The notes beneath the pieces were generated by a model, which ran no database searches, was not told where the DNA came from, and saw only the letters and a program-made list of their open reading frames with translations. 64,000 nt of DNA from Alphaproteobacteria bacterium (GTDB lineage Bacteria > Pseudomonadota > Alphaproteobacteria > Sphingomonadales > Sphingomonadaceae): contig JAHJIJ010000015.1 of assembly GCA_018823325.1 (NCBI GenBank), positions 186,001 through 250,000 of the forward strand, read 5' to 3'. Positions 1 to 64,000 of the stretch are shown in pieces. Both the position numbers and the translations under genes were made by a program. How positions within the stretch are numbered: position 1 is the first letter of the stretch; each line of letters begins with the position of its first letter.

Positions 1-1843
1 ACGCAGCCCCCTTGATGTCGCCCAGCAGGGTCGAGCGGACCGAATTTCCCTTTTGCCAGGTCCAGAGCGCAGCCATCGGGATGTCCGCGAAGGTGCGCAT
101 GGCAAGGTCGTCGCCAAGTAGGGGGCGCTTGTCTTCCAAGGCCTCGCCATACACTTTGAGCCCGTGTTCATGCGCGACCTGCGCCACAGTCCGGTAAAGG
201 CCGTCGGACAACAGTTCGCCGAGAGTCTGCCGCCAGTCGAACAGAAAACCCTCGGTCTGAGCGGGCGAACCAATCACAACCCCGGCGAGCGCGGGCAGCC
301 ATGGCCGCAGCTTGTAGCCACGTCGCGCCTCGAACTCGGCCTCCATCCGCGGCGTCCAGTTGGCCATGCCGACCTCGATACTGTCGGTCAGAATGGCATC
401 CAGGCCAACCGCTCCGGCGTCACGGTACATGCCGAGATAAGCCTCGAGATAACGGCGGACTGCGGCAGGATCGAATTTGTCGACTTCCAGTCCAGTGGCT
501 TCGGGTGGCGCTGGGTGATTGGTCTTACCCGTCAGCGACCAACCGAACGACAGGATGCGCCACTGGCGGCCAGCAGGGAGGATCCAGTCCAGCGTTCCGT
601 CCGCACCGATCCGTTCGGTCAGATCAATGATCTGCGCAGTATCCGCGATCGCTGCCGGAGCGTCACCGCGATCAGCGATGGCGTGATAGTCGAGGACGGT
701 CTGATATCCAGCTTTCTCTTCTGCCCTGGCGGTCTGCTCCTCAGCGGAAAAGCGCAGCTCGGTCAGCGGTGACTCGGTCAGCACCGGTGCACTGTAAATT
801 GGTATGTCGATCGAACCAGGGCCACCTTGAAAGTGCGACATGTCCGGCTCTGGCGTGGCCGTGAAGCGAACCCGGAACGCGCTTGCCGTCGTCGGAGGGA
901 AGCCGACCGTCGTCGGCACCGGGCTCAGGGGAAGATCACTGACAAACTGCCATTCTCCTTGCTGACGGGCCTCCAGGACACCCCGGATAGGCATTCCGCG
1001 AAACGCATTGCGCAATCGCGGAAGGAATATCCGCAAGGACCGGACGGTTTCCGGTTTGGCAAAACGGGCAACCACGGCACCCGACCTGTCAGCGGCCAAG
1101 GGCACGGATTCGCCTGTTTCTAGATCAGGATCGTTGAGCCGCGCGGCATCCAGTTCCGTGCCGTTCTCAAGCATATAATGCGGCAGCGGTAGGGGCGGTG
1201 CAGCGAGTGGGACCGCCAATACGGCGATTGGCCGTTCGGTGCCAAGTTGCGGCGGCGATTTCTTTGGCGGATGCAGCGGATCAAACAGCCCGATGGTCTG
1301 GAAAGGCCCCGTCACGCGGGGAGCGGCCGCCAGCGTCCCATCGAAACGCTCCCCGCCCTGCACCACCGTCTCTGACCAAACGAGCTTTTTCATCGCATCG
1401 GCAGGCGGCACCCACGATCCGCCGGTGTGGCTCCAGCCCGGCGAGGACGCGACAGCAAGTTCGAGATCCAGCCTTTGGGCCTCCCCGGCAGCAAAGCGGA
1501 AGGCATCTTTCCATTCAGGCGTCATATAAACAAGCCGCTGGTCCACGACCTGCGGCGTGTTGAGCGAGGCATCAAAGGCCTGGACGCCGCCCATGCCGAC
1601 GCTCTTCAGCCAGGCGAGATCCTTGGCAATGCCGTGTTTGGTGACATTGCCGTTCATCCAATGCCACCAGGTCCGGGGCCGCGCCTCCTGCGGAGGCGAG
1701 ACGAAACCGGCAGGGAAGGGGTCGGGCGCCGTCATGGTCGTGGTCAGAGGGCGTTCCTGTCCTGCTGCGCAGCCCACCAAGGCCACGAATGAAACCAGCC
1801 CCAAAATCCGGCGCCCCAAAATCCGGCGCTTCGACAAGTTCAA
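1..1843 (-). CDS. GH106-type glycoside hydrolase (alpha-L-rhamnosidase-like), lipoprotein, partial
   Basis: The minus frame is open for about 614 codons from 1843 to the left edge, so the C-terminus is missing. I chose a TTG start at 1843 because GGAGG lies 7 bases upstream; no ATG gives a complete signal peptide. The N-terminus is a lipoprotein signal with lipobox L-V-G-C at about residues 21-24, so the protein should be anchored to a membrane facing the periplasm or outside. The following segment WWHWMNGNVTKHGI and the stretch KDLAWLKSVGMGGVQAFD are typical of the large glycosyl hydrolases grouped with family GH106, which remove rhamnose from plant glycosides and polysaccharides. Substrate is inferred from family only. 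The signal peptide contains a duplicated RRILG caused by a 15-bp tandem repeat. It is alone in its orientation here. Confidence 0.8.
   Translation of the reverse strand, partial: MNLSKRRILGRRILGLVSFVALVGCAAGQERPLTTTMTAPDPFPAGFVSPPQEARPRTWWHWMNGNVTKHGIAKDLAWLKSVGMGGVQAFDASLNTPQVVDQRLVYMTPEWKDAFRFAAGEAQRLDLELAVASSPGWSHTGGSWVPPADAMKKLVWSETVVQGGERFDGTLAAAPRVTGPFQTIGLFDPLHPPKKSPPQLGTERPIAVLAVPLAAPPLPLPHYMLENGTELDAARLNDPDLETGESVPLAADRSGAVVARFAKPETVRSLRIFLPRLRNAFRGMPIRGVLEARQQGEWQFVSDLPLSPVPTTVGFPPTTASAFRVRFTATPEPDMSHFQGGPGSIDIPIYSAPVLTESPLTELRFSAEEQTARAEEKAGYQTVLDYHAIADRGDAPAAIADTAQIIDLTERIGADGTLDWILPAGRQWRILSFGWSLTGKTNHPAPPEATGLEVDKFDPAAVRRYLEAYLGMYRDAGAVGLDAILTDSIEVGMANWTPRMEAEFEARRGYKLRPWLPALAGVVIGSPAQTEGFLFDWRQTLGELLSDGLYRTVAQVAHEHGLKVYGEALEDKRPLLGDDLAMRTFADIPMAALWTWQKGNSVRSTLLGDIKGAA
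1799..1828. repeat. 15-bp tandem repeat, two perfect units
   Basis: CCCCAAAATCCGGCG occurs twice head to tail. It lies inside the signal peptide region of the GH106-type gene and duplicates the residues RRILG. Because the unit is a multiple of three, gain or loss would keep the frame and only change the length of the signal peptide. Confidence 0.8.
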
Positions 1844-2181
1844 TGTGTTTCCTCCCGCGCAGCACCATACGGCATCGTCAGCCGATACCTGCGCCCGATC
1901 CGCGCCCTGCTCTATATCGCGCCATGCGGGCACGATAGACCCAAAGCCAGTCGATCGCCGTCGCAAGCCAAAGAACGATCGTTTCAGCAATGTCGGGCAG
2001 GTAAGTTCTTGGCCCATCAATCCGGCCACTCAGCGGACCCAAAGCTAAACTAATCGATACTCAGCGCCCCTCGGCTCGAATTCACGAGACGTCGATGCTG
2101 ACGGACTCTGGCTGCGGAACGCCACGCGAATGATTAGCCATTTTCGCCGTCAGCCCCGGCGCTGGCAAAAGATGACTATAA

Positions 2182-2228
2182 TGCAACAATTGCGTTGATA
2201 TCTCTAATTTGGTTGATATCCTGCAACA
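2182..2228. promoter_or_regulatory. Repeat cluster, candidate operator upstream of cupin/flavoenzyme genes
   Basis: GTTGATATC occurs at 2194-2202 and again at 2212-2220, exactly 18 bp apart. TGCAACA flanks the pair at 2182-2188 and 2222-2228. Each inner copy contains the self-complementary GATATC. Paired sites on about two helical turns are what a dimeric regulator would use; the assignment as an operator is inference. Confidence 0.4.
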
Positions 2229-2315
2229 GTAACCCTCTCCGCTGACAATGGTCTCCAGCGACCTTTGCTAGGGGGAGGTGCGGGACAGCTGTCTGTCCCT
2301 TGGGCTGGAGGTGGC

Positions 2316-2375
2316 ATGCGAAGCGCGCAGTGCGATATTTTGTTCGAGCCTGTCGGTAACGGACCGCTGACAACT
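2316..2375 (+). pseudogene. 5' remnant of a duplicated OYE-family flavoenzyme gene
   Basis: The 20 codons starting at ATG 2316 read MRSAQCDILFEPVGNGPLTT and match the first 20 residues of the intact flavoenzyme at 2956 (MRSSHYDILFEPVRIGPLTA) in order and spacing. A purine-rich GGAGGTGG sits just upstream, as in a real start region. After residue 20 the similarity stops and the frame runs on for only about 24 unrelated codons. I read this as what is left of a second copy after a deletion, not a functional small gene. Confidence 0.75.
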
Positions 2376-2449
2376 GCGCATCCAGCATCATTCCAGATAT
2401 CGACTGCGGACCAACCCAATTGTTCAATAATGAAGAAGGACCCGTAACA

Positions 2450-2779
2450 ATGAATCTCCCTGACATCGTCACGAGCTCGATCGCGACGGAAGACTGGCAA
2501 CCATTTATTGCAGGCGAGATTCACATGCTTCGCGAGGATGGAGAAGGGAAGCTTTCTACAGGCCTATGGCGCGTCACACCCGAACAGGCATCAAAAAACG
2601 CGTTGGTGCCCTGCCATCAAGATGAGACAGTCTACATCATCCACGGGCATATTACCGTTAAAAATTCAGACGGAGAAGTTCACGATCTGAAAGCCGGAAG
2701 TTTCGCGTCTTTCCGCAAGGGCAGCGTCAATACGTGGTCTGTTCACGAGCCCACGCTGGAGTTCTTTGTCTATTCATAA
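2450..2779 (+). CDS. Small single-domain cupin protein
   Basis: This 109-residue protein has the short cupin fold of the ureidoglycine-aminohydrolase-type group (Cupin_3/DUF861-like). Visible landmarks are PCHQDETVYIIHGHITVK, the first cupin motif with possible metal ligands, and the second half around GSFASFRKGSVNTWSVHEP. I chose ATG 2450 because AAGGA lies about 9 bases upstream; a TTG at 2420 has no ribosome site. Members of this group are often small accessory proteins or metal enzymes in catabolic operons. It precedes the TMADH-like flavoenzyme by 176 bp on the same strand, with a short hairpin (GATTGG-N4-CCAATC, 2880-2895) between them. Its reaction cannot be stated. Confidence 0.75.
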   Translation: MNLPDIVTSSIATEDWQPFIAGEIHMLREDGEGKLSTGLWRVTPEQASKNALVPCHQDETVYIIHGHITVKNSDGEVHDLKAGSFASFRKGSVNTWSVHEPTLEFFVYS

Positions 2780-2955
2780 TGATATTTGGTCTGGTGCCTT
2801 TCAGGGCTCGGACTCAATCGGCGGCGGGATCGATGCCCGTCAGCGATGTGGATGGATAACGCAAGATGTAAGGCTTCCGGATTGGTTTCCCAATCGGTTG
2901 CTGGCGGCTGGGCACGAACGGGGCGCTTCGTTTTGCTCAGTTTCAGGGAGAGTGC

Positions 2956-5025
2956 ATGAGAAGTTCGCATTATGACATTTTGTTCGAGCCCGTCCGTATC
3001 GGGCCGCTGACGGCGAAAAATCGCTTCTATCAGGTGCCGCATTGCAACGGCATGGGACATCGTGCGCCCTCGGGCATGGCGGGCATGCGCCGGATGAAAG
3101 CGGAAGGCGGCTGGGCCGTCATATGCACCGAAGTGTGCGAGATTCACCCGTCGGCAGACGTGTCGCCCCACTCGGAAGCGCGGCTGTGGGACGATGCGGA
3201 TATTCCCGCGCTCGCCCGCGCGGCCGATGGCATCCATCAATATGGTGCTCTTGCCGGGGTTGAACTTGGCCATCACGGTTTCCGGGCGCAGAACCGCACG
3301 ACGCGTGAGGTGCCCATGGGCCCGTCCTCGCACAGCGTCGTCTCTTATGATCCTGTGCATTCGCGCATGATGGACAAGCAGGACATCCGCAACCTGCTGC
3401 GCTGGCAAAAGTCGGCCGCCCTCCGCGCCAAGCGGGCTGGATTCGACGTGATCTACGTCTATGCCGCCCATGGCCTGACGACGGCGATGCAGTTTCTGAC
3501 GAAGCGCTATAACCAGCGCATCGATGAATATGGCGGTTCGCTGGAAAATCGCGTCCGGCTGTTGCGGGAAATGATCGAGGTGACAAAGGACGCGGTGGGG
3601 GACACCTGCGCTGTGCCGGTTCGCATCTGCGTTGACGAACTGCTCGGCCCCGGAGGATTATGCTCCGACGGGGAAGGTCGCGAAGTGATCGAGATGCTCG
3701 CCGATCTGCCGGATCTTTGGGATCTGACCGTGGGCGATTACAGCAACGATGCCCGCCCTTCCCGCTTTGGCCAGGAAGGCGCGCACGAAGACTATGTCAG
3801 CTTCGTCAAACAGGTCACTGGAAAGCCCGTGGTCGGCAACGGGCGTTTCACGTCGCCCGACACCATGGTTTCGCAGGTCCGTCGCGGCGTTCTCGATTTC
3901 ATCGGCGCGGCGCGTCCTTCGATCGCGGACCCATTCCTGCCGCGCAAGGTGGAAGAAGGCCGGATGGGCGATATCCGGGAATGCATCGGTTGCAACATCT
4001 GCGTGGCGGCCGACAACACCTATACGCCGATCCGCTGCACTCAGAACCCCACCATGGGTGAGGAATGGCGGCGCGGCTGGCATCCTGAATATATTCCCGA
4101 GCGCGAAAGCGAGGATCAGGTGCTGGTGGTCGGTGCCGGACCTGCCGGACTGGAATGCGCCGTTTCCCTCGGCAAGCGCGGATACGACGTATTGCTCGCA
4201 GAAGCATCCGAAGAACTGGGCGGACGTTCAGCACGTGAGCCGCGCCTGCCCGGCCTTGCGATGTGGGGGCGCGTGCGGGAATATCGCGTCGAGCAGCTCA
4301 ACCACTTGCCCAACGTCCAGGTCTATCCGGCAAGCCGGATGACGGCGCAGGACGTTCTGGACACCGGCGCGAACCGCATCGTGATTGCCACGGGGTCGCA
4401 CTGGCGGCGCGATGGCGTTGCCCGCTACCACCGCTCCCCGATCAGCGATCTCGACCAGGCCGCTCTGTTTACGCCCGACGATGTGATGGACGGAAAGCAG
4501 ATCGAAGGGCCGGTCATCCTCTACGACGACGATCATTATTATATGGGCGGCGTCATTGCTGAAAAACTGCGGCTGCAGGGGCTGGAGGTGACCTTGGTGA
4601 CGCCGGCACCGCTTGTCTCGGCCTGGACTGTCAACACGCTGGAGCAGACGCGCATCCAGCGTCGCCTGCTGGAGATCGGCGTCCAGATCCGCGCCAATGA
4701 AGCGCTTGTGGCCTTCCATGGCGGCGAAGGGTCGCTCGCCTGCGTTTTCACGGGCAACACGCAGGCTCTCAAAGCGCAATCAGTCGTCATGGTCACGGCG
4801 CGCCTTCAGGACAGCGCGCTCTATGATGATCTTCTCGCGCGTTCCGGTGAGTGGGCGCAGGCCGGCATCAAGACAGTCGATAGCATCGGAGACGCGTTGG
4901 CACCCGGCACCATCGCCGCAGCGGTATTCGGCGGACATCGCTACGCCCGCGAGCTGGATCAGGCGCCTCACGGCGATGATGTCCCATTCCTGCGGGAGAA
5001 CGCGCAGCTCGGGCCATGGTCGTGA
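2956..5025 (+). CDS. Trimethylamine-dehydrogenase-like FMN/FAD, 4Fe-4S oxidoreductase
   Basis: This 689-residue protein has the full layout of the TMADH, histamine dehydrogenase and 2,4-dienoyl-CoA reductase family. An FMN-binding OYE barrel occupies about residues 5-345. A cluster site with cysteines in ECIGCNICVA and a fourth in RCTQNP follows. The C-terminal half is an FAD/NAD(P)-type Rossmann region beginning with VLVVGAGPAGLECAVSL. Family enzymes either oxidise amines (N-demethylation) or reduce enoates; sequence reading does not decide which. ATG 2956 is supported by GGGAG about 6 bases upstream. A truncated copy of its first 20 codons lies at 2316. A strong hairpin terminator follows at 5058. 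Confidence 0.85.
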   Translation: MRSSHYDILFEPVRIGPLTAKNRFYQVPHCNGMGHRAPSGMAGMRRMKAEGGWAVICTEVCEIHPSADVSPHSEARLWDDADIPALARAADGIHQYGALAGVELGHHGFRAQNRTTREVPMGPSSHSVVSYDPVHSRMMDKQDIRNLLRWQKSAALRAKRAGFDVIYVYAAHGLTTAMQFLTKRYNQRIDEYGGSLENRVRLLREMIEVTKDAVGDTCAVPVRICVDELLGPGGLCSDGEGREVIEMLADLPDLWDLTVGDYSNDARPSRFGQEGAHEDYVSFVKQVTGKPVVGNGRFTSPDTMVSQVRRGVLDFIGAARPSIADPFLPRKVEEGRMGDIRECIGCNICVAADNTYTPIRCTQNPTMGEEWRRGWHPEYIPERESEDQVLVVGAGPAGLECAVSLGKRGYDVLLAEASEELGGRSAREPRLPGLAMWGRVREYRVEQLNHLPNVQVYPASRMTAQDVLDTGANRIVIATGSHWRRDGVARYHRSPISDLDQAALFTPDDVMDGKQIEGPVILYDDDHYYMGGVIAEKLRLQGLEVTLVTPAPLVSAWTVNTLEQTRIQRRLLEIGVQIRANEALVAFHGGEGSLACVFTGNTQALKAQSVVMVTARLQDSALYDDLLARSGEWAQAGIKTVDSIGDALAPGTIAAAVFGGHRYARELDQAPHGDDVPFLRENAQLGPWS

Positions 5026-5057
5026 TCGATCTCGCTCTGCAGACATAGCAGCAGAAC

Positions 5058-5086
5058 CGCCTCGGCGCGACCTGCCGAGGCGTTTT
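5058..5086 (+). terminator. Rho-independent terminator of the TMADH-like gene
   Basis: CGCCTCGGC (5058-5066) and GCCGAGGCG (5074-5082) form a perfect 9-bp stem with a 7-base loop, followed directly by TTTT. It sits between two converging genes and reads as a terminator for the plus-strand flavoenzyme. Confidence 0.85.
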
Positions 5087-5118
5087 GAGGCTGCGGCCCA
5101 ACGATATGGTGGCTGCGT

Positions 5119-6546
5119 TCAGAGCCCGCCGAGCAAACAATATTTGATGTTCATATAGTCGGCGAGGCCGTGGCTGGAGCCTTCACGACCGAAGCCGGAT
5201 TCCTTGATGCCGCCAAATGGCGCGACCTCTGTGGATATCAGCCCGTCATTCACGCCGACCATCCCATATTCCAGCCCCTCCATCATCCGCCACTGGCGCG
5301 CGGCATCAGCGGTAAAGACGTAGGCAGCGAGGCCAAAGGGCGTATCATTCGCGATGCGCAGCGCATCGCTTTCGTCGGAGAAGCGCAGCACCGGCGCAAC
5401 GGGGCCGAAAATCTCCTCATGGGCGATCTCCATATCGGTGGTCACGTCCACGAGCACGACGGGCCGGTGGAAAGCGCCCGATGCCGGCACGACCGGCGCT
5501 TCGTTGGCGATCGCGGCCCCTTCCCGCACGGCTGTCTCAACAAGTCCGGCGACGCGCTCCACCGCTCCCTGATCGATGAGGGGACCCATGGTCGCATCCA
5601 CATCGAGCCCGTCCTCGACCCGCAGGGCAGCGACCTTCGCGCCCAGCCGCTCGACAAAGGCGTCATGAATGCCGGCCTGAACGATGAAGCGGTTGGCGCA
5701 CACGCAGGTCTGCCCCGCATTGCGGAAGCGCGATGCCATGGCGCCTGCGACTGCGCGATCGAGGTCGGCATCGTCGAAGACGATGAACGGCGCGTTGCCG
5801 CCGAGTTCGAGGCTGAGACGCTTCACTTGCCCCGCCGCCTTGGCCATGATGACCTTGCCGACTTCCGTCGAGCCGGTGAAGCTGATCTTGCGGATCAGCC
5901 TGTGCGTGCAGAACAGATCGCCGGCCTGCGATGAACTGCGCGCAGGGACGACGCGGAAGAGCGCTGCCGGAATTCCGGCCCGGTGAGCCAGGCTTTCCAG
6001 CGCGAGGGCCGAAAGTGGCGTGGCATTGGCTGGCTTCACCACGATGGAGCAGCCTGCCGCCAGGGCCGGCGCGACCTTGCGCGTGATCATCGCGAGCGGG
6101 AAGTTCCAGGGCGTGATTGCGGCGCAGGTTCCCACCGGCTGACGGAGCGTGAGCACGCGCTTGTCCGAGGCGTGGGAGGGTATCACCTCGCCATAAGCGC
6201 GGCGCGCCTCTTCGGAGAACCATTCGACAAACGCCGCGCCATAGCGCACCTCGCCACGTGCTTCATCAAGCGGCTTTCCGCTTTCCAGCGTCATGAGGCG
6301 CGCCAGATCCTCGGCATTCTCGCGCAGCAGATCATACCATGCCCGCAGCACGTCCGACCGCTCCTTGGCGGTGCGTGCGGCCCAGGGATGACGCGCAGCC
6401 TCGGCCTGCTCGATGATGGTCTCGAGTTCGGGAACGTCGAACCGGCGAACCGTGGCCACGACGCTGCCGTTCGCCGGATTGAGGACCTTCAGGCCGTCAG
6501 CATCAAGCTGTTCGGGCTGCAGGAGGTGCAGGGCGGAATCGGCCAT
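5119..6546 (-). CDS. NAD(P)-dependent succinate-semialdehyde dehydrogenase family protein
   Basis: At 475 residues it has standard aldehyde dehydrogenase length. The catalytic glutamate lies in LSLELGGNAPFIVF and the nucleophilic cysteine in NAGQTCVCANR, a version with a second nearby cysteine as in GabD-type succinate-semialdehyde dehydrogenases. TPWNFPLAMITRKVAPALAA is also typical. I chose ATG 6546 (MADSALHL) because the longer N-terminus from 6609 looks like untranslated leader, although neither start has a strong ribosome site. It is the last gene of the long minus-strand run that starts at 14329, 119 bp after cytochrome b561. A likely role is oxidation of a short semialdehyde produced by the upstream enzymes; that is inference. 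Confidence 0.88.
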   Translation of the reverse strand: MADSALHLLQPEQLDADGLKVLNPANGSVVATVRRFDVPELETIIEQAEAARHPWAARTAKERSDVLRAWYDLLRENAEDLARLMTLESGKPLDEARGEVRYGAAFVEWFSEEARRAYGEVIPSHASDKRVLTLRQPVGTCAAITPWNFPLAMITRKVAPALAAGCSIVVKPANATPLSALALESLAHRAGIPAALFRVVPARSSSQAGDLFCTHRLIRKISFTGSTEVGKVIMAKAAGQVKRLSLELGGNAPFIVFDDADLDRAVAGAMASRFRNAGQTCVCANRFIVQAGIHDAFVERLGAKVAALRVEDGLDVDATMGPLIDQGAVERVAGLVETAVREGAAIANEAPVVPASGAFHRPVVLVDVTTDMEIAHEEIFGPVAPVLRFSDESDALRIANDTPFGLAAYVFTADAARQWRMMEGLEYGMVGVNDGLISTEVAPFGGIKESGFGREGSSHGLADYMNIKYCLLGGL

Positions 6547-6665
6547 GGGAGGATCTTCTCTTTCAATGATGAGTGCGGCTATGGCGCCGGGATTCAGGGC
6601 AAGCGGCATGACGACGCCCGGATGTGCGTTCGTCGGTCATGCCGCCTGCAGAATACCGATCCGCC

Positions 6666-7241
6666 TTACAGCATGCGGGGCAGAACGTCGGTTTCACCAC
6701 CCTTGTCGGTCAGGCGATGCTTGATGGCGCCGGCAGCGTGAAGCACGATGAGGCCCAGCAGGACGTATGCGGAATATTCGTGCAGCATGTCATAGACCTC
6801 GAACGCCGCATCGTTCTTCGGCAACACTTCGGGCACTTCATGGATGAAGAAGAACGGCACGCCATCGCTCTGCGTGAAGCTCGATGACATGGCGTAGCCC
6901 AGCATCGGCACGAGCAGCGTCAGCGCGATGATGAGCCGGTGGACGATCTTGGACAGGAGCTTCTCCCACCCGGTAAGCCTGCTTGGCGTCTGCGGCAGAA
7001 CAGCCCGTTTACGCCAGCGAATGGCGAGATGGACGATCGCGACCAGCCAGACGAGAATGCCGAACTGCTTGTGGTTATGATAATAGAAGTTGAACTTCTC
7101 CATCGGCGTGTCTTCCGGAAAGCCGGTCATACGCCAGCCGGCCCAGATCAGGCCGAGAATCAGAACCGCGCGTATCCAGTGCAGGATACGCATCGACAAC
7201 GGATATTTGATCGGCCCGGAACTCACTGATGCTTCAACCAT
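6666..7241 (-). CDS. Cytochrome b561-type membrane protein
   Basis: This 191-residue integral membrane protein shows four hydrophobic helices and the histidines expected to bind two b-type hemes: H21 in RILHWI, H57 in HNHKQF, and further ones in IVHLAI, HRLIIA and the late LHEYSAYVLLGLIVLHAAGA. This is the cytochrome b561/nickel-dependent hydrogenase b-subunit-like fold, which passes electrons between quinone and a periplasmic or membrane partner. GAGGGAAG immediately precedes ATG 7241. It lies between SDR and semialdehyde dehydrogenase genes and could accept electrons from a flavoprotein of the same cluster; the partner is unknown. Confidence 0.85.
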   Translation of the reverse strand: MVEASVSSGPIKYPLSMRILHWIRAVLILGLIWAGWRMTGFPEDTPMEKFNFYYHNHKQFGILVWLVAIVHLAIRWRKRAVLPQTPSRLTGWEKLLSKIVHRLIIALTLLVPMLGYAMSSSFTQSDGVPFFFIHEVPEVLPKNDAAFEVYDMLHEYSAYVLLGLIVLHAAGAIKHRLTDKGGETDVLPRML

Positions 7242-7261
7242 CTTCCCTCTCCCCTCGTCCG

Positions 7262-8041
7262 TTACAGGAATACCCCGCGAGAATATCCTCCATCGACGGT
7301 GATCGATTCACCGTTGATCCAATGCGGCTTTGCTTGCGCAAGGAAGAGCACGGCGCGCCCCACCTCATCTGGCGTCAGCATCCGCCGCGCCGGAATTTCC
7401 GCGGTAAACTCCGCCTCGATCTCCTGCGGTGCGACGCCACGCGCCTCCGCCATTTCGCCGAACAGCTCGGCCAGATGCGGGGTGGCGACGATGCCCGGAT
7501 GGACCGCATTGACGGACAGGCCGAAGGGCGCCAGCTGATCGGACAACACCTTGGTGAGATGCGAGACAGCGACGTTCCGCAGCCCGCTCAGCGTATCGCT
7601 CGACCGTCCGGTGAGCCCGCCGATATTGATGATGCGGCCGTCGCCCTGCACCTTCATGACCGGCACGACAGCGCTGATGTACCGCAGATAGCCACCGACT
7701 TTGGTGTCGACATCGCGCATCAGCGCATCGACGTTCACAGTCTCCACAGCGCCACCGATTGGCGTTGAGCTGGCGGCGGCATTCACCAGAATATCGATCC
7801 GCCCGAAACGGTCCCGCACATCGGTCACGAACCGCGAGATTGCGTCGCTGTCCGTTGCGTCCGAGGTCATGGGTATCACAGTGCCGGCGTCGGCCAGCTG
7901 TCGTGCTGCCTCTGCCAGCCGATCCTCTCGCCGCGCGGTGATGACAACAGTCGCACCGGTTTCCGCGAGCGCCCGCACGATGCCCGGCGCCAGCCCACCG
8001 CTGCCTCCGGTCACGATCGCGACGGGCGCAATACCGGTCAT
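7262..8041 (-). CDS. Divergent short-chain dehydrogenase/reductase lacking the Tyr-Lys pair
   Basis: The 259-residue protein is a clear classical-SDR homologue: the nucleotide-binding turn VTGGSGGLAPG, the NAAAS stretch and the C-terminal NGESITVDGG are all present. The usual YxxxK of the active site is missing. Aligning TLSGLRNVAVSHLTK with the family consensus places Ser at the tyrosine and Asn at the lysine, and the active-site asparagine in the DVN motif is Asp. Its start overlaps the stop of the ThDP-enzyme gene by 4 bp, so the two are translationally coupled. It is closely similar in the same altered positions to the SDR at 15303. It may bind a nucleotide without reducing a carbonyl, or use changed chemistry. 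Confidence 0.85.
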   Translation of the reverse strand: MTGIAPVAIVTGGSGGLAPGIVRALAETGATVVITARREDRLAEAARQLADAGTVIPMTSDATDSDAISRFVTDVRDRFGRIDILVNAAASSTPIGGAVETVNVDALMRDVDTKVGGYLRYISAVVPVMKVQGDGRIINIGGLTGRSSDTLSGLRNVAVSHLTKVLSDQLAPFGLSVNAVHPGIVATPHLAELFGEMAEARGVAPQEIEAEFTAEIPARRMLTPDEVGRAVLFLAQAKPHWINGESITVDGGYSRGVFL

Positions 8042-9642
8042 GGGAGTTCGGCCTGGATGAGCAGGGGGCCCTCCAGCGTCAGGCCAAAGCGCAATGCCTG
8101 GGCGAGCTGCGCATTGCTTGTGACGCGCAGGGCGTCGACGCCATAGCCCATCGCCAGCGAAACCCAGTCCACACGCGGCTTGTCGAGCTTGGTAAGGCCG
8201 GCAATGATCTCATCATCCAGTGGCGCCGACGCGCGGGCAAGCTCGGTCTGGAGAATGCCATAGCGATGGTTGGCCGCAATGATGATGGTGAGCGGCAGCT
8301 TCTCACGCGCCATCGTCCACAGAGCCTGGAGTGTATACTGGGCGCTGCCATCCGACTGGAGCGAAATGACGCGCGACTGCGGAGCACCGAGCGCCGCGCC
8401 CACGGCGCAGGGAAGGCCCTGGCCAATGGCACCGCCGGTGTTGGTCATGACCCGATGACGACGGGCGCGGTGCGCGTTCTTGAGCCATGGTCCACCGAGC
8501 GTGGACCCTTCCAGCGATATGATCGCGTCTTCCGGCAACTGCGACAGCAGTTCCTCAACGATGGAAGCCGGGGAGAGCGGCGCGTCGCCGACCGAGGTCC
8601 CTGTCGCCACCGGCTCGAAGGCAGCGGGTGCGAGCGGGGCTGCATTCAGCACTGCGGCAAGCCGGTTCAGCGCATCGAGCACGTCATGCTCCGGTGCGGC
8701 GAGGCGAATGAGCCGCTCCTCCGGCACCAGTTGGCTGGGATAGCCTTCATAGCCGAAATAGCTGATCGGCATGCGTGCGCCGACGAGCAGCACATGGGCG
8801 GAGCCCATCTGCGCAATTACATCGTCGGGGAAATAGGCCTGGCGCTCGATCAGCGGGAGGCCGCCACCCAGCGTGGCGATCGCGGGATAGGGCTCCATCA
8901 ACAGCCGTGCGCCGAGGCGGTCGGCAATGGCCGCGCCGACCTTCAGCCCGGCCTCGGTCAGACCATTGCCGCCCAGCAGAAGGATCGTCTCCTCCGCGCC
9001 GCGCAGCTGCTCCGCCGTACGAATGATCTGGGCCTCGCTCACCTTTGTGCCTGCCCAGCCGGAGATTGCTTCGGGCGCGCTGGACGTGTCGGAGGCAGAC
9101 GACGATCCAGCAGGGCTTGCCGCGTCGATCACGTCGGTCGGCACGATAAGGGTGGCTGCGCCGCCCTCCGCCTCACGCGTGGCGGCGAAGGCATCAGCGA
9201 CGTCGGAGGAAATGGCGCTGGTCTGCGCCATGCGGATGACCCGGCGCGAGACCGGGCTTGCCAAGGACTCGATATCGGAAGTCAGCGGCGCGTCATAGGA
9301 CAGGTGCCAGCTGGCATGATCGCCGATCAGGTTGATGATGCGCGATCCGGCCCGCCGCGCGTTGTGAAGATTGGCAATACCATTGGCAAAGCCTGGGCCC
9401 AGGTGAAGCAGCGTAAGCGGCACTTGCCCGGAAACGCGGGCATAACCATCCGCCGCACCCGTACAGACGCCTTCGAACAGGCTGAGCACCGTGCGAATGC
9501 CGCCATGCCGCGCGAGGGCGCTGACCATGTTCAGCTCTGTCGTGCCCGGATTGGCGAAGCAGATGCGCGCGCCCCCGGCATACAATGCGTCGAACATTGT
9601 GTCGGCGCCGGTCCGCTGCGTCATGGTGTCTTGCTCGTTCAC
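8038..9642 (-). CDS. ThDP-dependent acetolactate synthase/benzoylformate decarboxylase-like enzyme
   Basis: At 534 residues it has the three-domain layout of acetolactate synthase-type enzymes. The cofactor-activating glutamate is in LSLFEGVCTGAADGYAR. The ThDP/Mg motif in the C-terminal domain begins SDGSAQYTLQALWTMA, with Ser replacing the first Gly of GDG, and ends at IIIAANHRYG. It most resembles the branch labelled acetolactate synthase large subunit but grouped near benzoylformate decarboxylase, so decarboxylation or carboligation of a 2-oxo acid is likely; substrate unknown. The start is GTG 9642 with AGGGG about 8 bases upstream, and it overlaps both neighbours by 4 bp (GTGA and ATGA), indicating tight co-translation. 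Confidence 0.85.
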   Translation of the reverse strand: MNEQDTMTQRTGADTMFDALYAGGARICFANPGTTELNMVSALARHGGIRTVLSLFEGVCTGAADGYARVSGQVPLTLLHLGPGFANGIANLHNARRAGSRIINLIGDHASWHLSYDAPLTSDIESLASPVSRRVIRMAQTSAISSDVADAFAATREAEGGAATLIVPTDVIDAASPAGSSSASDTSSAPEAISGWAGTKVSEAQIIRTAEQLRGAEETILLLGGNGLTEAGLKVGAAIADRLGARLLMEPYPAIATLGGGLPLIERQAYFPDDVIAQMGSAHVLLVGARMPISYFGYEGYPSQLVPEERLIRLAAPEHDVLDALNRLAAVLNAAPLAPAAFEPVATGTSVGDAPLSPASIVEELLSQLPEDAIISLEGSTLGGPWLKNAHRARRHRVMTNTGGAIGQGLPCAVGAALGAPQSRVISLQSDGSAQYTLQALWTMAREKLPLTIIIAANHRYGILQTELARASAPLDDEIIAGLTKLDKPRVDWVSLAMGYGVDALRVTSNAQLAQALRFGLTLEGPLLIQAELP

Positions 9643-10601
9643 GATTCTTGCCCCTGTTCCACTCTTTGCGCACCCGACACCTTCGCGGTGTTGGCGCTTG
9701 CTCTCACGCCGGCAAGAAAGCCTTCGACCAGCCGCAGGAAGGCCTCCGGCGCATCGTCGTGGACATAATGTGACGCCTCTTCCACGCTGGCATGGGTCAG
9801 CGCCGGATTCTCGCTCTCCAGCTTACGGACAGACGACAGGCTGCAGAAGTCTGATCGGCCGCCGCGGATCACCAGCGTCGGCACGCGGATGGAAGCGATG
9901 ACCGGCCACAGATCGACAATGCGCGCCGGATCAGGCCGCACCCGGGTTTCTGCAATGCCTTCTGCGTCGTAGCGCCAAAGCACGCCCCCGTCGGCATCGG
10001 CACGCATGCTCTCGAAGAGACGCTCTTCAATGGCGGCATCGCTCACATTGGGCCGCAGCTTGCGCCAATAGGCCCGGGCCTGACTCCAGTCCGCAAAATG
10101 CGTCGGCAGCGCTTTCATTTCCGCGACAATGCGCTCGAACCCCGCGCCGGCAACGGAAGAACCGGCAGTGATGTCCTCGACGATCAGGGCCGCAAGGCGC
10201 TCGGCATGACGGGCAGCGTAGACATAGGATGTCGTGCCGCCCATCGAATGACCGAGCAGGACGAACTGCTCAAGTTCGAGCGCGTCGACGACAGCCTCGA
10301 GATCAGACAGATAGGCGTCGGTATAGTAATTGCGGCCCGGGTCCCAATCGCTCTCGCCTCGCCCACGCGCGTCAAACGCCACGAGCCGATAGCGATCGCC
10401 AAGAGCAGCCGCCAAGGCCCGCCATGTGCCCGAATAGCCGCGCAGGCCGTGCAAAAGCACGATGGCGGGTGCAGTCGGATCGCCCCATTCACGAACGCGC
10501 AGATCGATCCCGCCATTGTTGACGAAGCCGACCCGCTCGCCCGGCAAGGGCGCGACCGGTTGCGGTGCGGCGTCCGTCGCGCAATCTGATCCTCTGCCCA
10601 T
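9639..10601 (-). CDS. Alpha/beta hydrolase, possible C-C bond (meta-cleavage product) hydrolase
   Basis: This 320-residue protein is a canonical alpha/beta hydrolase. The oxyanion region is LLHGLRGYSGTW, the nucleophile serine is in GHSMGG, the acid lies in RGGRSDF and the base in SHYVHDD, so the triad is complete. Family members in such clusters cleave meta-ring-fission products or simple esters and lactones. The neighbouring VOC protein and the divergent 2-oxopentenoate hydratase-like gene favour a ring-fission-product hydrolase, but this is inference. It lies 3 bp downstream of the DUF1185 gene and its stop overlaps the ThDP-enzyme start. The C-terminal tail after about residue 295 is low complexity. 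Confidence 0.85.
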   Translation of the reverse strand: MGRGSDCATDAAPQPVAPLPGERVGFVNNGGIDLRVREWGDPTAPAIVLLHGLRGYSGTWRALAAALGDRYRLVAFDARGRGESDWDPGRNYYTDAYLSDLEAVVDALELEQFVLLGHSMGGTTSYVYAARHAERLAALIVEDITAGSSVAGAGFERIVAEMKALPTHFADWSQARAYWRKLRPNVSDAAIEERLFESMRADADGGVLWRYDAEGIAETRVRPDPARIVDLWPVIASIRVPTLVIRGGRSDFCSLSSVRKLESENPALTHASVEEASHYVHDDAPEAFLRLVEGFLAGVRASANTAKVSGAQRVEQGQES

Positions 10602-10604
10602 GCT

Positions 10605-11210
10605 TCAGGTCAGCCCGTTGCCTTGTGCGTCCTTCGCTTCCAGTCCGCCGAGGCGGGCGTTAAGCCGTCCACGCGTCGCAAAAGCCCAGCAGACGATCAC
10701 TTCGTCCCGGTTGGGCGCGTCATCGAACGAGACACTCATCGTGTCATAGTGCGAGCGAACATACAGCGCGTCCTTGTGCGCCAGCGGAATATCAAGGATC
10801 GTGCCGGGAACGCCACGCTTGCCGGTGGACGGCACCCATGATGCGCCACCGCCAACGGCGTCGCGCACCGGATTGGCGGCAGGATTGGTGAGCAGCGCGT
10901 TGCCATGCTCATATTCGCCGTCCAGGCCGACGAGGATCGCCTTGCCATAGCTCTCGATCTTCGCGCCGCCCGAAAGCGCGTTGAGGCGCCGTCCGAACTC
11001 CTCGCCCAGCGCCGGTGAGGCGTCGATCCAGGCACTGAGATCCTCGACATATTCGCCCGCATAGGGGTTCTTGATGCAGGCCGCGATCACGTACTTGAAG
11101 ACCGGCTCACCGTCTGGCGCCGCACCGGTTTCGCCAGCGCAGATTTCCTGAACCTGGCTGAACCACCTGCGGATGTGAAAGGCACCGAAATTGGGCTGAT
11201 ATGTCGTCAT
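10605..11210 (-). CDS. DUF1185 (amino acid synthesis family) protein
   Basis: The 201-residue sequence fits the family called amino acid synthesis protein (PF06684, DUF1185). Landmarks are the KYVIAACIKNPYAGEYVEDL segment, ESYGKAILVGLDGEYEHGNA, the Gly-Ala-Ser-Trp stretch, HKDALYVRSHYDTMS and the closing GRLNARLGGL. The biochemical role of the family is not established despite its name. GGAGA lies 7 bases before ATG 11210. It is embedded in the minus-strand operon between the VOC gene and the alpha/beta hydrolase gene, so a role in the same catabolic route is likely. It has no signal peptide and should be cytosolic. Confidence 0.85.
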   Translation of the reverse strand: MTTYQPNFGAFHIRRWFSQVQEICAGETGAAPDGEPVFKYVIAACIKNPYAGEYVEDLSAWIDASPALGEEFGRRLNALSGGAKIESYGKAILVGLDGEYEHGNALLTNPAANPVRDAVGGGASWVPSTGKRGVPGTILDIPLAHKDALYVRSHYDTMSVSFDDAPNRDEVIVCWAFATRGRLNARLGGLEAKDAQGNGLT

Positions 11211-11291
11211 TAGAATTCTCCGATGATAGGCACTCGGCCAGACCGACCGATCCGAACGGCAGGCTTCGGTGCCTCCCGTCGGGAAAATTGT

Positions 11292-11756
11292 TCAGAACGA
11301 GACCGGGTTGGCCTGACCCTGATTGCGATTGAGCTCGCTCTGCGAGGCGCCGCCTTCCTGCGGCACATTCTGGCAGAAAACCTCGAGCATGTGCCCGTCG
11401 GGATCGTAGAAATAGATGCCGACCGAGACGCCATGGTCGAGAATCTCCGCGATCTCGACGCCGCGCTCCGTGAAGAAGCTATAGTTGGCGCGCAGGTCCT
11501 CCATGCTGGTGCTCTCCAGCATCAGGCCGACATGCTCGAACTCCTTGCCCTTGCTCGCGCCTTCCTCGGCCTTGAACAGGGCGATGTCGTGATCGCTCAC
11601 GCCAAAGCTGAGGAATACGCCACCCTTGTAAGGGCCGTCCCCCGCTCGCGCGACGATCTTCATGTTGAGGATCTCGCTATACCAGCGGGCGGATGCCTCC
11701 GGGTCCTTCACGAAAAGGACGATGTGGGCGATGTGGGAGACTTTAATTGGTGACAT
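11292..11756 (-). CDS. VOC-fold protein (glyoxalase/extradiol-dioxygenase-like)
   Basis: This 154-residue protein carries one vicinal-oxygen-chelate unit of two beta-alpha-beta-beta-beta modules. Candidate metal ligands are His in SHIAHIVLF near residue 11, His in FEHVGLML near residue 75 and Glu in GHMLEVFC near residue 125, the H-H-E pattern of type I extradiol dioxygenases and related lyases. Single-domain VOC proteins are also glyoxalases, epimerases or resistance proteins, so ring cleavage is only one option. Its start overlaps the end of the preceding propeller gene by 14 bp. A polar tail with many Gln and Asn follows the fold. Confidence 0.8.
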   Translation of the reverse strand: MSPIKVSHIAHIVLFVKDPEASARWYSEILNMKIVARAGDGPYKGGVFLSFGVSDHDIALFKAEEGASKGKEFEHVGLMLESTSMEDLRANYSFFTERGVEIAEILDHGVSVGIYFYDPDGHMLEVFCQNVPQEGGASQSELNRNQGQANPVSF

Positions 11757-12777
11757 GTGGCAACCCCTGGTCTGCTGGCACGGCGTTGAGCCATGTCAGA
11801 TCAGTGATCTCGTTGAACTCGCGCCATTCCTTCGTCCAGTTCCGGCCGCCGTCGACGCTGCGATAGAGATAGCCGAACTTGCTGGCAGACAGCAGGAAAT
11901 CCGGGTCGGCCGGATTGGCGCCGAACGCCCACATGCAGGAATTGGACGGCGTATCCAGTGTGGCTTTCGTCCATGTCGCGCCTGCATCAGAGGATGTCAG
12001 GATCGCGGCCGTGGTGCCCGGCGTGCCGTCGCCAATGCCCACCGCAACCTCGGTGCTGCTGCCCGGCTTGCGCAGGAGCAGGCGGGAATAGCGCAGGCCC
12101 CAGGTTTCCTTGGCAGGCATCTGCGTCCAGGTCTGGCCGTCGTCCGTCGAGCGATACAGCGCGATGACGGTGAGGGCGAGAATGACCTTCGTTCCGTCAT
12201 CCTGCTTGAGCACCATGATGTCGTGAATGTCGGAATTTCCGCCGAACTGGGGCCAGCTCGTGTCGATGCGGGCCCAGGTTTCGCCGCCGTCGCGGCTGCG
12301 GTGGAGGCCGCCCTCCTCGACACCCGCCCAAACGTCGTTGGCATCATCGGGGTCGACGGCCAGCGCCAGCATGCGCGGGCGGTTCACGCCGGCGCAGAAT
12401 TCGGGCATCGCAAGCGAGGTCTGCTCCCAGTTCTTGCCGCCGTCGCGAGAGCGGAAACAGATCGCCAACGACGGTGCACCGGTGCCGGCGTAAATGACAT
12501 TGGGGTCGCTTTCGCTCGCAACGAGCTTCCAGACGGCAAAGCCATTGAGGGCGCAATCGATCCGGCGCCAGTGCGCGCCGCAATCATCGCTGTAGAACAG
12601 GCCCTTTTCGGCGCCTGCGAAGACCGCCTCGGGATTATGCGGATCGACCAGCAGGCAGCGCACCCGATCATCATATTCCAGATCTTGCCGGATGCCGATG
12701 CGATACCAGTTCTTGCCGTCATCATAGCTGCGCATGACGGCCTGGCCATCGGTAGCGACGATCAATGTCCTGCTCAT
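11743..12777 (-). CDS. Asp-box (BNR) beta-propeller protein, sialidase/Ycf48-like fold, cytosolic
   Basis: The 344-residue protein contains repeated Asp-box motifs of the form S-x-D-x-G-x-x-W: SYDDGKNW, SDDCGAHW, SRDGGKNW, SRDGGETW, STDDGQTW, SSDAGATW and SVDGGRNW. Seven such repeats suggest a seven-bladed propeller related to exo-sialidase or Ycf48/HCF136 proteins. There is no signal peptide, which is unusual because most such propellers are exported. I chose ATG 12777 (MSRTLIVAT) over an upstream start at 12882 that would overlap the aldehyde dehydrogenase end. The propeller lacks the sialidase catalytic Arg triad as far as I can see, so a binding or assembly role is more likely than glycoside hydrolysis. 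Confidence 0.8.
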   Translation of the reverse strand: MSRTLIVATDGQAVMRSYDDGKNWYRIGIRQDLEYDDRVRCLLVDPHNPEAVFAGAEKGLFYSDDCGAHWRRIDCALNGFAVWKLVASESDPNVIYAGTGAPSLAICFRSRDGGKNWEQTSLAMPEFCAGVNRPRMLALAVDPDDANDVWAGVEEGGLHRSRDGGETWARIDTSWPQFGGNSDIHDIMVLKQDDGTKVILALTVIALYRSTDDGQTWTQMPAKETWGLRYSRLLLRKPGSSTEVAVGIGDGTPGTTAAILTSSDAGATWTKATLDTPSNSCMWAFGANPADPDFLLSASKFGYLYRSVDGGRNWTKEWREFNEITDLTWLNAVPADQGLPHVTN

Positions 12778-12820
12778 ACCTTGTTCTGCCTTTGCTTTGA
12801 GAATGTCACCGGGTCGCTGC

Positions 12821-14329
12821 TCAGCTGAGATTGACCCAGACGCTCTTGATCTCGCTGTAGAGTTCCATCGCCTGGCGACCATGCTCGCGGCCCCAACCGG
12901 ACTGCTTGAAGCCGCCGAACGGCGTGGCGTTGTCGACCAGGTTGAAGCAGTTCACCCACACCGTGCCGGCCTTCACGGCGGCGGCCAGGCGGTGCGCCTG
13001 CTTGAGATCATTGGTCCAGATGCCTGCCGAGAGGCCGAAATCGGAGTCATTGGCCTGCGCCACCAGATCGTCCGTGTCCGTCCAGCTCAGCGCGCTCAGC
13101 ACCGGGCCGAAGATCTCCTCGCGGACGATGCGCATGTCTCGCCCGGCATTGGCCATGATCGTGGGCTGGAAGAAGAAGCCCTTGTCCATGCCTGCCGGAC
13201 GACCGCCGCCGGTGACAATCTCCGCGCCCTCGGCCCGGCCGATCTCGACATAGGAACTCACCCGGTCCCATTGCTCCTGAGACACCAGCGGGCCGAAATC
13301 CACCCCGGCATCCAGGCCGTTGCCGATGGTCAGGCGCGCCGCATGATCGGCGATGCGTGCCAGCAGCGCGTCATGGATCGACGCATGCGCATAAAGGCGC
13401 GAGCCGGCGGTGCAGGTCTGCCCCTGATTGAAGAAGATACCGGCAGCGATGGACGCCGCCGCAGCATCGAGGTCGGCATCGGGCAGCACGATCTGCGGTG
13501 ACTTGCCGCCCAGCTCCAGGCTGACCTTCTTGAGATTGCCGGTCGAGCCATGCACGATCGCCTTGCCCACTTCGGTCGAGCCCGTGAACGCAATCTTGTC
13601 CACGCCCGGATGCGCCACCAGCGCCGCACCAGCCTCGCCAAAACCGGTAATCACGTTGAACACGCCGGCAGGGATGCCTGCTTCAAGGGCAAGCTCCGCA
13701 AGGCGCAGCGCCGTCAGCGGCGTTTGCTCGGCGGGCTTCAGGATGACGGTGCAGCCGGCCGCAAGCGCTGGCGCGACCTTCCACGCCGCCATGGACATCG
13801 GGTAATTCCACGGCACGATGAGGCCGCACACACCCACCGGCTCGCGCGTCGTGTAGTTCAGGATCTTTGCGCCGCTGCGGGGCGAAACCGGCAGCGTCTC
13901 GCCACCGAACTTGGTCGGCCAGCCTGCGAAATAGCGGAAGGTCTTGATCGATCCCTCGATCTCCACAGCGCGGGTGAGGGTCGCGGGCTTGCCATTGTCC
14001 AGGCACTCCAGCACGGCCAGCTCTTCGGCATCGCGCTCGATGAGCTCGGCCAGTCGATACAGCAGCTGCGAGCGATCCACCGCGCTCATGTCCCGCCAGC
14101 TGGGGTTGGCCAGCGCCCGGCGCGCAGCCTGCACCGCCAGATCGACATCGGCCTCCCCGCCCTTGGCAACCTGGCAGATTTCCTCGCCGGTTGCCGGATT
14201 AACGGCCGCGAACGTCTCGCCCGAGCGGGCCGGGACGGACTTTCCATCGATGATGAGCCCGCGTGCTGCGGTGCGCAGGCCGGTCTGCAGCCGCTCGGCA
14301 ATGGCGTGGGTCTGGGATGCGACGGACAT
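12821..14329 (-). CDS. Aldehyde dehydrogenase (class 1/2, broad substrate)
   Basis: At 502 residues it matches the NAD-dependent aldehyde dehydrogenase family. The glutamate is in VSLELGGKSPQIVL, the nucleophile in NQGQTCTAGSR, and PWNYPMSMAAWKVAPALAAG and PFGGFKQSGWGRE are family signatures. The closest named groups are betaine, phenylacetaldehyde and hydroxymuconic semialdehyde dehydrogenases. It is the first gene of the minus-strand run, directly facing the divergent promoter region at 14330-14510. In a ring-fission pathway it would be the oxidative branch handling a semialdehyde product; that assignment rests on context only. Confidence 0.88.
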   Translation of the reverse strand: MSVASQTHAIAERLQTGLRTAARGLIIDGKSVPARSGETFAAVNPATGEEICQVAKGGEADVDLAVQAARRALANPSWRDMSAVDRSQLLYRLAELIERDAEELAVLECLDNGKPATLTRAVEIEGSIKTFRYFAGWPTKFGGETLPVSPRSGAKILNYTTREPVGVCGLIVPWNYPMSMAAWKVAPALAAGCTVILKPAEQTPLTALRLAELALEAGIPAGVFNVITGFGEAGAALVAHPGVDKIAFTGSTEVGKAIVHGSTGNLKKVSLELGGKSPQIVLPDADLDAAAASIAAGIFFNQGQTCTAGSRLYAHASIHDALLARIADHAARLTIGNGLDAGVDFGPLVSQEQWDRVSSYVEIGRAEGAEIVTGGGRPAGMDKGFFFQPTIMANAGRDMRIVREEIFGPVLSALSWTDTDDLVAQANDSDFGLSAGIWTNDLKQAHRLAAAVKAGTVWVNCFNLVDNATPFGGFKQSGWGREHGRQAMELYSEIKSVWVNLS

Positions 14330-14510
14330 TCTTCTTCCTTTTCGTTCGCTGACCGTCGGCAGCGCCGCACAGGGCTCCGGCGAATCTCCAGACGGGGAGA
14401 TAACCCATCTTCAATATGTAAACAATACTGGATTTATAAACTCCGTTGTTGCACAACAATGACAATTACGCCGGGCCGTGCTGTCCTGGTGTTAGGGGGT
14501 AAGCGAAACA
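14330..14510. promoter_or_regulatory. Divergent promoter region with TTGTTG-CA-CAACAA palindrome
   Basis: This 181-bp gap separates the leftward nine-gene run from the rightward hydratase/SDR pair. It is AT-rich from 14411 to 14460 and contains a perfect 6-bp inverted repeat, TTGTTG at 14446-14451 and CAACAA at 14454-14459, with a 2-base spacer. A TAAACAAT string at 14419-14426 recurs at 21521-21528 upstream of the TonB receptor. These are plausible sites for the LysR regulator of the cluster, which is inference. Confidence 0.5.
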
Positions 14511-15281
14511 ATGACGGGGATCGGCATCGAGCTGGAGCGCATGCTTCTTTCCGCGCGGAAGACCGGCAACCTCGCGGCAGTGCCCGCGGGCGACGTGACG
14601 TTGGACGAGGCTTATGCGATCCAGCGCGCGCTCCACGATCGCAGCCAGCTCCCGATCATGGTGTGGAAGATCGGCCTCACCGCAGACGGGCCACGCCGTG
14701 CGAAGGGCGCAAACGAGCCGATTGTTGGGCGCCTTCCAGCCAGCGCGATCTTCTCGGACCGCAGCGAAGTCTCCTTCGCCGGCAACGAAATGTATGCCGA
14801 GGCCGAACTGGTCTTCGAGTTGGATGCGGACCTGCCGCCAAGAGGCACACCTTATGGTCGGGATGATGTCGTCGGAGCGATCCGTAGCCTTTATGCCGGC
14901 ATCGAGCTGGTCGCGACGCGATTCGCACATAGTGAACTGCCGCTCGGCCTGCTGGTTGCAGACAACGCCATGGCTCACGGCCTCCTCCTGGGCCGGAAGC
15001 TCGCGGCAGGCTGGGAGGATCGCTTCGCAGATCTTCCGGCCTCGCTCGCACGCAATGATGAAGCGCCCATCGAGGGGAGCACGGCCCGCGCCATGGGCAA
15101 TCCGCTCGATGCGCTGGTCTGGCTCGCCAACTGGTTGTGCGAGAATGGCGAAGGTGGGCTGCGCCGCGAACAACTTGTCGCGTCCGGCACATGCACAGGC
15201 ATCACCGAAATTTTTCCCGGAGACAGGCTGGCCGTGACGTTCGATCACGCCGACAGTGCGCGCGTCTCGCTGTCCGCCTGA
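14511..15281 (+). CDS. 2-oxopent-4-enoate hydratase/4-oxalocrotonate decarboxylase-like protein
   Basis: The 256-residue protein belongs to the MhpD/XylJ branch of the fumarylacetoacetase superfamily. Typical features are the N-terminal DEAYAIQRALHDR, the VWKIGLT loop, the acidic metal-binding pair in AEAELVFEL, the GIELVATRF strand and the closing ASGTCTGITEIFPGD. These enzymes add water to 2-hydroxypenta-2,4-dienoate, or decarboxylate 4-oxalocrotonate, after meta-cleavage of catechols. AGGGGG lies about 11 bases before ATG 14511, rather far. It is followed after 21 bp by an SDR gene and is divergent from the operon that holds candidate upstream steps. Confidence 0.85.
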   Translation: MTGIGIELERMLLSARKTGNLAAVPAGDVTLDEAYAIQRALHDRSQLPIMVWKIGLTADGPRRAKGANEPIVGRLPASAIFSDRSEVSFAGNEMYAEAELVFELDADLPPRGTPYGRDDVVGAIRSLYAGIELVATRFAHSELPLGLLVADNAMAHGLLLGRKLAAGWEDRFADLPASLARNDEAPIEGSTARAMGNPLDALVWLANWLCENGEGGLRREQLVASGTCTGITEIFPGDRLAVTFDHADSARVSLSA

Positions 15282-15302
15282 AGGTTTAGCAAGGAGATTG
15301 GA

Positions 15303-16106
15303 ATGAGCCTGGAACTTGGATTGAAGGACAAGGTCGCCGTCATCACCGGCGGCGGTGTCGGCATTGGCAAGGAAACCGCGCGCGAGCTGGCGCTGGCCGG
15401 CGCCAAGGTGGTGATCGCCGCCCGCACGGCCTCGAAACTGGAGGCCGCGGCTGCCGAACTGCGGGAGTCAACGGGCGGCGAGATCATTGCGGTACCCACG
15501 GACACGACGTCGATGGCTTCAGTGCAGGCGCTGATCGACAAGACCGTCGCCCATTTCGGTGCCATCCACATTCTCGTCAATTGCGCCGCAGCGCCGGGCG
15601 GGCTCGTCCGCAACGCAATCGAGCTGGCCGATGAAGATGCGCTGATGCTTGATATCAATACCAAGCTGTTCGGCTATTTCCGGACCGCGAAAGCCTGCGT
15701 GCCGCACATGCGCAAGGCCGGATGGGGCCGCATCGTGAATGTGGGCGGATTGACCGCGCGCTGCACCGAGGCGCTTTCCGGCATGCGCAACACCGCGCTT
15801 GTCCATTTCACCAAGACACTCTCGGATGAAGTTGGCCGCGATGGCATTACGGTCAACATCATCCATCCTGGCGTGACGCGCACCGAGCATATCGAAGAAT
15901 GGTTCGCGCAGATGGCCAAGGATGAAGGCACCACCGTGGATGCGATCGTCGAGCGGGAAGCCGCTGGCCCCGCTGCCCTCAAGCGCATGCTGGAAGTGGA
16001 AGAAGTGGCAGCGCCGATCGTGTTCCTCTGCTCTCAGCTGGGCAGCGGCGTGACCGGGGAATCCATCGCCGTGGATGGCGGCCTCTCTCGCGCAGTCTTT
16101 TTGTAG
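15303..16106 (+). CDS. Divergent short-chain dehydrogenase/reductase lacking the Tyr-Lys pair
   Basis: This 267-residue SDR keeps an intact cofactor turn (VITGGGVGIGKE), the INTK segment and the C-terminal GESIAVDGG. At the catalytic site ALSGMRNTALVHFTK aligns with the usual Y-x-x-x-K stretch so that Tyr becomes Ser and Lys becomes Asn, the same substitutions as in the SDR at 7262. The serine position upstream also reads GGLTAR rather than SS. AAGGAG lies 6 bases before ATG 15303, so translation is efficient. The two proteins probably form one subfamily and perhaps one complex. A strong terminator follows at 16139. Confidence 0.85.
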   Translation: MSLELGLKDKVAVITGGGVGIGKETARELALAGAKVVIAARTASKLEAAAAELRESTGGEIIAVPTDTTSMASVQALIDKTVAHFGAIHILVNCAAAPGGLVRNAIELADEDALMLDINTKLFGYFRTAKACVPHMRKAGWGRIVNVGGLTARCTEALSGMRNTALVHFTKTLSDEVGRDGITVNIIHPGVTRTEHIEEWFAQMAKDEGTTVDAIVEREAAGPAALKRMLEVEEVAAPIVFLCSQLGSGVTGESIAVDGGLSRAVFL

Positions 16107-16138
16107 GGCCGCAGCCAGCAAGCGGCTCTGGGGGTGGG

Positions 16139-16177
16139 CAGGCGCTCCGGTTTGTAACCGGGGCGCCTGTTCTTTTG
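16139..16177 (+). terminator. Rho-independent terminator after hydratase/SDR pair
   Basis: CAGGCGCTCCGGTT (16139-16152) pairs with AACCGGGGCGCCTG (16156-16169) with one G-T wobble and a 3-base loop, followed by TTCTTTT. It ends the plus-strand transcript before the converging MFS gene. Confidence 0.88.
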
Positions 16178-16340
16178 GTAGTGGTGCGCTCGCCCGCACC
16201 GATAGCGTCGGCCGCTTTCTCTGATCGTTCTATCTGAACGCGTCAGCGGTAACATGGCCGCCGATAGTCGGCAGAAGCGTCAGATGTAAGAGGCAGCCTA
16301 GCGCCCCTGATGGGACGCTACGCTCTGCACTTGCACCGCC

Positions 16341-17510
16341 TCAAGCGAGCCGGCGGGGCGTCCTGTGGGTCGCAAAAATGGTGATGAGCAGGCTCGCCAC
16401 GAGGATGATGGCGCTGCCGTAGATGGCGAGATTGAACGATCCCGTAACCAGAGTCGCTGCCGCAGCCGCCGGCCCAAGCCCGGTGCCGAAGGTCTGGATC
16501 GACCCCATGGCGCACACCACCCGGCCGCGCGCGCAGGCTTCCGAGCAAATGCCGGACAACAGGGGTTGTGCGAAATTCCATCCGAACAGCAGCATTGTTG
16601 TCGATGCAATGAACGCAACAGCAGAGACATTGTCCCGCAGCAGAAGGAAGCTGGTGACGGATACACCCCCGCTGATGAGGAGCGGCCAGGAGCGGCCCCA
16701 GCGGCGCGGGAGCATCCCGGCCAGTGCGGCACCCAAAACACCGGCAAGCGTACCGAGCGAGAGGCCGGTCGCGATCAGATCGGGCGTCAGTCCGCTGCCG
16801 ATGCCGATGCGCTCGCTATAGCTCCAGATTGCGCCGGTCGCGAAAAAGTAGAGGAAGACCCCCAGCAGCGCGCCGCCGGCCAGCGGCAGATCGAGCTTGC
16901 CGCCACCTGCGAAGACATCGTCCTCGTCCGCAGAACCGTCCGGGAAGTGGCGCAGGGAGAACAGCACCAGCAAGGCAAGCACCGCATTGGCGATGAAAAG
17001 CCACGCCGGCTCCATGGCTGCCTGCAGCACCGGAAGCATGAACAGCAGGCCTGAGCTGAACAGGGCGCCGACAACCAGATAAATGGCAAAGGCACGGTCG
17101 GGATTGGCAGCGCGGCCCAGCGCCGCAAAAGCGAAGCCTACCGCAATGCCTTCACCGGCGCCTGCGACCACACGCGCCGCCGCGATGCCGGCAAAACTGT
17201 CCGTCATGGCGGTCAGTCCGTTGCCGAGCGCAATGAGAACCAGGCTGAGCGCAACCGCGTGTCGCCAGCGCACGCGCGAAAGCGCGAACGTGCTGACGCC
17301 GATGGCGACGGCCATGGCATTGATGTCCCACGCGGCGATATAGCCGAGCTGGTCATTATTCAGCCCGGCCTTCTGCGCAATGAGGGCCAGAAAGCCCGGA
17401 GTGACGAAAATCACCATTGCGCCGACCAGGCCGACGAGAACCGCGCTGACAAGCCCGGCATTGGTAAGGCGAGGGCCGCGACTGCCTGCCGCAATCATAC
17501 CCTCAGCCAT
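16341..17510 (-). CDS. MFS transporter
   Basis: The 389-residue protein has about 12 hydrophobic segments with a central cytoplasmic stretch rich in Asp and Glu near residue 205 (DGSADEDDVFAG). This is the layout of the major facilitator superfamily. I chose ATG 17510 (MAEGMIAAG), preceded by GGAAG, over an in-frame TTG at 17540. Position between the aminotransferase and the catabolic operon suggests uptake or export of the pathway substrate or an intermediate. Specificity cannot be read from sequence. The region 16178-16340 downstream holds nothing I recognise. Confidence 0.85.
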   Translation of the reverse strand: MAEGMIAAGSRGPRLTNAGLVSAVLVGLVGAMVIFVTPGFLALIAQKAGLNNDQLGYIAAWDINAMAVAIGVSTFALSRVRWRHAVALSLVLIALGNGLTAMTDSFAGIAAARVVAGAGEGIAVGFAFAALGRAANPDRAFAIYLVVGALFSSGLLFMLPVLQAAMEPAWLFIANAVLALLVLFSLRHFPDGSADEDDVFAGGGKLDLPLAGGALLGVFLYFFATGAIWSYSERIGIGSGLTPDLIATGLSLGTLAGVLGAALAGMLPRRWGRSWPLLISGGVSVTSFLLLRDNVSAVAFIASTTMLLFGWNFAQPLLSGICSEACARGRVVCAMGSIQTFGTGLGPAAAAATLVTGSFNLAIYGSAIILVASLLITIFATHRTPRRLA

Positions 17511-17542
17511 TGATGCTACTTCCACGCCGCTCTCCCCCAAGC

Positions 17543-17568
17543 ACAGCGCCGGGGGAATCCGGCGCTGT
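17543..17568. terminator. Intercistronic hairpin between aminotransferase and MFS genes
   Basis: ACAGCGCCGG (17543-17552) and CCGGCGCTGT (17559-17568) form a perfect 10-bp stem with a 6-base loop, without a T run. On the minus strand it follows the aminotransferase stop by 7 bases, so it may attenuate transcription into the MFS gene or protect the 3' end of the aminotransferase message. Confidence 0.6.
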
Positions 17569-17575
17569 TCGCCGA

Positions 17576-18943
17576 TTATTTGGTCCCGAGAACATCCTCG
17601 ACGGAGGCAGCGAAGCGATCGACGATCTCGTCGGCGTCACCACGCGTGATGATCAGAGGCGGCGCGAAGACCAGCGTGTCGCCAAGCGCCCGCGTAATGA
17701 GACCCCGCTTGGCGGCAGCCTTGAGGACCTGGCGACCGGTGCGGTCCGCCATCGGGAAGGTTTCCTTGCTTCCCCGGTCCTTCATCAGTTCGATGCCGAG
17801 CATGAGGCCCTTGCCGCGAATATCGCCGACATGGGCATGTTGTCCGAGCCGGTCCTTGAGTGCGCCCAGCATATAGGGTCCGACATCCGCGACATTGCCG
17901 ACAACATTCAGGTCATCGATCAGCTTGAGCGCGGCCAGCGCAGCAGCGGCGCCCACCGGGTGCGCCGAATAGGTGTAGCCATGGCCGAAGAGTCCGGCCT
18001 TGGCGGCTTCGCTTTCGATCACGTTCCAGACCTTGGGCGAGATGAAGCAGACCGACATCGGGAAGTAACCGCTCGTCACACCCTTGGCCGAGGTGATGAG
18101 ATCCGGCTCGAAGCCATAGGACTGGCTGCCCCAATAGGTCCCCAACCGCCCAAATCCGGATACGACCTCGTCGGCCACGAGCAGGATGTCGTGTTTCTTG
18201 AGGATCGGCATGATCTCGTCGAAATAACCCTCGGGCGGCGGGATCAGACCGCCTGCGCCCATCACCGCTTCGGCGAAGAAGGCTGCGATCGTTTCGCCAC
18301 CTTCACGTTCGATCACATCTTCGAGTTCCTTGGCGAGCTGGCGGGAGAAATCGCGTTCGCTCATCCCGTCCGGCGCATTCCGGTAATAATAAGGCGCGCT
18401 CACATGAAGGATCGGCCCCTTGGGCAGATCGAACAAGGTGTGCATCCCGGGCAGGCCCGTGAGGCTTGCCGTCGCGACGCCGGACCCGTGATAGGCGTTC
18501 CAGCGCGCAATCACTTTCTTCTTCTCGGGCTTGCCGCGCAGATTGTTGTAATACCATACGAGCTTGAGCTGGGTTTCATTGGCATCGCTACCCGAAGCGC
18601 CGAAGAACACGCGCGACATTGGCACCGGGGCGCGGGCAAGCAGGGCCTCGGCGCACTGCGCCACCACATCCGTCGTCATGCCGTTGAAGGTATGGAAGAA
18701 GGAAAGGCGCTCGCTCTGCTTCGCAATGGCGTCCACGATCTCGCGCCGCCCATAGCCCAGATTGACGCACCACAGGCCGGCCATGCCGTCGATATACTCA
18801 TTGCCGTCCACGTCACGCACGCGGATGCCGTCTCCTGACGTCATGACCGTCGGCCCGTCCGCCATCAGGTCGGTCAGGGACGTAAAGGGGTGGAACTGGC
18901 TGCGCTGGTCACGCAGGGCTTCATCCGACAGCTGACTGGCCAT
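17576..18943 (-). CDS. Class III (omega) aminotransferase
   Basis: At 455 residues this is a PLP-dependent class III aminotransferase of the omega-amino acid/amine:pyruvate group. The pyridoxal lysine lies in PDLITSAKGVTSGYFP. The cofactor-phosphate loop is FFGASGSDANETQLKL and the aspartate that contacts the ring is in LLVADEVVSGFGRLG. FHPFTSL and GLWCVNLGYGR near the N-terminus are typical of the beta-alanine or taurine:pyruvate type. It would move an amino group from a primary amine or omega-amino acid to pyruvate, giving an aldehyde for the nearby dehydrogenases. It is divergent from the LysR gene. Confidence 0.88.
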   Translation of the reverse strand: MASQLSDEALRDQRSQFHPFTSLTDLMADGPTVMTSGDGIRVRDVDGNEYIDGMAGLWCVNLGYGRREIVDAIAKQSERLSFFHTFNGMTTDVVAQCAEALLARAPVPMSRVFFGASGSDANETQLKLVWYYNNLRGKPEKKKVIARWNAYHGSGVATASLTGLPGMHTLFDLPKGPILHVSAPYYYRNAPDGMSERDFSRQLAKELEDVIEREGGETIAAFFAEAVMGAGGLIPPPEGYFDEIMPILKKHDILLVADEVVSGFGRLGTYWGSQSYGFEPDLITSAKGVTSGYFPMSVCFISPKVWNVIESEAAKAGLFGHGYTYSAHPVGAAAALAALKLIDDLNVVGNVADVGPYMLGALKDRLGQHAHVGDIRGKGLMLGIELMKDRGSKETFPMADRTGRQVLKAAAKRGLITRALGDTLVFAPPLIITRGDADEIVDRFAASVEDVLGTK

Positions 18944-19064
18944 GTGATTTCTCCTTGGCGCGACCGTGGCCCGGTGCGCCGAATCGTGATGTTACGTTTC
19001 TGCTTGTTACCTCCTTGCCCAAGCAGGCCAACAATGCAACAGTGAATGAATATTCTGCCTAACT

Positions 19065-19089
19065 TTTGCTATTTCGGAACAATAGCAAA
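19065..19089. promoter_or_regulatory. LysR-type operator candidate, 9-bp perfect inverted repeat
   Basis: TTTGCTATT (19065-19073) and AATAGCAAA (19081-19089) are perfect inverted repeats with a 7-base spacer, giving the interrupted-palindrome layout expected of a LysR recognition site. It lies between the divergent aminotransferase (start 18943) and lysR (start 19167) genes, the standard place for an autoregulatory site controlling both directions. Confidence 0.7.
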
Positions 19090-19166
19090 GAGCCGTTTGA
19101 CGATTGCGACCATTGTGTGGATCAAATGACGTTGACTCAGCCTGTCGGCTGAATGAGGGGGATGTC

Positions 19167-20111
19167 ATGGAAGAGAAGCCAGAGCTCGGCAATGTTATGG
19201 CGATGATGTCCTTTGCGGCGGTCGTCAGTTCAGGCAGCTTTTCGAGCGCCGCCAAGCTGCTCGGCTACTCGAAGGCGGCGGTCAGTCGTCAGATCGCGAA
19301 GCTCGAACTCACCATTGGTGTGCGCTTGCTGGACCGCACGACAAGGTCTGTGACTCTCACCCCTGCCGGGCGCGAAATGTATGCGCGCTGTGCCCGGATC
19401 GTGGAAGAGGTGAACGAGGCGAACCAGGTCATCACCGGCATGGTCTCGCGCCCGCGCGGCGAACTGAAGGTGAACGCGCCGGTCGTGTCCTCGCTGTTCG
19501 ACCTGACGTCGATCATACCTCGCTTCCTGCAGACCTATCCCGAAGTGCGGCTGTTCCTCAACCTGTCGGACAGCAAGGTGGATCTCATCAAGGGGCGGTT
19601 CGATGTGGCGTTCTGGATGGGCGACACGTTCGATTCCAGCCTGGAGTCTGTCCGCCTGCGCACCTATCCGATGGTGCTCGTCGCCTCGCGCGCCTATCTG
19701 GAGAAGGCGGGGCGCCCCTCGGTGCCGGGCGATCTGAAGGATCATACCTGCATCGTCGAAACGCATCTCTCGAAAGTGGGCGAGTGGCGTCTGTCCGATG
19801 GTGTGACCGTGGCGGTCAATCGCGGGCCGCTCACCAGCAACTCGGTCCGCATGGCTCGCGAGGCCACGCTTGCCGGACTGGGCGTCAGCTATCTTCCGCG
19901 CTTCCTCGTCGAAACCGATATCGCCGAGGGCCGGCTGGAAACCGTGCTGCCCGACCTCGTGAGCGAGAACATCCCGCTGCACATGGTCTTCCCGCGCGGC
20001 AATTACGCGCTCTCAAAGGTCCGGGCCTTCGTCGATTTCGTTCGCGTCGAAATGCAGGACCATTCCGAAGGCGCGCGTGGTTCGGTCATCGGCATGGCCT
20101 CCGCCATCTGA
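19167..20111 (+). CDS. LysR-family transcriptional regulator
   Basis: The 314-residue protein has an N-terminal winged helix with the LysR signature SFSSAAKLLGYSKAAVSRQI (residues about 24-43), followed by RLLDRTTRSVTLTPAG. A periplasmic-binding-like effector domain fills the rest. It belongs to the CrgA/DmlR-like branch. AGGGG lies 6 bases before ATG 19167. It is divergent from the aminotransferase gene across a region with a 25-bp palindrome, and it is the only regulator inside this catabolic cluster, so it likely controls the neighbouring operons in response to a pathway compound. Confidence 0.9.
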   Translation: MEEKPELGNVMAMMSFAAVVSSGSFSSAAKLLGYSKAAVSRQIAKLELTIGVRLLDRTTRSVTLTPAGREMYARCARIVEEVNEANQVITGMVSRPRGELKVNAPVVSSLFDLTSIIPRFLQTYPEVRLFLNLSDSKVDLIKGRFDVAFWMGDTFDSSLESVRLRTYPMVLVASRAYLEKAGRPSVPGDLKDHTCIVETHLSKVGEWRLSDGVTVAVNRGPLTSNSVRMAREATLAGLGVSYLPRFLVETDIAEGRLETVLPDLVSENIPLHMVFPRGNYALSKVRAFVDFVRVEMQDHSEGARGSVIGMASAI

Positions 20112-20128
20112 CGATCTGACCCGCTAAC

Positions 20129-20151
20129 GGGCGGATCGATCGAGTCCGCCC
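20129..20151. terminator. Hairpin between converging LysR and flavoprotein genes
   Basis: GGGCGGA (20129-20135) and TCCGCCC (20145-20151) form a 7-bp stem with a 9-base loop. There is no T run on either side, so it is a weak terminator candidate serving the LysR gene or both converging genes. Confidence 0.5.
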
Positions 20152-20242
20152 CGCGCCATCCCCGGCCTGCCCTGCCCCCAGTCCTGCCCGCCGATTCCCG
20201 GCAAACGCGCCGGTGCCTGTCGGCGGAAAGGCGGGACGCTCC

Positions 20243-21457
20243 CTAAAGGTCCATCGTGCTGTTCTCGAAGCCGAAGGCGAGCGCGCCGACATTGCGCGCA
20301 TAGGGATAGGGATTGTTGGCGACGTGCGCGCGCGCGCAATGAATGTCCAGGAACGCGCGCTGGATCGCATTGCCCAGATAAATCGCCTTACCGCCGGAGA
20401 ACAGCATCAGCTTGTCCACTGCTTCCACGCATTTGCTGACCATGGCCGTTGTGTGATGGCCAAGCTCGGCCCGGCGCTCGATCGGCCAGTCGCCCGATGC
20501 GGCCCGACGATCCAGCTCCGCAAGATCGCTGGCGAGCCGCAGCTCAAGGTCGTGCAGCGTCAGCTTCACGTCGGCAATGGCTTCCTGGATCGTCGTGTCG
20601 CTCGCGAGGCGCTGGCCGGTATAGGTGGCGCGCTTCTCGCGCGTGGCCGCGATGAACACCTCGATCGCACGGCGCAGCGAGCCCAGCGAGGTGGTCGACA
20701 CGGTGCGGTTGAAGATCTGGGCGAAGGGGATGCGGTAGAGCGCGGAGGCGTTCGTGGCGTGGCCCGGGCAGGCCAGATCGAACATGTCCTTCTCGCGCAG
20801 AACACGATGGGCCGGGACAAAGGCGTCCTCCACCACGATGTCGTTGCTGCCCGTCGGGCACAGCCCCATGACGCGCCAGGTGTCGATGATCTCGTAATCC
20901 TCGCGCGGCAGAAGGAAGTTGAAGGGTTCGGGCGCGCCCCCTTCCTCGGCCACCATATTGGCGCCAAGCACCACCCAGTCGCAGTGCTTCGATCCGCTCG
21001 AAAAGGCCCAGCGACCGCTCAGCCGGTAACCGCCCTCGACCTTGGTCGGCTTACCCGTGGGCATATAGGATGAGCTGATCAGGACGGAGGGATCGCGGCT
21101 CCACACATCCTCGGCCGCCTGCGGGTCGAACAGCGCAAGCTGCCAATTGTGGACGGCAATCACGCCATAGACCCACGCACTGCCCATGCAGCCTTCCGCC
21201 AGCGTCTTCGCGATTTCGCAATAGACCGATGGAGAAAGCTCATATCCGCCGTAGCGCGCGGGCTGCAGAACCTTGAAGAAGCCGGCATCCTGAAACGCGC
21301 GGATCGTTTCGTCCGGCACTTCGCGGGCGGCAATGGCCTGCGCTTCACGGTCACGCAGCAGTGGGACCATCTCCCGCGCTGCTGCGATGAGCGATGCCCC
21401 GAGCGCCGCATCATCGCGGGCACCGGCCTCAGGCAGTTGCACCACATTCCGACTCAT
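20243..21457 (-). CDS. Acyl-CoA-dehydrogenase-fold flavoprotein, HsaA/HpaH-like monooxygenase family
   Basis: The 404-residue protein has the acyl-CoA dehydrogenase fold in the branch that includes two-component flavin monooxygenases such as HsaA and the oxygenase of p-hydroxyphenylacetate hydroxylase (group D). Markers are FKVLQPARYGGYELSP, ACMGSAWVYGVIA-like text with GCMGSAWV, RLSGRWAFSSGSKHCDWV and MGLCPTGSNDIVVEDAFVP. The usual catalytic glutamate of true dehydrogenases is not evident. Such enzymes hydroxylate phenols with reduced flavin supplied by a separate reductase. No reductase sits beside it; one is found at 37090. GGGGAGG precedes ATG 21457. It diverges from the TonB receptor. 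Confidence 0.8.
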   Translation of the reverse strand: MSRNVVQLPEAGARDDAALGASLIAAAREMVPLLRDREAQAIAAREVPDETIRAFQDAGFFKVLQPARYGGYELSPSVYCEIAKTLAEGCMGSAWVYGVIAVHNWQLALFDPQAAEDVWSRDPSVLISSSYMPTGKPTKVEGGYRLSGRWAFSSGSKHCDWVVLGANMVAEEGGAPEPFNFLLPREDYEIIDTWRVMGLCPTGSNDIVVEDAFVPAHRVLREKDMFDLACPGHATNASALYRIPFAQIFNRTVSTTSLGSLRRAIEVFIAATREKRATYTGQRLASDTTIQEAIADVKLTLHDLELRLASDLAELDRRAASGDWPIERRAELGHHTTAMVSKCVEAVDKLMLFSGGKAIYLGNAIQRAFLDIHCARAHVANNPYPYARNVGALAFGFENSTMDL

Positions 21458-21523
21458 ACGTCTAACCTCCCCACGAGAATCGTTGGCAATTCCTCGCAGG
21501 ATCAGCAGATATCATTATACTAA

Positions 21524-21551
21524 ACAATGAGCAATATTGCGCATTCATTGT
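21524..21551. promoter_or_regulatory. Nested palindrome upstream of flavin monooxygenase/TonB receptor
   Basis: ACAATGA (21524-21530) and TCATTGT (21545-21551) are perfect inverted repeats enclosing the self-complementary GCAATATTGC (21531-21540). It lies in the 357-bp AT-rich gap between divergent genes at 21457 and 21815 and is the clearest operator candidate there. The remaining gap contains long AT runs around 21590-21630 but nothing else I can assign. Confidence 0.55.
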
Positions 21552-21814
21552 CTCATAGAAGCAACATAATCTGAAAGGCGCATTCCATATAACATATTGT
21601 TTTATAGTATTTTATTTTGATTTTAGCCTTCAATATCTCGATTCAAGCCTTTTCAGGATGATCGAGAACACTGTTTCGTAGCGGCAACAATGATGCTGTA
21701 TTGCGATGAACTGTAAACCGTGCAACAACGGGAGAACCGTTGAAGAGCCCGCAGGTAACTGGGCCGCGCCGGTCAATCCGTTCTGGGGGAACGTGGATTA
21801 GAGGGGAGAAGCAG

Positions 21815-24229
21815 ATGATGAAGCATTTGAGTGTTGCCACGAGGAACGTGGCTTTGTTGCTGGCCGGCACGGCCATTTCGGTTTCGGCACCGGCCCTGGC
21901 GCAGGAGCCTCAGCAGTCAGTCAATGATCGGGCGGACAGCGGGCTTGCCGCAGACATTGTCGTTACGGCCACCAAACGTGACGAGAGCCTTCAGAAAGTC
22001 CCGATTTCCGTCAGCGCTTTCTCCGGGGAGCAGATCGACCGGCTGGGGATCACCGAAGCCACGCAGATCACGCAGCAGATTCCGGCACTTCGGGTCAACG
22101 CCTGGTCGCCTAATCTGACCATCTTCGGCCTGCGCGGCATTTCGCAGAGCAACTTTACGGACAATCTCGAGGCGCCGGTCGCCGTCTATCAGGACAATGC
22201 CTACATCGCGTCGATGAACGCCATCTCGGGCCAGCTGTTCGATGTGAAGCGCGTCGAAGTCTTGCGCGGACCGCAGGGAACGCTGTTCGGCCGCAACGCC
22301 ACCGGCGGCCTCATCCATTATCTGAGCAACGACGCCAGCGACGATGAGCTGAACGGATATGCGCAGGGCGAATATGGCAGGTTCAACGACTGGTCGCTCG
22401 AAGGAGCGCTTGGCGGACAGATCGCCCCCGGCGTGCGCTTCCGCGCCGCTGCGCGCATGGAGCAGGCAGATGGCTACATCAAATCCCGCCCGACCGATGC
22501 CACCGCGCTGGGCATGGGTGTCCTGCCCGGAAGCGGTCAGGATCTTGGCGGCAAGGACGGCTGGGCAGCCCGGCTGAACCTGCAGGTCGATCTCTCGCCC
22601 GATGCGACGCTCAGCCTCTGGTACAAGCATGCCGAAGATAACAGCGTTGCCACAGGTGGCTATGTCTTTGAAAACTGCGTCTATCTCGCCAATGGCTATT
22701 GCGACACCAACGCGGCAGGACTGAGCGACGATCAGAACGGCGTGCTCAACGGCATCACCAGCGAACCCGCATCCCCATGGGAGCATTTCGGCGAACGTCC
22801 GGGCAGCCTGAATCGGGTCATGAATAGCTATCAGGGGCAGCTGGACTGGGATTTTGGCGGCGCCGAGCTTACCGCGATCACCAATTATCTGGAGCTGGAC
22901 AAGGTCTATGCCGAGGATGGCGACGCGCTTCCGCTGCTCGTCGTGAATGTCGATACCGCTGTCAAATTCACCCAATTCTCTCAGGAACTGAGGCTTGCTG
23001 GCACGACCGGCGCCTTGAGATGGCAGGTCGGCGGCTATTATCTGGACATGAAATATGATGGCCTGCACGGGGTTACCGGCGCGCCGGTCATCGATCTTGC
23101 GATCGGAGGCAATGGCGGCTTCTCCGTGCCGACTGTCGATCAGTTCTACAAGATCAACTCAAAAAACTGGTCGGTCTTCGCACAGGGAGACATCCAGATT
23201 ACCGACCAGTTCTCGATCACGATCGGAGGGCGTTATTCCAAGGACAACAAGTCGATCGACTATGAAAACGTCCTTACCGATTCGACCTATGCGCCCCAAC
23301 CCGATCCGGTGGTTCTCTTTACAGATCAGGATCTTGCGGCGGTCGTCCCCGGCGTCAATCGCGAGCGCTATGGCGACTGGGCAGCTCGCGTATCGCTCAA
23401 TTACCAGGCAAATCCGGACACGTTGCTGTTCGCTTCGTGGAACAGGGGTATCAAGGGTGGCAACTGGTCACTCTCGTCGAGCATCGCGCCGGAGGATTTC
23501 CGCCATCGGCCGGAAACCCTGAACAGCCTCGAGGCAGGCTTCAAGACGACATTGCTCGATCGGACACTGCGCCTGAACGGTACGCTGTTTCACTATATCT
23601 ATGATGACTATCAAGCCTTCTCATTGGCTGGTGGCGTCCCCCATGTCTTCAATAGCGATGCGCACTCGACCGGTGCGGAACTGGAAGCCTTCTGGTCGCC
23701 GTCCCGCAATTTCGATGCAGTGTTCGGCGCGACGTGGCAGACCTCATCGGTCGACAGCATTCCGGCAACGGACGTCCAGTTCGGTCCGGAGCTGTTCCCC
23801 GGTGCCCCCGATACGGAATATTGCACCAATCTTGGTGGGGTCTTCCGCTGCGATTTCCCGCAGAAAACGATCACGGGTGCGCGGCTGCCCAACGCCCCCC
23901 AGTTCAGCCTGAACTATCTGCTGCGCTATAATATGGACGTGCCCAGCGGCAACGTCGCGGTGCAGGTCGATGGCGCTTGGTATGACAAGCAGTTCCTGGA
24001 AGTGACTAACGGCCTTGGCTCGCTGCAGGAGGCCTATAATGTCACCAACGCGTCGCTGACCTATCAGCATGACATGACCGGCATCTCGGTCACGGCCTGG
24101 GCGCGCAACCTCTTTGATCAAAAGTATCGCGCTTATGCCCTCAACCTGGGCATTCTCGGCGTGACGTCCATATATGCGCCGCCGGTGACCTATGGCGTCT
24201 CTCTGCGCGTCCCGTTTGGCGCGCAGTAA
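21815..24229 (+). CDS. TonB-dependent outer-membrane receptor
   Basis: The 804-residue protein starts with a clear signal peptide ending APALAQ at about residue 30, then the TonB-box region DIVVTATKRDESLQKVPISV, a plug domain with FDVKRVEVLRGPQGTLFGRN, and a 22-strand barrel that closes with the typical C-terminal aromatic pattern. GGGGAG lies 6 bases before ATG 21815. It belongs to the large sphingomonad group of receptors without a known iron-siderophore signature, which often import aromatic or polycyclic substrates. Its place at the edge of the catabolic cluster, divergent from a flavin monooxygenase, suggests uptake of the cluster substrate. Confidence 0.9.
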   Translation: MMKHLSVATRNVALLLAGTAISVSAPALAQEPQQSVNDRADSGLAADIVVTATKRDESLQKVPISVSAFSGEQIDRLGITEATQITQQIPALRVNAWSPNLTIFGLRGISQSNFTDNLEAPVAVYQDNAYIASMNAISGQLFDVKRVEVLRGPQGTLFGRNATGGLIHYLSNDASDDELNGYAQGEYGRFNDWSLEGALGGQIAPGVRFRAAARMEQADGYIKSRPTDATALGMGVLPGSGQDLGGKDGWAARLNLQVDLSPDATLSLWYKHAEDNSVATGGYVFENCVYLANGYCDTNAAGLSDDQNGVLNGITSEPASPWEHFGERPGSLNRVMNSYQGQLDWDFGGAELTAITNYLELDKVYAEDGDALPLLVVNVDTAVKFTQFSQELRLAGTTGALRWQVGGYYLDMKYDGLHGVTGAPVIDLAIGGNGGFSVPTVDQFYKINSKNWSVFAQGDIQITDQFSITIGGRYSKDNKSIDYENVLTDSTYAPQPDPVVLFTDQDLAAVVPGVNRERYGDWAARVSLNYQANPDTLLFASWNRGIKGGNWSLSSSIAPEDFRHRPETLNSLEAGFKTTLLDRTLRLNGTLFHYIYDDYQAFSLAGGVPHVFNSDAHSTGAELEAFWSPSRNFDAVFGATWQTSSVDSIPATDVQFGPELFPGAPDTEYCTNLGGVFRCDFPQKTITGARLPNAPQFSLNYLLRYNMDVPSGNVAVQVDGAWYDKQFLEVTNGLGSLQEAYNVTNASLTYQHDMTGISVTAWARNLFDQKYRAYALNLGILGVTSIYAPPVTYGVSLRVPFGAQ

Positions 24230-24240
24230 TTTGATCGGAA

Positions 24241-24271
24241 ACGAGATCGAGGGCTTCGTCCTCGATCTCGT
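24241..24271 (+). terminator. 12-bp stem hairpin after TonB receptor gene
   Basis: ACGAGATCGAGG (24241-24252) and CCTCGATCTCGT (24260-24271) are perfectly complementary with a 7-base loop, starting 12 bases after the TonB receptor stop. No T run follows, so termination or 3'-end protection are both possible. Confidence 0.7.
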
Positions 24272-24504
24272 CGATCTGCGTCACGCGCTGTTCTGAGATC
24301 ATGGATTGCCCGTGCCTGTCGTCGCAGACCGGAAAACGAAACGTACGAAGGCCCGCGGCCGTGCCAGCGCTGCCTTTTCAACCCGATGCCTTGCATCATG
24401 ATCGCGCGGAAAGTTCGCACGGTGTTTCTTGAGGATCAGCCCAGCCTCGTGCCGGAGGTCTCAGAGCGTCAATCAGTACATTGGGAAGAGTTATGCTCCG
24501 CGCG

Positions 24505-24546
24505 ATGCACGGCCTGCCGGCAGCATTGTGCGGGCAGGCCGTGCAT
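24505..24546. repeat. 14-bp perfect inverted repeat
   Basis: ATGCACGGCCTGCC (24505-24518) and GGCAGGCCGTGCAT (24533-24546) pair perfectly across a 14-base loop. It lies between converging transcripts and just before a second, larger hairpin. Function is unknown; it could be part of a bidirectional terminator. Confidence 0.75.
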
Positions 24547-24557
24547 GGCTGATTTGG

Positions 24558-24614
24558 GGCGAACGCCCTTTTCGCGTTTCGAGACTGCTCGAAACAGCAG
24601 AAAAGGGCGTCGCC
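24558..24614. terminator. Large two-stem hairpin, bidirectional terminator candidate
   Basis: ACGCCCTTTTC (24563-24573) pairs with GAAAAGGGCGT (24600-24610), and inside it GTTTCGAG (24576-24583) pairs with CTCGAAAC (24588-24595). GGCG/CGCC extends the outer stem to 24558-24614 with one bulged A. It begins about 10 bases beyond the alanine dehydrogenase stop on the minus strand and faces the TonB receptor transcript on the other. Confidence 0.75.
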
Positions 24615-24623
24615 GCGCGCAGG

Positions 24624-25739
24624 TCAGGACAATATGTCGGACACCGGCACATAGGAATAGCCCAGATCATGGGCGACCGCTTGATATGTCACCTTGCCAC
24701 GATGGACATTGAGTCCAGCAGCCAGATGAGGATTGGCGGCCAGAGCGTCGCGCCAGCCCATGTTCGCAATGCGCAGCGCATGCGGCAAAGTGACATTGTT
24801 CAAGGCATAGGTGCTGGTACGCGCCACGGCGCCCGGCATGTTCGCTACACAATAATGCACGATTCCGTCGATGATGTAGGTCGGATCGGCATGGGTCGTC
24901 GGCTTGCTGGTTTCAAAGCAGCCACCTTGGTCGATCGCGACGTCTGCCAGAACCGCGCCGGGCTGCATGGTCGAGAGCATGGCCCGTGTCACAAGCTTGG
25001 GCGCGGCTGCCCCCGGGACAAGCACGGCGCCAATCACGAGGTCCGCCTGCGCGACCTCGGTCGCAAGCGCAGCCTGACCGGCGTAAAGCGTCCGCGCGCG
25101 GCCTTCAAAATGGCTGTCGAGGCGTTCGAGCACGGCAGGATCGCGGTCGAGAATGGTCACATTGGCCCCAAGCCCCACGGCCATCTGTGCCGCGTTAAAG
25201 CCAACGACACCGCCGCCAATAACGACGACCTTCGCCGGAAGCACGCCTGGGACGCCGCCCAGAAGAACGCCGCGACCGCCATTTGCCTTTTCCAGCGCCG
25301 TAGCGCCGGCCTGGATCGACATCCGGCCAGCCACCTGGCTCATCGGCTTCAGAAGCGGCAGGGAATTCCCTTCGCCGGTAACCGTCTCATAAGCGATCGC
25401 GGTCACACCCGACTTGACCAGATCCGCCGTCTGCTCCGGATCGGGAGCGAGGTGCAGATAGGTATACAGGATCTGGCCTTCCCGCAGCTGGGCCCGTTCC
25501 ACGGCCTGCGGCTCCTTGACCTTCACGACCATTTCGCATTCCGCGAAAATGTCCTTCGCGCTCGGCTTGATCGTCGCGCCGGAGGCCTCATAGTCCGCAT
25601 CGGCAGCGCCGATACCAAGTCCTGCCGACTGTTCGACCCAGACTTCATGGCCATTGGCGACCAACTCGCGAGCGCTCTCCGGTGTCAACCCGACGCGATA
25701 CTCGTGATTCTTGATTTCCTTGACTGTTCCAACGCGCAT
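24624..25739 (-). CDS. ald: Alanine dehydrogenase
   Basis: The 371-residue protein matches NAD-dependent L-alanine dehydrogenase over its full length. It opens with [19 protein letters not shown], contains the substrate lysine in VVKVKEP and the histidine in YTYLHLAP, the nucleotide-binding [17 protein letters not shown], and the late [20 protein letters not shown]. It interconverts alanine with pyruvate, NADH and ammonia in the cytosol. I chose ATG 25739, preceded by AGGGGG 7 bases upstream, over a longer frame from 25784. It is divergent from an Lrp-type regulator, the usual arrangement for alanine-induced ald. Confidence 0.95.
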
Positions 25740-25831
25740 CTGACGCCCCCTGAAAATTCTAAACGACGCTGCACAATGACTCATCGCTGTCAGTAATACT
25801 TATCTCACATCGGCCGTTTCACTGCGAATTT

Positions 25832-25843
25832 GGAAAATTTTCC
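25832..25843. promoter_or_regulatory. GGAAAATTTTCC palindrome, Lrp-type operator candidate
   Basis: A perfect 12-bp palindrome sits in the 136-bp gap between divergent ald and the Lrp-family gene. AT-centred symmetric sites are typical for Lrp/AsnC proteins. Assignment is by position and symmetry only. Confidence 0.6.
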
Positions 25844-25875
25844 GATCCTCAGAGCAAACATCAGGAAATTTACCC

Positions 25876-26328
25876 ATGGACAAGATCGACTCGGTGATCC
25901 TGACATCTCTTCAGCAGGATTCCTCACTTTCCATCGCGGAACTCGCCAGCATTGCTGGCGTGTCGACATCAGCCTGTCATCGGCGGATCAAGTCGCTCGA
26001 GGCCGCGGAAATCATTTCGCGCTATTGCGCACAATTGAACCCGCAGAAACTCGGCCTGAAGTTGCAGGCGTTCGTGGAGATCACCCTGACGAGTCAGAGC
26101 CGCGAGGCCATGGACAAGTTCGAACGTGCCGTGATGGATTTCGACGACATTCTCGAATGCCACCTCATGTCGGGCAGCGGGGATTATATCCTGCGGGTAG
26201 CCGCCCGCGATCTTGAACAGTTTGCCGCGCTTCATCGGGACTGCCTTTCCAGACTGCCCGGCGTCAGCGCCATGCGCTCCAGTTTTGCGATCCGCTCGGT
26301 CAAGAGTTGGCGCGGATATCAGCTTTAA
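25876..26328 (+). CDS. Lrp/AsnC-family transcriptional regulator
   Basis: The 150-residue protein has the Lrp layout: an N-terminal helix-turn-helix (ELASIAGVSTSACHRRIKSL, residues about 22-41) and a C-terminal RAM domain for amino acid binding and oligomerisation with HLMSGSGDYILRV. AGGA lies about 9 bases before ATG 25876. Its divergent placement next to alanine dehydrogenase points to an alanine-responsive activator of ald, as described for AldR/AlaR-type proteins. The final residues SWRGYQL are diverged from the common ending. Confidence 0.92.
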   Translation: MDKIDSVILTSLQQDSSLSIAELASIAGVSTSACHRRIKSLEAAEIISRYCAQLNPQKLGLKLQAFVEITLTSQSREAMDKFERAVMDFDDILECHLMSGSGDYILRVAARDLEQFAALHRDCLSRLPGVSAMRSSFAIRSVKSWRGYQL

Positions 26329-26424
26329 CTTGCCGCGTTCACCGGCTCCGCAGGTCGCGGTGAACACCGGAAGGCACGGACCGAACTCGGGCATTTTGGC
26401 GCGCGGGATTCAACCGCACACGAC

Positions 26425-26457
26425 GACCCCGGCCCCGCAACATGCAGGACCGGGGTC
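26425..26457. terminator. Hairpin between converging Lrp and TonB receptor genes
   Basis: GACCCCGG (26425-26432) and CCGGGGTC (26450-26457) form an 8-bp stem with a 17-base loop, 24 bases beyond the TonB receptor stop on the minus strand. No T run is present. Confidence 0.5.
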
Positions 26458-26480
26458 AGGAGAGAGCCAGAGTATTCTTT

Positions 26481-28901
26481 CTAGTTTCTGATCGACAGCG
26501 TGACGCCAACGGTCCGCGGACGGAACGTTCCGGCGCGATAGAATGTCGAATCCGGTGTCTCATGGAACAGGGCAAGCAGCGGCAGGCTGTTCGTCACGTT
26601 GTTCACGAAGACGCTGAGATCGAGCTCCTTGCCTCCCGATGTGCCGAACCGACCGCCCAAGCGAAGATCCAGCTGTGATGTGGAGGGCGGACGCGGCAAT
26701 GTCGGGTCAACGAGTGGCGATTCCGCGTCGACCGGCTTGGTGATCCTGCTGGCGTAGCTGAAATCAGCGCGTCCATAGAGTTCGGCACTGCCGACAGGCT
26801 GAACATATTCGCCGTTGAGCTGCAACGTCCAGGGCGCGACCAGCGGGAAGGGTTCGCCAGCCTTGCGGATGATCGTATCGTCCGGCCCAGGAATGGCGGT
26901 CGTGTAGCGCGCATTGATGTAAGATGCGGACGCGCCCAGCGTCAGTCCGGTGACGGGCTTGACGGACACAGCCAGATCGAAGCCTTCGATCTTGGCACTC
27001 CCCAGGTTGAGCGCGGTCTGGATCGTGCATTGCGGCAGGGCGAACAGCGTCTGCACGTCTTTCCAGTCGATCCGATAGGCAGAAGCGTCGATGGCAACCT
27101 TACCGCCGAACAGACGGTTCTTGCTGCCGATCTCGTAGCTCCAGATCGAATCCGGCTTCACCTCAAGTGTCGCGAACGGATCGAAGCCGATGGCGGCCGC
27201 GTCATCGATGCAGTTCGCACCGACCGGTGAGGATACGCCCGGGCCACGCACGCCCTTGCTGGCGCTGGCATAGAACAGATTGTTCCGGTCCGCCTGGAAC
27301 GAAACGCCGAACTTGGGCGTCAACGTCTTGCTGGTGGTGTCGGCGAGATCGGTCTGGCCATCGGTCGATGGAACGGGTCCGGCGCCGAAGCCGACGAACT
27401 TGTATTTCGCGATGGTGTAGCGAAGCCCGGCGGTCAACTTGAGGCCTTCGATGATCTCGTAATCACCCTGAGCATAAGCGGCATATTGGGTGTCGCGATG
27501 CTCGTTACGGACGAAGTTCGAATAGAGTCCTTGGTACAATTCGGTTCCAAAGAAGGAATCGGTCAAGCTGTCAAACAAAGGCTCTCCCTGTGCGGCCCGT
27601 CCAAGATTGATGACATCGAGCAGGCGCGGATCGAAGGCGCCATATTGGTCGCGGACAAAAGACTTCTGATAGAACAGCCCGGCAATCCAGTTGAACCGGT
27701 CATCCTGATTATTGTCCTGCAGGCGCAGTTCCTGCGTGAAGGCGGTCTGCTTGGTCTGATTCAGGGTGTAAGGCGCATAATCCTCGAACCCGGCCGGGAA
27801 CGGCTTTTCGATCAGCCCTCCCGAGAACACGAAGCTCAGCGACTTGTCGTCGTTGATCGTTTCGGTGGTGCGGTAGAAGTAAGACGTGTCGGAGATCAGC
27901 GAGACGCCGCCAAGCTCGAGTTCCATCTTGAGCGCCGGCAGCTTGAAGCGGTCGGTGCGCGGCTCGGCAAGCTGATTGAGACTGAGCCGCAGATCGCCGC
28001 TGGAGAGATCGGACGTCGCCAGTTCGAAGCGTGAGCCGTCTTCGATCCGCAGTTCCTGGAAGAAGAACGACGGGGTGATCGTCAGGGTCTCGGTTGGCTT
28101 GAACCCTACCGCAATCCGGCCCGCGAGGCTGTCCGCCTCGTCGATATCCTTCTTGACCAGCTCCTGCGTGTAGGGGTCGAGCCGATCCACATAGCCGCCA
28201 TCGTGGCGATACCAGATGCTGGCGCGGAAACCGATCTTGTCCTCCACGAACGGCGCACCGAGCGCGACGCCACCTTCGTAGCTGAGGCCGCCATTCAGCG
28301 TGCTGGCCAGCTCCGAGCGGGCATAGAGGTCCATCCCCGTGTAATTCGGCCGGGGCGTGATGAAACGGATCGCACCGCCCACCGATCCGCTGCCGAAGAG
28401 CGTGCCCTGCGGTCCGCGCAGCACTTCGATGCGCTCGAGATCGAACACCTGCGGATAGACGTTGCTGAGCGAGGGACTTACGCCGACCCGCGTCTGTATC
28501 GGCGTATCGTCGATGTAGACGCCGGTGGTCGGAATGCCGGACTGGGAGTCCACGCCGCGGATAGAAATGGTCGTCTGCCCCGTGCCATACACAACCGCAC
28601 TCTGGCCAAAGGTGATGCCCGGCGTGATCGAGGCAACATCCGCAATGGAACGCACGCCCTGCACGTCCAGCTCCTCGCGCCCCTTGGCGACGATGCTCGC
28701 CGGCGTACGGCTGATCGCGGTCGCCTTGCGCGTGGCCGTGACGACGATCTCGCCCTGATAGTCGGTCGCCTGCGCCCCGGCGTCGTCAGCGCGTGCGCTG
28801 GCTTGCTCGGCGTGAGCGGGCGCCGTGATCGGCAGCAAGGCGCCGCACAATAGCAGAACCTTGGTTGAGAGCATGCGGCGGCTTGGCAGGTTAGCGTTCA
28901 A
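26481..28901 (-). CDS. TonB-dependent outer-membrane receptor
   Basis: The 806-residue protein carries a signal peptide ending APAHA at about residue 31, the TonB-box stretch EIVVTATRKATAISRTPASI, a plug with FDLERIEVLRGPQGTLFGSG and GGAIRFITPRP, and a C-terminal barrel. The start is a TTG at 28901 with GGGAG 7 bases upstream; an ATG at 28874 would shorten the signal peptide n-region. It is divergent across 339 bp from a membrane-anchored regulator (29241), and the gentisate-route genes follow that regulator. Import of an aromatic acid or glycoside is therefore likely but not proven. Confidence 0.9.
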   Translation of the reverse strand: MNANLPSRRMLSTKVLLLCGALLPITAPAHAEQASARADDAGAQATDYQGEIVVTATRKATAISRTPASIVAKGREELDVQGVRSIADVASITPGITFGQSAVVYGTGQTTISIRGVDSQSGIPTTGVYIDDTPIQTRVGVSPSLSNVYPQVFDLERIEVLRGPQGTLFGSGSVGGAIRFITPRPNYTGMDLYARSELASTLNGGLSYEGGVALGAPFVEDKIGFRASIWYRHDGGYVDRLDPYTQELVKKDIDEADSLAGRIAVGFKPTETLTITPSFFFQELRIEDGSRFELATSDLSSGDLRLSLNQLAEPRTDRFKLPALKMELELGGVSLISDTSYFYRTTETINDDKSLSFVFSGGLIEKPFPAGFEDYAPYTLNQTKQTAFTQELRLQDNNQDDRFNWIAGLFYQKSFVRDQYGAFDPRLLDVINLGRAAQGEPLFDSLTDSFFGTELYQGLYSNFVRNEHRDTQYAAYAQGDYEIIEGLKLTAGLRYTIAKYKFVGFGAGPVPSTDGQTDLADTTSKTLTPKFGVSFQADRNNLFYASASKGVRGPGVSSPVGANCIDDAAAIGFDPFATLEVKPDSIWSYEIGSKNRLFGGKVAIDASAYRIDWKDVQTLFALPQCTIQTALNLGSAKIEGFDLAVSVKPVTGLTLGASASYINARYTTAIPGPDDTIIRKAGEPFPLVAPWTLQLNGEYVQPVGSAELYGRADFSYASRITKPVDAESPLVDPTLPRPPSTSQLDLRLGGRFGTSGGKELDLSVFVNNVTNSLPLLALFHETPDSTFYRAGTFRPRTVGVTLSIRN

Positions 28902-29240
28902 TTCGGGTCTCCCTTTTTCCCCTTTTGCAAGGCTGACTGCCGCTCTTGCCTGGACCGGCCTGCCAAAAATGTGGGCCTCCCGCGGCAAGACCGACGGAGG
29001 CCTTGTCGTTATTCACTATATCTATGCAAGAACATATTTCAATATTAAAGCAAATGCAATCCTGCTGGGGATGGCAGGATATTGTGCGGTCTCGGCGGAT
29101 GGTCTTTTCCGAGCCGTACGCCTTGCGATCCCTTCGATCGAAGGTAACAATGAGGTTGCCATGGAGGGGGAAAGTGGCATTCCGGACATTGCTACACACA
29201 CGATCTGCGATTGAACGCCAGACGGTCAAAGGAGCTGAGG
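28902..29240. promoter_or_regulatory. 339-bp divergent control region (TonB receptor / membrane regulator)
   Basis: The middle part, 29005-29060, is strongly AT-rich and probably contains the promoters. An AAGCAAA half-site occurs at 29048-29054; the same half-site forms one arm of the palindrome at 30515-30536. ATCCTGC (29059-29065) and GCAGGAT (29074-29080) form a short hairpin. No gene is seen here. Confidence 0.45.
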
Positions 29241-30464
29241 TTGCCCGACGATATCCAGGCGGCGTTTGAGGCAGAAACCGCGAGATTTCGCGAGGTCCTC
29301 GCAAAGGGGAGATCGACGAACCAGCTGGCGCTGTTCGATCTGCTGGTCGAGCGCTCCCGCGATCAGCGCTCGCCGAAGGAAGTCGAGATTGCCGTCGCCC
29401 TGTTCGGCAACGATGCCACGCTCGGCTCCAACACGGATTCCGGCGTCCGGGTTTACGTCCACCGCCTGCGCAAGCGGATCGACGATCATTATCAGGGCAA
29501 GGACGGGCCGCGACTGACCATCCCCAAAGGGGAATACCGAATCGTTCTGGAAGAGGTCGAGCCCACGGAACGGCGCTCGGCCCTGTCGCGCGGGCTTGCA
29601 GGCCTCTCACGCATAAACCCTGCTCTTGGCATCGGACTGTTCGTGATCGCGTGCGCGACAGCTGTGCTCATCGGCTGGAACCTCCTGTCGACGTCTCCCA
29701 CGCCGGCTTCCGGCCAGCCTGATGACCGGCAGGCTCTCCTCGCGGCCTCATCGGAGCCGTTCAAGCCGCTCATCGTGGTCGGCGACAGCCTGCTCCTCGC
29801 CGAAACGCAGGATCAGCGCAGCGTCCGGCGGATGATCCTCAATCCGGCGATCCGGTCCCGCGATGATTTCGGCGCATATTTGAGAGCTAACCCGGATGCC
29901 TTCTACCAGCTCTATGACTTCGATCTGAATTTTGCGCCGATCAGCGCTATCGAGGCGGCCTGGGAGGTTCAGGGCAAGCTGGATGCCCTCCGGGCAAATG
30001 ATGCGCCGGCCATCCGCATGATCGGCGTCTCCGCGCTGAGCGCTGAACTGCGTGAAACCCAGGATATCCTCTTCGTGGGCAGGCTCTCCCAGCTGGGCGT
30101 GCTGGAGCCGGAGGTCTTCTCCGGCTCGCGCTTCCGCTTGGCCGCTTATGACCGGCTGGTCGATACGGCGAACGGCCCCAGCTTTCAGGGCCAGGTCTAT
30201 CCCGACGAGCGGCTCGCATCGCAAAAGGACTATGGCTATCTCGCCGTCCGGACCAGCGCGACGGGACGGCGGCTCGTCGTCCTTGGCGGGCTGGGAGACA
30301 AGGCAACAGCCGCTATTGTTGCGCTCCTCAACACCCCACACGAAATGGCGGTACTGAAGCGCAAGGTGCGCGGTGCGCGCCATTTCGAGGCAGTTTACGA
30401 GGTGGAAATCCGCAGGGGAGGCCCGGCTCAACGAAAGCTCATTGCGGCCTACCCTCTTCCCTAG
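29241..30464 (+). CDS. Membrane-anchored winged-helix regulator with periplasmic sensor domain (copy A)
   Basis: This 407-residue protein has three parts. Residues about 1-110 resemble an OmpR/ToxR-type winged helix, with GVRVYVHRLRKRIDD and the wing LTIPKGEYRIVLEE. One transmembrane helix follows at about residues 128-152 (GIGLFVIACATAVLIGW). The remaining 250 residues should be periplasmic and match no domain I can name. TTG 29241 was chosen because AAGGAG lies 6 bases upstream. A paralogue of the same layout is encoded at 39224. By analogy with ToxR and CadC it would sense a periplasmic signal and act directly on DNA. It is divergent from a TonB receptor, a probable target. Confidence 0.75.
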   Translation: MPDDIQAAFEAETARFREVLAKGRSTNQLALFDLLVERSRDQRSPKEVEIAVALFGNDATLGSNTDSGVRVYVHRLRKRIDDHYQGKDGPRLTIPKGEYRIVLEEVEPTERRSALSRGLAGLSRINPALGIGLFVIACATAVLIGWNLLSTSPTPASGQPDDRQALLAASSEPFKPLIVVGDSLLLAETQDQRSVRRMILNPAIRSRDDFGAYLRANPDAFYQLYDFDLNFAPISAIEAAWEVQGKLDALRANDAPAIRMIGVSALSAELRETQDILFVGRLSQLGVLEPEVFSGSRFRLAAYDRLVDTANGPSFQGQVYPDERLASQKDYGYLAVRTSATGRRLVVLGGLGDKATAAIVALLNTPHEMAVLKRKVRGARHFEAVYEVEIRRGGPAQRKLIAAYPLP

Positions 30465-30514
30465 GATCACCCCCGGAGCCCCTCTCTGCAACTCGGTCTT
30501 GGCGTTGTCAAAAT

Positions 30515-30536
30515 TTTGCTTTAACGTTGAAGCAAA
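30515..30536 (+). promoter_or_regulatory. Operator-like palindrome overlapping the ribosome site of the hydroxylase gene
   Basis: TTTGCTT (30515-30521) and AAGCAAA (30530-30536) are perfect inverted repeats around a near-symmetric AACGTT core. The palindrome ends against the AAAGGAG ribosome site of the gene at 30548, and a second palindrome, CAAAATTTTG, lies at 30509-30518. A repressor here would block initiation or elongation; the MarR gene two genes downstream is the obvious candidate. Confidence 0.6.
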
Positions 30537-30547
30537 GGAGAACACCG

Positions 30548-32869
30548 ATGCGAATTGCCTGTCTTGGCGGAGGGCCTGCCGGATTATATTTTGCGATTTC
30601 CGCCAAGCTTCGCGATCCGGCGCATGAAATCCATGTTTTTGAACGGAATCGCGCAGGCGAAACCTTCGGCTGGGGCGTGGTGTTTTCCGATCAGACGATG
30701 GCCAACCTCACCAGCAACGATCCGCTGAGCGCGGACGAAATGCTGCAGGAGCTGGCCCATTGGGACGACATTGAGGTGCAGGTCTCGGGCCGGTCGGTGA
30801 TTTCATCAGGCCATGGCTTCATCGGCATCGGTCGCAAGCGATTGCTGGACATCCTTGCCAGCCGTGCGCGCTCGCTCGGCGTGATCCTGCACCACGAAAG
30901 CCATTTCGATGCCGATCTCGCCCGCTTCGCCGATTTTGATCTGGTCGTCGCATCGGATGGCATCAACAGTCAGATCCGCACTGCCAATGCCGAGCGGCTT
31001 GGCGCCTCGATCGAGCAGCGCACCAACAAGTTCTGCTGGCTGGGCACCACGCGCAAGTTCAACGCCTTTGCGTTTCTGTTCGAGCAGACGGACGCCGGCT
31101 GGATCTGGGCGCACGCCTATCGCTTTGACGAAACGCATTCGACATTCATCGTCGAATGCTCACCCGAGACGTGGCGGGACCTCGGCCTGGACAAGATGGA
31201 GCAGGCGCAGTCGATCGCACTGTGCGAAAAGATCTTCGCACGCCAGCTTGACGGGCATCCGCTCATCTCCAACGCCAGCCACCTGCGCGGCTCGGCAGCC
31301 TGGATCAACTTCAATCGCGTGACGTGCGAGCGCTGGTCGTTCGACAATGTCGTTCTGCTGGGCGATGCCGCGCACACGGCGCACTTCTCCATCGGCTCGG
31401 GAACCAAGCTGGCGCTTGAAGATGCCATTGCCCTGGCCGATGCGATCGATCGGCCCGGAATCGAGCAGGCGGACGTCTTACAGCAGGCGCTGACCGACTA
31501 TCGCGACCTGCGCCAGATCGAGGTCCTGAAAATTCAGAACAGCGCGCGCAATTCAACCGAATGGTTTGAGACGCTGGACCGTTATATCGACTTCGAGCTT
31601 CCGCAATTCGCCTATTCGCTGATGACGCGCAGCCAGCGTGTCAGCCATGAAAATCTGCGGCTTCGGGACCCGGAATGGCTCTCAGGCGTGGAAAGCTGGT
31701 TCGCCTCGCGCGCCGGCTGCGGCAGCGCCGCGCCACGGCCGATGTTCACACCGTTCAAGCTCCGCGATCTGCACCTTGCCAACCGGGTCGTCATCCCCGC
31801 GATGCTGACCTACAGCGCAGATGCGCAAGGTCTGGCGACCCCGTTTCACGACGTGCATTATGGCGCGCGGGCGTTGGGCGGGGCCGGGCTGATCATCACC
31901 GAAACACTGGCCGTCGCACCGGAAGGTCGCGTCACGTCCGCCTGTCCGGGGCTTTATGACGATGCTCAGGTGAGCGCGTGGACGCAGATCGTCTCCTTCG
32001 CTCATCAGCACAGCAAGGCGCGTCTTTGCGCGCAGCTTGGCCATGCCGGCCCCAGAGGCGCCTGCCATGTGCCGAATGGCGCCGAGGGCATGGCCGAGAG
32101 CATGGATCGCCCGCTTGAGCATGGCTGGCCGCTCATCGCCGCCAGCGCCCGGCCATGGCAGCCCGGCGCATCCGTGCCAAAGGCCGCCAGCGAGGAGGAT
32201 CTTGCGCGGATTTGCGCCCAGTTCGTCGAGGCGACGGCCCGCGCCGAACAGGCCGGGTTCGACATGATCGAGATTCACGCGGGCCATGGCTCGCTGCTCG
32301 CCAGCTTCATCTCGCCCGCGCTCAACCACCGCACCGATCGTCACGGCGGCACCCTCGAAAACCGGCTGCGCTTCGTCGTGCAGGTAACGGAAGCTGTCCG
32401 CGCGGCATGGCCTGCGGCCAAGCCATTGGCCGTGCGTATTTCCGCCACTGACTGGTTGGGCGATGAGGGCACGACCCCGGATCAGGCGGTCACGATCGCG
32501 CGGGCTCTGGCGGGCGCTGGGGCAGACATGATCGACGTGTCGGCCGGCGAGACGAGCCCGGACGCAAAGCCGGTTTACGGGCGCATGTTCCAGACTCCGC
32601 TTGCGGACCGCATTCGCAACGAGACCGGTATTCCTGTCATTGCCGTGGGCAACATCGTTGAGCCCGATCAGGTAAACAGCATCGTTACGGCAGGCCGCGC
32701 AGACCTCGTTGCGCTGGGTCGGCCGCATCTGGCCGATCCGGTCTGGACATTGCGTGCTTCGGTCGCCACGGGAGACCGCTCACAGTCCGTGCCACCAGCT
32801 TATGCTCTTGGTTTCGATCAGGCGCGCAGGCTGGCGCAGCCGAATGCAGGTCGCGGTGAGCGACCATAA
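30548..32869 (+). CDS. Salicylyl-CoA 5-hydroxylase / 2-aminobenzoyl-CoA monooxygenase-reductase type fusion
   Basis: The 773-residue protein fuses two flavoenzymes. The N-terminal half is an FAD aromatic hydroxylase with CLGGGPAGLYFAISAKL and the second FAD motif VVLLGDAAHTAHFSIGSG. From about residue 395 an OYE-type FMN barrel follows (MFTPFKLRDLHLANRVVIPA, then EIHAGHGSLLASFISPALNH). This layout is that of the salicylyl-CoA 5-hydroxylase and anthraniloyl-CoA monooxygenase/reductase family. The co-located thioesterase and gentisate dioxygenase favour salicylyl-CoA, giving gentisyl-CoA. ATG 30548 has AAAGGAG 7 bases upstream. No dedicated salicylate-CoA ligase lies beside it; the nearest ligase is at 48476. 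Confidence 0.88.
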   Translation: MRIACLGGGPAGLYFAISAKLRDPAHEIHVFERNRAGETFGWGVVFSDQTMANLTSNDPLSADEMLQELAHWDDIEVQVSGRSVISSGHGFIGIGRKRLLDILASRARSLGVILHHESHFDADLARFADFDLVVASDGINSQIRTANAERLGASIEQRTNKFCWLGTTRKFNAFAFLFEQTDAGWIWAHAYRFDETHSTFIVECSPETWRDLGLDKMEQAQSIALCEKIFARQLDGHPLISNASHLRGSAAWINFNRVTCERWSFDNVVLLGDAAHTAHFSIGSGTKLALEDAIALADAIDRPGIEQADVLQQALTDYRDLRQIEVLKIQNSARNSTEWFETLDRYIDFELPQFAYSLMTRSQRVSHENLRLRDPEWLSGVESWFASRAGCGSAAPRPMFTPFKLRDLHLANRVVIPAMLTYSADAQGLATPFHDVHYGARALGGAGLIITETLAVAPEGRVTSACPGLYDDAQVSAWTQIVSFAHQHSKARLCAQLGHAGPRGACHVPNGAEGMAESMDRPLEHGWPLIAASARPWQPGASVPKAASEEDLARICAQFVEATARAEQAGFDMIEIHAGHGSLLASFISPALNHRTDRHGGTLENRLRFVVQVTEAVRAAWPAAKPLAVRISATDWLGDEGTTPDQAVTIARALAGAGADMIDVSAGETSPDAKPVYGRMFQTPLADRIRNETGIPVIAVGNIVEPDQVNSIVTAGRADLVALGRPHLADPVWTLRASVATGDRSQSVPPAYALGFDQARRLAQPNAGRGERP

Positions 32870-32921
32870 TAACAACAATAATAACGACGAGTGCAGGATA
32901 CGCAGATGGCGTTGGTTGAAT

Positions 32922-33389
32922 ATGTCCAGCAATAACACGCTGCCCGCCGGAGCTGGCAGCCCTGAACTGCGCATGTGGGTTCGCTTGCTCGCATGCGCCA
33001 AGGTCGGCGAAAAGCTGTTGCGCCGCCGGTTTGAAGACGAGTTCGATACCACTCTGCCCCGCTTCGACGTGCTGGCTGCCCTTTTCCGTGCGCCGGAAGG
33101 CTTGCAGATGAGCGCTCTGTCCCGTGATCTGCTGGTTTCCAACGGCAATGTCACGGTGATCGTCCGGCATTTGCAGGAGCGTGGGCTGATCCTCTCCAAG
33201 ACCAATCCGCGCGATGCCCGCTCGGCGATCGTGTCGCTCACGGCTGAGGGGCGCAAACATTTCCTCGAATTGGCAGAGGCGCACCATCGCTGGATTGCGG
33301 AGCTGTTTGCCGACGTCCCCCAGGACCACATCGAGCAGCTGACCAGTCTGCTGGACGAAATACGCGGCCCCATGGGAGCCAGACGCTGA
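32922..33389 (+). CDS. MarR-family transcriptional regulator
   Basis: The 155-residue protein has the MarR winged helix: FDVLAALFRAPEGLQMSALS, the recognition helix region VSNGNVTVIVRHLQERGLI and the wing KTNPRDARSAIVSLTAEGRK. I chose ATG 32922 because an upstream extension encodes an improbable Asn run; the ribosome site is weak. It lies between the salicylyl-CoA hydroxylase-type gene and a thioesterase gene with a 2-bp gap to the latter. CoA-thioester-responsive MarR repressors are common in such operons, so it probably represses this one. Confidence 0.9.
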   Translation: MSSNNTLPAGAGSPELRMWVRLLACAKVGEKLLRRRFEDEFDTTLPRFDVLAALFRAPEGLQMSALSRDLLVSNGNVTVIVRHLQERGLILSKTNPRDARSAIVSLTAEGRKHFLELAEAHHRWIAELFADVPQDHIEQLTSLLDEIRGPMGARR

Positions 33390-33391
33390 CC

Positions 33392-33805
33392 ATGCCCTTC
33401 GAAACAACCACACCAGTCCGCTTCGCGCATATCGACGGGGCGGGGATCGTTTTCTATCCGCGCTATTTCGAGATGCTGAATGCCGCGGTGGAAGACTGGT
33501 TCGCGCAGCAACTCGGCGCGGATTTCCGGTCTATGCATCTTGATCGCGGCATCGGCGTTCCGACCGTCCAGCTGTCAGCGGAGTTTCTTGCGCCGAGCAT
33601 GTTAGGCGAGGAATTGACGATCCGGCTTGCGCCGGAACGGATCGGCCGCAGCAGCTGCACTTTCACGATCGTATTTGTCGGGGATGGGCGGGAGCGGCTG
33701 CGCGTCAACGGCACGCTGGTCTGCATGGATCTCAAAACGCAAACGTCCGTACCTTGGCCGGCGGACATCCGCGAGCGCATGATGCAGGATCTCGTCACCA
33801 TATGA
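33392..33805 (+). CDS. 4HBT-family acyl-CoA thioesterase (probable gentisyl-CoA thioesterase)
   Basis: This 137-residue hotdog-fold protein carries the 4-hydroxybenzoyl-CoA thioesterase motif, with the catalytic aspartate in FAHIDGAGIVFYPRYFEMLN. Length and motif match the Pseudomonas-type 4HBT family. Following a salicylyl-CoA hydroxylase-type enzyme and a MarR gene, and close to gentisate dioxygenase, its likely substrate is gentisyl-CoA, releasing gentisate and CoA. That substrate is inferred. The start lies 2 bp after the MarR stop, so the genes are co-transcribed. A terminator hairpin begins at 33808. Confidence 0.88.
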   Translation: MPFETTTPVRFAHIDGAGIVFYPRYFEMLNAAVEDWFAQQLGADFRSMHLDRGIGVPTVQLSAEFLAPSMLGEELTIRLAPERIGRSSCTFTIVFVGDGRERLRVNGTLVCMDLKTQTSVPWPADIRERMMQDLVTI

Positions 33806-33807
33806 AA

Positions 33808-33838
33808 ACAGGCAGGGGGCTCACGCCACCCTGCCTGT
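33808..33838 (-). terminator. Bidirectional hairpin terminator, T run on the minus strand
   Basis: ACAGGCAGGG (33808-33817) and CCCTGCCTGT (33829-33838) make a perfect 10-bp stem with an 11-base loop. Read on the minus strand it is followed by TTTT, so it best fits the end of the leftward gentisate dioxygenase/hydrolase transcript, while also facing the thioesterase gene. Confidence 0.85.
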
Positions 33839-33913
33839 CCCGAATTCGCTTGGCCTAAGTTTGTCTGGTTTCAACTCGTCTGGCCGCACATCTGCCGGCC
33901 AGCGACTACCCCG

Positions 33914-34825
33914 TCAGGCGGCAACGACGGGGTGACGCAGCGTGCCAATGCCCTCGACACAGGCCACGATCGTATCGCCGGGCCAGAGCCATTCCTGCGG
34001 ATCGCGGCCCGCGCCGACGCCAGCCGGGGTGCCAGTGGCGATGATGTCACCAGGTTCCAGCGTAATGCCCTTGCTGATGTCGGCAATCAGCTCATCCACC
34101 TTGAACAGCATATACGCCGTGTTGCTGCGCTGCTTTTCAACGCCATTGACCGTCAGCCACAGGTCGAGCGTCTGCGGGTCGGGGATTTCATCGGCCGTGA
34201 CGACCACCGGGCCCATCGGGCAAAAGCTGTCCTGTCCCTTGGAGTAGATCCATTGTCCGGCCCTGCGGCAGTCGCGTGCACTCATGTCGATGCAGACCGT
34301 GTAGCCAAAGACGTAGCGCAGGGCTTCGTCGCGCGAAACGCCCTTGGCGCGCGTGCCGATGATTGCGGCCAGTTCGACTTCCCAATCGAGCTGCTTCGTG
34401 ATTTCCGCATTGTGCAGGATCGGCTCGTCCGGTCCGATCACGCTGGTCGGCGGCTTGGAGAAGATCACCGGCTGGCGCGGCAGCTCCGCCGAGGTGTCGA
34501 GCGATTTTGCGCTCTCCGCGACATGCTCGGTATAGTTGAGGCCGATGCCGAAGATGTTCTTGCGCGGCCGCGGGATCGGGGCGAGCAGCTTCACGTTGCT
34601 CAGCGGCACGGCGCTGCCGATGGGGAACACGCCCTTGGCGCTGCTGATCAGCGCGGAAACGGCGCTCACCGCTGACGGGCCAAGATCGATAAACTCCAGC
34701 ATGGTCGAGGGCAGTGCGACGCCGCGGGATTCGCCGAAGCGGGCCACGTCAAGCACGAGATCGCCTGCAATGGCGCCGAGGCGCGCTTCGGCTTCGACCG
34801 ACGCACGATAAGTCACTAGTCGCAT
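33914..34825 (-). CDS. Fumarylacetoacetate hydrolase family protein (probable fumarylpyruvate hydrolase)
   Basis: The 303-residue protein has the FAH fold: KNIFGIGLNYTEHVAES, the metal-binding glutamates in LDWEVELAAIIG, GYTVCIDMSARDCRR and the closing GDIIATGTPAGVG. Such enzymes cleave fumarylpyruvate or maleylpyruvate to pyruvate and a four-carbon diacid. It follows gentisate 1,2-dioxygenase in the same operon, which fits this step well. No maleylpyruvate isomerase gene is visible in the window, so it may act on maleylpyruvate directly or the isomerase lies elsewhere. AAGGA lies 6 bases before ATG 34825. A 15-bp repeat array fills the gap to the upstream gene. Confidence 0.88.
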   Translation of the reverse strand: MRLVTYRASVEAEARLGAIAGDLVLDVARFGESRGVALPSTMLEFIDLGPSAVSAVSALISSAKGVFPIGSAVPLSNVKLLAPIPRPRKNIFGIGLNYTEHVAESAKSLDTSAELPRQPVIFSKPPTSVIGPDEPILHNAEITKQLDWEVELAAIIGTRAKGVSRDEALRYVFGYTVCIDMSARDCRRAGQWIYSKGQDSFCPMGPVVVTADEIPDPQTLDLWLTVNGVEKQRSNTAYMLFKVDELIADISKGITLEPGDIIATGTPAGVGAGRDPQEWLWPGDTIVACVEGIGTLRHPVVAA

Positions 34826-34836
34826 TACAATTCCTT

Positions 34837-34881
34837 GGTTTCGAAATCAGGGGTTTGGAAATCAGGGGCCGGAAAATCAGG
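34837..34881. repeat. 15-bp tandem repeat array, three units plus a degenerate fourth
   Basis: GGTTTCGAAATCAGG, GGTTTGGAAATCAGG and GGCCGGAAAATCAGG are consecutive, and a worn fourth unit reaches 34897. The array occupies the 67-bp gap between the gentisate dioxygenase stop and the hydrolase ribosome site. Copy number could vary between strains and change intercistronic spacing. Confidence 0.8.
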
Positions 34882-34892
34882 GGCTGGGTTGA

Positions 34893-36020
34893 TCAGGCGA
34901 GAATGGGCTGGTGGCCGCCATTTTCTCCGAACGCTTCCTCGCGGTAGAGTCCCAGCGCGCGCATCACCGGCAGATCGTGGAACGCGAACAGGCAGGCATC
35001 CTCGCTGTCCGAGGCATTGGCATGTTCGTGATACATCCAAGCCGGGACGACGAAGATGTCGCGCTCCTGCCAGTCGAACCGCTGCCCGTTGATGATCGAC
35101 CAGCCCTTGCCCTTGCAGCATTGGTAGACGAAGCTGCCGGTCTGGCGGTGCGCTTTCGTGCGCTCGCCGGGCCGCAGCATCTGCATGTGTGCGCCGATCG
35201 TGGACATCACCGCGCCGCCGGTATCCGGGTTCACATATTCCATGAGCACGCCGTCATAGGGCGAGCCGTCGGTCACGCGGGCGTATTTGTTCAGGGCCTC
35301 GTATGTGGGCGCCCACTCATATTTGAGCAGCGGTGAGTAGCGCTTGTTCCAGGTCGATCCCCAGGGGCGCAGGCCGGCATTCGCCCAGGTCGCGACCGAG
35401 GCATCGACAGGATGGCTGACCGCCTGGTTGAGATCGGGATGCACTTCGTAGAAATTGGCTTCGAGCGCGTTCATCAGCGGGATATCGAGGCCGTCCTGCC
35501 AGATGCAGATCGAACCGTCCTCGGCCACGCCATGTTCGTGCCAGGTGCCATTTGGCGTCAGCACGAAGTCATTGGCGCCCAGCGTCATCTTCTGGCCGTC
35601 GACATTGGTGAAGGCGCCGCTGCCTTCCATGATGAAGCGCAGGGCCGAGGCGCTGTGCCGGTGGGACGATGCGCATTCGCCCGGCTTCATCACCTGCAGC
35701 CCGGAGTAGAGCCAGCCGACCGCGGCCACCACGTCGCTGCGCCCCGGATTCTCGAGGTAGACCACCCGCCGTCCGGCTTCTTCCGGCGTCACCAGATCCA
35801 GCGCCTTCAGCACATCATCGCGCAGGTCATTGTAACGCCAAAGCATCGGCAGCGATGTCGACGCGGGCTGCCAGGGTTCGATTTTGTTGGCGACAGTCCA
35901 CAGTGCGCCGGTGCCTAGTTCCGCTAGCCGCCGGTAGTACGCCACGCGCTCGGGCGTATCGATTACGTTCGCGCGACCAAGCATGTCCTCACGATAAAGA
36001 TCGAAACTGGCCTCAGACAC
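34893..36020 (-). CDS. Gentisate 1,2-dioxygenase
   Basis: The 375-residue protein is a bicupin of the gentisate dioxygenase family. The first cupin has the iron-binding histidines in ASSHRHSASALRFIMEG and the distal one in NGTWHEHGV. The second cupin contains RTKAHRQTGSFVYQC and MYHEHANASD. The enzyme opens the ring of gentisate between C1 and C2 using Fe(II) and O2, giving maleylpyruvate. The best start is GTG 36020 with GGAGG 5 bases upstream; a longer frame from 36101 has no ribosome site. It heads the leftward operon with the FAH-family hydrolase and diverges from a nitrilase gene. Confidence 0.9.
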   Translation of the reverse strand: MSEASFDLYREDMLGRANVIDTPERVAYYRRLAELGTGALWTVANKIEPWQPASTSLPMLWRYNDLRDDVLKALDLVTPEEAGRRVVYLENPGRSDVVAAVGWLYSGLQVMKPGECASSHRHSASALRFIMEGSGAFTNVDGQKMTLGANDFVLTPNGTWHEHGVAEDGSICIWQDGLDIPLMNALEANFYEVHPDLNQAVSHPVDASVATWANAGLRPWGSTWNKRYSPLLKYEWAPTYEALNKYARVTDGSPYDGVLMEYVNPDTGGAVMSTIGAHMQMLRPGERTKAHRQTGSFVYQCCKGKGWSIINGQRFDWQERDIFVVPAWMYHEHANASDSEDACLFAFHDLPVMRALGLYREEAFGENGGHQPILA

Positions 36021-36148
36021 AACTGCCTCCAAAGAATCTGCTACAAGCTTAAAATAATTTGCGCCAGTGTCAAATGAAACTATACTGCGCGCACGTCCCA
36101 AGCTGCGTCCGGCGCGCGGTAAAAACAGCGCCCAAACACGAGGAAACC
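36021..36148. promoter_or_regulatory. Divergent promoter region, gentisate dioxygenase / nitrilase
   Basis: This 128-bp gap is AT-rich at 36040-36065 and must contain both promoters. I found no clear inverted repeat beyond AAGCTT at 36046-36051. Confidence 0.4.
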
Positions 36149-37087
36149 ATGCCAGAACCCTTCACAGCAGCCGTGGTCCAAGCTGCGTCGCAGCCACAGG
36201 ATTCGATGGCATCGGCACTGAAGGCGGCGGACCTGATCCGCGATGCGGCGAGCAAGGGCGCGCGGCTGATCGTCTTCCCCGAGGCGTTTCTCGGCGGCTA
36301 TCCGAAAGGCGCCTCGTTCGGCACACCGGTCGGCATGCGCCGCCCCGAAGGGCGCGAAGATTATCGACGTTATCACGCCTTCGCGATCGACCTCGATGGG
36401 CCGGAAGTGTCTGCTCTGGCTGAGGCAACAGCGGAAACCGGTGCTTTCGTGGTGATCGGTGTCATTGAGCGGGATGGTGGCACGGTTTACTGCACTGCTC
36501 TTTTTCTGGACGGAGAGAACGGCCTGATCGCCAAGCACCGTAAGTTGATGCCAACGGGTGCAGAACGACTGATCTGGGGTTTTGGCGATGGCTCCACCAT
36601 GCCTGTGATCGATACGCCACTGGGTCGGATCGGCGCGGTCATCTGCTGGGAAAACTACATGCCCATGCTGCGGATGGCGATGTTTGATCAGGGGATCACG
36701 CTCTACTGCGCGCCCACTGCCGACGATCGCGATACGTGGGCCAGTTCGATGCGACATGTCGCGCTGGAGGGGCGCTGTTTCGTGCTGTCGGCCTGCCAGC
36801 ACATTACCCGCGGTGCTTATCCGGCCGACTATGATTGCTCGCTGGGCGACGATCCCGATACGGTGTTGCTGCGCGGCGGCAGCATGATCGTCGGCCCACT
36901 CGGAGCCGTGCTGGCTGGACCAGACTTCTCCGGTGAGACGATCCTCTACGCCACGATCGACCCGGCCGAGATCGTGCGCGGCAAATATGATTTCGACGTG
37001 ACCGGCCACTATGCCCGTGCGGATATCTTCAACCTTACGGTCGATGTCGCGCCCAAGCGCGCGGTGCGACGGGCTGGGGAGGTCTGA
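36149..37087 (+). CDS. Nitrilase (carbon-nitrogen hydrolase superfamily)
   Basis: The 312-residue protein has the Glu-Lys-Cys triad of nitrilases: Glu in VFPEAFLGGYPKG, Lys in KHRKLMPTGAERLIWG and Cys in GAVICWENYMPMLR. The CWEN form and the RHVALEGRCFVLSACQ stretch are those of true nitrilases, which convert nitriles to carboxylic acids and ammonia, more than of amidases. ATG 36149 is preceded by GAGGA. The next gene, a flavin reductase, begins 3 bp later. Next to gentisate genes it could generate an aromatic acid from an aromatic nitrile, but substrate class is not readable. Confidence 0.9.
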   Translation: MPEPFTAAVVQAASQPQDSMASALKAADLIRDAASKGARLIVFPEAFLGGYPKGASFGTPVGMRRPEGREDYRRYHAFAIDLDGPEVSALAEATAETGAFVVIGVIERDGGTVYCTALFLDGENGLIAKHRKLMPTGAERLIWGFGDGSTMPVIDTPLGRIGAVICWENYMPMLRMAMFDQGITLYCAPTADDRDTWASSMRHVALEGRCFVLSACQHITRGAYPADYDCSLGDDPDTVLLRGGSMIVGPLGAVLAGPDFSGETILYATIDPAEIVRGKYDFDVTGHYARADIFNLTVDVAPKRAVRRAGEV

Positions 37088-37089
37088 GC

Positions 37090-37734
37090 GTGCAGTTCGA
37101 TTTTGCCACCATGCCTGAAGGTGAGCGCTACAAGCTCATGAGTGCGGCAATCACGCCGCGGCCCATCGCTTGGCTGACCACCGTTTCGTCAGAGGGGTTG
37201 CGCAATGCCGCACCTTACAGCTTCTTCAACATGATGGGAGCGGAGCCGCCACTGGTCGCCATCGGCCTGATGCGGCGCGCAGACGGCAGCTACAAGGACA
37301 GCGCGCGAAATATCCTGGAAACCGGAGCATTCGTGGTCAATTTGGTCAGTGAAGCTGATGCTGCGACGATGAACTTCACCTGCATTGATGCGCCGCCGGA
37401 ATTCGACGAATTGGACGCTGCTCAGATCGCCACATTGCCCTCGAGCCTGATTGCGCCGCCGCGCATTGCTTCCGTCCCGGTCGCAATGGAATGTCGCCTG
37501 CACCAGAGCGTCGAAGTCGGTCGAACCACGGTGGTTCTGGGCAAAGTGCTGCAATTCCATATCCGGGACGATTTGATCGACCCCGAGCGGCTGCACGTCG
37601 ACACGATCGCCATGAACCTGGTCGCGCGCATGCACGGGGCGGGCTGGTACACGCGTTGTACCGATCTGTTCCAATTGAAACGACCAGTTTACGACGAGTG
37701 GCTCGAGGTGGTGAGTGCAGATCCGCAATCCTAG
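37090..37734 (+). CDS. Flavin reductase family protein (DIM6/NTAB-like)
   Basis: The 214-residue protein has the FMN-binding split-barrel of flavin reductase-like proteins: ITPRPIAWLTTVSSEGLRNAA, PYSFFNMMGAEPPLVAIGL and KDSARNILETGAFVVNLV. Members supply reduced FMN to monooxygenases or act as flavoproteins of their own. GTG 37090 has GGGGAGG 7 bases upstream and is nearly joined to the nitrilase gene. It could serve the group D monooxygenase at 20243 or another enzyme outside the window. Its stop overlaps the end of the converging gene by 4 bp. Confidence 0.87.
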   Translation: MQFDFATMPEGERYKLMSAAITPRPIAWLTTVSSEGLRNAAPYSFFNMMGAEPPLVAIGLMRRADGSYKDSARNILETGAFVVNLVSEADAATMNFTCIDAPPEFDELDAAQIATLPSSLIAPPRIASVPVAMECRLHQSVEVGRTTVVLGKVLQFHIRDDLIDPERLHVDTIAMNLVARMHGAGWYTRCTDLFQLKRPVYDEWLEVVSADPQS

Positions 37735-39125
37735 AGCGGATCGTTCCAGTCAGTCAGCGGGCCAATCTCCAGATCGGCAATCTTGCCATCGGCCGCCAAT
37801 CCCATCCGGATTTCAACCATGCCACTGGCGTAGCGCGCCCTGTAACGGAAGACGTCTCCTCCGCACGACTGTGACCTGTCGAACAGTGCGAATTCTTCAA
37901 GAGCGCCGAGATCGGCCAGCATTCCGCCAAAAAGCACGGTCAGCTCAGTGAAATCGAGGCTAGCGAAGTTTGAGAATTCGGCCTGGCTGGCCCGGCCCGC
38001 AGCGAGCGCCTCCATTTGCGCGCGGGCTCTGGCCGTGACGTTCGGATCGGCATCATCGCGCGGGCGTGCGGGCGGTCGCACCAGAGCGGGATCGACCAGT
38101 CCCGCGACCCCACGGGCAATACGCTGCACATCAGCCCGCTCGCCATTAGCGTAGACGGCAATCGCGAGGTCACGTTCAGGATAGCGCAGGACGTAGGCCT
38201 GAAAGCCCTGCCAGCTACCGAGCTGCGTCCAGGCCTTCCCCCCGTGGGCCAGGCCGGTGGACCAGCCAGGCACATATGCACAGGTTGTGCCGTCCCTCAG
38301 GCTCGCGCGCTTGGCTAGCAGGTCCCACGATTTCGGGCTGAGCAGGCGCCGCTGCGAAACCGCCTGTGCCCAAACCGCGTAATCAAGGGCAGAAAGATAG
38401 AGCGAGCCGTCCGCCGTCGAATTGGCCGTCTGCGCAATCCACTCAGCGTTCCGGAGGCCTGCCGCACGCAATTCATAGCCTGCCGCGCGATTGCGAATAA
38501 TCGCCATCTCGTTGATGCCACGCGCGGTGTTCATGCCCAGCGGCTTGAAAATGCGGCGAGACATGAACTGCGCCCAGGGCTCACCTGCGACCTCCTCGAT
38601 CACGAAGCCGAGCACGATGTACCCCGCGTAGCTGAAACGCCAGCGCGTACCGGCAGGGAAGTTGATGTCCTGCGCGGCGATGATGCCGAGCAGTTCTTCG
38701 TCGGTATAGTCCGTTCGAAAGTCGCCATTCGGGGTCGCGGGCAGGCCTGATGTATGGCCGAGTAGCTGGCGGATCGTCACCTGACTCCATTTGGCTGGGG
38801 CGCTGGTGAGGTAGCGGGTCACCGAGGCGTCAAGATCGATCTTGCCATCTTCAACCAGCAGCATGATTGCCGCTGCCGTGAACTGCATGCCGGTGGCACC
38901 GACCTTGAACAGGGTATCGGCATGGACCGGGACGCCATGTTCGATATTGGCTTGCCCGAAACCCTCGACACGCGTGATGCGACCCCCGTCGACCACTGCA
39001 ACCGCAACGCCGGGCGTCTTGCTGCGGTCCATTTCCGTAGCAACCAGATCGCTGACGGGGTCAGCCCACGCCGCACCAAAGGGGACAAGGGCGGCCAGAG
39101 AAAATGCAAGGCAAACTGTTTTCAT
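37731..39125 (-). CDS. Exported beta-lactamase/PBP-fold protein lacking the catalytic Ser-Lys
   Basis: The 464-residue protein starts with a signal peptide (MKTVCLAFSLAALVPFGAAWA) and then has the serine hydrolase fold of class C beta-lactamases and esterase EstB. The SxxK motif, normally GSVTKQFTA, reads GATGMQFTA, so both Ser and Lys are gone. The YxN motif region reads WRFSYAGYIVLG instead of YSNxGY. The fold elsewhere is intact (LLGHTSGLPATP, PLGMNTA), with an extra 100-residue C-terminal domain. It is probably not a hydrolase. The preceding gene encodes membrane regulator copy B; a longer frame from 39227 would overlap its stop as ATGA, so co-translation is possible. Confidence 0.8.
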   Translation of the reverse strand: MKTVCLAFSLAALVPFGAAWADPVSDLVATEMDRSKTPGVAVAVVDGGRITRVEGFGQANIEHGVPVHADTLFKVGATGMQFTAAAIMLLVEDGKIDLDASVTRYLTSAPAKWSQVTIRQLLGHTSGLPATPNGDFRTDYTDEELLGIIAAQDINFPAGTRWRFSYAGYIVLGFVIEEVAGEPWAQFMSRRIFKPLGMNTARGINEMAIIRNRAAGYELRAAGLRNAEWIAQTANSTADGSLYLSALDYAVWAQAVSQRRLLSPKSWDLLAKRASLRDGTTCAYVPGWSTGLAHGGKAWTQLGSWQGFQAYVLRYPERDLAIAVYANGERADVQRIARGVAGLVDPALVRPPARPRDDADPNVTARARAQMEALAAGRASQAEFSNFASLDFTELTVLFGGMLADLGALEEFALFDRSQSCGGDVFRYRARYASGMVEIRMGLAADGKIADLEIGPLTDWNDPL

Positions 39126-39223
39126 GCGCGAAATGTGCAGAGGAGCCCCCGACACAACCATTGCCGAAACGGCCATATTGTTACTTGTCGCGGTCAAACA
39201 GCGACGGTGAGACACAGGTCGCA

Positions 39224-40588
39224 TCATGGCTGGCCGGTCGGTTCCGCCTTGCCGTCAAACGGCCGATAAGGCGCGACATTGCCAGAATTGTCCCATATCC
39301 CCGCCGAGCGCAGGGGCCTGTTGAACAAGGGCGTCGCACCGACATTGACGTTCTTGATCGTCCTGACCCGGTAGAGCGCCTCAAAACCACTGCGTCGCCG
39401 GCCCGGATCAAGCCCCAGACTCTTCATCTGCGTCAGATTGCCGGCCAGCAGCGCTGCTTCCTTGAGGCCAGCCTCGCCCACACCGGCAATCACGAGCAGG
39501 CGATTGCCAGCCGGGCCAGGGCTGCTCGCCAGATAAGCGAAGTCTCTCCGCGCGATCCGTTCATCTGTGAGTACCATTCCGTCCGACTGATAACGCTGCG
39601 CGCTCGCCTGATCTGTCAGGCCATCAAAGCCGGGCTCAATCTGGAAACGGGACGCCTGTTCCAGCGGATCACGCAGCAGCGCAGGCATCCCGCTGAACAA
39701 TCCGACGTAAATGATGTCAGACGACTTGAGGAGCTCCGGCGTCAATTGCGAAGCCGCAACCAGTCTGACGGACCTTTGCCGAAGCGCGGGCAGCTGGCTG
39801 AACACTGAGCGAACCGATGCCAGCGCCTCGATGGTTCCGGCGGAAACGAACTGCTGATTATAATCTACCACAGTGTGTGCCTGCGCCGGATCAAGCATCT
39901 GCAATATTGTCAGGTCTTCCCGGGTCGGCACCGACTTATCCCAGATCAGTTGCGGCGCCTCTCCTGGCGCAGACCCTGGTCCCGCAACGCTGGCAAATAG
40001 ATAATAGTCGCCCGCGACAACGACGAGCGGTCGGTCGCTCTGATCAAACGCCTGCCAGACGAGCGTCTGCGCCAGCGGCGGCGCTGCCCTGTCCAGCCAT
40101 TGCCAGCCGAGTGTGCCGGCGACCAGCAACACCACTGCCAGTCCCGCAAGAAGCCCAACGCGCCGCCAAGCGGCCAAGCTCGTGCCAATGCGTGGCGGCG
40201 TGGTCGATTGCCTTGCAACATCGCCATCGTCATCGCCGTCGTTCATCACACGTATGCGATACTCCCCGACAGGGATCTGCAGCTTCGGCCCCTCCTTTTC
40301 CGCAAAGACTGACTCCAGCACCTTGCGCAAGCGGTGCACATAGACGCGAACATTGGGATCCTGGCCATTCGCCATCGCACTCTCGGCGCTGAAGACATCC
40401 AGCGCGATCTGCTGTTCCGATGGCACTTCACCGACAAGGCTCTTGGCCAACAGATAATCGAACAAGCGCAGCAATCGGTCCGAGCGGCTGGCCTCGAGCG
40501 CCGCGCGCGCCGCGCCCGCTGTTTCAACAAGGCATTCATGCCGTTCATCTAAAACGGGAGAATTCACAGGATCATCAGTCCAATCCAC
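39224..40588 (-). CDS. Membrane-anchored winged-helix regulator with periplasmic sensor domain (copy B)
   Basis: The 454-residue protein repeats the layout of the protein at 29241. The DNA-binding part contains NVRVYVHRLRKVLESVFAEK and LQIPVGEYRIRV. A transmembrane helix (LLAGLAVVLLVAGTLGW) lies near residue 145-165, then a 280-residue periplasmic part. Shared stretches with copy A include YVHRLRK, the PLVVVAGDYYLFA start of the sensor, LTPELLKSSDIIYVGLFSG versus LSAELRETQDILFVGRLSQ, and the ending FEALYRV. The start is uncertain: GTG 40588 has no good ribosome site. It is divergent from the DUF6152 gene and precedes the inactive beta-lactamase-like gene. Confidence 0.75.
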   Translation of the reverse strand: MDWTDDPVNSPVLDERHECLVETAGAARAALEASRSDRLLRLFDYLLAKSLVGEVPSEQQIALDVFSAESAMANGQDPNVRVYVHRLRKVLESVFAEKEGPKLQIPVGEYRIRVMNDGDDDGDVARQSTTPPRIGTSLAAWRRVGLLAGLAVVLLVAGTLGWQWLDRAAPPLAQTLVWQAFDQSDRPLVVVAGDYYLFASVAGPGSAPGEAPQLIWDKSVPTREDLTILQMLDPAQAHTVVDYNQQFVSAGTIEALASVRSVFSQLPALRQRSVRLVAASQLTPELLKSSDIIYVGLFSGMPALLRDPLEQASRFQIEPGFDGLTDQASAQRYQSDGMVLTDERIARRDFAYLASSPGPAGNRLLVIAGVGEAGLKEAALLAGNLTQMKSLGLDPGRRRSGFEALYRVRTIKNVNVGATPLFNRPLRSAGIWDNSGNVAPYRPFDGKAEPTGQP

Positions 40589-40877
40589 AATCTACAAATT
40601 GCAACAATGGGCGATTTTTTCGACTTTGTCAGGCGGCATAGTACACAATGGGGTTACAGACAAAACCAGAGAAAATCCGATGATTTTTGCAGATTGCGTA
40701 ACGGTTTCACAACTGTAATCGCCTTCGTATCCCATCCGCTCGCGCTTAGCTCGGTTTCATCGAAGCACACTGAATGCATGGACAGACAACCGCCCGCAAA
40801 GAGGGTGCCTCTCAAGTCCGGCGCTTGCTGCTGTACGGCGTGTTGATGGCCTGTCGGTACCAGATGGAGACGAATAG
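40589..40877. promoter_or_regulatory. 289-bp divergent region, regulator B / DUF6152 gene
   Basis: No gene is seen. CAATGGG occurs twice (near 40605 and 40650), and GTAACGGTTTCACAACTGTAA near 40700 is a weak inverted repeat. By position it should contain sites for regulator B, but none can be assigned with confidence. Confidence 0.35.
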
Positions 40878-41264
40878 ATGAAATATTTCGGAGAGATCGC
40901 TGCCACCGCCTTTACGATCGGCCTGGTTGGCGCAGCCCTGACTGGCCCTGCCCTGGCCCACCACTCTTTCGCGATGTTCGATCAGACCAAAAAGGTCAGC
41001 AAGGTCAGCGCCACGGTTGCAGAGTTCCGTTTCACCAACCCGCATTCCTTCGTTGTGGTCAATGTGGAGGAAGGGTCGCGCGTCACCCGCTACGTGCTTG
41101 AGTGCAGCAGCGTGAACATGATGCGCAAGGGCGGCTGGAAGTTCAACACGATCAAGGCGGGAGACAAGGTGGACATCATCTTTTTCCCGCTGCGCAACGG
41201 CAAGCCGGGCGGGATGCTGAACAGCATCAAGGTGCCCGACGGGCGCACGCTTGCCGGCTGGTGA
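40878..41264 (+). CDS. DUF6152 small exported protein
   Basis: This 128-residue protein has a signal peptide ending at about ALA-HHSF, and the HHSFAMFD start of the mature part is the hallmark of the DUF6152 family. The rest reads as a small beta barrel (KVSATVAEFRFTNPHSFVVV, then GDKVDIIFFPLRNGKPGG). No biochemical role is known to me. GGAGA lies 7 bases before ATG 40878. It heads a plus-strand group with two further exported proteins and is divergent from membrane regulator B, which may control it. The two leading histidines after cleavage could bind metal. Confidence 0.82.
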   Translation: MKYFGEIAATAFTIGLVGAALTGPALAHHSFAMFDQTKKVSKVSATVAEFRFTNPHSFVVVNVEEGSRVTRYVLECSSVNMMRKGGWKFNTIKAGDKVDIIFFPLRNGKPGGMLNSIKVPDGRTLAGW

Positions 41265-41334
41265 ACCAGTCCCTGCTCGATTGATAACAAAACGAAGTCT
41301 GGCTGAACGATAAAGGTCAGAAGGGAGAATTGGA

Positions 41335-42105
41335 ATGCTCAGAGCAAAACTTACACTGCTCGTGGCGGCAACACTTGCGTTTGCCAGCTGCACCGCCGTG
41401 GCGGCCAACGAAGCGGCGAAGGAACCGGATATTTCGGGTGTCTGGGAACTCTATCCCGACCCGTTCGCCGGAGAAGAGCTCTCCTTCCTCGAACTCCCGG
41501 TCCCGGGCGACGGACCGAAGTTGAAAGAGCCTTATGCGAGCGCATGGAAGAAGCTCCGCACCGAACGTGACGAACTGCTCAAGGCTGGCACACCGCGAGC
41601 CGATCCCAGCACATTATGCCTTCCTGAAGGCATGCCGGCGATCATGGGTGCGATTTTCCCGCTCGAGATCCTGCAGACACCGGGCCGTGTAACCGTTCTT
41701 GCGGAATTTCTTACGCAGACACGTCGCATCTACCTCGACCGTCCGATGCCTCCAGTCGAGGAACTTAATCCTAATTACTACGGTTTCTCGACTGGTCATT
41801 GGGATGGCGACACGTTGGTGGTGACCACAAAGGGCGTGAAGGAACGCTCGAATTTCTTCGAGATCCCCTTCAGTTCGAACATGGTGATCACGGAACGAAT
41901 TCGGCTCACCGGGCCGGACCTGATGGAAGACACGATAACGATCACCGATCCGGAACGCCTGCAAGAACCCTACACCTTCACCTATGGGTACAAGCGGAAT
42001 CCTGACTACGTGATCGAAGAGTACTTCTGCGAACGTGAGGATCCGCTCTTCAAGGTGGGAGCGGACGGTACAGTCGAAATGAAGACTGGCGACGAAATCA
42101 AGTAA
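41335..42105 (+). CDS. Exported protein of unknown function, lipocalin-like layout
   Basis: The 256-residue protein has a signal peptide (cleavage near AVAA-NEA; a Cys in FASCTAVA could instead make it a lipoprotein). The mature part begins DISGVWELYPDPFAG and contains PSTLCLPEGMPAIM, TRRIYLDRPMPP and a stretch NYYGFSTGHWDGDTLVVTTKG. The latter resembles a repeated pattern in secreted sphingomonad and acidobacterial proteins of unknown role that sit beside DUF6152 genes. AGGGAGA precedes ATG 41335. I cannot assign a function; a ligand-binding beta barrel is my best guess. Confidence 0.7.
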   Translation: MLRAKLTLLVAATLAFASCTAVAANEAAKEPDISGVWELYPDPFAGEELSFLELPVPGDGPKLKEPYASAWKKLRTERDELLKAGTPRADPSTLCLPEGMPAIMGAIFPLEILQTPGRVTVLAEFLTQTRRIYLDRPMPPVEELNPNYYGFSTGHWDGDTLVVTTKGVKERSNFFEIPFSSNMVITERIRLTGPDLMEDTITITDPERLQEPYTFTYGYKRNPDYVIEEYFCEREDPLFKVGADGTVEMKTGDEIK

Positions 42106-42158
42106 CTGCATCAGGCGGCCGTCGCCTCACGGCGCGGCCCCAACGCCGGAGGCGATTG

Positions 42159-43517
42159 ATGAACCGCAGACGTGACTTTCTGCGCCAGACCTTGGCGCTT
42201 GGCCTGACGGCGGGCGCCGCCAGCGCTGGCCTGCCGCTCCTTACCCCCCGTCTCTCTGCTGCACCTCAGGCTAACGGTATGAAGCGGCGGGGGGCGATGG
42301 CGATCGGCGGAGCACTTCCCGCTAAAGGCCCCATCTCCCGGCTCGGGGGCCTCGGCGATGGTTACAAGATGACCTTGGCCGATGATGGCCGACAGATCGT
42401 CGTGGTCAATGACGGTCCCGGCTGGGCGCCACCGCCGGCCACATTCTTCAGCACCAGACTGTGGACAGCTGACGGTCCCCCGGAGAATCCACGCTTTGCA
42501 CAACTCGACGGATACCCCGTCGTCGACCGAGCCGCCCATCCTGAAGGCGCGCCGCATTATTATGGTCATGGGGTCATCGCTATTGGCCAGCACCTCTATC
42601 AGTTTCTCGCCACGCTCGATGATGCCGAAGATCGCCCGCGCCGCTGGACCGGGGCAAAGCTCATTCATTCGCCCGACGGGGGGAGCAACTGGTACAACAG
42701 CGATGGCTCCAGCCCGGTGGTCTGGGAAGACTGGAGCGCGCAATCCCGGGACAGCTTCCCCTTCTTCGACGAACCGGACGGCTGCTTTTCCCTGCTCGCC
42801 TTCCTGCAGCAGGGCCGGGCCTACGGAGCAAATCGCGACGGCTATGTTTACGGCTACGGATTGAATGGCAGCGTGGATGGACTGATGAATCAGCTGATGC
42901 TGTTTCGCGTGCCGAAGGATCGCCTGCTCAATCGCACCGCCTATCGCTTCTTCGCCGGTCGCAAGCGGAACGGTGAGGCCCATTGGTCGGCAAACATTGC
43001 CGATCGTGAGCCGGTGCACATGTTTCCACTTGGGTGGGTGAATCACGCGAATCTGTTCCCCGGCGATCTCGTGGTGGAATCCTGGCTGCCGAGCGTCGTC
43101 TGGAATGAACCGCTAGGCCTCTACATGATGGCCAGCGCCGGAATTGGATGCGCGCCGGATGGCACGGCCTTCGGCAAGCCGAGCTATCTTGGCCTTTGGG
43201 TGGCAGATCAGCCTTGGGGGCCATGGCGTCAGATTCATGAGGATCACGCCTGGGCGCCCGGCGGAACCCCGACTGCCCGTGCCTATGCTCCGCAAATCGC
43301 ACCAGGCTGGATTGCGCCTGATGGCCAATCCTTCTGGCTCGTCTGGGCCGATCTGGCTGGTATCCGGGAATTCGGGCGAGACGAAGCGCTTGTCGACGCG
43401 GAGATGAGCAAGGCGCGAGATGCCAGCGAGCGCACGGTGATCGAGGCAGATATCCTGCGCCGCTACATGCCTGGCTTTGCGATGAACGCCCAGCGCTTCC
43501 ACCTTCAGCCAGGCTGA
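42159..43517 (+). CDS. Tat-exported beta-propeller-like protein (DUF4185-like)
   Basis: The 452-residue protein begins with a twin-arginine signal, NRRRDFLRQTLALGLTAGAA, cleaved near SAAPQA. The body has repeated short Trp and Gly-rich blades (TRLWTADGP, SPDGGSNWYNSDG, GAHWS-like NGEAHWSANI, LGLWVADQPWGPW) and matches the general look of secreted five-bladed DUF4185-type proteins related to glycosidases. ATG 42159 has GGAGG 6 bases upstream. It follows the 41335 gene by 53 bp. Tat export implies folding in the cytoplasm, perhaps with a metal. Catalytic activity is not evident. Confidence 0.7.
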   Translation: MNRRRDFLRQTLALGLTAGAASAGLPLLTPRLSAAPQANGMKRRGAMAIGGALPAKGPISRLGGLGDGYKMTLADDGRQIVVVNDGPGWAPPPATFFSTRLWTADGPPENPRFAQLDGYPVVDRAAHPEGAPHYYGHGVIAIGQHLYQFLATLDDAEDRPRRWTGAKLIHSPDGGSNWYNSDGSSPVVWEDWSAQSRDSFPFFDEPDGCFSLLAFLQQGRAYGANRDGYVYGYGLNGSVDGLMNQLMLFRVPKDRLLNRTAYRFFAGRKRNGEAHWSANIADREPVHMFPLGWVNHANLFPGDLVVESWLPSVVWNEPLGLYMMASAGIGCAPDGTAFGKPSYLGLWVADQPWGPWRQIHEDHAWAPGGTPTARAYAPQIAPGWIAPDGQSFWLVWADLAGIREFGRDEALVDAEMSKARDASERTVIEADILRRYMPGFAMNAQRFHLQPG

Positions 43518-43532
43518 GCGCGCGCCATTGAC

Positions 43533-43564
43533 TTAGTTTATCCCTCAATATATGCAAATGCATA
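43533..43564 (+). promoter_or_regulatory. Promoter/operator element of iorAB, shared with the 48476 operon
   Basis: The element reads TTAGTTTA-N7-ATATATGC-N2-ATGCATA. Its right part contains the palindrome TATGC-AAAT-GCATA (43551-43564). A TTGACT -35 box lies at 43528-43533 and the palindrome covers the -10 position 17 bases further on, so a bound protein would block RNA polymerase. The same element, same spacing, occurs at 48395-48426. Confidence 0.75.
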
Positions 43565-43582
43565 GATTATAGGGATACTGGC

Positions 43583-45751
43583 ATGGCAGAACGGTCTTTC
43601 GCCAAGGAAGTCGAACATCTTCGCCTCGGCGATGGCGAAACATTCAAAGGTGAGGCCATTCTGGCGATCACCAAGGGCCTGTTGCAGGCGGGCGTTTCCT
43701 ATGTCGGTGGCTACCAGGGCTCGCCGATCTCGCACCTGATGGACGTGCTATCCGATGCGCAGGACATTCTCGGCGAGCTGGGCGTCAACTTCCAGAGTTC
43801 GGCGAGTGAAGCGACGGCAGCGGCCATGCTCTCGGCCTCGGTGATGTACCCCCTGCGCGGCGCGGTGGCCTGGAAGTCGACAGTCGGAACCAATGTGGCT
43901 TCGGACGCACTTGCCAATCTTGCTTCGGGTGGCGTGACCGGCGGGGCAATGGTCATCATTGGCGAAGACTATGGCGAAGGCTCCTCGATCATGCAGGAGC
44001 GCACCCACGCCTTCGCAATGAAATCGCAGATGTGGCTGCTTGATCCCCGGCCCGATCACGGCCGGATCGTCGACTTGATCCAGAAGGGCTTCGAACTGTC
44101 CGAGGCTTCAAACACCCCGGTCATGCTCGAAGTGCGGGTCCGCACCTGCCACATGCACGGCAGCTTCGTGTGCAAGGACAATGTCCGCCCGGCCTTCACC
44201 CTGGACGATGCACTGAATACGCCGCGGCGTGATCTCCAGCGGATCGTCCTCCCTCCTGCCGCCTATGAGCATGAGCAGGAAAAGATCCACCACCGCCTGC
44301 CGGCGGCGATCAACTTCATTCGCGAGCAGGGGCTCAATGAGTTCTTCGGCCCGGAACCGGGCACGAACGAGAGCAAGGTTGGAATTATCCTGCAGGGCGG
44401 CATGTATAACAACGTGATCCGCGCACTGCAGTATCTCGGCCTGTCCGACGCTTACGGAGACACGAAGGTTCCGCTCTACGTTCTGAACGTCACCTATCCG
44501 TTGATCGATAGCGAGATTGAGGCGTTCACGCGCGGCAAGGACGCAGTCCTGATGGTTGAGGAAGGTCAGCCGGAGTATCTCGAACAGGCGCTGAATACCA
44601 TCCTGCGCCGGCGCGACGTGGCGACGCGGATTCATGGCAAGGATGTCCTGCCGATGGGCGGCGACTATTCCGTCGAGGCGCTACTCAACGGGTTCGAGAC
44701 GTTTTTCGAGAAAGCCGACCCGCGCGCCCTTGGCAACCGCCCACCCCGTCCCGATGCCCGGCCCGTGCTCGCCCTGCCGCCTGTGGAACGGCTCAAGTCC
44801 GTCGTTCCCGCGCGTCCGCCGGGACTGTGCACCGGATGTCCCGAGCGGCCGATCTTCGCGGCAATGAAGCTGGTGCAGGAGGATCTGGGCGACCACCATG
44901 TTTCAGCTGACATCGGCTGCCACCTGTTCTCCATCCTGCCGCCCTTCAATATCGGCACGACGACAATGGGTTTCGGTCTCGGTGGGGCGTCGGCAGCGGC
45001 GTTCAGCCGCAGCAGCGGCAAGCGCTCGATCGCGGTCATGGGCGATGGCGGCTTCTGGCACAACGGCCTGACCAGCGGGATCGGCAACGCAGTCTACAAC
45101 AAGCATGACGGCGTCTTCCTGATTGTCGACAACTTCTATTCTTCGGCCACCGGCGGGCAGGACATTCTCTCGTCGCGCGCGCCAAACAAGACGCGCAAGA
45201 CCAACAATCCGATCGAGAAGGCCTTACGCGGCGTCGGTGCGACCTGGATCCGCGAAGTCGATCACACCTATGACGTGGGCAAGATGAAGCGCGTGCTGAC
45301 GGAGGCGCTCACCACGAAAGACGAAGGCCCCAAGATCATTATCGCCTCGTCCGAGTGCATGCTCAACAAGCAGCGCCGGGTCCGCCCAATCGAGGCAAAG
45401 GCGGTGCGAGACGGGAAGCGCGTCGTCAAACAACGGTTCGGCGTGGACGAGGATGTCTGCACGGGCGACCATGCCTGTATCCGTTTGTCCGGCTGCCCAT
45501 CTCTGTCGGTCAAACATCTCGACGATCCATTGCGCGACGATCCCGTTGCCGCGATCGACAACAGCTGCGTGGGCTGCGGCAATTGCGGTGAGGTTTCCGA
45601 AGCAGCGGTGCTGTGCCCCTCCTTCTACCGCGCGGATATCATCCATAATCCCAATTGGTGGGATCGGTTCAAGGCCAGGATGGCGCTGTCCCTCATCAAC
45701 TTCCTTCAGGCGCGTCGTGAGCGCGGCCGCTTCATGCTGGAAACAATATGA
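43583..45751 (+). CDS. iorA: Indolepyruvate ferredoxin oxidoreductase, alpha subunit
   Basis: The 722-residue protein is a 2-oxoacid:ferredoxin oxidoreductase alpha subunit of the IorA type. It begins with the pyrimidine domain (YVGGYQGSPISHLMDVLSDA), has GLCTGCPERPIFAAMKL near the middle, the ThDP motif VMGDGGFWHNGLTSGI ending IVDN, and a C-terminal ferredoxin-like part with CTGDHACIRLSGCP and CVGCGNCGEV. These enzymes decarboxylate aryl pyruvates to aryl-acetyl-CoA. AGGGA lies 8 bases before ATG 43583. It overlaps iorB by 4 bp. In an aerobe it probably works on an aromatic 2-oxo acid; exact substrate unknown. Confidence 0.9.
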   Translation: MAERSFAKEVEHLRLGDGETFKGEAILAITKGLLQAGVSYVGGYQGSPISHLMDVLSDAQDILGELGVNFQSSASEATAAAMLSASVMYPLRGAVAWKSTVGTNVASDALANLASGGVTGGAMVIIGEDYGEGSSIMQERTHAFAMKSQMWLLDPRPDHGRIVDLIQKGFELSEASNTPVMLEVRVRTCHMHGSFVCKDNVRPAFTLDDALNTPRRDLQRIVLPPAAYEHEQEKIHHRLPAAINFIREQGLNEFFGPEPGTNESKVGIILQGGMYNNVIRALQYLGLSDAYGDTKVPLYVLNVTYPLIDSEIEAFTRGKDAVLMVEEGQPEYLEQALNTILRRRDVATRIHGKDVLPMGGDYSVEALLNGFETFFEKADPRALGNRPPRPDARPVLALPPVERLKSVVPARPPGLCTGCPERPIFAAMKLVQEDLGDHHVSADIGCHLFSILPPFNIGTTTMGFGLGGASAAAFSRSSGKRSIAVMGDGGFWHNGLTSGIGNAVYNKHDGVFLIVDNFYSSATGGQDILSSRAPNKTRKTNNPIEKALRGVGATWIREVDHTYDVGKMKRVLTEALTTKDEGPKIIIASSECMLNKQRRVRPIEAKAVRDGKRVVKQRFGVDEDVCTGDHACIRLSGCPSLSVKHLDDPLRDDPVAAIDNSCVGCGNCGEVSEAAVLCPSFYRADIIHNPNWWDRFKARMALSLINFLQARRERGRFMLETI

Positions 45752-47313
45752 TGCGCGATGAAACCGTCAAACTCCGCCTCGACCCGGCTGGCGAGGCCAC
45801 CGAGCGCCCGATCTCGATCGCCATTGTAGCAATGGGGGGCCAAGGTGGCGGCGTTCTGACCGGCTGGATCGTCAAGCTGGCCGAAGCAGCCGGCTGGGTC
45901 GCCCAGTCGACCTCCGTGCCCGGCGTTGCGCAGCGCACCGGCGCGACCATCTATTATGTCGAGATGATGCAGCCGAGCGGCGGTCGCCTTCCGATCCTGG
46001 CCCAGATGCCCACACCGGGTGATGTCGACGTTGTTTTAGCATCCGAGTTCATTGAGGCTGGCCGCTCCATCCTGCGCGGCATCGTCACCCCTGACCGTAC
46101 GACGCTGATCGCGTCGAGCCACCGGTCTCTCGCGATTGCGGAGAAGAGCGCCCCGGGCGAAGGCATTGCGGATGACAGTGCCGTGACCGAAGCGATCGGC
46201 ATCACGGCCCGGCGCAGCATCATCTTCGATATGAACGCGCTTGCAACGGCCCATGGCAGCGTCATCTCCTCGGCCATGTTTGGCGCTCTGGCAGCGGCAG
46301 ACGTGCTGCCGTTCCCGGTCGACGCCTATCACGCGGTGATCAAAGGCGAAGGCAAGGGGGGTTCTGCCAGCATCAAGGCCTTCGACGCAGCCTTCGCGCG
46401 GACAGAAGGCAAGACGGACGAAGCCGACGCCGATCCTGCACCGGCCGAACAGGCAACGCCGCTCCGCAGACCCATACCGCCGCGCATCGCTGGCCTGCTT
46501 GATTGCTTGCAGACCGTAATGCCGCCACAGGTCCAGCCGATGGCGCGGGCAGGCCTCGCCAAGGTCATCGATTTTCAGGATGTCGCTTACGGATCACTCT
46601 ACCTGACCAAACTCGAGGAGATCCTCAGGCTGGATGTCGAGCTGGCGGGCGAAAGCAAGGACTTCGCGCTGACGTTCAATGCAGCCAAGTACCTCGCCAA
46701 TGCGATGGCCTATGATGACGTAATCCGGGTCGCCGACCTCAAGACTCGTTCGACACGCCTCCAGCGGATCGGAAAGGAGATCGGCTTGGGCCCGGGCCAG
46801 CTGTTTGAAACCACCGAGTATATGCACCCGCGCATGGAGGAACTGGTCGGCCTGGCCCCGGCTCGCCTTGGCCGCTGGCTCAGGCGGCAGGATCGTCTAT
46901 ACGCTTGGCTCGATCGGCGGATCAGCAAGGGGCGCCGGGTCCGCACTTACTCGCCAGGCTGGTTTCTCGTGCTCTACACCATGGCCGGCCTGCGCCGCTT
47001 TCGCCGCGCGTCGCTACGCCATGCCGAAGAAGCCGCGCACCGCGACGCCTGGCTGACCCTCGCCACCAAGCTCGCCCCGCACAACTATGCGCTCGGCGTT
47101 GAAGTCGTGAAATGTCAGCGACTGATCAAGGGCTATTCCGACACCCACGCGCGCGGCCTCTCCAAATTTGACAGGGCCATGTCCGAAATCCGGCGCCTCG
47201 CGCACCGCGACGATGCTGCGGACTGGGCCCGGCGCCTGCGCGAAACGGCCGTCCGCGATGGCGAAGGGGGAGACTTTGATGGCCTGATCCAGACCATCCG
47301 TTCCGTAGCATGA
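45748..47313 (+). CDS. iorB: Indolepyruvate oxidoreductase beta subunit with DUF6537 extension
   Basis: The first 200 residues are the gamma-type domain of 2-oxoacid oxidoreductases, with IVAMGGQGGGVLTGWIVKLA and SVPGVAQRTGATIYYVEM. The remaining 300 residues are an extra domain found in long bacterial IorB proteins (DUF6537), e.g. VIDFQDVAYGSLYLTKLEEI. Archaeal IorB is only about 200 residues, so this is the long 521-residue form. ATG 45748 overlaps the iorA stop (ATGA). Together with IorA it should form the functional enzyme. No ferredoxin gene is adjacent. Confidence 0.9.
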   Translation: MMRDETVKLRLDPAGEATERPISIAIVAMGGQGGGVLTGWIVKLAEAAGWVAQSTSVPGVAQRTGATIYYVEMMQPSGGRLPILAQMPTPGDVDVVLASEFIEAGRSILRGIVTPDRTTLIASSHRSLAIAEKSAPGEGIADDSAVTEAIGITARRSIIFDMNALATAHGSVISSAMFGALAAADVLPFPVDAYHAVIKGEGKGGSASIKAFDAAFARTEGKTDEADADPAPAEQATPLRRPIPPRIAGLLDCLQTVMPPQVQPMARAGLAKVIDFQDVAYGSLYLTKLEEILRLDVELAGESKDFALTFNAAKYLANAMAYDDVIRVADLKTRSTRLQRIGKEIGLGPGQLFETTEYMHPRMEELVGLAPARLGRWLRRQDRLYAWLDRRISKGRRVRTYSPGWFLVLYTMAGLRRFRRASLRHAEEAAHRDAWLTLATKLAPHNYALGVEVVKCQRLIKGYSDTHARGLSKFDRAMSEIRRLAHRDDAADWARRLRETAVRDGEGGDFDGLIQTIRSVA

Positions 47314-47395
47314 TTGCGCTTGCCCCCTCGTCCGCGAAACCGCATTACGCAGCGAATGTGCGGTGACTTGAAACGAGCTTGGGGATGAGGACTTG

Positions 47396-47896
47396 ATGGT
47401 GCTCACCAAGGCAGATGAAGTTATGCCCGGCGAGGCCGAAAGCGGGCGCAATGGCGAAACCGAGGCCTGGCATGCCGTGCTGGCCATTCATGGTGCCGTG
47501 TTCAGCCGACTGAACAAGGCCTTGAACCGAGAGTTCTCCATCACGCTGGCCAAATATGATGTGCTGGCCCAGCTTTATTGCGCGCCCGAGGGGCTGACCC
47601 AGAGCGACCTCTCACGCCAGCTTAAGGTGACCGACGGCAATGTCACCGGTCTTGTTCGCCGCCTTATCGCGGACGGACTGATCTCCCGCGAGATCTCTGC
47701 CAGCGATCGGCGCGCATTCGTGGTCCAGCTCACCGAGCAGGGCAGGTCTGCCTACCTCTCCGCGAGAGAGCGGCACGACGAGCTGCTGGCGCGTTACTTC
47801 GGTGCAGTCGGGGCCGACAGGCTGCGCGAAACGCGTAATATGCTGAACCGCTTGTTGCAGGCGGTCAATCAGGCAACCAGCAGAGATTCAGAATGA
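47396..47896 (+). CDS. MarR-family transcriptional regulator (first of an overlapping pair)
   Basis: The 166-residue protein has a MarR winged helix: LAKYDVLAQLYCAPEGLTQS, recognition region VTDGNVTGLVRRLIADGLI and wing SASDRRAFVVQLTEQGR. It resembles the MarR protein at 32922 in this core. ATG 47396 is preceded by GATGAGG. Its stop overlaps the start of a second MarR gene by 4 bp. It lies between iorAB and the acyl-CoA synthetase operon, both of which carry the same operator-like element. Confidence 0.9.
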   Translation: MVLTKADEVMPGEAESGRNGETEAWHAVLAIHGAVFSRLNKALNREFSITLAKYDVLAQLYCAPEGLTQSDLSRQLKVTDGNVTGLVRRLIADGLISREISASDRRAFVVQLTEQGRSAYLSARERHDELLARYFGAVGADRLRETRNMLNRLLQAVNQATSRDSE

Positions 47897-48354
47897 GCCA
47901 GCCCATTCCGCCGCGTTCATATGATGAGCTGGAAAGCTACCTGCCATATCTCGTGAACCGGCTCGCGAACCTCGGGCAAGCGACGCAGAACCGGATGCTG
48001 CACAAGGACGGCATCAATCTCGTCACGCTGCGGGCCTTGTCGATCCTCAATATTGAGGATGGACTGACCATCAACGAGATCGCCGCGCGGACCTTTACCG
48101 AACAGTCGTCGACCAGCCGCGCGATCGAGGCAATGGCGTCCCAAGGCCTGGTTGAACGGCGAATCCCGGAACAGGATCAGCGCCGACGGGAGATCGTTCT
48201 CACCGATAAGGGGCGCGAGCAATTGTTGCAGACCTGGCCGGCAATGAACCATTATTTCGACATGCTGAACGATGGCCTGTCTGCCGCCGAACGCGACATG
48301 TGCCGCAAGGTGCTCACCCGGATGCTCGCGAATCTGACGGAATTGAACGGCTAA
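47893..48354 (+). CDS. MarR-family transcriptional regulator (second of an overlapping pair)
   Basis: The 153-residue protein is a MarR member of a different subgroup: LVTLRALSILNIEDGLTINE, recognition helix region TEQSSTSRAIEAMASQGLV and wing PEQDQRRREIVLTDKGR. ATG 47893 overlaps the upstream MarR stop (ATGA), so both proteins are made from one message in coupled fashion. A heterodimer, or two repressors with different ligands acting on the shared element, are the obvious possibilities. Neither can be chosen from sequence. Confidence 0.9.
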   Translation: MSQPIPPRSYDELESYLPYLVNRLANLGQATQNRMLHKDGINLVTLRALSILNIEDGLTINEIAARTFTEQSSTSRAIEAMASQGLVERRIPEQDQRRREIVLTDKGREQLLQTWPAMNHYFDMLNDGLSAAERDMCRKVLTRMLANLTELNG

Positions 48355-48394
48355 CGATCCGTGCCCGAGGCGCTTGCAGACGAGTTGACAGGAT

Positions 48395-48426
48395 TTAGTT
48401 TACCTATAAATATATGCTGATGCATA
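48395..48426 (+). promoter_or_regulatory. Promoter/operator element of the acyl-CoA synthetase operon
   Basis: TTAGTTTA-N7-ATATATGC-N2-ATGCATA, identical in fixed positions and spacing to the element in front of iorA. The palindromic core is ATATGC-TGAT-GCATAT (48412-48427). A TTGACA box lies at 48385-48390. It immediately follows the MarR pair and precedes the gene at 48476. Confidence 0.75.
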
Positions 48427-48475
48427 TCCTTTTACCGATCTGGCAGAGCCGGACCTATGTAGCTGGCGACTGGCC

Positions 48476-50086
48476 GTGAACGACAATTCGATCTTTGAGC
48501 GCTTCTATGCGACAGCGACGCGCTGGCCGAACCATCCGTTTCTGAATATCCTGCCCGAGACTGCCGGCGTTTACGGTATTCCGGCCGGCGAGATCACTTA
48601 TTCAGACATGCTGGCACGCGTTCTGGAACGCAGCGCAGCGCTTGCCACGGCCGGATATGGCGAAGGCACGAGAGTCGGCCTGCTTCTCCAGAATCGACCG
48701 GAATTCCTGGAGCTCTGGTTCGCGGCAAACAGCCTTGGTGCCTCGGTCGTGCCAATCAATCCCGATCTGCGGCGTAGCGAGCTCGAATATCTGATCGCCC
48801 ATTCGGAGATGTCTGCAGCGTTCGTCGTGCCAGACCGTCTTGCAGACATGTCAGCCGCGGCGATGGCTGTCGGAAGTGTGATGGTCCCGATCACCCCGGA
48901 CCAGCCCGTGCGAACCCTACTCAAAACGGGACGACCCGCATCGAATGATGCCAGTGACCGGGAAGCTGCTCTGCTCTATACGTCCGGCACGACCGGCGCG
49001 CCCAAAGGCTGCGTGCTGACGAATGAGTATTTCCTGCATTCGGGCGACTGGTATCGTGACGTGGGCGGACTGATCAGCCTGCGCGAAGGCATGGAGCGGA
49101 TGCTCACGCCGCTGCCGGTGTTCCACATGAACGCCATGGCCGTGTCAGTGATGGCCATGGTCACGACAGGCGGATGCCTCACCCTCCTCGACCGGTTTCA
49201 TCCATCGACATGGTGGGATTCGGTGAGGCGCAGCCAGGCGACTTGCCTGCACTATCTGGGCGTGATGCCGGCGTTGCTCATGAAGGCACCGGCCGACCCG
49301 CAGGACCGTGACCACGCGGTGCGCTTCGGTTTCGGTGCGGGCGCCTCCGCGGAACTACACGCCCCCTTTGAGCAGCGCTTCGGCTTTCCACTGATTGAGG
49401 CGTGGGCGATGACGGAAACTGGCAGCGGCGGCGTGATCAGTGCGCACCGCGAACCGCGCAAAATCGGCACCCACTGTTTCGGACGGCCCACTGAGGATGT
49501 CGAGGTCCGGATTGTCGACGACTCCGGTGCCGACGCCGACGACGGCAAGCCGGGTGAGTTATTGGTGCGCCGCGCCGGGGCCAATCCCCGCTACGGATTC
49601 TTCCGCGAGTATCTGAAAGATCCGGCGGCGACCGACGAGGCCTGGGAAGGCGGCTGGTTCCACACCGGGGACATTGTCGCTCGTGATGCGGATGGCGACC
49701 TGCACTTCGTTGATCGCAAGAAGAACGTGATCCGTCGCTCAGGCGAGAATATCGCTGCAGTTGAGGTGGAAACGATTCTGGCCAAGCACCCCGCGATCCG
49801 CCAGGTAGCAGTGGCGGCGACACCTGATCCGGTGCGTGGCGACGAGGTCGTGGCACTCGTGGTCACTGGTAGTGAGCAAGCCGAAGCCGATATCGCGGCG
49901 AACATCGCTCGCTGGGGGCTGGATGAAATGGCCTACTACAAGGTCCCGGGCTGGATCGGCTTCGTCAAGGAACTGCCGCGCACGCCCACGGAGAAAATCC
50001 TGCGCGCTGCTCTCAAGGACCTTGTGGCGCAGCAGATGGCCGCAGGCGCGCTCCATGATACACGCTCCTTCAAGAAACGGAGCTGA
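48476..50086 (+). CDS. AMP-dependent acyl-CoA synthetase/ligase
   Basis: The 536-residue protein is an ANL-family adenylating enzyme. The phosphate loop is LLYTSGTTGAPKGCVLTN, the A5-type motif EAWAMTETGSGG, the hinge region GWFHTGDIVARDADGDLHFVDRKKNV and the C-terminal catalytic lysine in LPRTPTEKILRAAL. It activates a carboxylic acid to its CoA thioester, probably an aryl or alicyclic acid; it is close to crotonobetaine/carnitine-CoA ligase-type members. The start GTG 48476 has only a weak ribosome site. It overlaps the thiolase-like gene by 1 bp, so it heads a four-gene operon under the shared operator. Confidence 0.9.
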   Translation: MNDNSIFERFYATATRWPNHPFLNILPETAGVYGIPAGEITYSDMLARVLERSAALATAGYGEGTRVGLLLQNRPEFLELWFAANSLGASVVPINPDLRRSELEYLIAHSEMSAAFVVPDRLADMSAAAMAVGSVMVPITPDQPVRTLLKTGRPASNDASDREAALLYTSGTTGAPKGCVLTNEYFLHSGDWYRDVGGLISLREGMERMLTPLPVFHMNAMAVSVMAMVTTGGCLTLLDRFHPSTWWDSVRRSQATCLHYLGVMPALLMKAPADPQDRDHAVRFGFGAGASAELHAPFEQRFGFPLIEAWAMTETGSGGVISAHREPRKIGTHCFGRPTEDVEVRIVDDSGADADDGKPGELLVRRAGANPRYGFFREYLKDPAATDEAWEGGWFHTGDIVARDADGDLHFVDRKKNVIRRSGENIAAVEVETILAKHPAIRQVAVAATPDPVRGDEVVALVVTGSEQAEADIAANIARWGLDEMAYYKVPGWIGFVKELPRTPTEKILRAALKDLVAQQMAAGALHDTRSFKKRS

Positions 50087-51258
50087 TGAGCCGCCGCCCG
50101 GCCTCCTATGACGGCGTCGCTGTCTGCGCTCCGGTCACGGTGCCTTATGTCCGGTTCTCGCCGGAAGATGCGCACTGGTGGGCTGGTCGGGCGTTGCGGC
50201 TTCTCGCGCAGCATGCCCAAATCACGCCTGCGGATATTGACGGATTTTGCTTCTCCAGCTTTTCTGCCGGCCCTGATACAGCCGTCGGGCTGACCCAGCA
50301 TCTGGGCCTTTCACCCCGCTGGCTGGATCATATCCCAACCGGCGGCGCCAGCGGCGTGATGGCGTTGCGCCGCGCCGCACGCGCAGTGCAGTGCGGTGAT
50401 GCAGAGATCGTCGTCTGCCTGGCTGCCGATACCAACCATATCGACAGCTTTCGTCGTAGCCTCGCAAGCTTTTCGCGATTCTCTCGGGATGCCGTCTATC
50501 CTTATGGATATGGCGGCCCGAATGCCACTTTCGCGCTCATTACCGACGCATATATGCGCCGCTTCGGTATCACGCGCGCCGATTTCGGCAAGCTGTGCGT
50601 CGCCCAGCGCGCGAATGCTGGGTCGAACCCGCTGGCTCTGCAACGCAAGCCCCTCACGCTTGAAGCCTATCTGGCAGCGCGACCGATCGCGGACCCTGTC
50701 CACCTGTTCGATTGCGTGATGCCCTGCGCCGGGGCCGAAGCCTTCATCGTCACCACGCCGGAGATTGCTGCCCAGCGCGGGCTGGCGGCAGCCACGATCA
50801 TGGCGACTATCGAGCGTCACAACGCTCTCCCTGGAGATCCCGTGCAGTTTCGCGGGGGATGGGCAATGGACATCGACGGATTTTGGGATGCTGCAGGCAT
50901 CGCGCCCACTGATATCGACACGCTGCAGGTCTATGATGATTATCCGGTCATCGTAGCGATGCAGCTTGAGGATTTGGGCTTCTGCCGCAAGGGGGAAGCC
51001 GCACAATTCATCCGCAAGACCAGCTTCGACATTGCTGGCGATCTGCCGCTCAATACCAATGGCGGCCAGCTTTCTGCTGGGCAGGCGGGTGCGGCCGGCG
51101 GCTTCCAGAACGTGACCGAGGGTCTGCGCCAGATCATTGGACAACCGCTCGGCGCACAAGTGCCGGGCGCTGAGATATCGCTCGTCTCCGGATTCGGGCT
51201 GGTCAATTATGATCGTGGTGTGTGCACCGGCGCCGCTGCCTTGAAGGCCCTGCGATGA
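50086..51258 (+). CDS. Thiolase-fold lipid-transfer/aldolase-like protein without nucleophile Cys
   Basis: The 390-residue protein has the SCP2-thiolase fold, but the nucleophile site reads IPTGGASGVMAL where thiolases have a Cys before ASG. The GHPxGxTG motif near the C-terminus reads NGGQLSAGQAGAAGG, losing the His. This is the pattern of the Ltp2-type group, where a thiolase-like subunit with a DUF35 partner performs retro-aldol cleavage of a beta-hydroxyacyl-CoA side chain. The next gene does encode a DUF35 domain, and the genes overlap as ATGA. A retro-aldolase acting on a CoA ester made by the upstream ligase is a reasonable inference. Confidence 0.85.
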   Translation: MSRRPASYDGVAVCAPVTVPYVRFSPEDAHWWAGRALRLLAQHAQITPADIDGFCFSSFSAGPDTAVGLTQHLGLSPRWLDHIPTGGASGVMALRRAARAVQCGDAEIVVCLAADTNHIDSFRRSLASFSRFSRDAVYPYGYGGPNATFALITDAYMRRFGITRADFGKLCVAQRANAGSNPLALQRKPLTLEAYLAARPIADPVHLFDCVMPCAGAEAFIVTTPEIAAQRGLAAATIMATIERHNALPGDPVQFRGGWAMDIDGFWDAAGIAPTDIDTLQVYDDYPVIVAMQLEDLGFCRKGEAAQFIRKTSFDIAGDLPLNTNGGQLSAGQAGAAGGFQNVTEGLRQIIGQPLGAQVPGAEISLVSGFGLVNYDRGVCTGAAALKALR

Positions 51259-52469
51259 CAGAGCGCGCACCCCGAGAAAGACGCGATCCGCTGGCTCGCA
51301 AGAAAGCGCGGCACACGCCGCCATCGGCGCGCAGCCGGGCTATGCACGCCATGTCCGCTCGCGCCGCGATGGGCCGCTTCGTGCTACAAGTCTGCACAAA
51401 GTGTGGCACGGCGACCTATCCCCCGCGTGATGCCTGCCCAGCCTGCTGGGGCGAGCTCGTCTGGCAGGATTGCAAAAGTGGCGGTCAGTTGCTGGCCAAC
51501 ACCATAATCCACGCCACGACCGATCTCTATTTCCGCGATCATCTGCCCTGGCGCATGGGCACCGTGGCGCTTGATGCGGGGCCGGTGGCGCTGGTTCATC
51601 TGCACCGCGACCTCGCCCCGGAGGACCGGGTCGAAGTTCGCCTCATGCTCGACAGGGGCGGAAATGCCGCCCTCTTCGCGCTCCCGCCTGATAGGGGTTT
51701 CGACATGACCGATCCGCAACTGCGCGAGTTCATCGTGCCCGTGCAAGGCAAGACCGTGCTCGTCACCGATGCTCACAGCGCTATCGGCCTCGCTGTGGTC
51801 AAGGCGCTGCACGATACCGGCGCAGGGCTGATCGTCGCGGGCATGCTACCACCCGCCCGCCTCGCTGACGCCGATCATCCCGTGCTGCGCCTGCTCGGCG
51901 TGCAAGTGGTGCCACTCGACAGCAGCGATCAGGTCAGCTTGTCTGAGGCGCTCAGCAAGATTGGCGGGCCGCTCGACATCGTCATCAACACCGCGCGCCA
52001 TGTGCGCAGCGGAGGCGTGAGTGGGGGGACGAATATCGTCGAGCAGCGCCGCGCGTTCGAAGTCGCGGCGATTGGCCTCACGCGGCTAGCGCAAAGCTGC
52101 GGCCCGATGCTGGCTGGCCGACCGCACGGCGCCTTCGTGGACGTTATCTCCAGTGATGCACTGACCGGCTCCGCAGGCCATGCAGGCTTCGCCGCAGCCG
52201 AGGCAGCACGTCTTTCGCTTCTGCAGGCCTTCCGCCACGAAATGCGGGAAACGGGCGTACGTGTGCTGTCGGTCTTCACCGGCCCGGTTGAGGATGAGCA
52301 TCACCAAAGCGTACCGCCGCCAAAAGTAGCCCCGGCCCGGCTTGCAACCGCCATTATCGAAGCCCTGCAACAGGGACGCGAACAAACCTGCGTTGGAGAT
52401 GTGGCCAGCGACGCGATGACGCGCTGGCTAGCTGACCCGGCGCTCTATGCAAGGGAGAAGAACCTGTGA
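51255..52469 (+). CDS. DUF35 OB-fold/zinc-ribbon domain fused to a degenerate SDR domain
   Basis: Residues about 45-155 are a DUF35 unit: a rubredoxin-like zinc ribbon with CTKCGTATYPPRDACPACWG and an OB fold. Residues about 165-400 are an SDR fold. In the latter the cofactor loop reads TDAHSAIG instead of TGxxxGIG and the active site GFAAAEAARLSLLQ has Phe for Tyr and Glu for Lys, so catalysis is unlikely. ATG 51255 overlaps the thiolase-like stop. The DUF35 part should bind the thiolase-like partner; the SDR part may be structural or bind acyl-CoA. I know of no standard family with this fusion. The first 40 residues are Arg-rich and polar. Confidence 0.82.
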   Translation: MTERAPRERRDPLARKKARHTPPSARSRAMHAMSARAAMGRFVLQVCTKCGTATYPPRDACPACWGELVWQDCKSGGQLLANTIIHATTDLYFRDHLPWRMGTVALDAGPVALVHLHRDLAPEDRVEVRLMLDRGGNAALFALPPDRGFDMTDPQLREFIVPVQGKTVLVTDAHSAIGLAVVKALHDTGAGLIVAGMLPPARLADADHPVLRLLGVQVVPLDSSDQVSLSEALSKIGGPLDIVINTARHVRSGGVSGGTNIVEQRRAFEVAAIGLTRLAQSCGPMLAGRPHGAFVDVISSDALTGSAGHAGFAAAEAARLSLLQAFRHEMRETGVRVLSVFTGPVEDEHHQSVPPPKVAPARLATAIIEALQQGREQTCVGDVASDAMTRWLADPALYAREKNL

Positions 52470-53266
52470 CTGTCACCGCCAATCAGGCACTCTCCGCGAT
52501 GCTTGCCGGCATTGCCGGCGGCACGATCCGTGCGATCGACCTGACCAACATCTTGTCCAGCGATTTTCCGGTTATCGTCCTGCCATCCGAGTTCGGCCAG
52601 TGCGAACCGTTCCGGATGGAAACGGTCTCCCGCTACGATGCCAATGGTCCGGCATGGTACTGGAACAATATTTCCATGAACGAGCATACCGGAACCCATT
52701 TCGATGCTCCGGCCCATTGGGTCACGGGGCGAGACGTTGCCAACGGGACAGTCGATGCCATCCCGCCGGAGGACTTCCTTCATCCCGCGGTCGTGATCGA
52801 CATCACGCGTGAAGCTGCCGAAGATGAGGACTTCATCGTCACGCGCGGCTTTCTGGAAGCTTGGGAAGCTGCCAACGGCCCGATTCCTTCGCGCCACTGG
52901 ATCCTGCTGCGTTCGGATTGGTCGAAGCGGGTCGGCACCCTGTCCTACCTCAATCTCAAGGACGACGGCGCCCATTCACCCGGGCCGGATGCTGACGCCA
53001 TGCGCTTTCTGGTCCATGAGCGCGATTGCGTCGGACTGGGCGTCGAGACGGTGGGGACCGATGCCGGGCAGGCGAGCTTGTTCGACGAACCGCTCCCGGC
53101 GCATTCAATTCTCCACGGCAACGGGCGCTACGGCTTGCAGTGCCTCACCGGTCTCGATCAGTTGCCGGTCTTCGGCTCGGTCATCATCGCCATGCCGCTC
53201 AAGATCAAGGGCGGTTCGGGCAGCCCATTGCGCGTGATGGCCCTGGCCCCGGCGGGCTCGGATTGA
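52466..53266 (+). CDS. Cyclase family metal hydrolase (kynurenine formamidase/isatin hydrolase-like)
   Basis: The 266-residue protein has the cyclase fold of PF04199 with the metal motif EHTGTHFDAPAHW (H-x-G-T-H-x-D-x-P-x-H). Named members hydrolyse N-formylkynurenine, isatin or cyclic amides, using Mn or Zn. GTG 52466 overlaps the preceding stop (GTGA) and GGGAG lies 8 bases upstream. It ends the operon that begins with the acyl-CoA synthetase. Together with iorAB this could point to an indole or tryptophan derivative as pathway substrate, but that link is inference. Confidence 0.85.
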   Translation: MTVTANQALSAMLAGIAGGTIRAIDLTNILSSDFPVIVLPSEFGQCEPFRMETVSRYDANGPAWYWNNISMNEHTGTHFDAPAHWVTGRDVANGTVDAIPPEDFLHPAVVIDITREAAEDEDFIVTRGFLEAWEAANGPIPSRHWILLRSDWSKRVGTLSYLNLKDDGAHSPGPDADAMRFLVHERDCVGLGVETVGTDAGQASLFDEPLPAHSILHGNGRYGLQCLTGLDQLPVFGSVIIAMPLKIKGGSGSPLRVMALAPAGSD

Positions 53267-53412
53267 TTACGTCAAAGACAGCATACAGGCCAAGGTTGGC
53301 CGAAAATACAAACTAGTACGCCACCAGCGCAATACCGACAGGCGAATGAATCGTCATTGATCGGATTGGAGCAACACAACGCGTACGGTAAGGTGAGGAT
53401 GGCGCAGAAAGC

Positions 53413-54918
53413 ATGAGCACGCGCGTACATGACGCACAGTCCCAAGGCGGACTGCTGAGCGGTGTCCTGGGCACCGGCGATATCATCTTCATGATTCTTG
53501 CCTGCGCCGCGCCGATGGGCGTGTTGGCCGGAATTATCCCCCTCGCGCTGGCCTTCGGCAATGGTGCGGGCGTGCCCGGAACCCAGCTGGTCGTTTGCCT
53601 CATCATGATGCTGTTCGCGATGGGCTATGTCCGCATGATCCCGCACGTGCGCAACGCCGGCGCCTTCTATGCCTACATCGCGCTCAGCATGAACAAGGAA
53701 GCCGGCATCGCCGCTGCTTATGTCGCGGTGACAGCCTACATCTGCGCTGCAGCGTCCGTGCTCGGAGCTATGGCCTATTTCGCGTCCGACCTGCTGCAAA
53801 GTGCCTTCGATCTATCGACTCGTTGGGAGATCTGGGCGGGGCTCGGCATCCTGGCCATTGCCTGGCTCGGCTATCACAAGATCACTCTGGCAGCCAAAGT
53901 GCTGGCCGTGGCCCTGCTCCTCGAAGTCGGGCTTATCCTGCTGATCGACGCCCTCATCCTCTACAATGTCGGATTCTCCGGCCTCGATTTCTCAAGTTTC
54001 ACACCAGATACGATCCTCGCGCCCGGACTGGGCATTGCCCTGATCTACGCCATAAACGGCTGCATCGGCTTCGAGGCCACGGCCATCTATCAGGAAGAAG
54101 CGCGTGATCGCAAAAAGACGATTCCACGGGCCACCTATGGCGCGGTGATCGTGCTGGGCACCTTCTATGTGCTGTCATCCTGGTGCCTGGTGCTGGCCCT
54201 CTCCCCTGAGAAGGCGCAAGAGATTGCCGCAGCCGATCCCGGGCGGCTGGTGACCGGAATCGCGATGGAATATCTCGGCCAATTCGGTCGCGATGCACTC
54301 AACCTGCTGACAGTAACGAGTCTGTTCGCTGCGGCGCTCGGGTTCTTCAACAATATTTCCCGCTACTTGTTTGCGCTCTCTCGAGATGGCCTTATGCCGG
54401 CGGTGCTCGGCCGCATCCACGTCCGCCACGGATCGCCCTATGCCGCCTGCCTGCTGCTGACGGTCGTCCTGACCGTCATCATCGGCCTCTTCGCTTTGGC
54501 CGGCCTCGATCCGTTGCTCAGTCTCGTCACCAGCCTTTCGTCGATGGGTGCGGTGGGTCTGGAAATCCTGCTCGCCACCACATCGCTCTCCATCCCGTTC
54601 TATTTTGCGCGGAGAGGCGAAATCTCGTTCGGCACATTCTGGGCGCCCCTCTCGGCGGGCATTGCCATCGCCGTGATGACCTATCTGTCGCTGGCAAATT
54701 ACTCGGCCTTGACCGGCACAGACATCGCCCTGGTCAACCGCCTACCGTTCATCTTCCTTGGCCTTGTGGCAATCGGCTTGCTGCACGGGCTTTGGCTGCG
54801 CAAGTACCGCCCTCTCACCTACGCCCAGGTCGGCTCTACTCACGTCGAGGGAGAGCTTCCTCCTCCTCCTCCGATGTCTGAGCCGGGCCCTAACGGCGTA
54901 GCAACCCAGCTTGGATAA
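53413..54918 (+). CDS. APC-family amino acid/amine permease
   Basis: The 501-residue protein has about 12 transmembrane segments, starting GTGDIIFMILACAAPMGVLAG, and follows the APC superfamily pattern seen in amino acid and amine carriers, including GCIGFEATAIYQEEARD in the middle. The C-terminus is a Pro-rich cytosolic tail (PPPPPMSEPGP). The ribosome site before ATG 53413 is weak. It is followed after 4 bp by an aldehyde dehydrogenase gene and belongs to a group that resembles aromatic-amine degradation, so import of an amine such as tyramine is a reasonable expectation. Confidence 0.88.
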   Translation: MSTRVHDAQSQGGLLSGVLGTGDIIFMILACAAPMGVLAGIIPLALAFGNGAGVPGTQLVVCLIMMLFAMGYVRMIPHVRNAGAFYAYIALSMNKEAGIAAAYVAVTAYICAAASVLGAMAYFASDLLQSAFDLSTRWEIWAGLGILAIAWLGYHKITLAAKVLAVALLLEVGLILLIDALILYNVGFSGLDFSSFTPDTILAPGLGIALIYAINGCIGFEATAIYQEEARDRKKTIPRATYGAVIVLGTFYVLSSWCLVLALSPEKAQEIAAADPGRLVTGIAMEYLGQFGRDALNLLTVTSLFAAALGFFNNISRYLFALSRDGLMPAVLGRIHVRHGSPYAACLLLTVVLTVIIGLFALAGLDPLLSLVTSLSSMGAVGLEILLATTSLSIPFYFARRGEISFGTFWAPLSAGIAIAVMTYLSLANYSALTGTDIALVNRLPFIFLGLVAIGLLHGLWLRKYRPLTYAQVGSTHVEGELPPPPPMSEPGPNGVATQLG

Positions 54919-54922
54919 CGCC

Positions 54923-56443
54923 ATGTCCCACCACACTGCCTCCATCGCCGGGATCCCGGCAATCACGCTCCCCAGCGGACGGCTTTTGCTGGACGGCGAA
55001 CTGGTCGAGCCATGCAACCCGGCTCGGACCATCGATGCGATCGATCCGACAACCGGCACCCGGATCATGTCGTTCCCGGCCTGCGGCCGCGAGGACGTCG
55101 AGCGGGCGGTTCAATCCGCTCATCGCTGTTTCGAAAGCAAGGCGTGGCAAGGGATGCGTCCGCTCGATCGAGGGCGGTTGCTGGAAAACCTCGCGTTGCT
55201 GGTCGAACGTCACCGCGATGACCTTGCCGCTCTCGAATCGCTCGACAGCGGCAAGCTTCTTGCCGTGACCAGCGCGATCGATCTTCAATTCACGATTGAC
55301 GGATTGCGCTACTTCGCGGGCTGGGCGTCCAAGATCAACGGCGAGTATGTGACCCACAACCCGCTGGTGCCCGAAAATGCCGTTTACCGCGCCTACACCC
55401 AGCGTCGCCCGATTGGCGTCACCGGCGGGATTACGCCGTGGAATTTTCCGATCGGCCAGGCGATTCAGAAAATCGCTCCGGCAATAGCGTTCGGCTGCAC
55501 GGTCGTTCTCAAACCGTCCGAGGAAAGTTCACTCACCGCGCTGCGGCTGGGCGAATTGATCGCGGAGGCGGGCTTCCCCGCCGGTGCCGTCAATATCGTC
55601 ACCGGATATGGGGCCGATGCCGGCACCGCGCTGGTTGAACACCCGCTGGTTCGCAAGATCGCGTTCACCGGATCGACGGCAACGGGCCAGAGCATTCTGG
55701 CGGCATCTGCCGCGACAATGAAGCGCGTCACGCTGGAGCTGGGCGGCAAGTCGCCGACGATCATTCTGGCCGATGCCGACCTCGATCGCGCCATTCCCGG
55801 CGCCGCCGCCGCAATTTTCTCGAACTCGGGCCAGATCTGCACCGCCGGCTCCCGCTTGCTGGTGGAAGATGCGGTCTATGACCGGGTTATGGACGGCGTG
55901 GCGCAGATCGCCAGTGCGCTGCGGCTTGGCTCTCCGTTCGATCAGGCAACGCAGATCGGCCCTCTCATCTCGATGCGGCAGCGCGAACGCGTGAGCAGTC
56001 TGGTCGATGCGGGCGTCGCCGAGGGAGCCCAGATCGTTGCGGGTGGCACAGCGGGCGAGGGCGCCGGCTGGCATTACCGCCCAACCGTGCTGGCAAACGT
56101 CACGCCTGACATGACCGTGATGCGGGAGGAAATCTTCGGGCCGGTCGTCTGCGCGACACGCATTACCGATCGCGCCCAGATCGTGCCGCTAGCCAATGAC
56201 ACGCCCTTCGGCCTCGCCGCCAGCATCTGGACCCGCAATCTTGACCATGCTCATCTGCTGGCAGAGCGGATCGAAGCTGGAACGGTGTGGCTGAACACGC
56301 ACAATGTGCTCGATCTTGCCATGCCGTTCGGGGGCAGCAAGTTGTCCGGTCTCGGCCGCGAGTTCGGCAGCGAGGCTGTCCATGCCTTCACTGAACCCAA
56401 GGCGGTCTGCATGCGGCTTGAGGGCGCCGACGACTTCGGCTGA
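54923..56443 (+). CDS. Aldehyde dehydrogenase (phenylacetaldehyde/betaine-type)
   Basis: The 506-residue protein is an NAD-dependent aldehyde dehydrogenase with glutamate in LELGGKSPTIIL, nucleophile in NSGQICTAGSRLL and PFGGSKLSGLGREFG near the end. ATG 54923 was preferred to a TTG at 54911 that overlaps the permease stop. In the amine-degradation context it would oxidise the aldehyde formed by the FAD oxidase encoded convergently at 56507. It is similar in layout, but not closely, to the two other dehydrogenases in the window (5119 and 12821). Confidence 0.9.
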   Translation: MSHHTASIAGIPAITLPSGRLLLDGELVEPCNPARTIDAIDPTTGTRIMSFPACGREDVERAVQSAHRCFESKAWQGMRPLDRGRLLENLALLVERHRDDLAALESLDSGKLLAVTSAIDLQFTIDGLRYFAGWASKINGEYVTHNPLVPENAVYRAYTQRRPIGVTGGITPWNFPIGQAIQKIAPAIAFGCTVVLKPSEESSLTALRLGELIAEAGFPAGAVNIVTGYGADAGTALVEHPLVRKIAFTGSTATGQSILAASAATMKRVTLELGGKSPTIILADADLDRAIPGAAAAIFSNSGQICTAGSRLLVEDAVYDRVMDGVAQIASALRLGSPFDQATQIGPLISMRQRERVSSLVDAGVAEGAQIVAGGTAGEGAGWHYRPTVLANVTPDMTVMREEIFGPVVCATRITDRAQIVPLANDTPFGLAASIWTRNLDHAHLLAERIEAGTVWLNTHNVLDLAMPFGGSKLSGLGREFGSEAVHAFTEPKAVCMRLEGADDFG

Positions 56444-56506
56444 CCGGGTTCTGGAGATGACCCGACATCCGCGTTCGCAACCACGTCGGCTGCGGCACGC
56501 GCTGAG

Positions 56507-57799
56507 TCAGAAGCGATCCAGTCGATAAGGGGTCGGGTCGATGGCGGGCGTCTTGCCCATCACCAGATCCGCGGTCAGCTCGCCTGCGGCAGGTCCCGTT
56601 CCGAAGCCGTGACCGGAAAAGCCGGTCGCCAACGTCAGATTGGGCAAGCGAGCCACCGAGCCGATCACCGGCATCGAATCCGGCGTCACGTCGATCATCC
56701 CGCCCCATTCCTGCGCGATCCTGGCCTTGGCGAACACCGGCCAGGCCGCGATGAGGTTGCGCATCGCTTCCTCATTGAGCGCATGATTGACGGGCGGATC
56801 CATTGTGCGGATCTTCTCGAAGGGCGAGGTCTGGTCCGCCTTCCAGCGACGCGGCAAAGCCAGGTCTGCGAAAAACTCACGTCCCAACGACACGCGCAAA
56901 TTGCGCCACTGCGCAATCAACGTAGGCAGATAGTCCATGCCGATGAGGAGGTGATCCAGCGTCAGTGGCGCAAACAAGGCACCTCGCTGGGTGATGGTAT
57001 AGCCGCCATCCAGCCGCTTGCGGAAGGAGAAGTCAGCGCCACCTACGGCGCAATCGGTTGGCCCGTCCATCGGCTCGGTGCGCAGCACCGCAGCGACGAG
57101 CGGCAGGGTCAAAAGCTTCACGCCATGATTGGCCAGGAAACGGCGCGACCAGACGCCACCGGCCAGCACCACTTGCGAACAGCGGATTTCCCCTTGCTCG
57201 GTCACCACCCCGCAGACCGCACCGCCCGATGTCTCCAGCGTACGGACCGCGCAGTTCTCGACGATCACGGCCCCCTTTGCCATCGCAGCCTTGGCGATCG
57301 CGCTCGATGCCAGCGTCGGCTCGGCCCGGCCATCGGACGGGGTCACGATCCCACCCACCCATGTACCGGTGCTGCCGGGCACAAGCTCCGCGATCTGCCC
57401 GGGCGTCAACATGCGCGAATCCAGCCCGGAGCCCTTCACCGTCTCCAGCCAGCTCTCATAAACAGCGAGCTCCTTGTCCGTGCGTGCGACATAAGCGATG
57501 CCAGCCTGGCGGAAGCCGCAATCATCGCCGGTCCGCTGCGGCATCTGGGACCAGAGCCGCTCGGCCGCCTGCGCCATCGGCAGATCGACAGGCGGACGCA
57601 TCACTTTGCGCACCCAGCCAAGGTTGCGCGACGATTGCTCACCCGCGATGCGCCCCTTCTCGATCACCACGACAGGCACGCCCCGTTCAGCAAGGCACAG
57701 GGCGGTCGACAGCCCGACAATGCCCCCGCCGATCACCACGACAGTGGTTTCCTTCGGCAGCACGGCGGAGGTTTCGACGGGAACGATCGTGGGAGCCAT
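56507..57799 (-). CDS. FAD-dependent amine/D-amino acid oxidase (DAO family)
   Basis: The 430-residue protein belongs to the DAO family. The dinucleotide site is TVVVIGGGIVGLSTALCLAE, followed by EQSSRNLGWVRK, a version of the covalent or near-covalent FAD region of glycine oxidase and gamma-glutamylputrescine oxidase. The C-terminus has GFSGHGFGTGPAAGELTADL. It would oxidise an amine or secondary amino acid to an imine and pass electrons to O2 or the quinone pool. ATG 57799 was chosen over 57847 because AAGG lies upstream. RidA and an ornithine-cyclodeaminase-family gene lie just upstream in the same orientation, consistent with imine handling. Confidence 0.87.
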   Translation of the reverse strand: MAPTIVPVETSAVLPKETTVVVIGGGIVGLSTALCLAERGVPVVVIEKGRIAGEQSSRNLGWVRKVMRPPVDLPMAQAAERLWSQMPQRTGDDCGFRQAGIAYVARTDKELAVYESWLETVKGSGLDSRMLTPGQIAELVPGSTGTWVGGIVTPSDGRAEPTLASSAIAKAAMAKGAVIVENCAVRTLETSGGAVCGVVTEQGEIRCSQVVLAGGVWSRRFLANHGVKLLTLPLVAAVLRTEPMDGPTDCAVGGADFSFRKRLDGGYTITQRGALFAPLTLDHLLIGMDYLPTLIAQWRNLRVSLGREFFADLALPRRWKADQTSPFEKIRTMDPPVNHALNEEAMRNLIAAWPVFAKARIAQEWGGMIDVTPDSMPVIGSVARLPNLTLATGFSGHGFGTGPAAGELTADLVMGKTPAIDPTPYRLDRF

Positions 57800-57847
57800 A
57801 AAACAGGACCTTATAAAAGGACGTAAGCGGCCAGCATGCCGCCGCAA

Positions 57848-58270
57848 CTACAGCGAGATAAGCAGCTCCTTGACCGCGGCTTTGGACACGCCGCGAATGG
57901 CGATGACATCGATCTCGACCTTGTACTGGGCCGAGCCCAGCGGCGGGCAAGTCATGGTCAGCGTCGGATTGATGCCGCGCATGCGATTCCCGTAGGTTTC
58001 CATGATCGTTTCGATGTCTTCCGGAAACTGGACGAAGACACGGGCTGACACCACGTCCTCCAACACCGCATCGACTGCGGCCAGTGCTGAAGCAATGTTG
58101 TCGAGCACCTGATTGGTCTGCTCGGCCAGATCCTCGGGGATCAGCTTGGTGCGTGGATTGCGCCCGGCAGTGTTGGAGACGAAGATCATGTTGTCCACAG
58201 CGACAAGCCGCGAATAAGAGCCATGTTCCTCAAACTTGTTGCCGGTTTTTACCTTGATGACGTCTGGCAT
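57848..58270 (-). CDS. RidA family protein (enamine/imine deaminase)
   Basis: The 140-residue protein has the RidA/YjgF trimer fold: GSYSRLVAVDNMIFVSNTAG at the front, LDNIASALAAVDAVLEDVVSARVFV, and GSAQYKVEIDVIAI at the end. The active-site Arg of classical RidA normally in the sequence before CPP-like text is not present as usual: here the stretch is PTLTMTCPPLG. RidA proteins hydrolyse reactive enamines and imines released by PLP or FAD enzymes. It lies 48 bp before the FAD oxidase gene, so clearing the imine product is its probable job. Confidence 0.88.
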   Translation of the reverse strand: MPDVIKVKTGNKFEEHGSYSRLVAVDNMIFVSNTAGRNPRTKLIPEDLAEQTNQVLDNIASALAAVDAVLEDVVSARVFVQFPEDIETIMETYGNRMRGINPTLTMTCPPLGSAQYKVEIDVIAIRGVSKAAVKELLISL

Positions 58271-58322
58271 GGGGCCTCGCTGGTGAAATGGGAGGGGGTT
58301 CGAGAGTTAAGGGAGGTACGGG

Positions 58323-59525
58323 CTATCTGAGCGCCGGCACGTCCCAGAGGTTCAGTTTGACGCCGATGTCGTTCGCGATTGCATTGCGATAGACCATGGT
58401 GCCCCAGGCGACGTCCTCGACTGCCATGCCGCCGACGGAGAGGATGATGATCTCATCATCGTTGCGCCGCGCCGGAGCGTCGCCCGAAACGATCGCCCCG
58501 AGATCCTCAAGCGCGTCGCGCGATAGCTTGCCTTCCTCGACCAGGTCGAAGTAGCGCACGCCCACCGCTGGCACATGGTTGTGACGCGGCGCCGGCAATT
58601 CCTCGAGATAGGCCTCGTAAAGCCCCGTGAAATCCAGAACCTTGCGGATATCGGGCGCCTGCATGCCTTCGTCTATGTTGCACGGGGCCGGCATCGAAAG
58701 GAACGTGCCGGGCCGCACCCATTCGCGGCGCACGGTTGGGTATTTCGATGGATCGCCGGTCGCGACGGAGGCGCAGAAGGTGGCGATATCCGAATCGCGC
58801 ACGACCTCTTCGTCCGTTTCGACCACGCGCACCGTCGTGATTTGCGGGTAGGTTTCCGCAATCCATGCCTTGAACGCGTCCAGATTGGCTTGCCCCCGCC
58901 CCCTGATCTTGACCGTATCGATCAACGGGCAGGCGCCCATGAACGCGGCGAGCGAGGTACGGGCCATGACGCCCGGCCCGACGATGCCGACGACACGGGA
59001 ATCCTTGCGCGCCAGATAGCGCGCGCCGACACCCGGTACGGCGCCCGTGCGATAGGCCGAAAGCAGATTTGCCGACATCAGTGCCAGTGGCGCGCCGGTA
59101 TCGGCATCGTTCAGGATGAAAGTGAGGATCGAGCGCGGCAAGTCCTTGTCGCGGTTTTCCGTGTTGGAGCCGTACCACTTCATGCCGGCTGTCCGGAATG
59201 ACCCGCCGAGATACGCGGGCATCGCCATGAAACGGCGGTCAGTGGTCGGTTTCGGCATATCCGGAAACGGCGAATTCTCGGGGAACATGATGATCGCGCC
59301 GTGGGAATTATTGTTGCCGCCGGCCATGCGGTAGTCGCCGACATGGAGCAGGCGGAACATTTCCTCCATGGCGTCGACACACTGGGCCATGTCGGTGACA
59401 CCGGCCCGGATCATGTCCGGCTCCGACAGATAGATGAAGTCGATCCGGGGGAGCGCCGCCAGACGCTGCGCCGCCACCTTGTCATTTTCGGACAGCCCTG
59501 CCCGCTTCTCCATGGAAGGAGCCAT
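58323..59525 (-). CDS. Ornithine cyclodeaminase/mu-crystallin family protein (tyramine oxidase subunit B-like)
   Basis: The 400-residue protein has the OCD/mu-crystallin Rossmann fold: VVGIVGPGVMARTSLAAFMG for NAD(P), SANLLSAYRTGAVPGVGARYL before it. It is about 50-70 residues longer than usual OCD proteins. Long members adjacent to FAD oxidase and RidA genes are labelled tyramine oxidase subunit B in some databases, although their reaction is poorly defined; ketimine reduction is another possibility. GGGGA lies 7 bases before ATG 59525. It is divergent from an AraC regulator and heads the three-gene minus-strand group. Confidence 0.82.
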   Translation of the reverse strand: MAPSMEKRAGLSENDKVAAQRLAALPRIDFIYLSEPDMIRAGVTDMAQCVDAMEEMFRLLHVGDYRMAGGNNNSHGAIIMFPENSPFPDMPKPTTDRRFMAMPAYLGGSFRTAGMKWYGSNTENRDKDLPRSILTFILNDADTGAPLALMSANLLSAYRTGAVPGVGARYLARKDSRVVGIVGPGVMARTSLAAFMGACPLIDTVKIRGRGQANLDAFKAWIAETYPQITTVRVVETDEEVVRDSDIATFCASVATGDPSKYPTVRREWVRPGTFLSMPAPCNIDEGMQAPDIRKVLDFTGLYEAYLEELPAPRHNHVPAVGVRYFDLVEEGKLSRDALEDLGAIVSGDAPARRNDDEIIILSVGGMAVEDVAWGTMVYRNAIANDIGVKLNLWDVPALR

Positions 59526-59700
59526 CAGGCTATCCCCGTTTGTCTTCTGCACAGGCACCTCTCTCTTCGCCGGCGGCACCGACGATTGTGTTTCGTCGCA
59601 CCCCGGCAATCGTCCTTGCGGTTTCGACGGCCCCACTCCGCGAGTAAATTGCATCTAGGGATTGACCGTTTGCATAATCGGCCATTAGCTTCGTCCGATT
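59526..59700. promoter_or_regulatory. Divergent promoter region, OCD operon / AraC regulator
   Basis: The 175-bp gap separates two divergent genes. It has no clear inverted repeat; the likely promoter area is 59655-59695, where TTGCATAATCGGCCATTAGC is found. AraC proteins bind direct repeats, which I could not identify here. Confidence 0.4.
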
Positions 59701-60789
59701 ATGGCCAGTCCCCACTCTCCACTACCGGAAAGTCAGTCTGCAAGGAGCGGATCGGGAACCATCCGGCTGCTCTTTCTGAAAGCCCTGCTCGATGCTCTGG
59801 CGGATGTCGGGAAGCGGATCGACCCGCTGCTGCGCGAGCACGGCATGTTCCGCTCGCAGATCGACACGCCTTATGATTTCGTGCCGCTCCACCGCTATGT
59901 CGCACTGGTCGAGCAGGCCGCGCGGAAGTTCCATCGCCCCTATCTGGGCGTCGAAATGGGCGCGACGTTCGGGCTGGCTGAAATGGGACCGTTCTACGCG
60001 CTGCTGCGAGCGTCAGGCACCTTGCGCGGTGCGCTCAACTATCTGGCGCTGTTCCAGTCGCGCTTGCAAAGTCGCACCCTGTTCGACAGCCGGATCGACG
60101 TCGACACCTCGACCTATTCCTACCGCATTGAGGATGAAGGGGTCTGGCCGCGGCTGCAGGATTCCGAGTTCGCGATGTCGGGCTATGTCAATCTGGCTCG
60201 CCAGCTCACGTCGCCCAAATGGGCGCCTGTCGCCGTGCATTTCGAGCATTCGATCAATGGCCGCGAGGAGCGTCTGTCCCAGTATTTTCGCGCGCCGGTG
60301 CTGGGCAACCAGCTGGCCAATGCGCTGGTGATCCGCAATGAGGATCTGGATCAGAGCTTCGCCAGCGCAATCCCCTCTGAAGATGCAAAACTGCGCACCA
60401 TTCTCGAATGGCACCTGCTCGATCTGATGGGTCCGGAGTCCACGCCAAGCGAGAGCTTCGTCTCGCTGACCAGGGATGTCATCGCGCGCTGGCTGGGCCG
60501 CACACATGTGGATTGCGCCACTGTCGCCGCCGAGCTCAAACTGTCAGAACGCTCATTGCGGCGACGGTTGACCGAGGAAGGCACGTCTTTCCGAGAGCTC
60601 TTGCAGGATGCGCGCAAGGAGCGGGCGCAGACCATCCTCTCCAAGCCCGGCGTCTCGCTTGCGGTCGCGGCCGAGCAGCTTGGTTACTCGGACACAGCGG
60701 CCTTTTCCCGTGCCTTCAAGGAATGGACCGGCGTTTCACCGGGACGCTTCCTGCGCAAGCCTGAGGGGAAGACGTCCCTACCCGCTTGA
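59701..60789 (+). CDS. AraC-family transcriptional regulator
   Basis: The 362-residue protein has an N-terminal sensor of the OruR/ArgR-like arabinose-binding type (PF12625), including VGKRIDPLLREHGMF and GATFGLAEMGPFYALLRAS, and a C-terminal double helix-turn-helix: ATVAAELKLSERSLRRRLTE, then SLAVAAEQLGYSDTAAFSRA and WTGVSPGRFLR. It is divergent from the OCD/RidA/oxidase group and lies near the permease and aldehyde dehydrogenase. It probably activates these genes in response to an amine. The ribosome site before ATG 59701 is weak. Confidence 0.9.
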   Translation: MASPHSPLPESQSARSGSGTIRLLFLKALLDALADVGKRIDPLLREHGMFRSQIDTPYDFVPLHRYVALVEQAARKFHRPYLGVEMGATFGLAEMGPFYALLRASGTLRGALNYLALFQSRLQSRTLFDSRIDVDTSTYSYRIEDEGVWPRLQDSEFAMSGYVNLARQLTSPKWAPVAVHFEHSINGREERLSQYFRAPVLGNQLANALVIRNEDLDQSFASAIPSEDAKLRTILEWHLLDLMGPESTPSESFVSLTRDVIARWLGRTHVDCATVAAELKLSERSLRRRLTEEGTSFRELLQDARKERAQTILSKPGVSLAVAAEQLGYSDTAAFSRAFKEWTGVSPGRFLRKPEGKTSLPA

Positions 60790-60801
60790 GGCTTCGGTTG
60801 A

Positions 60802-62313
60802 TCAGAAGTCGGCGGGGTTTGCGATCGGCTGCACCCGGTCGGCGTCCTCGGCGAGGAGATAGCCTTGAGCGATCGATGCCTTCTTGGCGGCCTCAAACGC
60901 TTCCGCATAGTTGCGGTAAGAGCCGTACAGACGCCGCAGACTTGAGGCGGAGAGCGGCGTTTTAGTATCGTACACCATCCCGCAGCCGGTTTCCTGCTCT
61001 GTCAGATAGGTCGCAGCCGGCACGGAGATCCAGGGCGGACGCACCCCGCCGATCATGTTTCCACTCTGCGTGTCACGCACTACCGCGCGCCCTTGGCGAG
61101 CGACGCGGGGGGCCTTGGGCATTGGCGTGCCGGTGCGCACCCAGCGATCCATGCCATCGAGCAGAGCTGCGGCAATCACTTCGCTCGGCTCGTCATACAG
61201 CAGTCCGCAACGTGGATCATCCGCCCGGCCGACATCGGCAGGCTCGAGTTCGCGATGGTCGGTGCCCAGATCGGCCTTGCGCAAATGCGGTACACCCAGA
61301 ACCTCATAATAACGCAGCATCGGCCGGTCGGTGTCTGGGGGAAGCGCAATGCCTTCCTGCACGTCGTGCATCAACTCCGACTGGCTGTACACCGTGACGA
61401 ACGGCGCATCGTCCGGCATGCGGCGCGGCACCCGGATGACATCGCCGCCAACTTCACCGAAGGCCATCTTCCCAGTCATATAGGCGTCGATCAACGGACG
61501 CCCGTCCGGCATCCGCCAGCTCTGATGGCGTCCCTGATCCAGATAATCCATCCACACCTGCGCCGTTACGGCCCAACTGTTGACATAGACCCGCTGGACT
61601 CTCAGCCCGCCCAACGGCCCATCCTCGAGGTTGGACTTGAGCAGCAGCGCCAGTTGCGCACCGATTGCCTGCGACTGCGGAACGAACGGATCTGGCGCAT
61701 CGCCACGCCGGAACCGTTCCGGATCATAATAGGTGCCGAGCGGTGCGTAGCGCGCATAATCGAACCGCCGCATGAAATCGAAATTGACGAGCGGCCTGTA
61801 GAGCGCGTTCGGATCCTGCCCACCGTCACCGGCATCGGCTGGCTCGGACGGCAGCTTCGGGTCCTCTCGTGGCGCATTGATGTTCAGCGTGTAGCCGACA
61901 TAGGCATAGCCCTCGCGCAACAGATACTCGCGCGTCAGAATCCATCCGGCGGCGCGTTCGCCGAACCAGCTGAACGGCTCGATCACGACGGTCCCGTTGA
62001 AACGCGCGGGGTCGGACGGTCGACGGATCAGAATGCGCGTGATGTAGGGGGCGTCGAACAAGGCCTCCCCGGCAGCGGTAATCGCGGGACCTGACCCGGA
62101 AAGATAGTATTCCTCCTCCACATAGCCGGCACTGGCGAGATCGCTATATTCGGTCCCCGCCCGCAAGGCCGATGACAGCGGCAACTGCGACGAGGGCGGA
62201 AGCGGCGACACCGACGGCATGTTCGGCACCTCGGCCCGCGCAATTGCGATCATGGCGAAAGTCACCAGCCCCGTTGTCAGCCCTCTAATAAATGGGGAGG
62301 TTAATCCGGACAT
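60802..62313 (-). CDS. Exported alpha/beta hydrolase domain protein (PF20091-like) with altered nucleophile
   Basis: The 503-residue protein has a signal peptide (IRGLTTGLVTFAMIAIARA) and the alpha/beta hydrolase_10 layout: NGTVVIEPFSWFGERAAGW, EYLLREGYAYVGYTL. The family nucleophile box, usually VYxxGYSQTGGYLxxYI, aligns with VYVNSWAVTAQVWMDYL, which puts Ala at the serine and Ala at the glycine. The alignment is by eye. If correct the protein is not a normal serine hydrolase. ATG 62313 was selected as the start that gives a signal peptide; an earlier frame overlaps the DUF6644 gene. It ends 12 bp from the converging AraC gene. Confidence 0.75.
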   Translation of the reverse strand: MSGLTSPFIRGLTTGLVTFAMIAIARAEVPNMPSVSPLPPSSQLPLSSALRAGTEYSDLASAGYVEEEYYLSGSGPAITAAGEALFDAPYITRILIRRPSDPARFNGTVVIEPFSWFGERAAGWILTREYLLREGYAYVGYTLNINAPREDPKLPSEPADAGDGGQDPNALYRPLVNFDFMRRFDYARYAPLGTYYDPERFRRGDAPDPFVPQSQAIGAQLALLLKSNLEDGPLGGLRVQRVYVNSWAVTAQVWMDYLDQGRHQSWRMPDGRPLIDAYMTGKMAFGEVGGDVIRVPRRMPDDAPFVTVYSQSELMHDVQEGIALPPDTDRPMLRYYEVLGVPHLRKADLGTDHRELEPADVGRADDPRCGLLYDEPSEVIAAALLDGMDRWVRTGTPMPKAPRVARQGRAVVRDTQSGNMIGGVRPPWISVPAATYLTEQETGCGMVYDTKTPLSASSLRRLYGSYRNYAEAFEAAKKASIAQGYLLAEDADRVQPIANPADF

Positions 62314-62376
62314 GCCCTGTCGCCTCGTTCGCTGTGCACTGCCGGAATGGCATTCACACCCATCATGAAAAACGGA

Positions 62377-62408
62377 CCACCCGCGCATTGCGGAAACCGC
62401 GCGGGTGG
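62377..62408 (-). terminator. Rho-independent terminator after DUF6644 genes
   Basis: CCACCCGCGC (62377-62386) and GCGCGGGTGG (62399-62408) form a perfect 10-bp stem with a 12-base loop. On the minus strand TTTTT follows 4 bases later. It ends the DUF6644 transcript before the hydrolase-fold gene. Confidence 0.85.
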
Positions 62409-62491
62409 CCCAGGGACGCCGAGCTGAAGGGAGAGGACGGTCGGCGTCGAGGTCGCCAAGCCCGGAACGCACGGGGCTCGGGTCGGAAAGA

Positions 62492-62995
62492 TCAGAAAAA
62501 GAGATCAAGCGTGAAGCCGATCCAGCGCCCCAGGAAGATGACAGCCGTCCACAGGATCAACGACATCACGCCGGCAAACCGGGCCGCTGCGGGCGGCGGC
62601 ATGTCTTCATCCCAGATGGCGATTCTGCGGTAAGTGGTCGAGTGGAACCACATCATGTTGAGGCCCGCGATGGCGATCGCCACGAGCTTGAGCAGAAATT
62701 GCGTGTTGTTCGCATAGGCAACGGCATTCGAGAGGAACATCAGGGCGCCCGTGACGACGGCGAGGACGAACGCGACCCAGGTATAGGGCAGCAGCTCCGT
62801 GACCATGCGCTGGGCGCTGCCACGATAGGAGGCGAAACCCACCAGCCGCAGGTCGACGATCAGGATCGTCCCGAACACGAGCGCGACGGCAAGGACGTGC
62901 AGCGATTCGATGACCGGGAAGGCGTTCACATTCTCGCGAATGGAAGCGGACAAAGAAAGGTCATAGATTTGCTGAAGAATGGCTTGATCGATCAT
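62492..62995 (-). CDS. DUF6644 membrane protein, first copy
   Basis: The 167-residue protein has four predicted membrane helices. Landmarks are PVIESLHVLAVALVFGTILI, VDLRLVGFASYRG, a central TGALMFLSN and the closing WTAVIFLGRWIGF. The same order of features (SIHILAIAVLVGSALVTELRF, LTGVVLVVAEP, VVWCLVIFCGRFIAYV) occurs in the neighbouring gene at 63051, so the two are paralogues. The function of DUF6644 is unknown; conserved His in helix 1 could bind heme or metal. It follows the other copy by 55 bp. Confidence 0.8.
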   Translation of the reverse strand: MIDQAILQQIYDLSLSASIRENVNAFPVIESLHVLAVALVFGTILIVDLRLVGFASYRGSAQRMVTELLPYTWVAFVLAVVTGALMFLSNAVAYANNTQFLLKLVAIAIAGLNMMWFHSTTYRRIAIWDEDMPPPAAARFAGVMSLILWTAVIFLGRWIGFTLDLFF

Positions 62996-63050
62996 GGCTA
63001 AACTCTTCCGAATATCAGATGGACGGCGGCCTCAGCCGCGCTGGAAACGG

Positions 63051-63539
63051 TCAAACGTAAGCGATGAAGCGACCGCAGAAGATCACGAGGCACCAGACGA
63101 CCAGCATCAGCCAGGCCAACGCCTTCGACGCTTCGGCAGGGCTCGTCTCCCCTTCCTGTACCGGGCTGGCAACCAGCAGCGACTTGCGGGCCTGCAGGGT
63201 GACGAGACTGGCGCCGGCCACCAGCGCCATCTTGGTCAGGAACACGGTGTTCGTCAGCGTTCGCCCAGGCTCCGCGACGACGAGGACTACGCCGGTCAGC
63301 AGAAGGACAAGCAGCGCCCAGCGCATCCACGGGAGAAATCGCCGCATAACGTCCCCGACGGGTCGATCGACCGCAAGCACGCCGGCAAAGCGCAATTCCG
63401 TGACGAGCGCAGAACCGACCAGAACGGCGATGGCGAGGATGTGAATGCTCTGAAGGTTCGGGATGATCCAGCTGGTCTCCCGGATCGCCGTCGAGACCGG
63501 CGTGGCATAAAGCCAGTCGCCAAAATCCACCATTGACAT
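63051..63539 (-). CDS. DUF6644 membrane protein, second copy
   Basis: The 162-residue protein is a four-helix membrane protein and a paralogue of the product at 62492. ATG 63539 (MSMVDFGDWL) was chosen because AGAGGGGA lies 8 bases upstream; the longer frame from 63602 has no ribosome site. It is the first gene of the minus-strand pair. A heterodimer in the inner membrane is plausible. No function is known. Confidence 0.8.
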   Translation of the reverse strand: MSMVDFGDWLYATPVSTAIRETSWIIPNLQSIHILAIAVLVGSALVTELRFAGVLAVDRPVGDVMRRFLPWMRWALLVLLLTGVVLVVAEPGRTLTNTVFLTKMALVAGASLVTLQARKSLLVASPVQEGETSPAEASKALAWLMLVVWCLVIFCGRFIAYV

Positions 63540-64000
63540 CGATATAATCCCCTCTGCTTGGTTCCGGCCGCTCAGAGTTCTGGCGGCAATTCGATGCACC
63601 AAGGTCTACCGGCACGCAGGGCGGTTCCAAGGTTCGAAACGGTTCGATACCGGTACAGATCACGGCTTTGCGGATGAACGTCGTCCCGGAGGCCCCCGCA
63701 CTCGTCAGCGGCGGCTCGCGAAGGAACGTCCTGTCATCCGGTCACAAGACATCTCAGTGGCGATCTTGTGCCCTTTCTGCCGACCCGGTCGTTGGGCAAT
63801 ACGCGTCTGATCTGACGCCGACGACGAAAGCGGTACGCGTCTGCTCCCTGGTAAGCCGACGCCGGACTGACAGGGATGGCCCAGCCTCAGCGAGAGCGAC
63901 GAAACGGCCTGTAACCTTCATGTAACCTGTCCGTCACCGCTAATTGTTTCCGCGCGGCTGCAAAGGCCTCCACAGTGTTCCCGAGCAGCCGATTGGTGCT
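63540..64000. other. 461-bp right-end region without a recognisable gene
   Basis: An 85-codon open frame at 63668-63925 on the plus strand has no ribosome site and resembles nothing I know. The promoter of the DUF6644 pair should be near 63560-63600. Nothing else was seen. Confidence 0.5.

Follow-up and report, generated by a model that had tools for sequence, protein, structure and literature searches.

Among the closest described counterparts of the gene pair considered here are DUF35-dependent aldolases that act on steroids. In the bile acid aldolase CtSal-CtShy(DUF35) of Comamonas testosteroni (9MYR; PMC12329534, PMC11321319), a thiolase fold lacking the nucleophile cysteine is described together with an adjacent gene for a DUF35 zinc-ribbon/OB partner, a tyrosine within a YDxY motif and two conserved glutamines, and acetyl-CoA is released by a retro-aldol reaction. 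According to PMC12329534, Tyr302 of CtSal and Tyr294 of TcLtp2 are catalytic residues, and neither alanine, serine nor histidine is a working replacement for Cys304 of CtSal. TcLtp2-ChsH2(DUF35), a steroid aldolase from Thermomonospora curvata (6OK1), possesses a YDHF motif with Tyr344 as the acid. Both systems carry a MaoC domain on the DUF35 chain: a hydratase in the CtSal system, and in ChsH2 a catalytically inert domain reported to bind the steroid rings (PMC11321319).

A second point of comparison is the iad route of indole-3-acetic acid degradation, which is being engineered into root bacteria for auxin control (PMC12633357). Side-chain removal in this pathway has so far been assigned from annotation only, with IadG given as a ketothiolase and IadH as an alcohol dehydrogenase (PMC12633357). 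As reported there, an iadI mutant accumulates C8H7NO2, as does a strain expressing iadCDEFGH_JK2, and this compound is taken by the authors as the result of reductive side-chain removal by IadFGH. Deletion of IadH lowers anthranilate (PMC12633357, section 5), and four deuteriums are reported in the downstream intermediates. Neither DUF35 nor aldol occurs in the main text of PMC12633357, and a literature search, whose coverage took in few of the subscription journals, returned no statement of IadG/IadH as an aldolase or of DUF35 in auxin degradation.

The window, a stretch of 64,000 nucleotides from an alphaproteobacterial contig, contains two overlapping forward-strand genes, 50086..51258 and 51255..52469, whose products are, by sequence, homologues of IadG and IadH from the iad operon family. 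They are preceded by a gene for an IadF-like acyl-CoA ligase of 536 residues (48476..50086, +; Pfam AMP-binding, 214.7 bits), the stop of which overlaps the start of the IadG gene, and followed through a GTGA overlap by an IadI-like isatin hydrolase (52466..53266, +). Residues 8-261 of the latter match isatin hydrolase A (5nnb) with 353 bits and E=1e-104 in phmmer; kynurenine formamidases match only at E>=6e-6, and that assignment was therefore rejected. The order ligase-thiolase-DUF35/SDR-cyclase fits the iadF-G-H-I part of the iad operon, and both the gene order and the F, G, H and I families resemble those described for Variovorax paradoxus CL14/CL014 (PMC12633357, PMC9613470, PMC10374108). 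Unlike the Variovorax operon, the window cluster has no iadC, iadD, iadE or iadJ. The ligase gene is syntenic in loci L002-L005, and an AMP-binding gene occupies the same operon place in Ruegeria, Sulfitobacter and Labrenzia. One further locus, L054, shows the same gene order and the same fusion, and its Rieske alpha subunit matches the crystallised IadD.

The IadG-like protein (390 residues, 50086..51258) has a Thiolase_C_1 domain (Pfam, 109.7 bits), yet neither of the two residues that define the thiolases of EC 2.3.1.9/16. At the position of the nucleophile-cysteine loop it reads GGASG (GGAS, residues 86-89, 50341..50352), and the region of the GHP histidine reads NTNGGQLSAGQ, so that the absence of both residues, proposed in the initial annotation, is borne out by the alignment. 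An alignment of 29 IadG homologues shows Gly86 and Gly87 to be invariant, as are the YDDY motif (residues 283-286, 50932..50943) and Gln328 and Gln333 within GGQLSAGQ (51067..51084). These glutamines are the equivalents of Gln347 and Gln352 of CtSal, and Tyr283 aligns with the catalytic Tyr302 of CtSal and Tyr294 of TcLtp2. This register is based on sequence alignment and predicted secondary structure, VIA-align giving ranges rather than residue pairs.

CtSal-CtShy(DUF35) (9MYR) is the top PDB match of the IadG-like protein both by sequence and by structure, the structure comparisons being made with predicted single chains, and this agrees with its earlier designation as a candidate retro-aldolase. 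The protein shares with the Ltp2/Sal type the cysteine-less thiolase fold, an adjacent four-cysteine DUF35 partner and the tyrosine of a YDxF/Y motif. It differs in two respects. The third residue of the motif is neither cysteine nor histidine, and the domain on the DUF35 chain is an SDR without its catalytic motifs instead of a MaoC domain. CtSal is only 28% identical to the window protein, in which Asp285 replaces the essential Cys304; relative to TcLtp2, YDHF and Tyr344 are replaced by YDDY and a glutamine. As aspartate occupies position 285 in all 29 homologues, where CtSal has Cys304 and TcLtp2 a histidine, IadG was classed as working like Sal and Ltp2 while being a member of neither. At two IadG loci (L103 and L104), a search of about 1.5 kb on either side gave no DUF35 match.

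The fold is also that of PhlC, of benzoylsuccinyl-CoA thiolase and of the acetoacetyl-CoA thiolase in the HMG-CoA synthase complex. Catalysis by PhlC-type and Claisen-type thiolases uses a reactive cysteine. These enzymes also have DUF35-type partners (PMC12329534), which would suit an acyltransferase of the PhlABC type or a Claisen-type thiolase in place of an aldolase. In IadG, however, GGASG stands in the loop, and the gene that follows is for an isatin hydrolase, isatin being the expected retro-aldol product; we regard such an activity as very improbable.

We instead consider it likely that the IadG-IadH pair is the side-chain-cleaving aldolase of the iad-type route. Judged from sequence, it is probably a DUF35-dependent retro-aldolase that converts dioxindole-3-acetyl-CoA to isatin and acetyl-CoA, the latter being released as in CtSal-CtShy. 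The IadF-like ligase would convert dioxindole-3-acetic acid (3-hydroxy-2-oxindole-3-acetic acid) to its CoA thioester. By alignment to CtSal and Ltp2, Tyr283 would take the proton of the C3 hydroxyl, and the C-C bond would break to give isatin and the acetyl-CoA enolate, which Asp285, held with Gln328 and Gln333, would then reprotonate. Isatin hydrolase, assigned to its family by sequence, would open isatin to isatinate. By homology with Sal and Ltp2, the DUF35 region of IadH would pair structurally with IadG. Such a step would be redox-neutral and would make isatin directly. The initial likening to steroid aldolases is supported for the candidate enzyme type; the substrate is likely to be dioxindole-3-acetyl-CoA, an oxindole where CtSal acts on a steroid. 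A role in steroid side-chain degradation was rejected, given that no hydratase gene lies beside the pair in the window and that the isatin hydrolase points to an oxindole. IpfE of the ibuprofen pathway is likewise a DUF35 protein, and the ipf genes include ligase and Rieske roles. By description, ipfD/ipfE resembles the window pair as an operonic thiolase-like protein with its partner, propionyl-CoA being released from ibuprofen (PMC9195938).

If the pair is an aldolase, isatin is its direct product, which would explain why isatin hydrolase regularly travels with it. Among 396 genomes of the order, all 18 with a close IadG also encode isatin hydrolase, at a limit of E<=1e-90 that was set after the results of the search at 1e-60 had been seen; at 1e-60 the count is 18/20. 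Two genomes (G171 and G273) with an IadG match of about 1e-62, a paralogue reading YDDF and GGCSP, have no isatin hydrolase match and were counted among the other 378. Isatin hydrolase is also absent from the stretches examined at two fusion loci (L038 and L063), the loci tested being those other than L067-L072 and L074, which are too short.

Against the aldolase stand the aspartate at the Cys304 position, the IadG loci with no DUF35 match, the fusion loci with no isatin hydrolase, and the missing iadC, iadE, iadJ and close IadD. The accumulation of C8H7NO2 also counts against it, since this compound has two hydrogens more than isatin (C8H5NO2). An aldolase would require that isatin be reduced afterwards to dioxindole, by a different enzyme. 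A redox-neutral origin of C8H7NO2, by retro-aldol cleavage of an unoxidised C10H11NO4, was rejected because five deuteriums would be expected, and four are given in PMC12633357; subsequent reduction of isatin is preferred for the same reason. The same accumulation, in both the iadI deletion and the iadCDEFGH_JK2 strain, and the fall in anthranilate without IadH are the observations that favour the published reading, in which a ketothiolase IadG and an active alcohol dehydrogenase IadH, with IadF, remove the acetyl chain reductively (PMC12633357). Yet the IadG family lacks both the nucleophile-cysteine loop and the GHP histidine, and the deletion phenotype would also be expected if the DUF35 half of IadH alone matters. 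Together with the state of the SDR half described below, this makes the reductive route quite improbable. Should the aldolase with its inert SDR be correct, the published auxin-degradation pathway would be drawn differently.

The IadH-like protein (404 residues, 51255..52469) joins the IadG gene through an ATGA overlap and, as anticipated, carries a DUF35 region (about residues 40-143, 51372..51683). Pfam identifies the zinc ribbon, with Cys47, Cys50, Cys61 and Cys64, as zf-ChsH2 (residues 40-67; 44.0 bits, cut-off 23.2), and the OB fold as OB_ChsH2_C (residues 70-129) at 25.1 bits, slightly below the cut-off of 27.1. The remainder (about residues 162-404, 51738..52466) matches adh_short (residues 166-352, 60.5 bits). 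The fusion was initially thought to be new, but it is the IadH of the iad operon family. Both zf-ChsH2 and adh_short are matched by all 34 fusion proteins aligned (E<=0.01), and every one keeps the four zinc cysteines. This census leaves out the Azospirillum protein L062, whose C-terminal ORF end is not clean, and the divergent Paroceanicella protein L063, which is without isatin hydrolase; both likewise lack Gly1 in a 29-row survey. L073, at a contig end, yielded no fusion sequence. A chance pairing or a frameshift was rejected in view of the 34 loci, the overlapping genes and the purifying selection that acts on the SDR half.

The motifs of a classical SDR are lost from this half. TGxxxGxG reads TDAHSAIG (Thr171-Asp172 to Ala176-Ile-Gly178, 51765..51788), and the tyrosine and lysine of YxxxK are replaced by Phe312 and Glu316 (52188..52202), while Ser299 and Asn245 are still present. 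Structural alignment does not restore them: the predicted SDR half has the SDR fold and superposes on 5u4s over 236/237 residues at 1.5 A, Phe312 and Glu316 fall where helix F begins, Phe312 being 13 residues past Ser299, and Tyr398 is the sole tyrosine of the half, so that no nearby tyrosine could restore the motif. Across the family, Gly1 and Gly2 are each lost in 34/34 proteins. The catalytic tyrosine is kept in seven and the lysine in eight, and loss of the pair is therefore incomplete, although 33 of the 34 lack the full pair and L069 alone has both. All 50 fold matches listed for the fusion model are SDR-type and fall on the C-terminal half. Its closest SDR relatives among the matches listed, by profile, tree and fold, are the PRK08264-type SDRs and 5u4s, an SDR from Burkholderia cenocepacia with NADP. 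Unlike the fused half, these stand alone with an intact glycine motif; the tyrosine is already missing from 5u4s, and the canonical L012 and L015 keep tyrosine and lysine. The 34 fused SDRs group with the L012/L015 types (99/96), apart from IadJ and the operonic SDRs, and derivation from the operon's own dehydrogenase was rejected on this basis.

The SDR half thus looks like a conserved pseudoenzyme without redox chemistry. It also appears to be an add-on, since it is missing from related clusters with a standalone DUF35; one complete-looking cluster, L079, has DUF35 alone, which further argues against an active IadH dehydrogenase. Most likely the half would serve assembly or docking. That it is instead a binding module for CoA, isatin or another pathway metabolite, passing it to isatin hydrolase or tuning the aldolase, seems rather doubtful: the inert, ring-binding MaoC of ChsH2 (PMC11321319) is a precedent, and purifying selection and a conserved stretch after strand 6 (residues 343-359, mean conservation 0.74) are consistent with it, but core strands 1, 4 and 5 are conserved more strongly (0.77-0.88), which suits a purely structural role as well, and related clusters manage without the half. 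The fuller proposal, in which the auxin acetyl chain is removed by a retro-aldolase that employs Tyr-Asp as a new catalytic pair and the inert SDR binds isatin or its CoA precursor and hands isatin to the hydrolase within an F-G-H-I channelling complex, is unlikely as a whole. If IadG-IadH is a retro-aldolase, the SDR would be, after the MaoC of ChsH2, a second type of inert enzyme domain on a DUF35 aldolase partner, and IadG would represent a clade of aldolases carrying a Tyr-Asp motif. Full-length fusion relatives are present in further genomes and plasmids; among the plasmid matches listed, 30/35 are annotated as plain SDR oxidoreductases and 5/35 have no listed gene.

Around the pair lies a conserved block. 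Upstream on the forward strand are an IorA-like 2-oxoacid:ferredoxin oxidoreductase alpha subunit (43583..45751; TIGR03336, 275.8 bits, below the cut-off of 650.9; syntenic), an IorB-like beta subunit (45748..47313; PRK08312, 681.5 bits, above cut-off) and two syntenic MarR-family regulators identified by Pfam (47393-47896 and 47893-48354). Given this setting without iadCDE or iadJ, it is possible, at somewhat less than even chance, that the same aldolase here serves another pre-oxidised 3-hydroxy-oxindole, for example from oxidised tryptophan or tryptamine. The genome of the window has two Rieske alpha subunits, only 29-31% identical to Ruegeria IadD, and no close IadD in a PF00848 search; that search covered PF00848 oxygenases only, and the first oxidation may be encoded elsewhere in the genome. 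The IorAB, MarR, F, G, H, permease, aldehyde dehydrogenase, amine/amino-acid oxidase, RidA and OCD genes are conserved together in L002-L005, and most of the block recurs in L038 and in Shinella (L059), with no Rieske genes in the stretches examined. Downstream, 53413..60789 holds the rest of the block, syntenic in L002-L005: an amino acid permease, an aldehyde dehydrogenase, an AraC regulator and, on the reverse strand, an FAD amine/amino-acid oxidase, RidA and an OCD family protein.

The thiolase-fold gene (50086-51258, + strand; 390 aa) and the gene for the DUF35-SDR fusion (51255-52469, + strand; 404 aa) overlap in a tight operon, with an acyl-CoA ligase gene (48476-50086) on the 5' side and a PF04199 'cyclase' gene (52466-53266) on the 3' side. 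The fusion comprises a zinc ribbon (residues 40-67), an OB fold (70-129) and an SDR domain (166-352), and is the single zf-ChsH2 match in the 3.88 Mb genome, which by its named relatives is of the Sphingomonadales type. In the thiolase-fold protein, GGASG stands at the nucleophile loop and GGQLSAGQ at the GHP region. The genes, the domains and the GGASG loop thus bear out the initial annotation's description of a Cys-less thiolase overlapping a DUF35-SDR fusion. The SDR half is better seen as a widespread, conserved, probable pseudoenzyme than as a singular novelty.

The pair recurs in Ruegeria pomeroyi, Sulfitobacter, Labrenzia and Paracoccus, where its operon runs reductase, Rieske alpha, Rieske beta, CoA ligase, thiolase, fusion, cyclase, second SDR, which is the order iadC-D-E-F-G-H-I-J of the gene descriptions excerpted from PMC12633357 for the Variovorax auxin-degradation locus. 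A Variovorax-type locus (L054) combines the iadC-J-type order with IorA/IorB, and its Rieske alpha matches solved IadD (7yls, 9o71) with 986 bits over 437/437 residues; the Ruegeria Rieske alpha scores 539 bits. Because the operon order matches iad and the L054 Rieske alpha matches IadD, the window pair are, judged by sequence, IadG and IadH homologues, the tie to Variovorax iad running through gene order and the IadD match. The window's cyclase belongs to the isatin hydrolase family (5nnb match, E=1e-104), and that of Labrenzia aligns with 5nnb over 257/257 residues (E=5.5e-176). Fragmentary iad-like clusters from Sphingomonas and Sphingopyxis are already mentioned in the extract of PMC11630574.

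By both sequence and fold, the best match of the IadG-like protein (predicted model: pLDDT 85.7, pTM 0.89) is the DUF35-dependent aldolase CtSal-Shy(DUF35), 9myr. The extract of PMC12329534 gives Tyr302 and Cys304 of a YDCY motif as the catalytic pair of CtSal, with Gly at the thiolase nucleophile-Cys position, and Tyr294 of YDHF together with Tyr344 as catalytic in TcLtp2. In the IadG-like family, YDDY (283-286) is invariant in 29/29 proteins aligned, and it recurs in 17/17 IadG loci (L088-L104), 11 of whose genes lie outside the 29. Relative to CtSal, the window protein retains the Tyr and both Gln, while the third motif residue is Asp. These features support a mechanism like that of Sal but using a different acid, yet the replacement of the essential Cys304 by Asp argues against plain membership among the Sal-type aldolases. 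The protein would thus resemble Sal and Ltp2 in its mode of working and, with its different motif, belong to neither. Furthermore, its DUF35 partner carries an SDR, whereas that in the Sal and Ltp2 systems carries a MaoC domain. The presumably inert SDR has a precedent in ChsH2, whose DUF35 subunit likewise bears an inactive enzyme domain (PMC11321319, in part). The suggestion that the pair forms a retro-aldolase is therefore supported in kind, by the Cys-less thiolase fold, the DUF35 partner and a conserved Tyr as in Sal, and a pathway and substrate class can now be proposed for it. Paralogous thiolase-like proteins in the window's own genome (L109, C4:18185-19231) and at L105 and L106 are 38-39% identical and have YDDF with GGCSP or GGSSP loops; among the genomes with these paralogues, the window's own has an isatin hydrolase match, and G171 and G273 have none.

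According to the extract of PMC12633357, inactivation of any one of iadF, G, H and I lowers anthranilate and leads to accumulation of C10H9NO4, named dioxindole-3-acetic acid; going by annotation, the authors there take IadG for a ketothiolase and IadH for an alcohol dehydrogenase that act with IadF in a reductive removal of the side chain. In the pathway proposed here, IadF would form dioxindole-3-acetyl-CoA, IadG and the DUF35 domain of IadH would cleave it by a retro-aldol reaction to isatin and acetyl-CoA, and IadI would hydrolyse isatin to isatinate. The C8H7NO3 detected, which MS/MS distinguishes from N-formylanthranilate (PMC12633357, in part), is compatible by formula with isatinate. 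IorA/IorB-like genes lie at the same locus as the putative aldolase in the window (43583-47313), L054, L061, L078 and L079, with an IorB end at L059; in the window, L054, L061, L079 and L059 this locus also includes isatin hydrolase. Their products could convert isatinate, an arylglyoxylate, to anthraniloyl-CoA by oxidative decarboxylation. No paper in the literature searched terms IadG or IadH an aldolase or notes the DUF35.

Evidence against the retro-aldol route comes from the iadI mutant, which in the same extract of PMC12633357 builds up C8H7NO2, not isatin, so that a redox-neutral cleavage would have to be followed by reduction of isatin to dioxindole in a step of its own. The four deuteriums retained in labelled intermediates (PMC12633357, in part) agree with such a reduction and are no proof of it. 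In Ltp2-ChsH2, moreover, the DUF35 domain reportedly seems of little importance to activity (PMC11321319, in part), so loss of the DUF35 half alone may not account for the iadH phenotype.

The window's own cluster is devoid of iadCDE and iadJ, and both Rieske alphas of the genome share only 29-31% identity with Ruegeria IadD, one of them resembling benzoate/anthranilate dioxygenase. The window variant may therefore act on an indole compound that is oxidised beforehand and supplied through the permease and amine-oxidase genes. The Rieske alpha at L042 in this genome (C5:14556-15137 region) scores 423 bits against the benzoate 1,2-dioxygenase model and 318 bits against that of anthranilate 1,2-dioxygenase, both below cut-off, and by this likeness may process anthranilate further. 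Elsewhere in the window, a 534-aa protein (8038-9642, - strand) has a weak likeness (26% over part) to a thiamine-pyrophosphate enzyme adjoining the Agrobacterium cluster L060, and could be benzoylformate-decarboxylase-like; 20243-21457 (- strand) encodes an HsaA-like flavin monooxygenase subunit (361.8 bits against a cut-off of 450).

The putative aldolase accompanies isatin hydrolase with or without the SDR half. Among 396 order genomes, isatin hydrolase (E<=1e-60) occurs anywhere in the genome in 18/18 with IadG (E<=1e-90) and in 44/378 others (Fisher p=3e-16, uncorrected for relatedness); the IadG limit was chosen after the search, in the gap from 7e-97 to 1e-62, and at 1e-60 the count is 18/20. 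Five of the 18 carry the fusion, 11 have DUF35 matches in ORFs 109-200 aa long, and in the remaining two the short flanking stretch examined showed no DUF35 match. In several same-order genomes (L075-L079), the cluster runs ligase, thiolase, standalone DUF35 without SDR, IadJ-like SDR, Rieske alpha, beta, and at L079 isatin hydrolase and IorA/IorB also lie within it. The closest solved relative of the fused SDR, NADP-bound 5u4s from B. cenocepacia, itself carries Leu where the catalytic Tyr would stand, and Tyr loss in this subfamily may thus predate the fusion.

Gene order across 41335-60789 is shared with Sphingobium sp. CECT 9361, a Parasphingorhabdus MAG, Aurantiacibacter xanthus and, for most of the block, Novosphingobium cyanobacteriorum, whose locus begins later. 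The block encodes IorA/IorB-like proteins, two MarR regulators, ligase, thiolase, fusion, cyclase, permease, aldehyde dehydrogenase, FAD oxidase, RidA, an OCD-family protein and an AraC regulator. Distribution is patchy: the full-length fusion occurs in one of 15 genus genomes examined (the window's own) and in 5/396 order genomes; among 81 plasmid records with a match, coverage of the fusion reaches 80% or more in 34. The FAD oxidase, RidA and OCD-family genes (56507-59654, - strand) adjoin the cluster in the window and in Shinella (L059), and the OCD-family protein passes the 'tyramine oxidase subunit B' cut-off; these genes suggest that the entry substrate is an amine or an amino acid. On a Novosphingobium humi plasmid (L038), F, G, H and the amine-oxidase block are present; isatin hydrolase was not found within the 25 kb examined, its place being occupied by other genes, including a TonB-receptor-like ORF. 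In Sulfitobacter THAF37 (L037, 9529-11129), a second thiolase, 56% identical to the window's, and a standalone OB-fold/DUF35 protein lie shortly 3' of the fusion-type operon.
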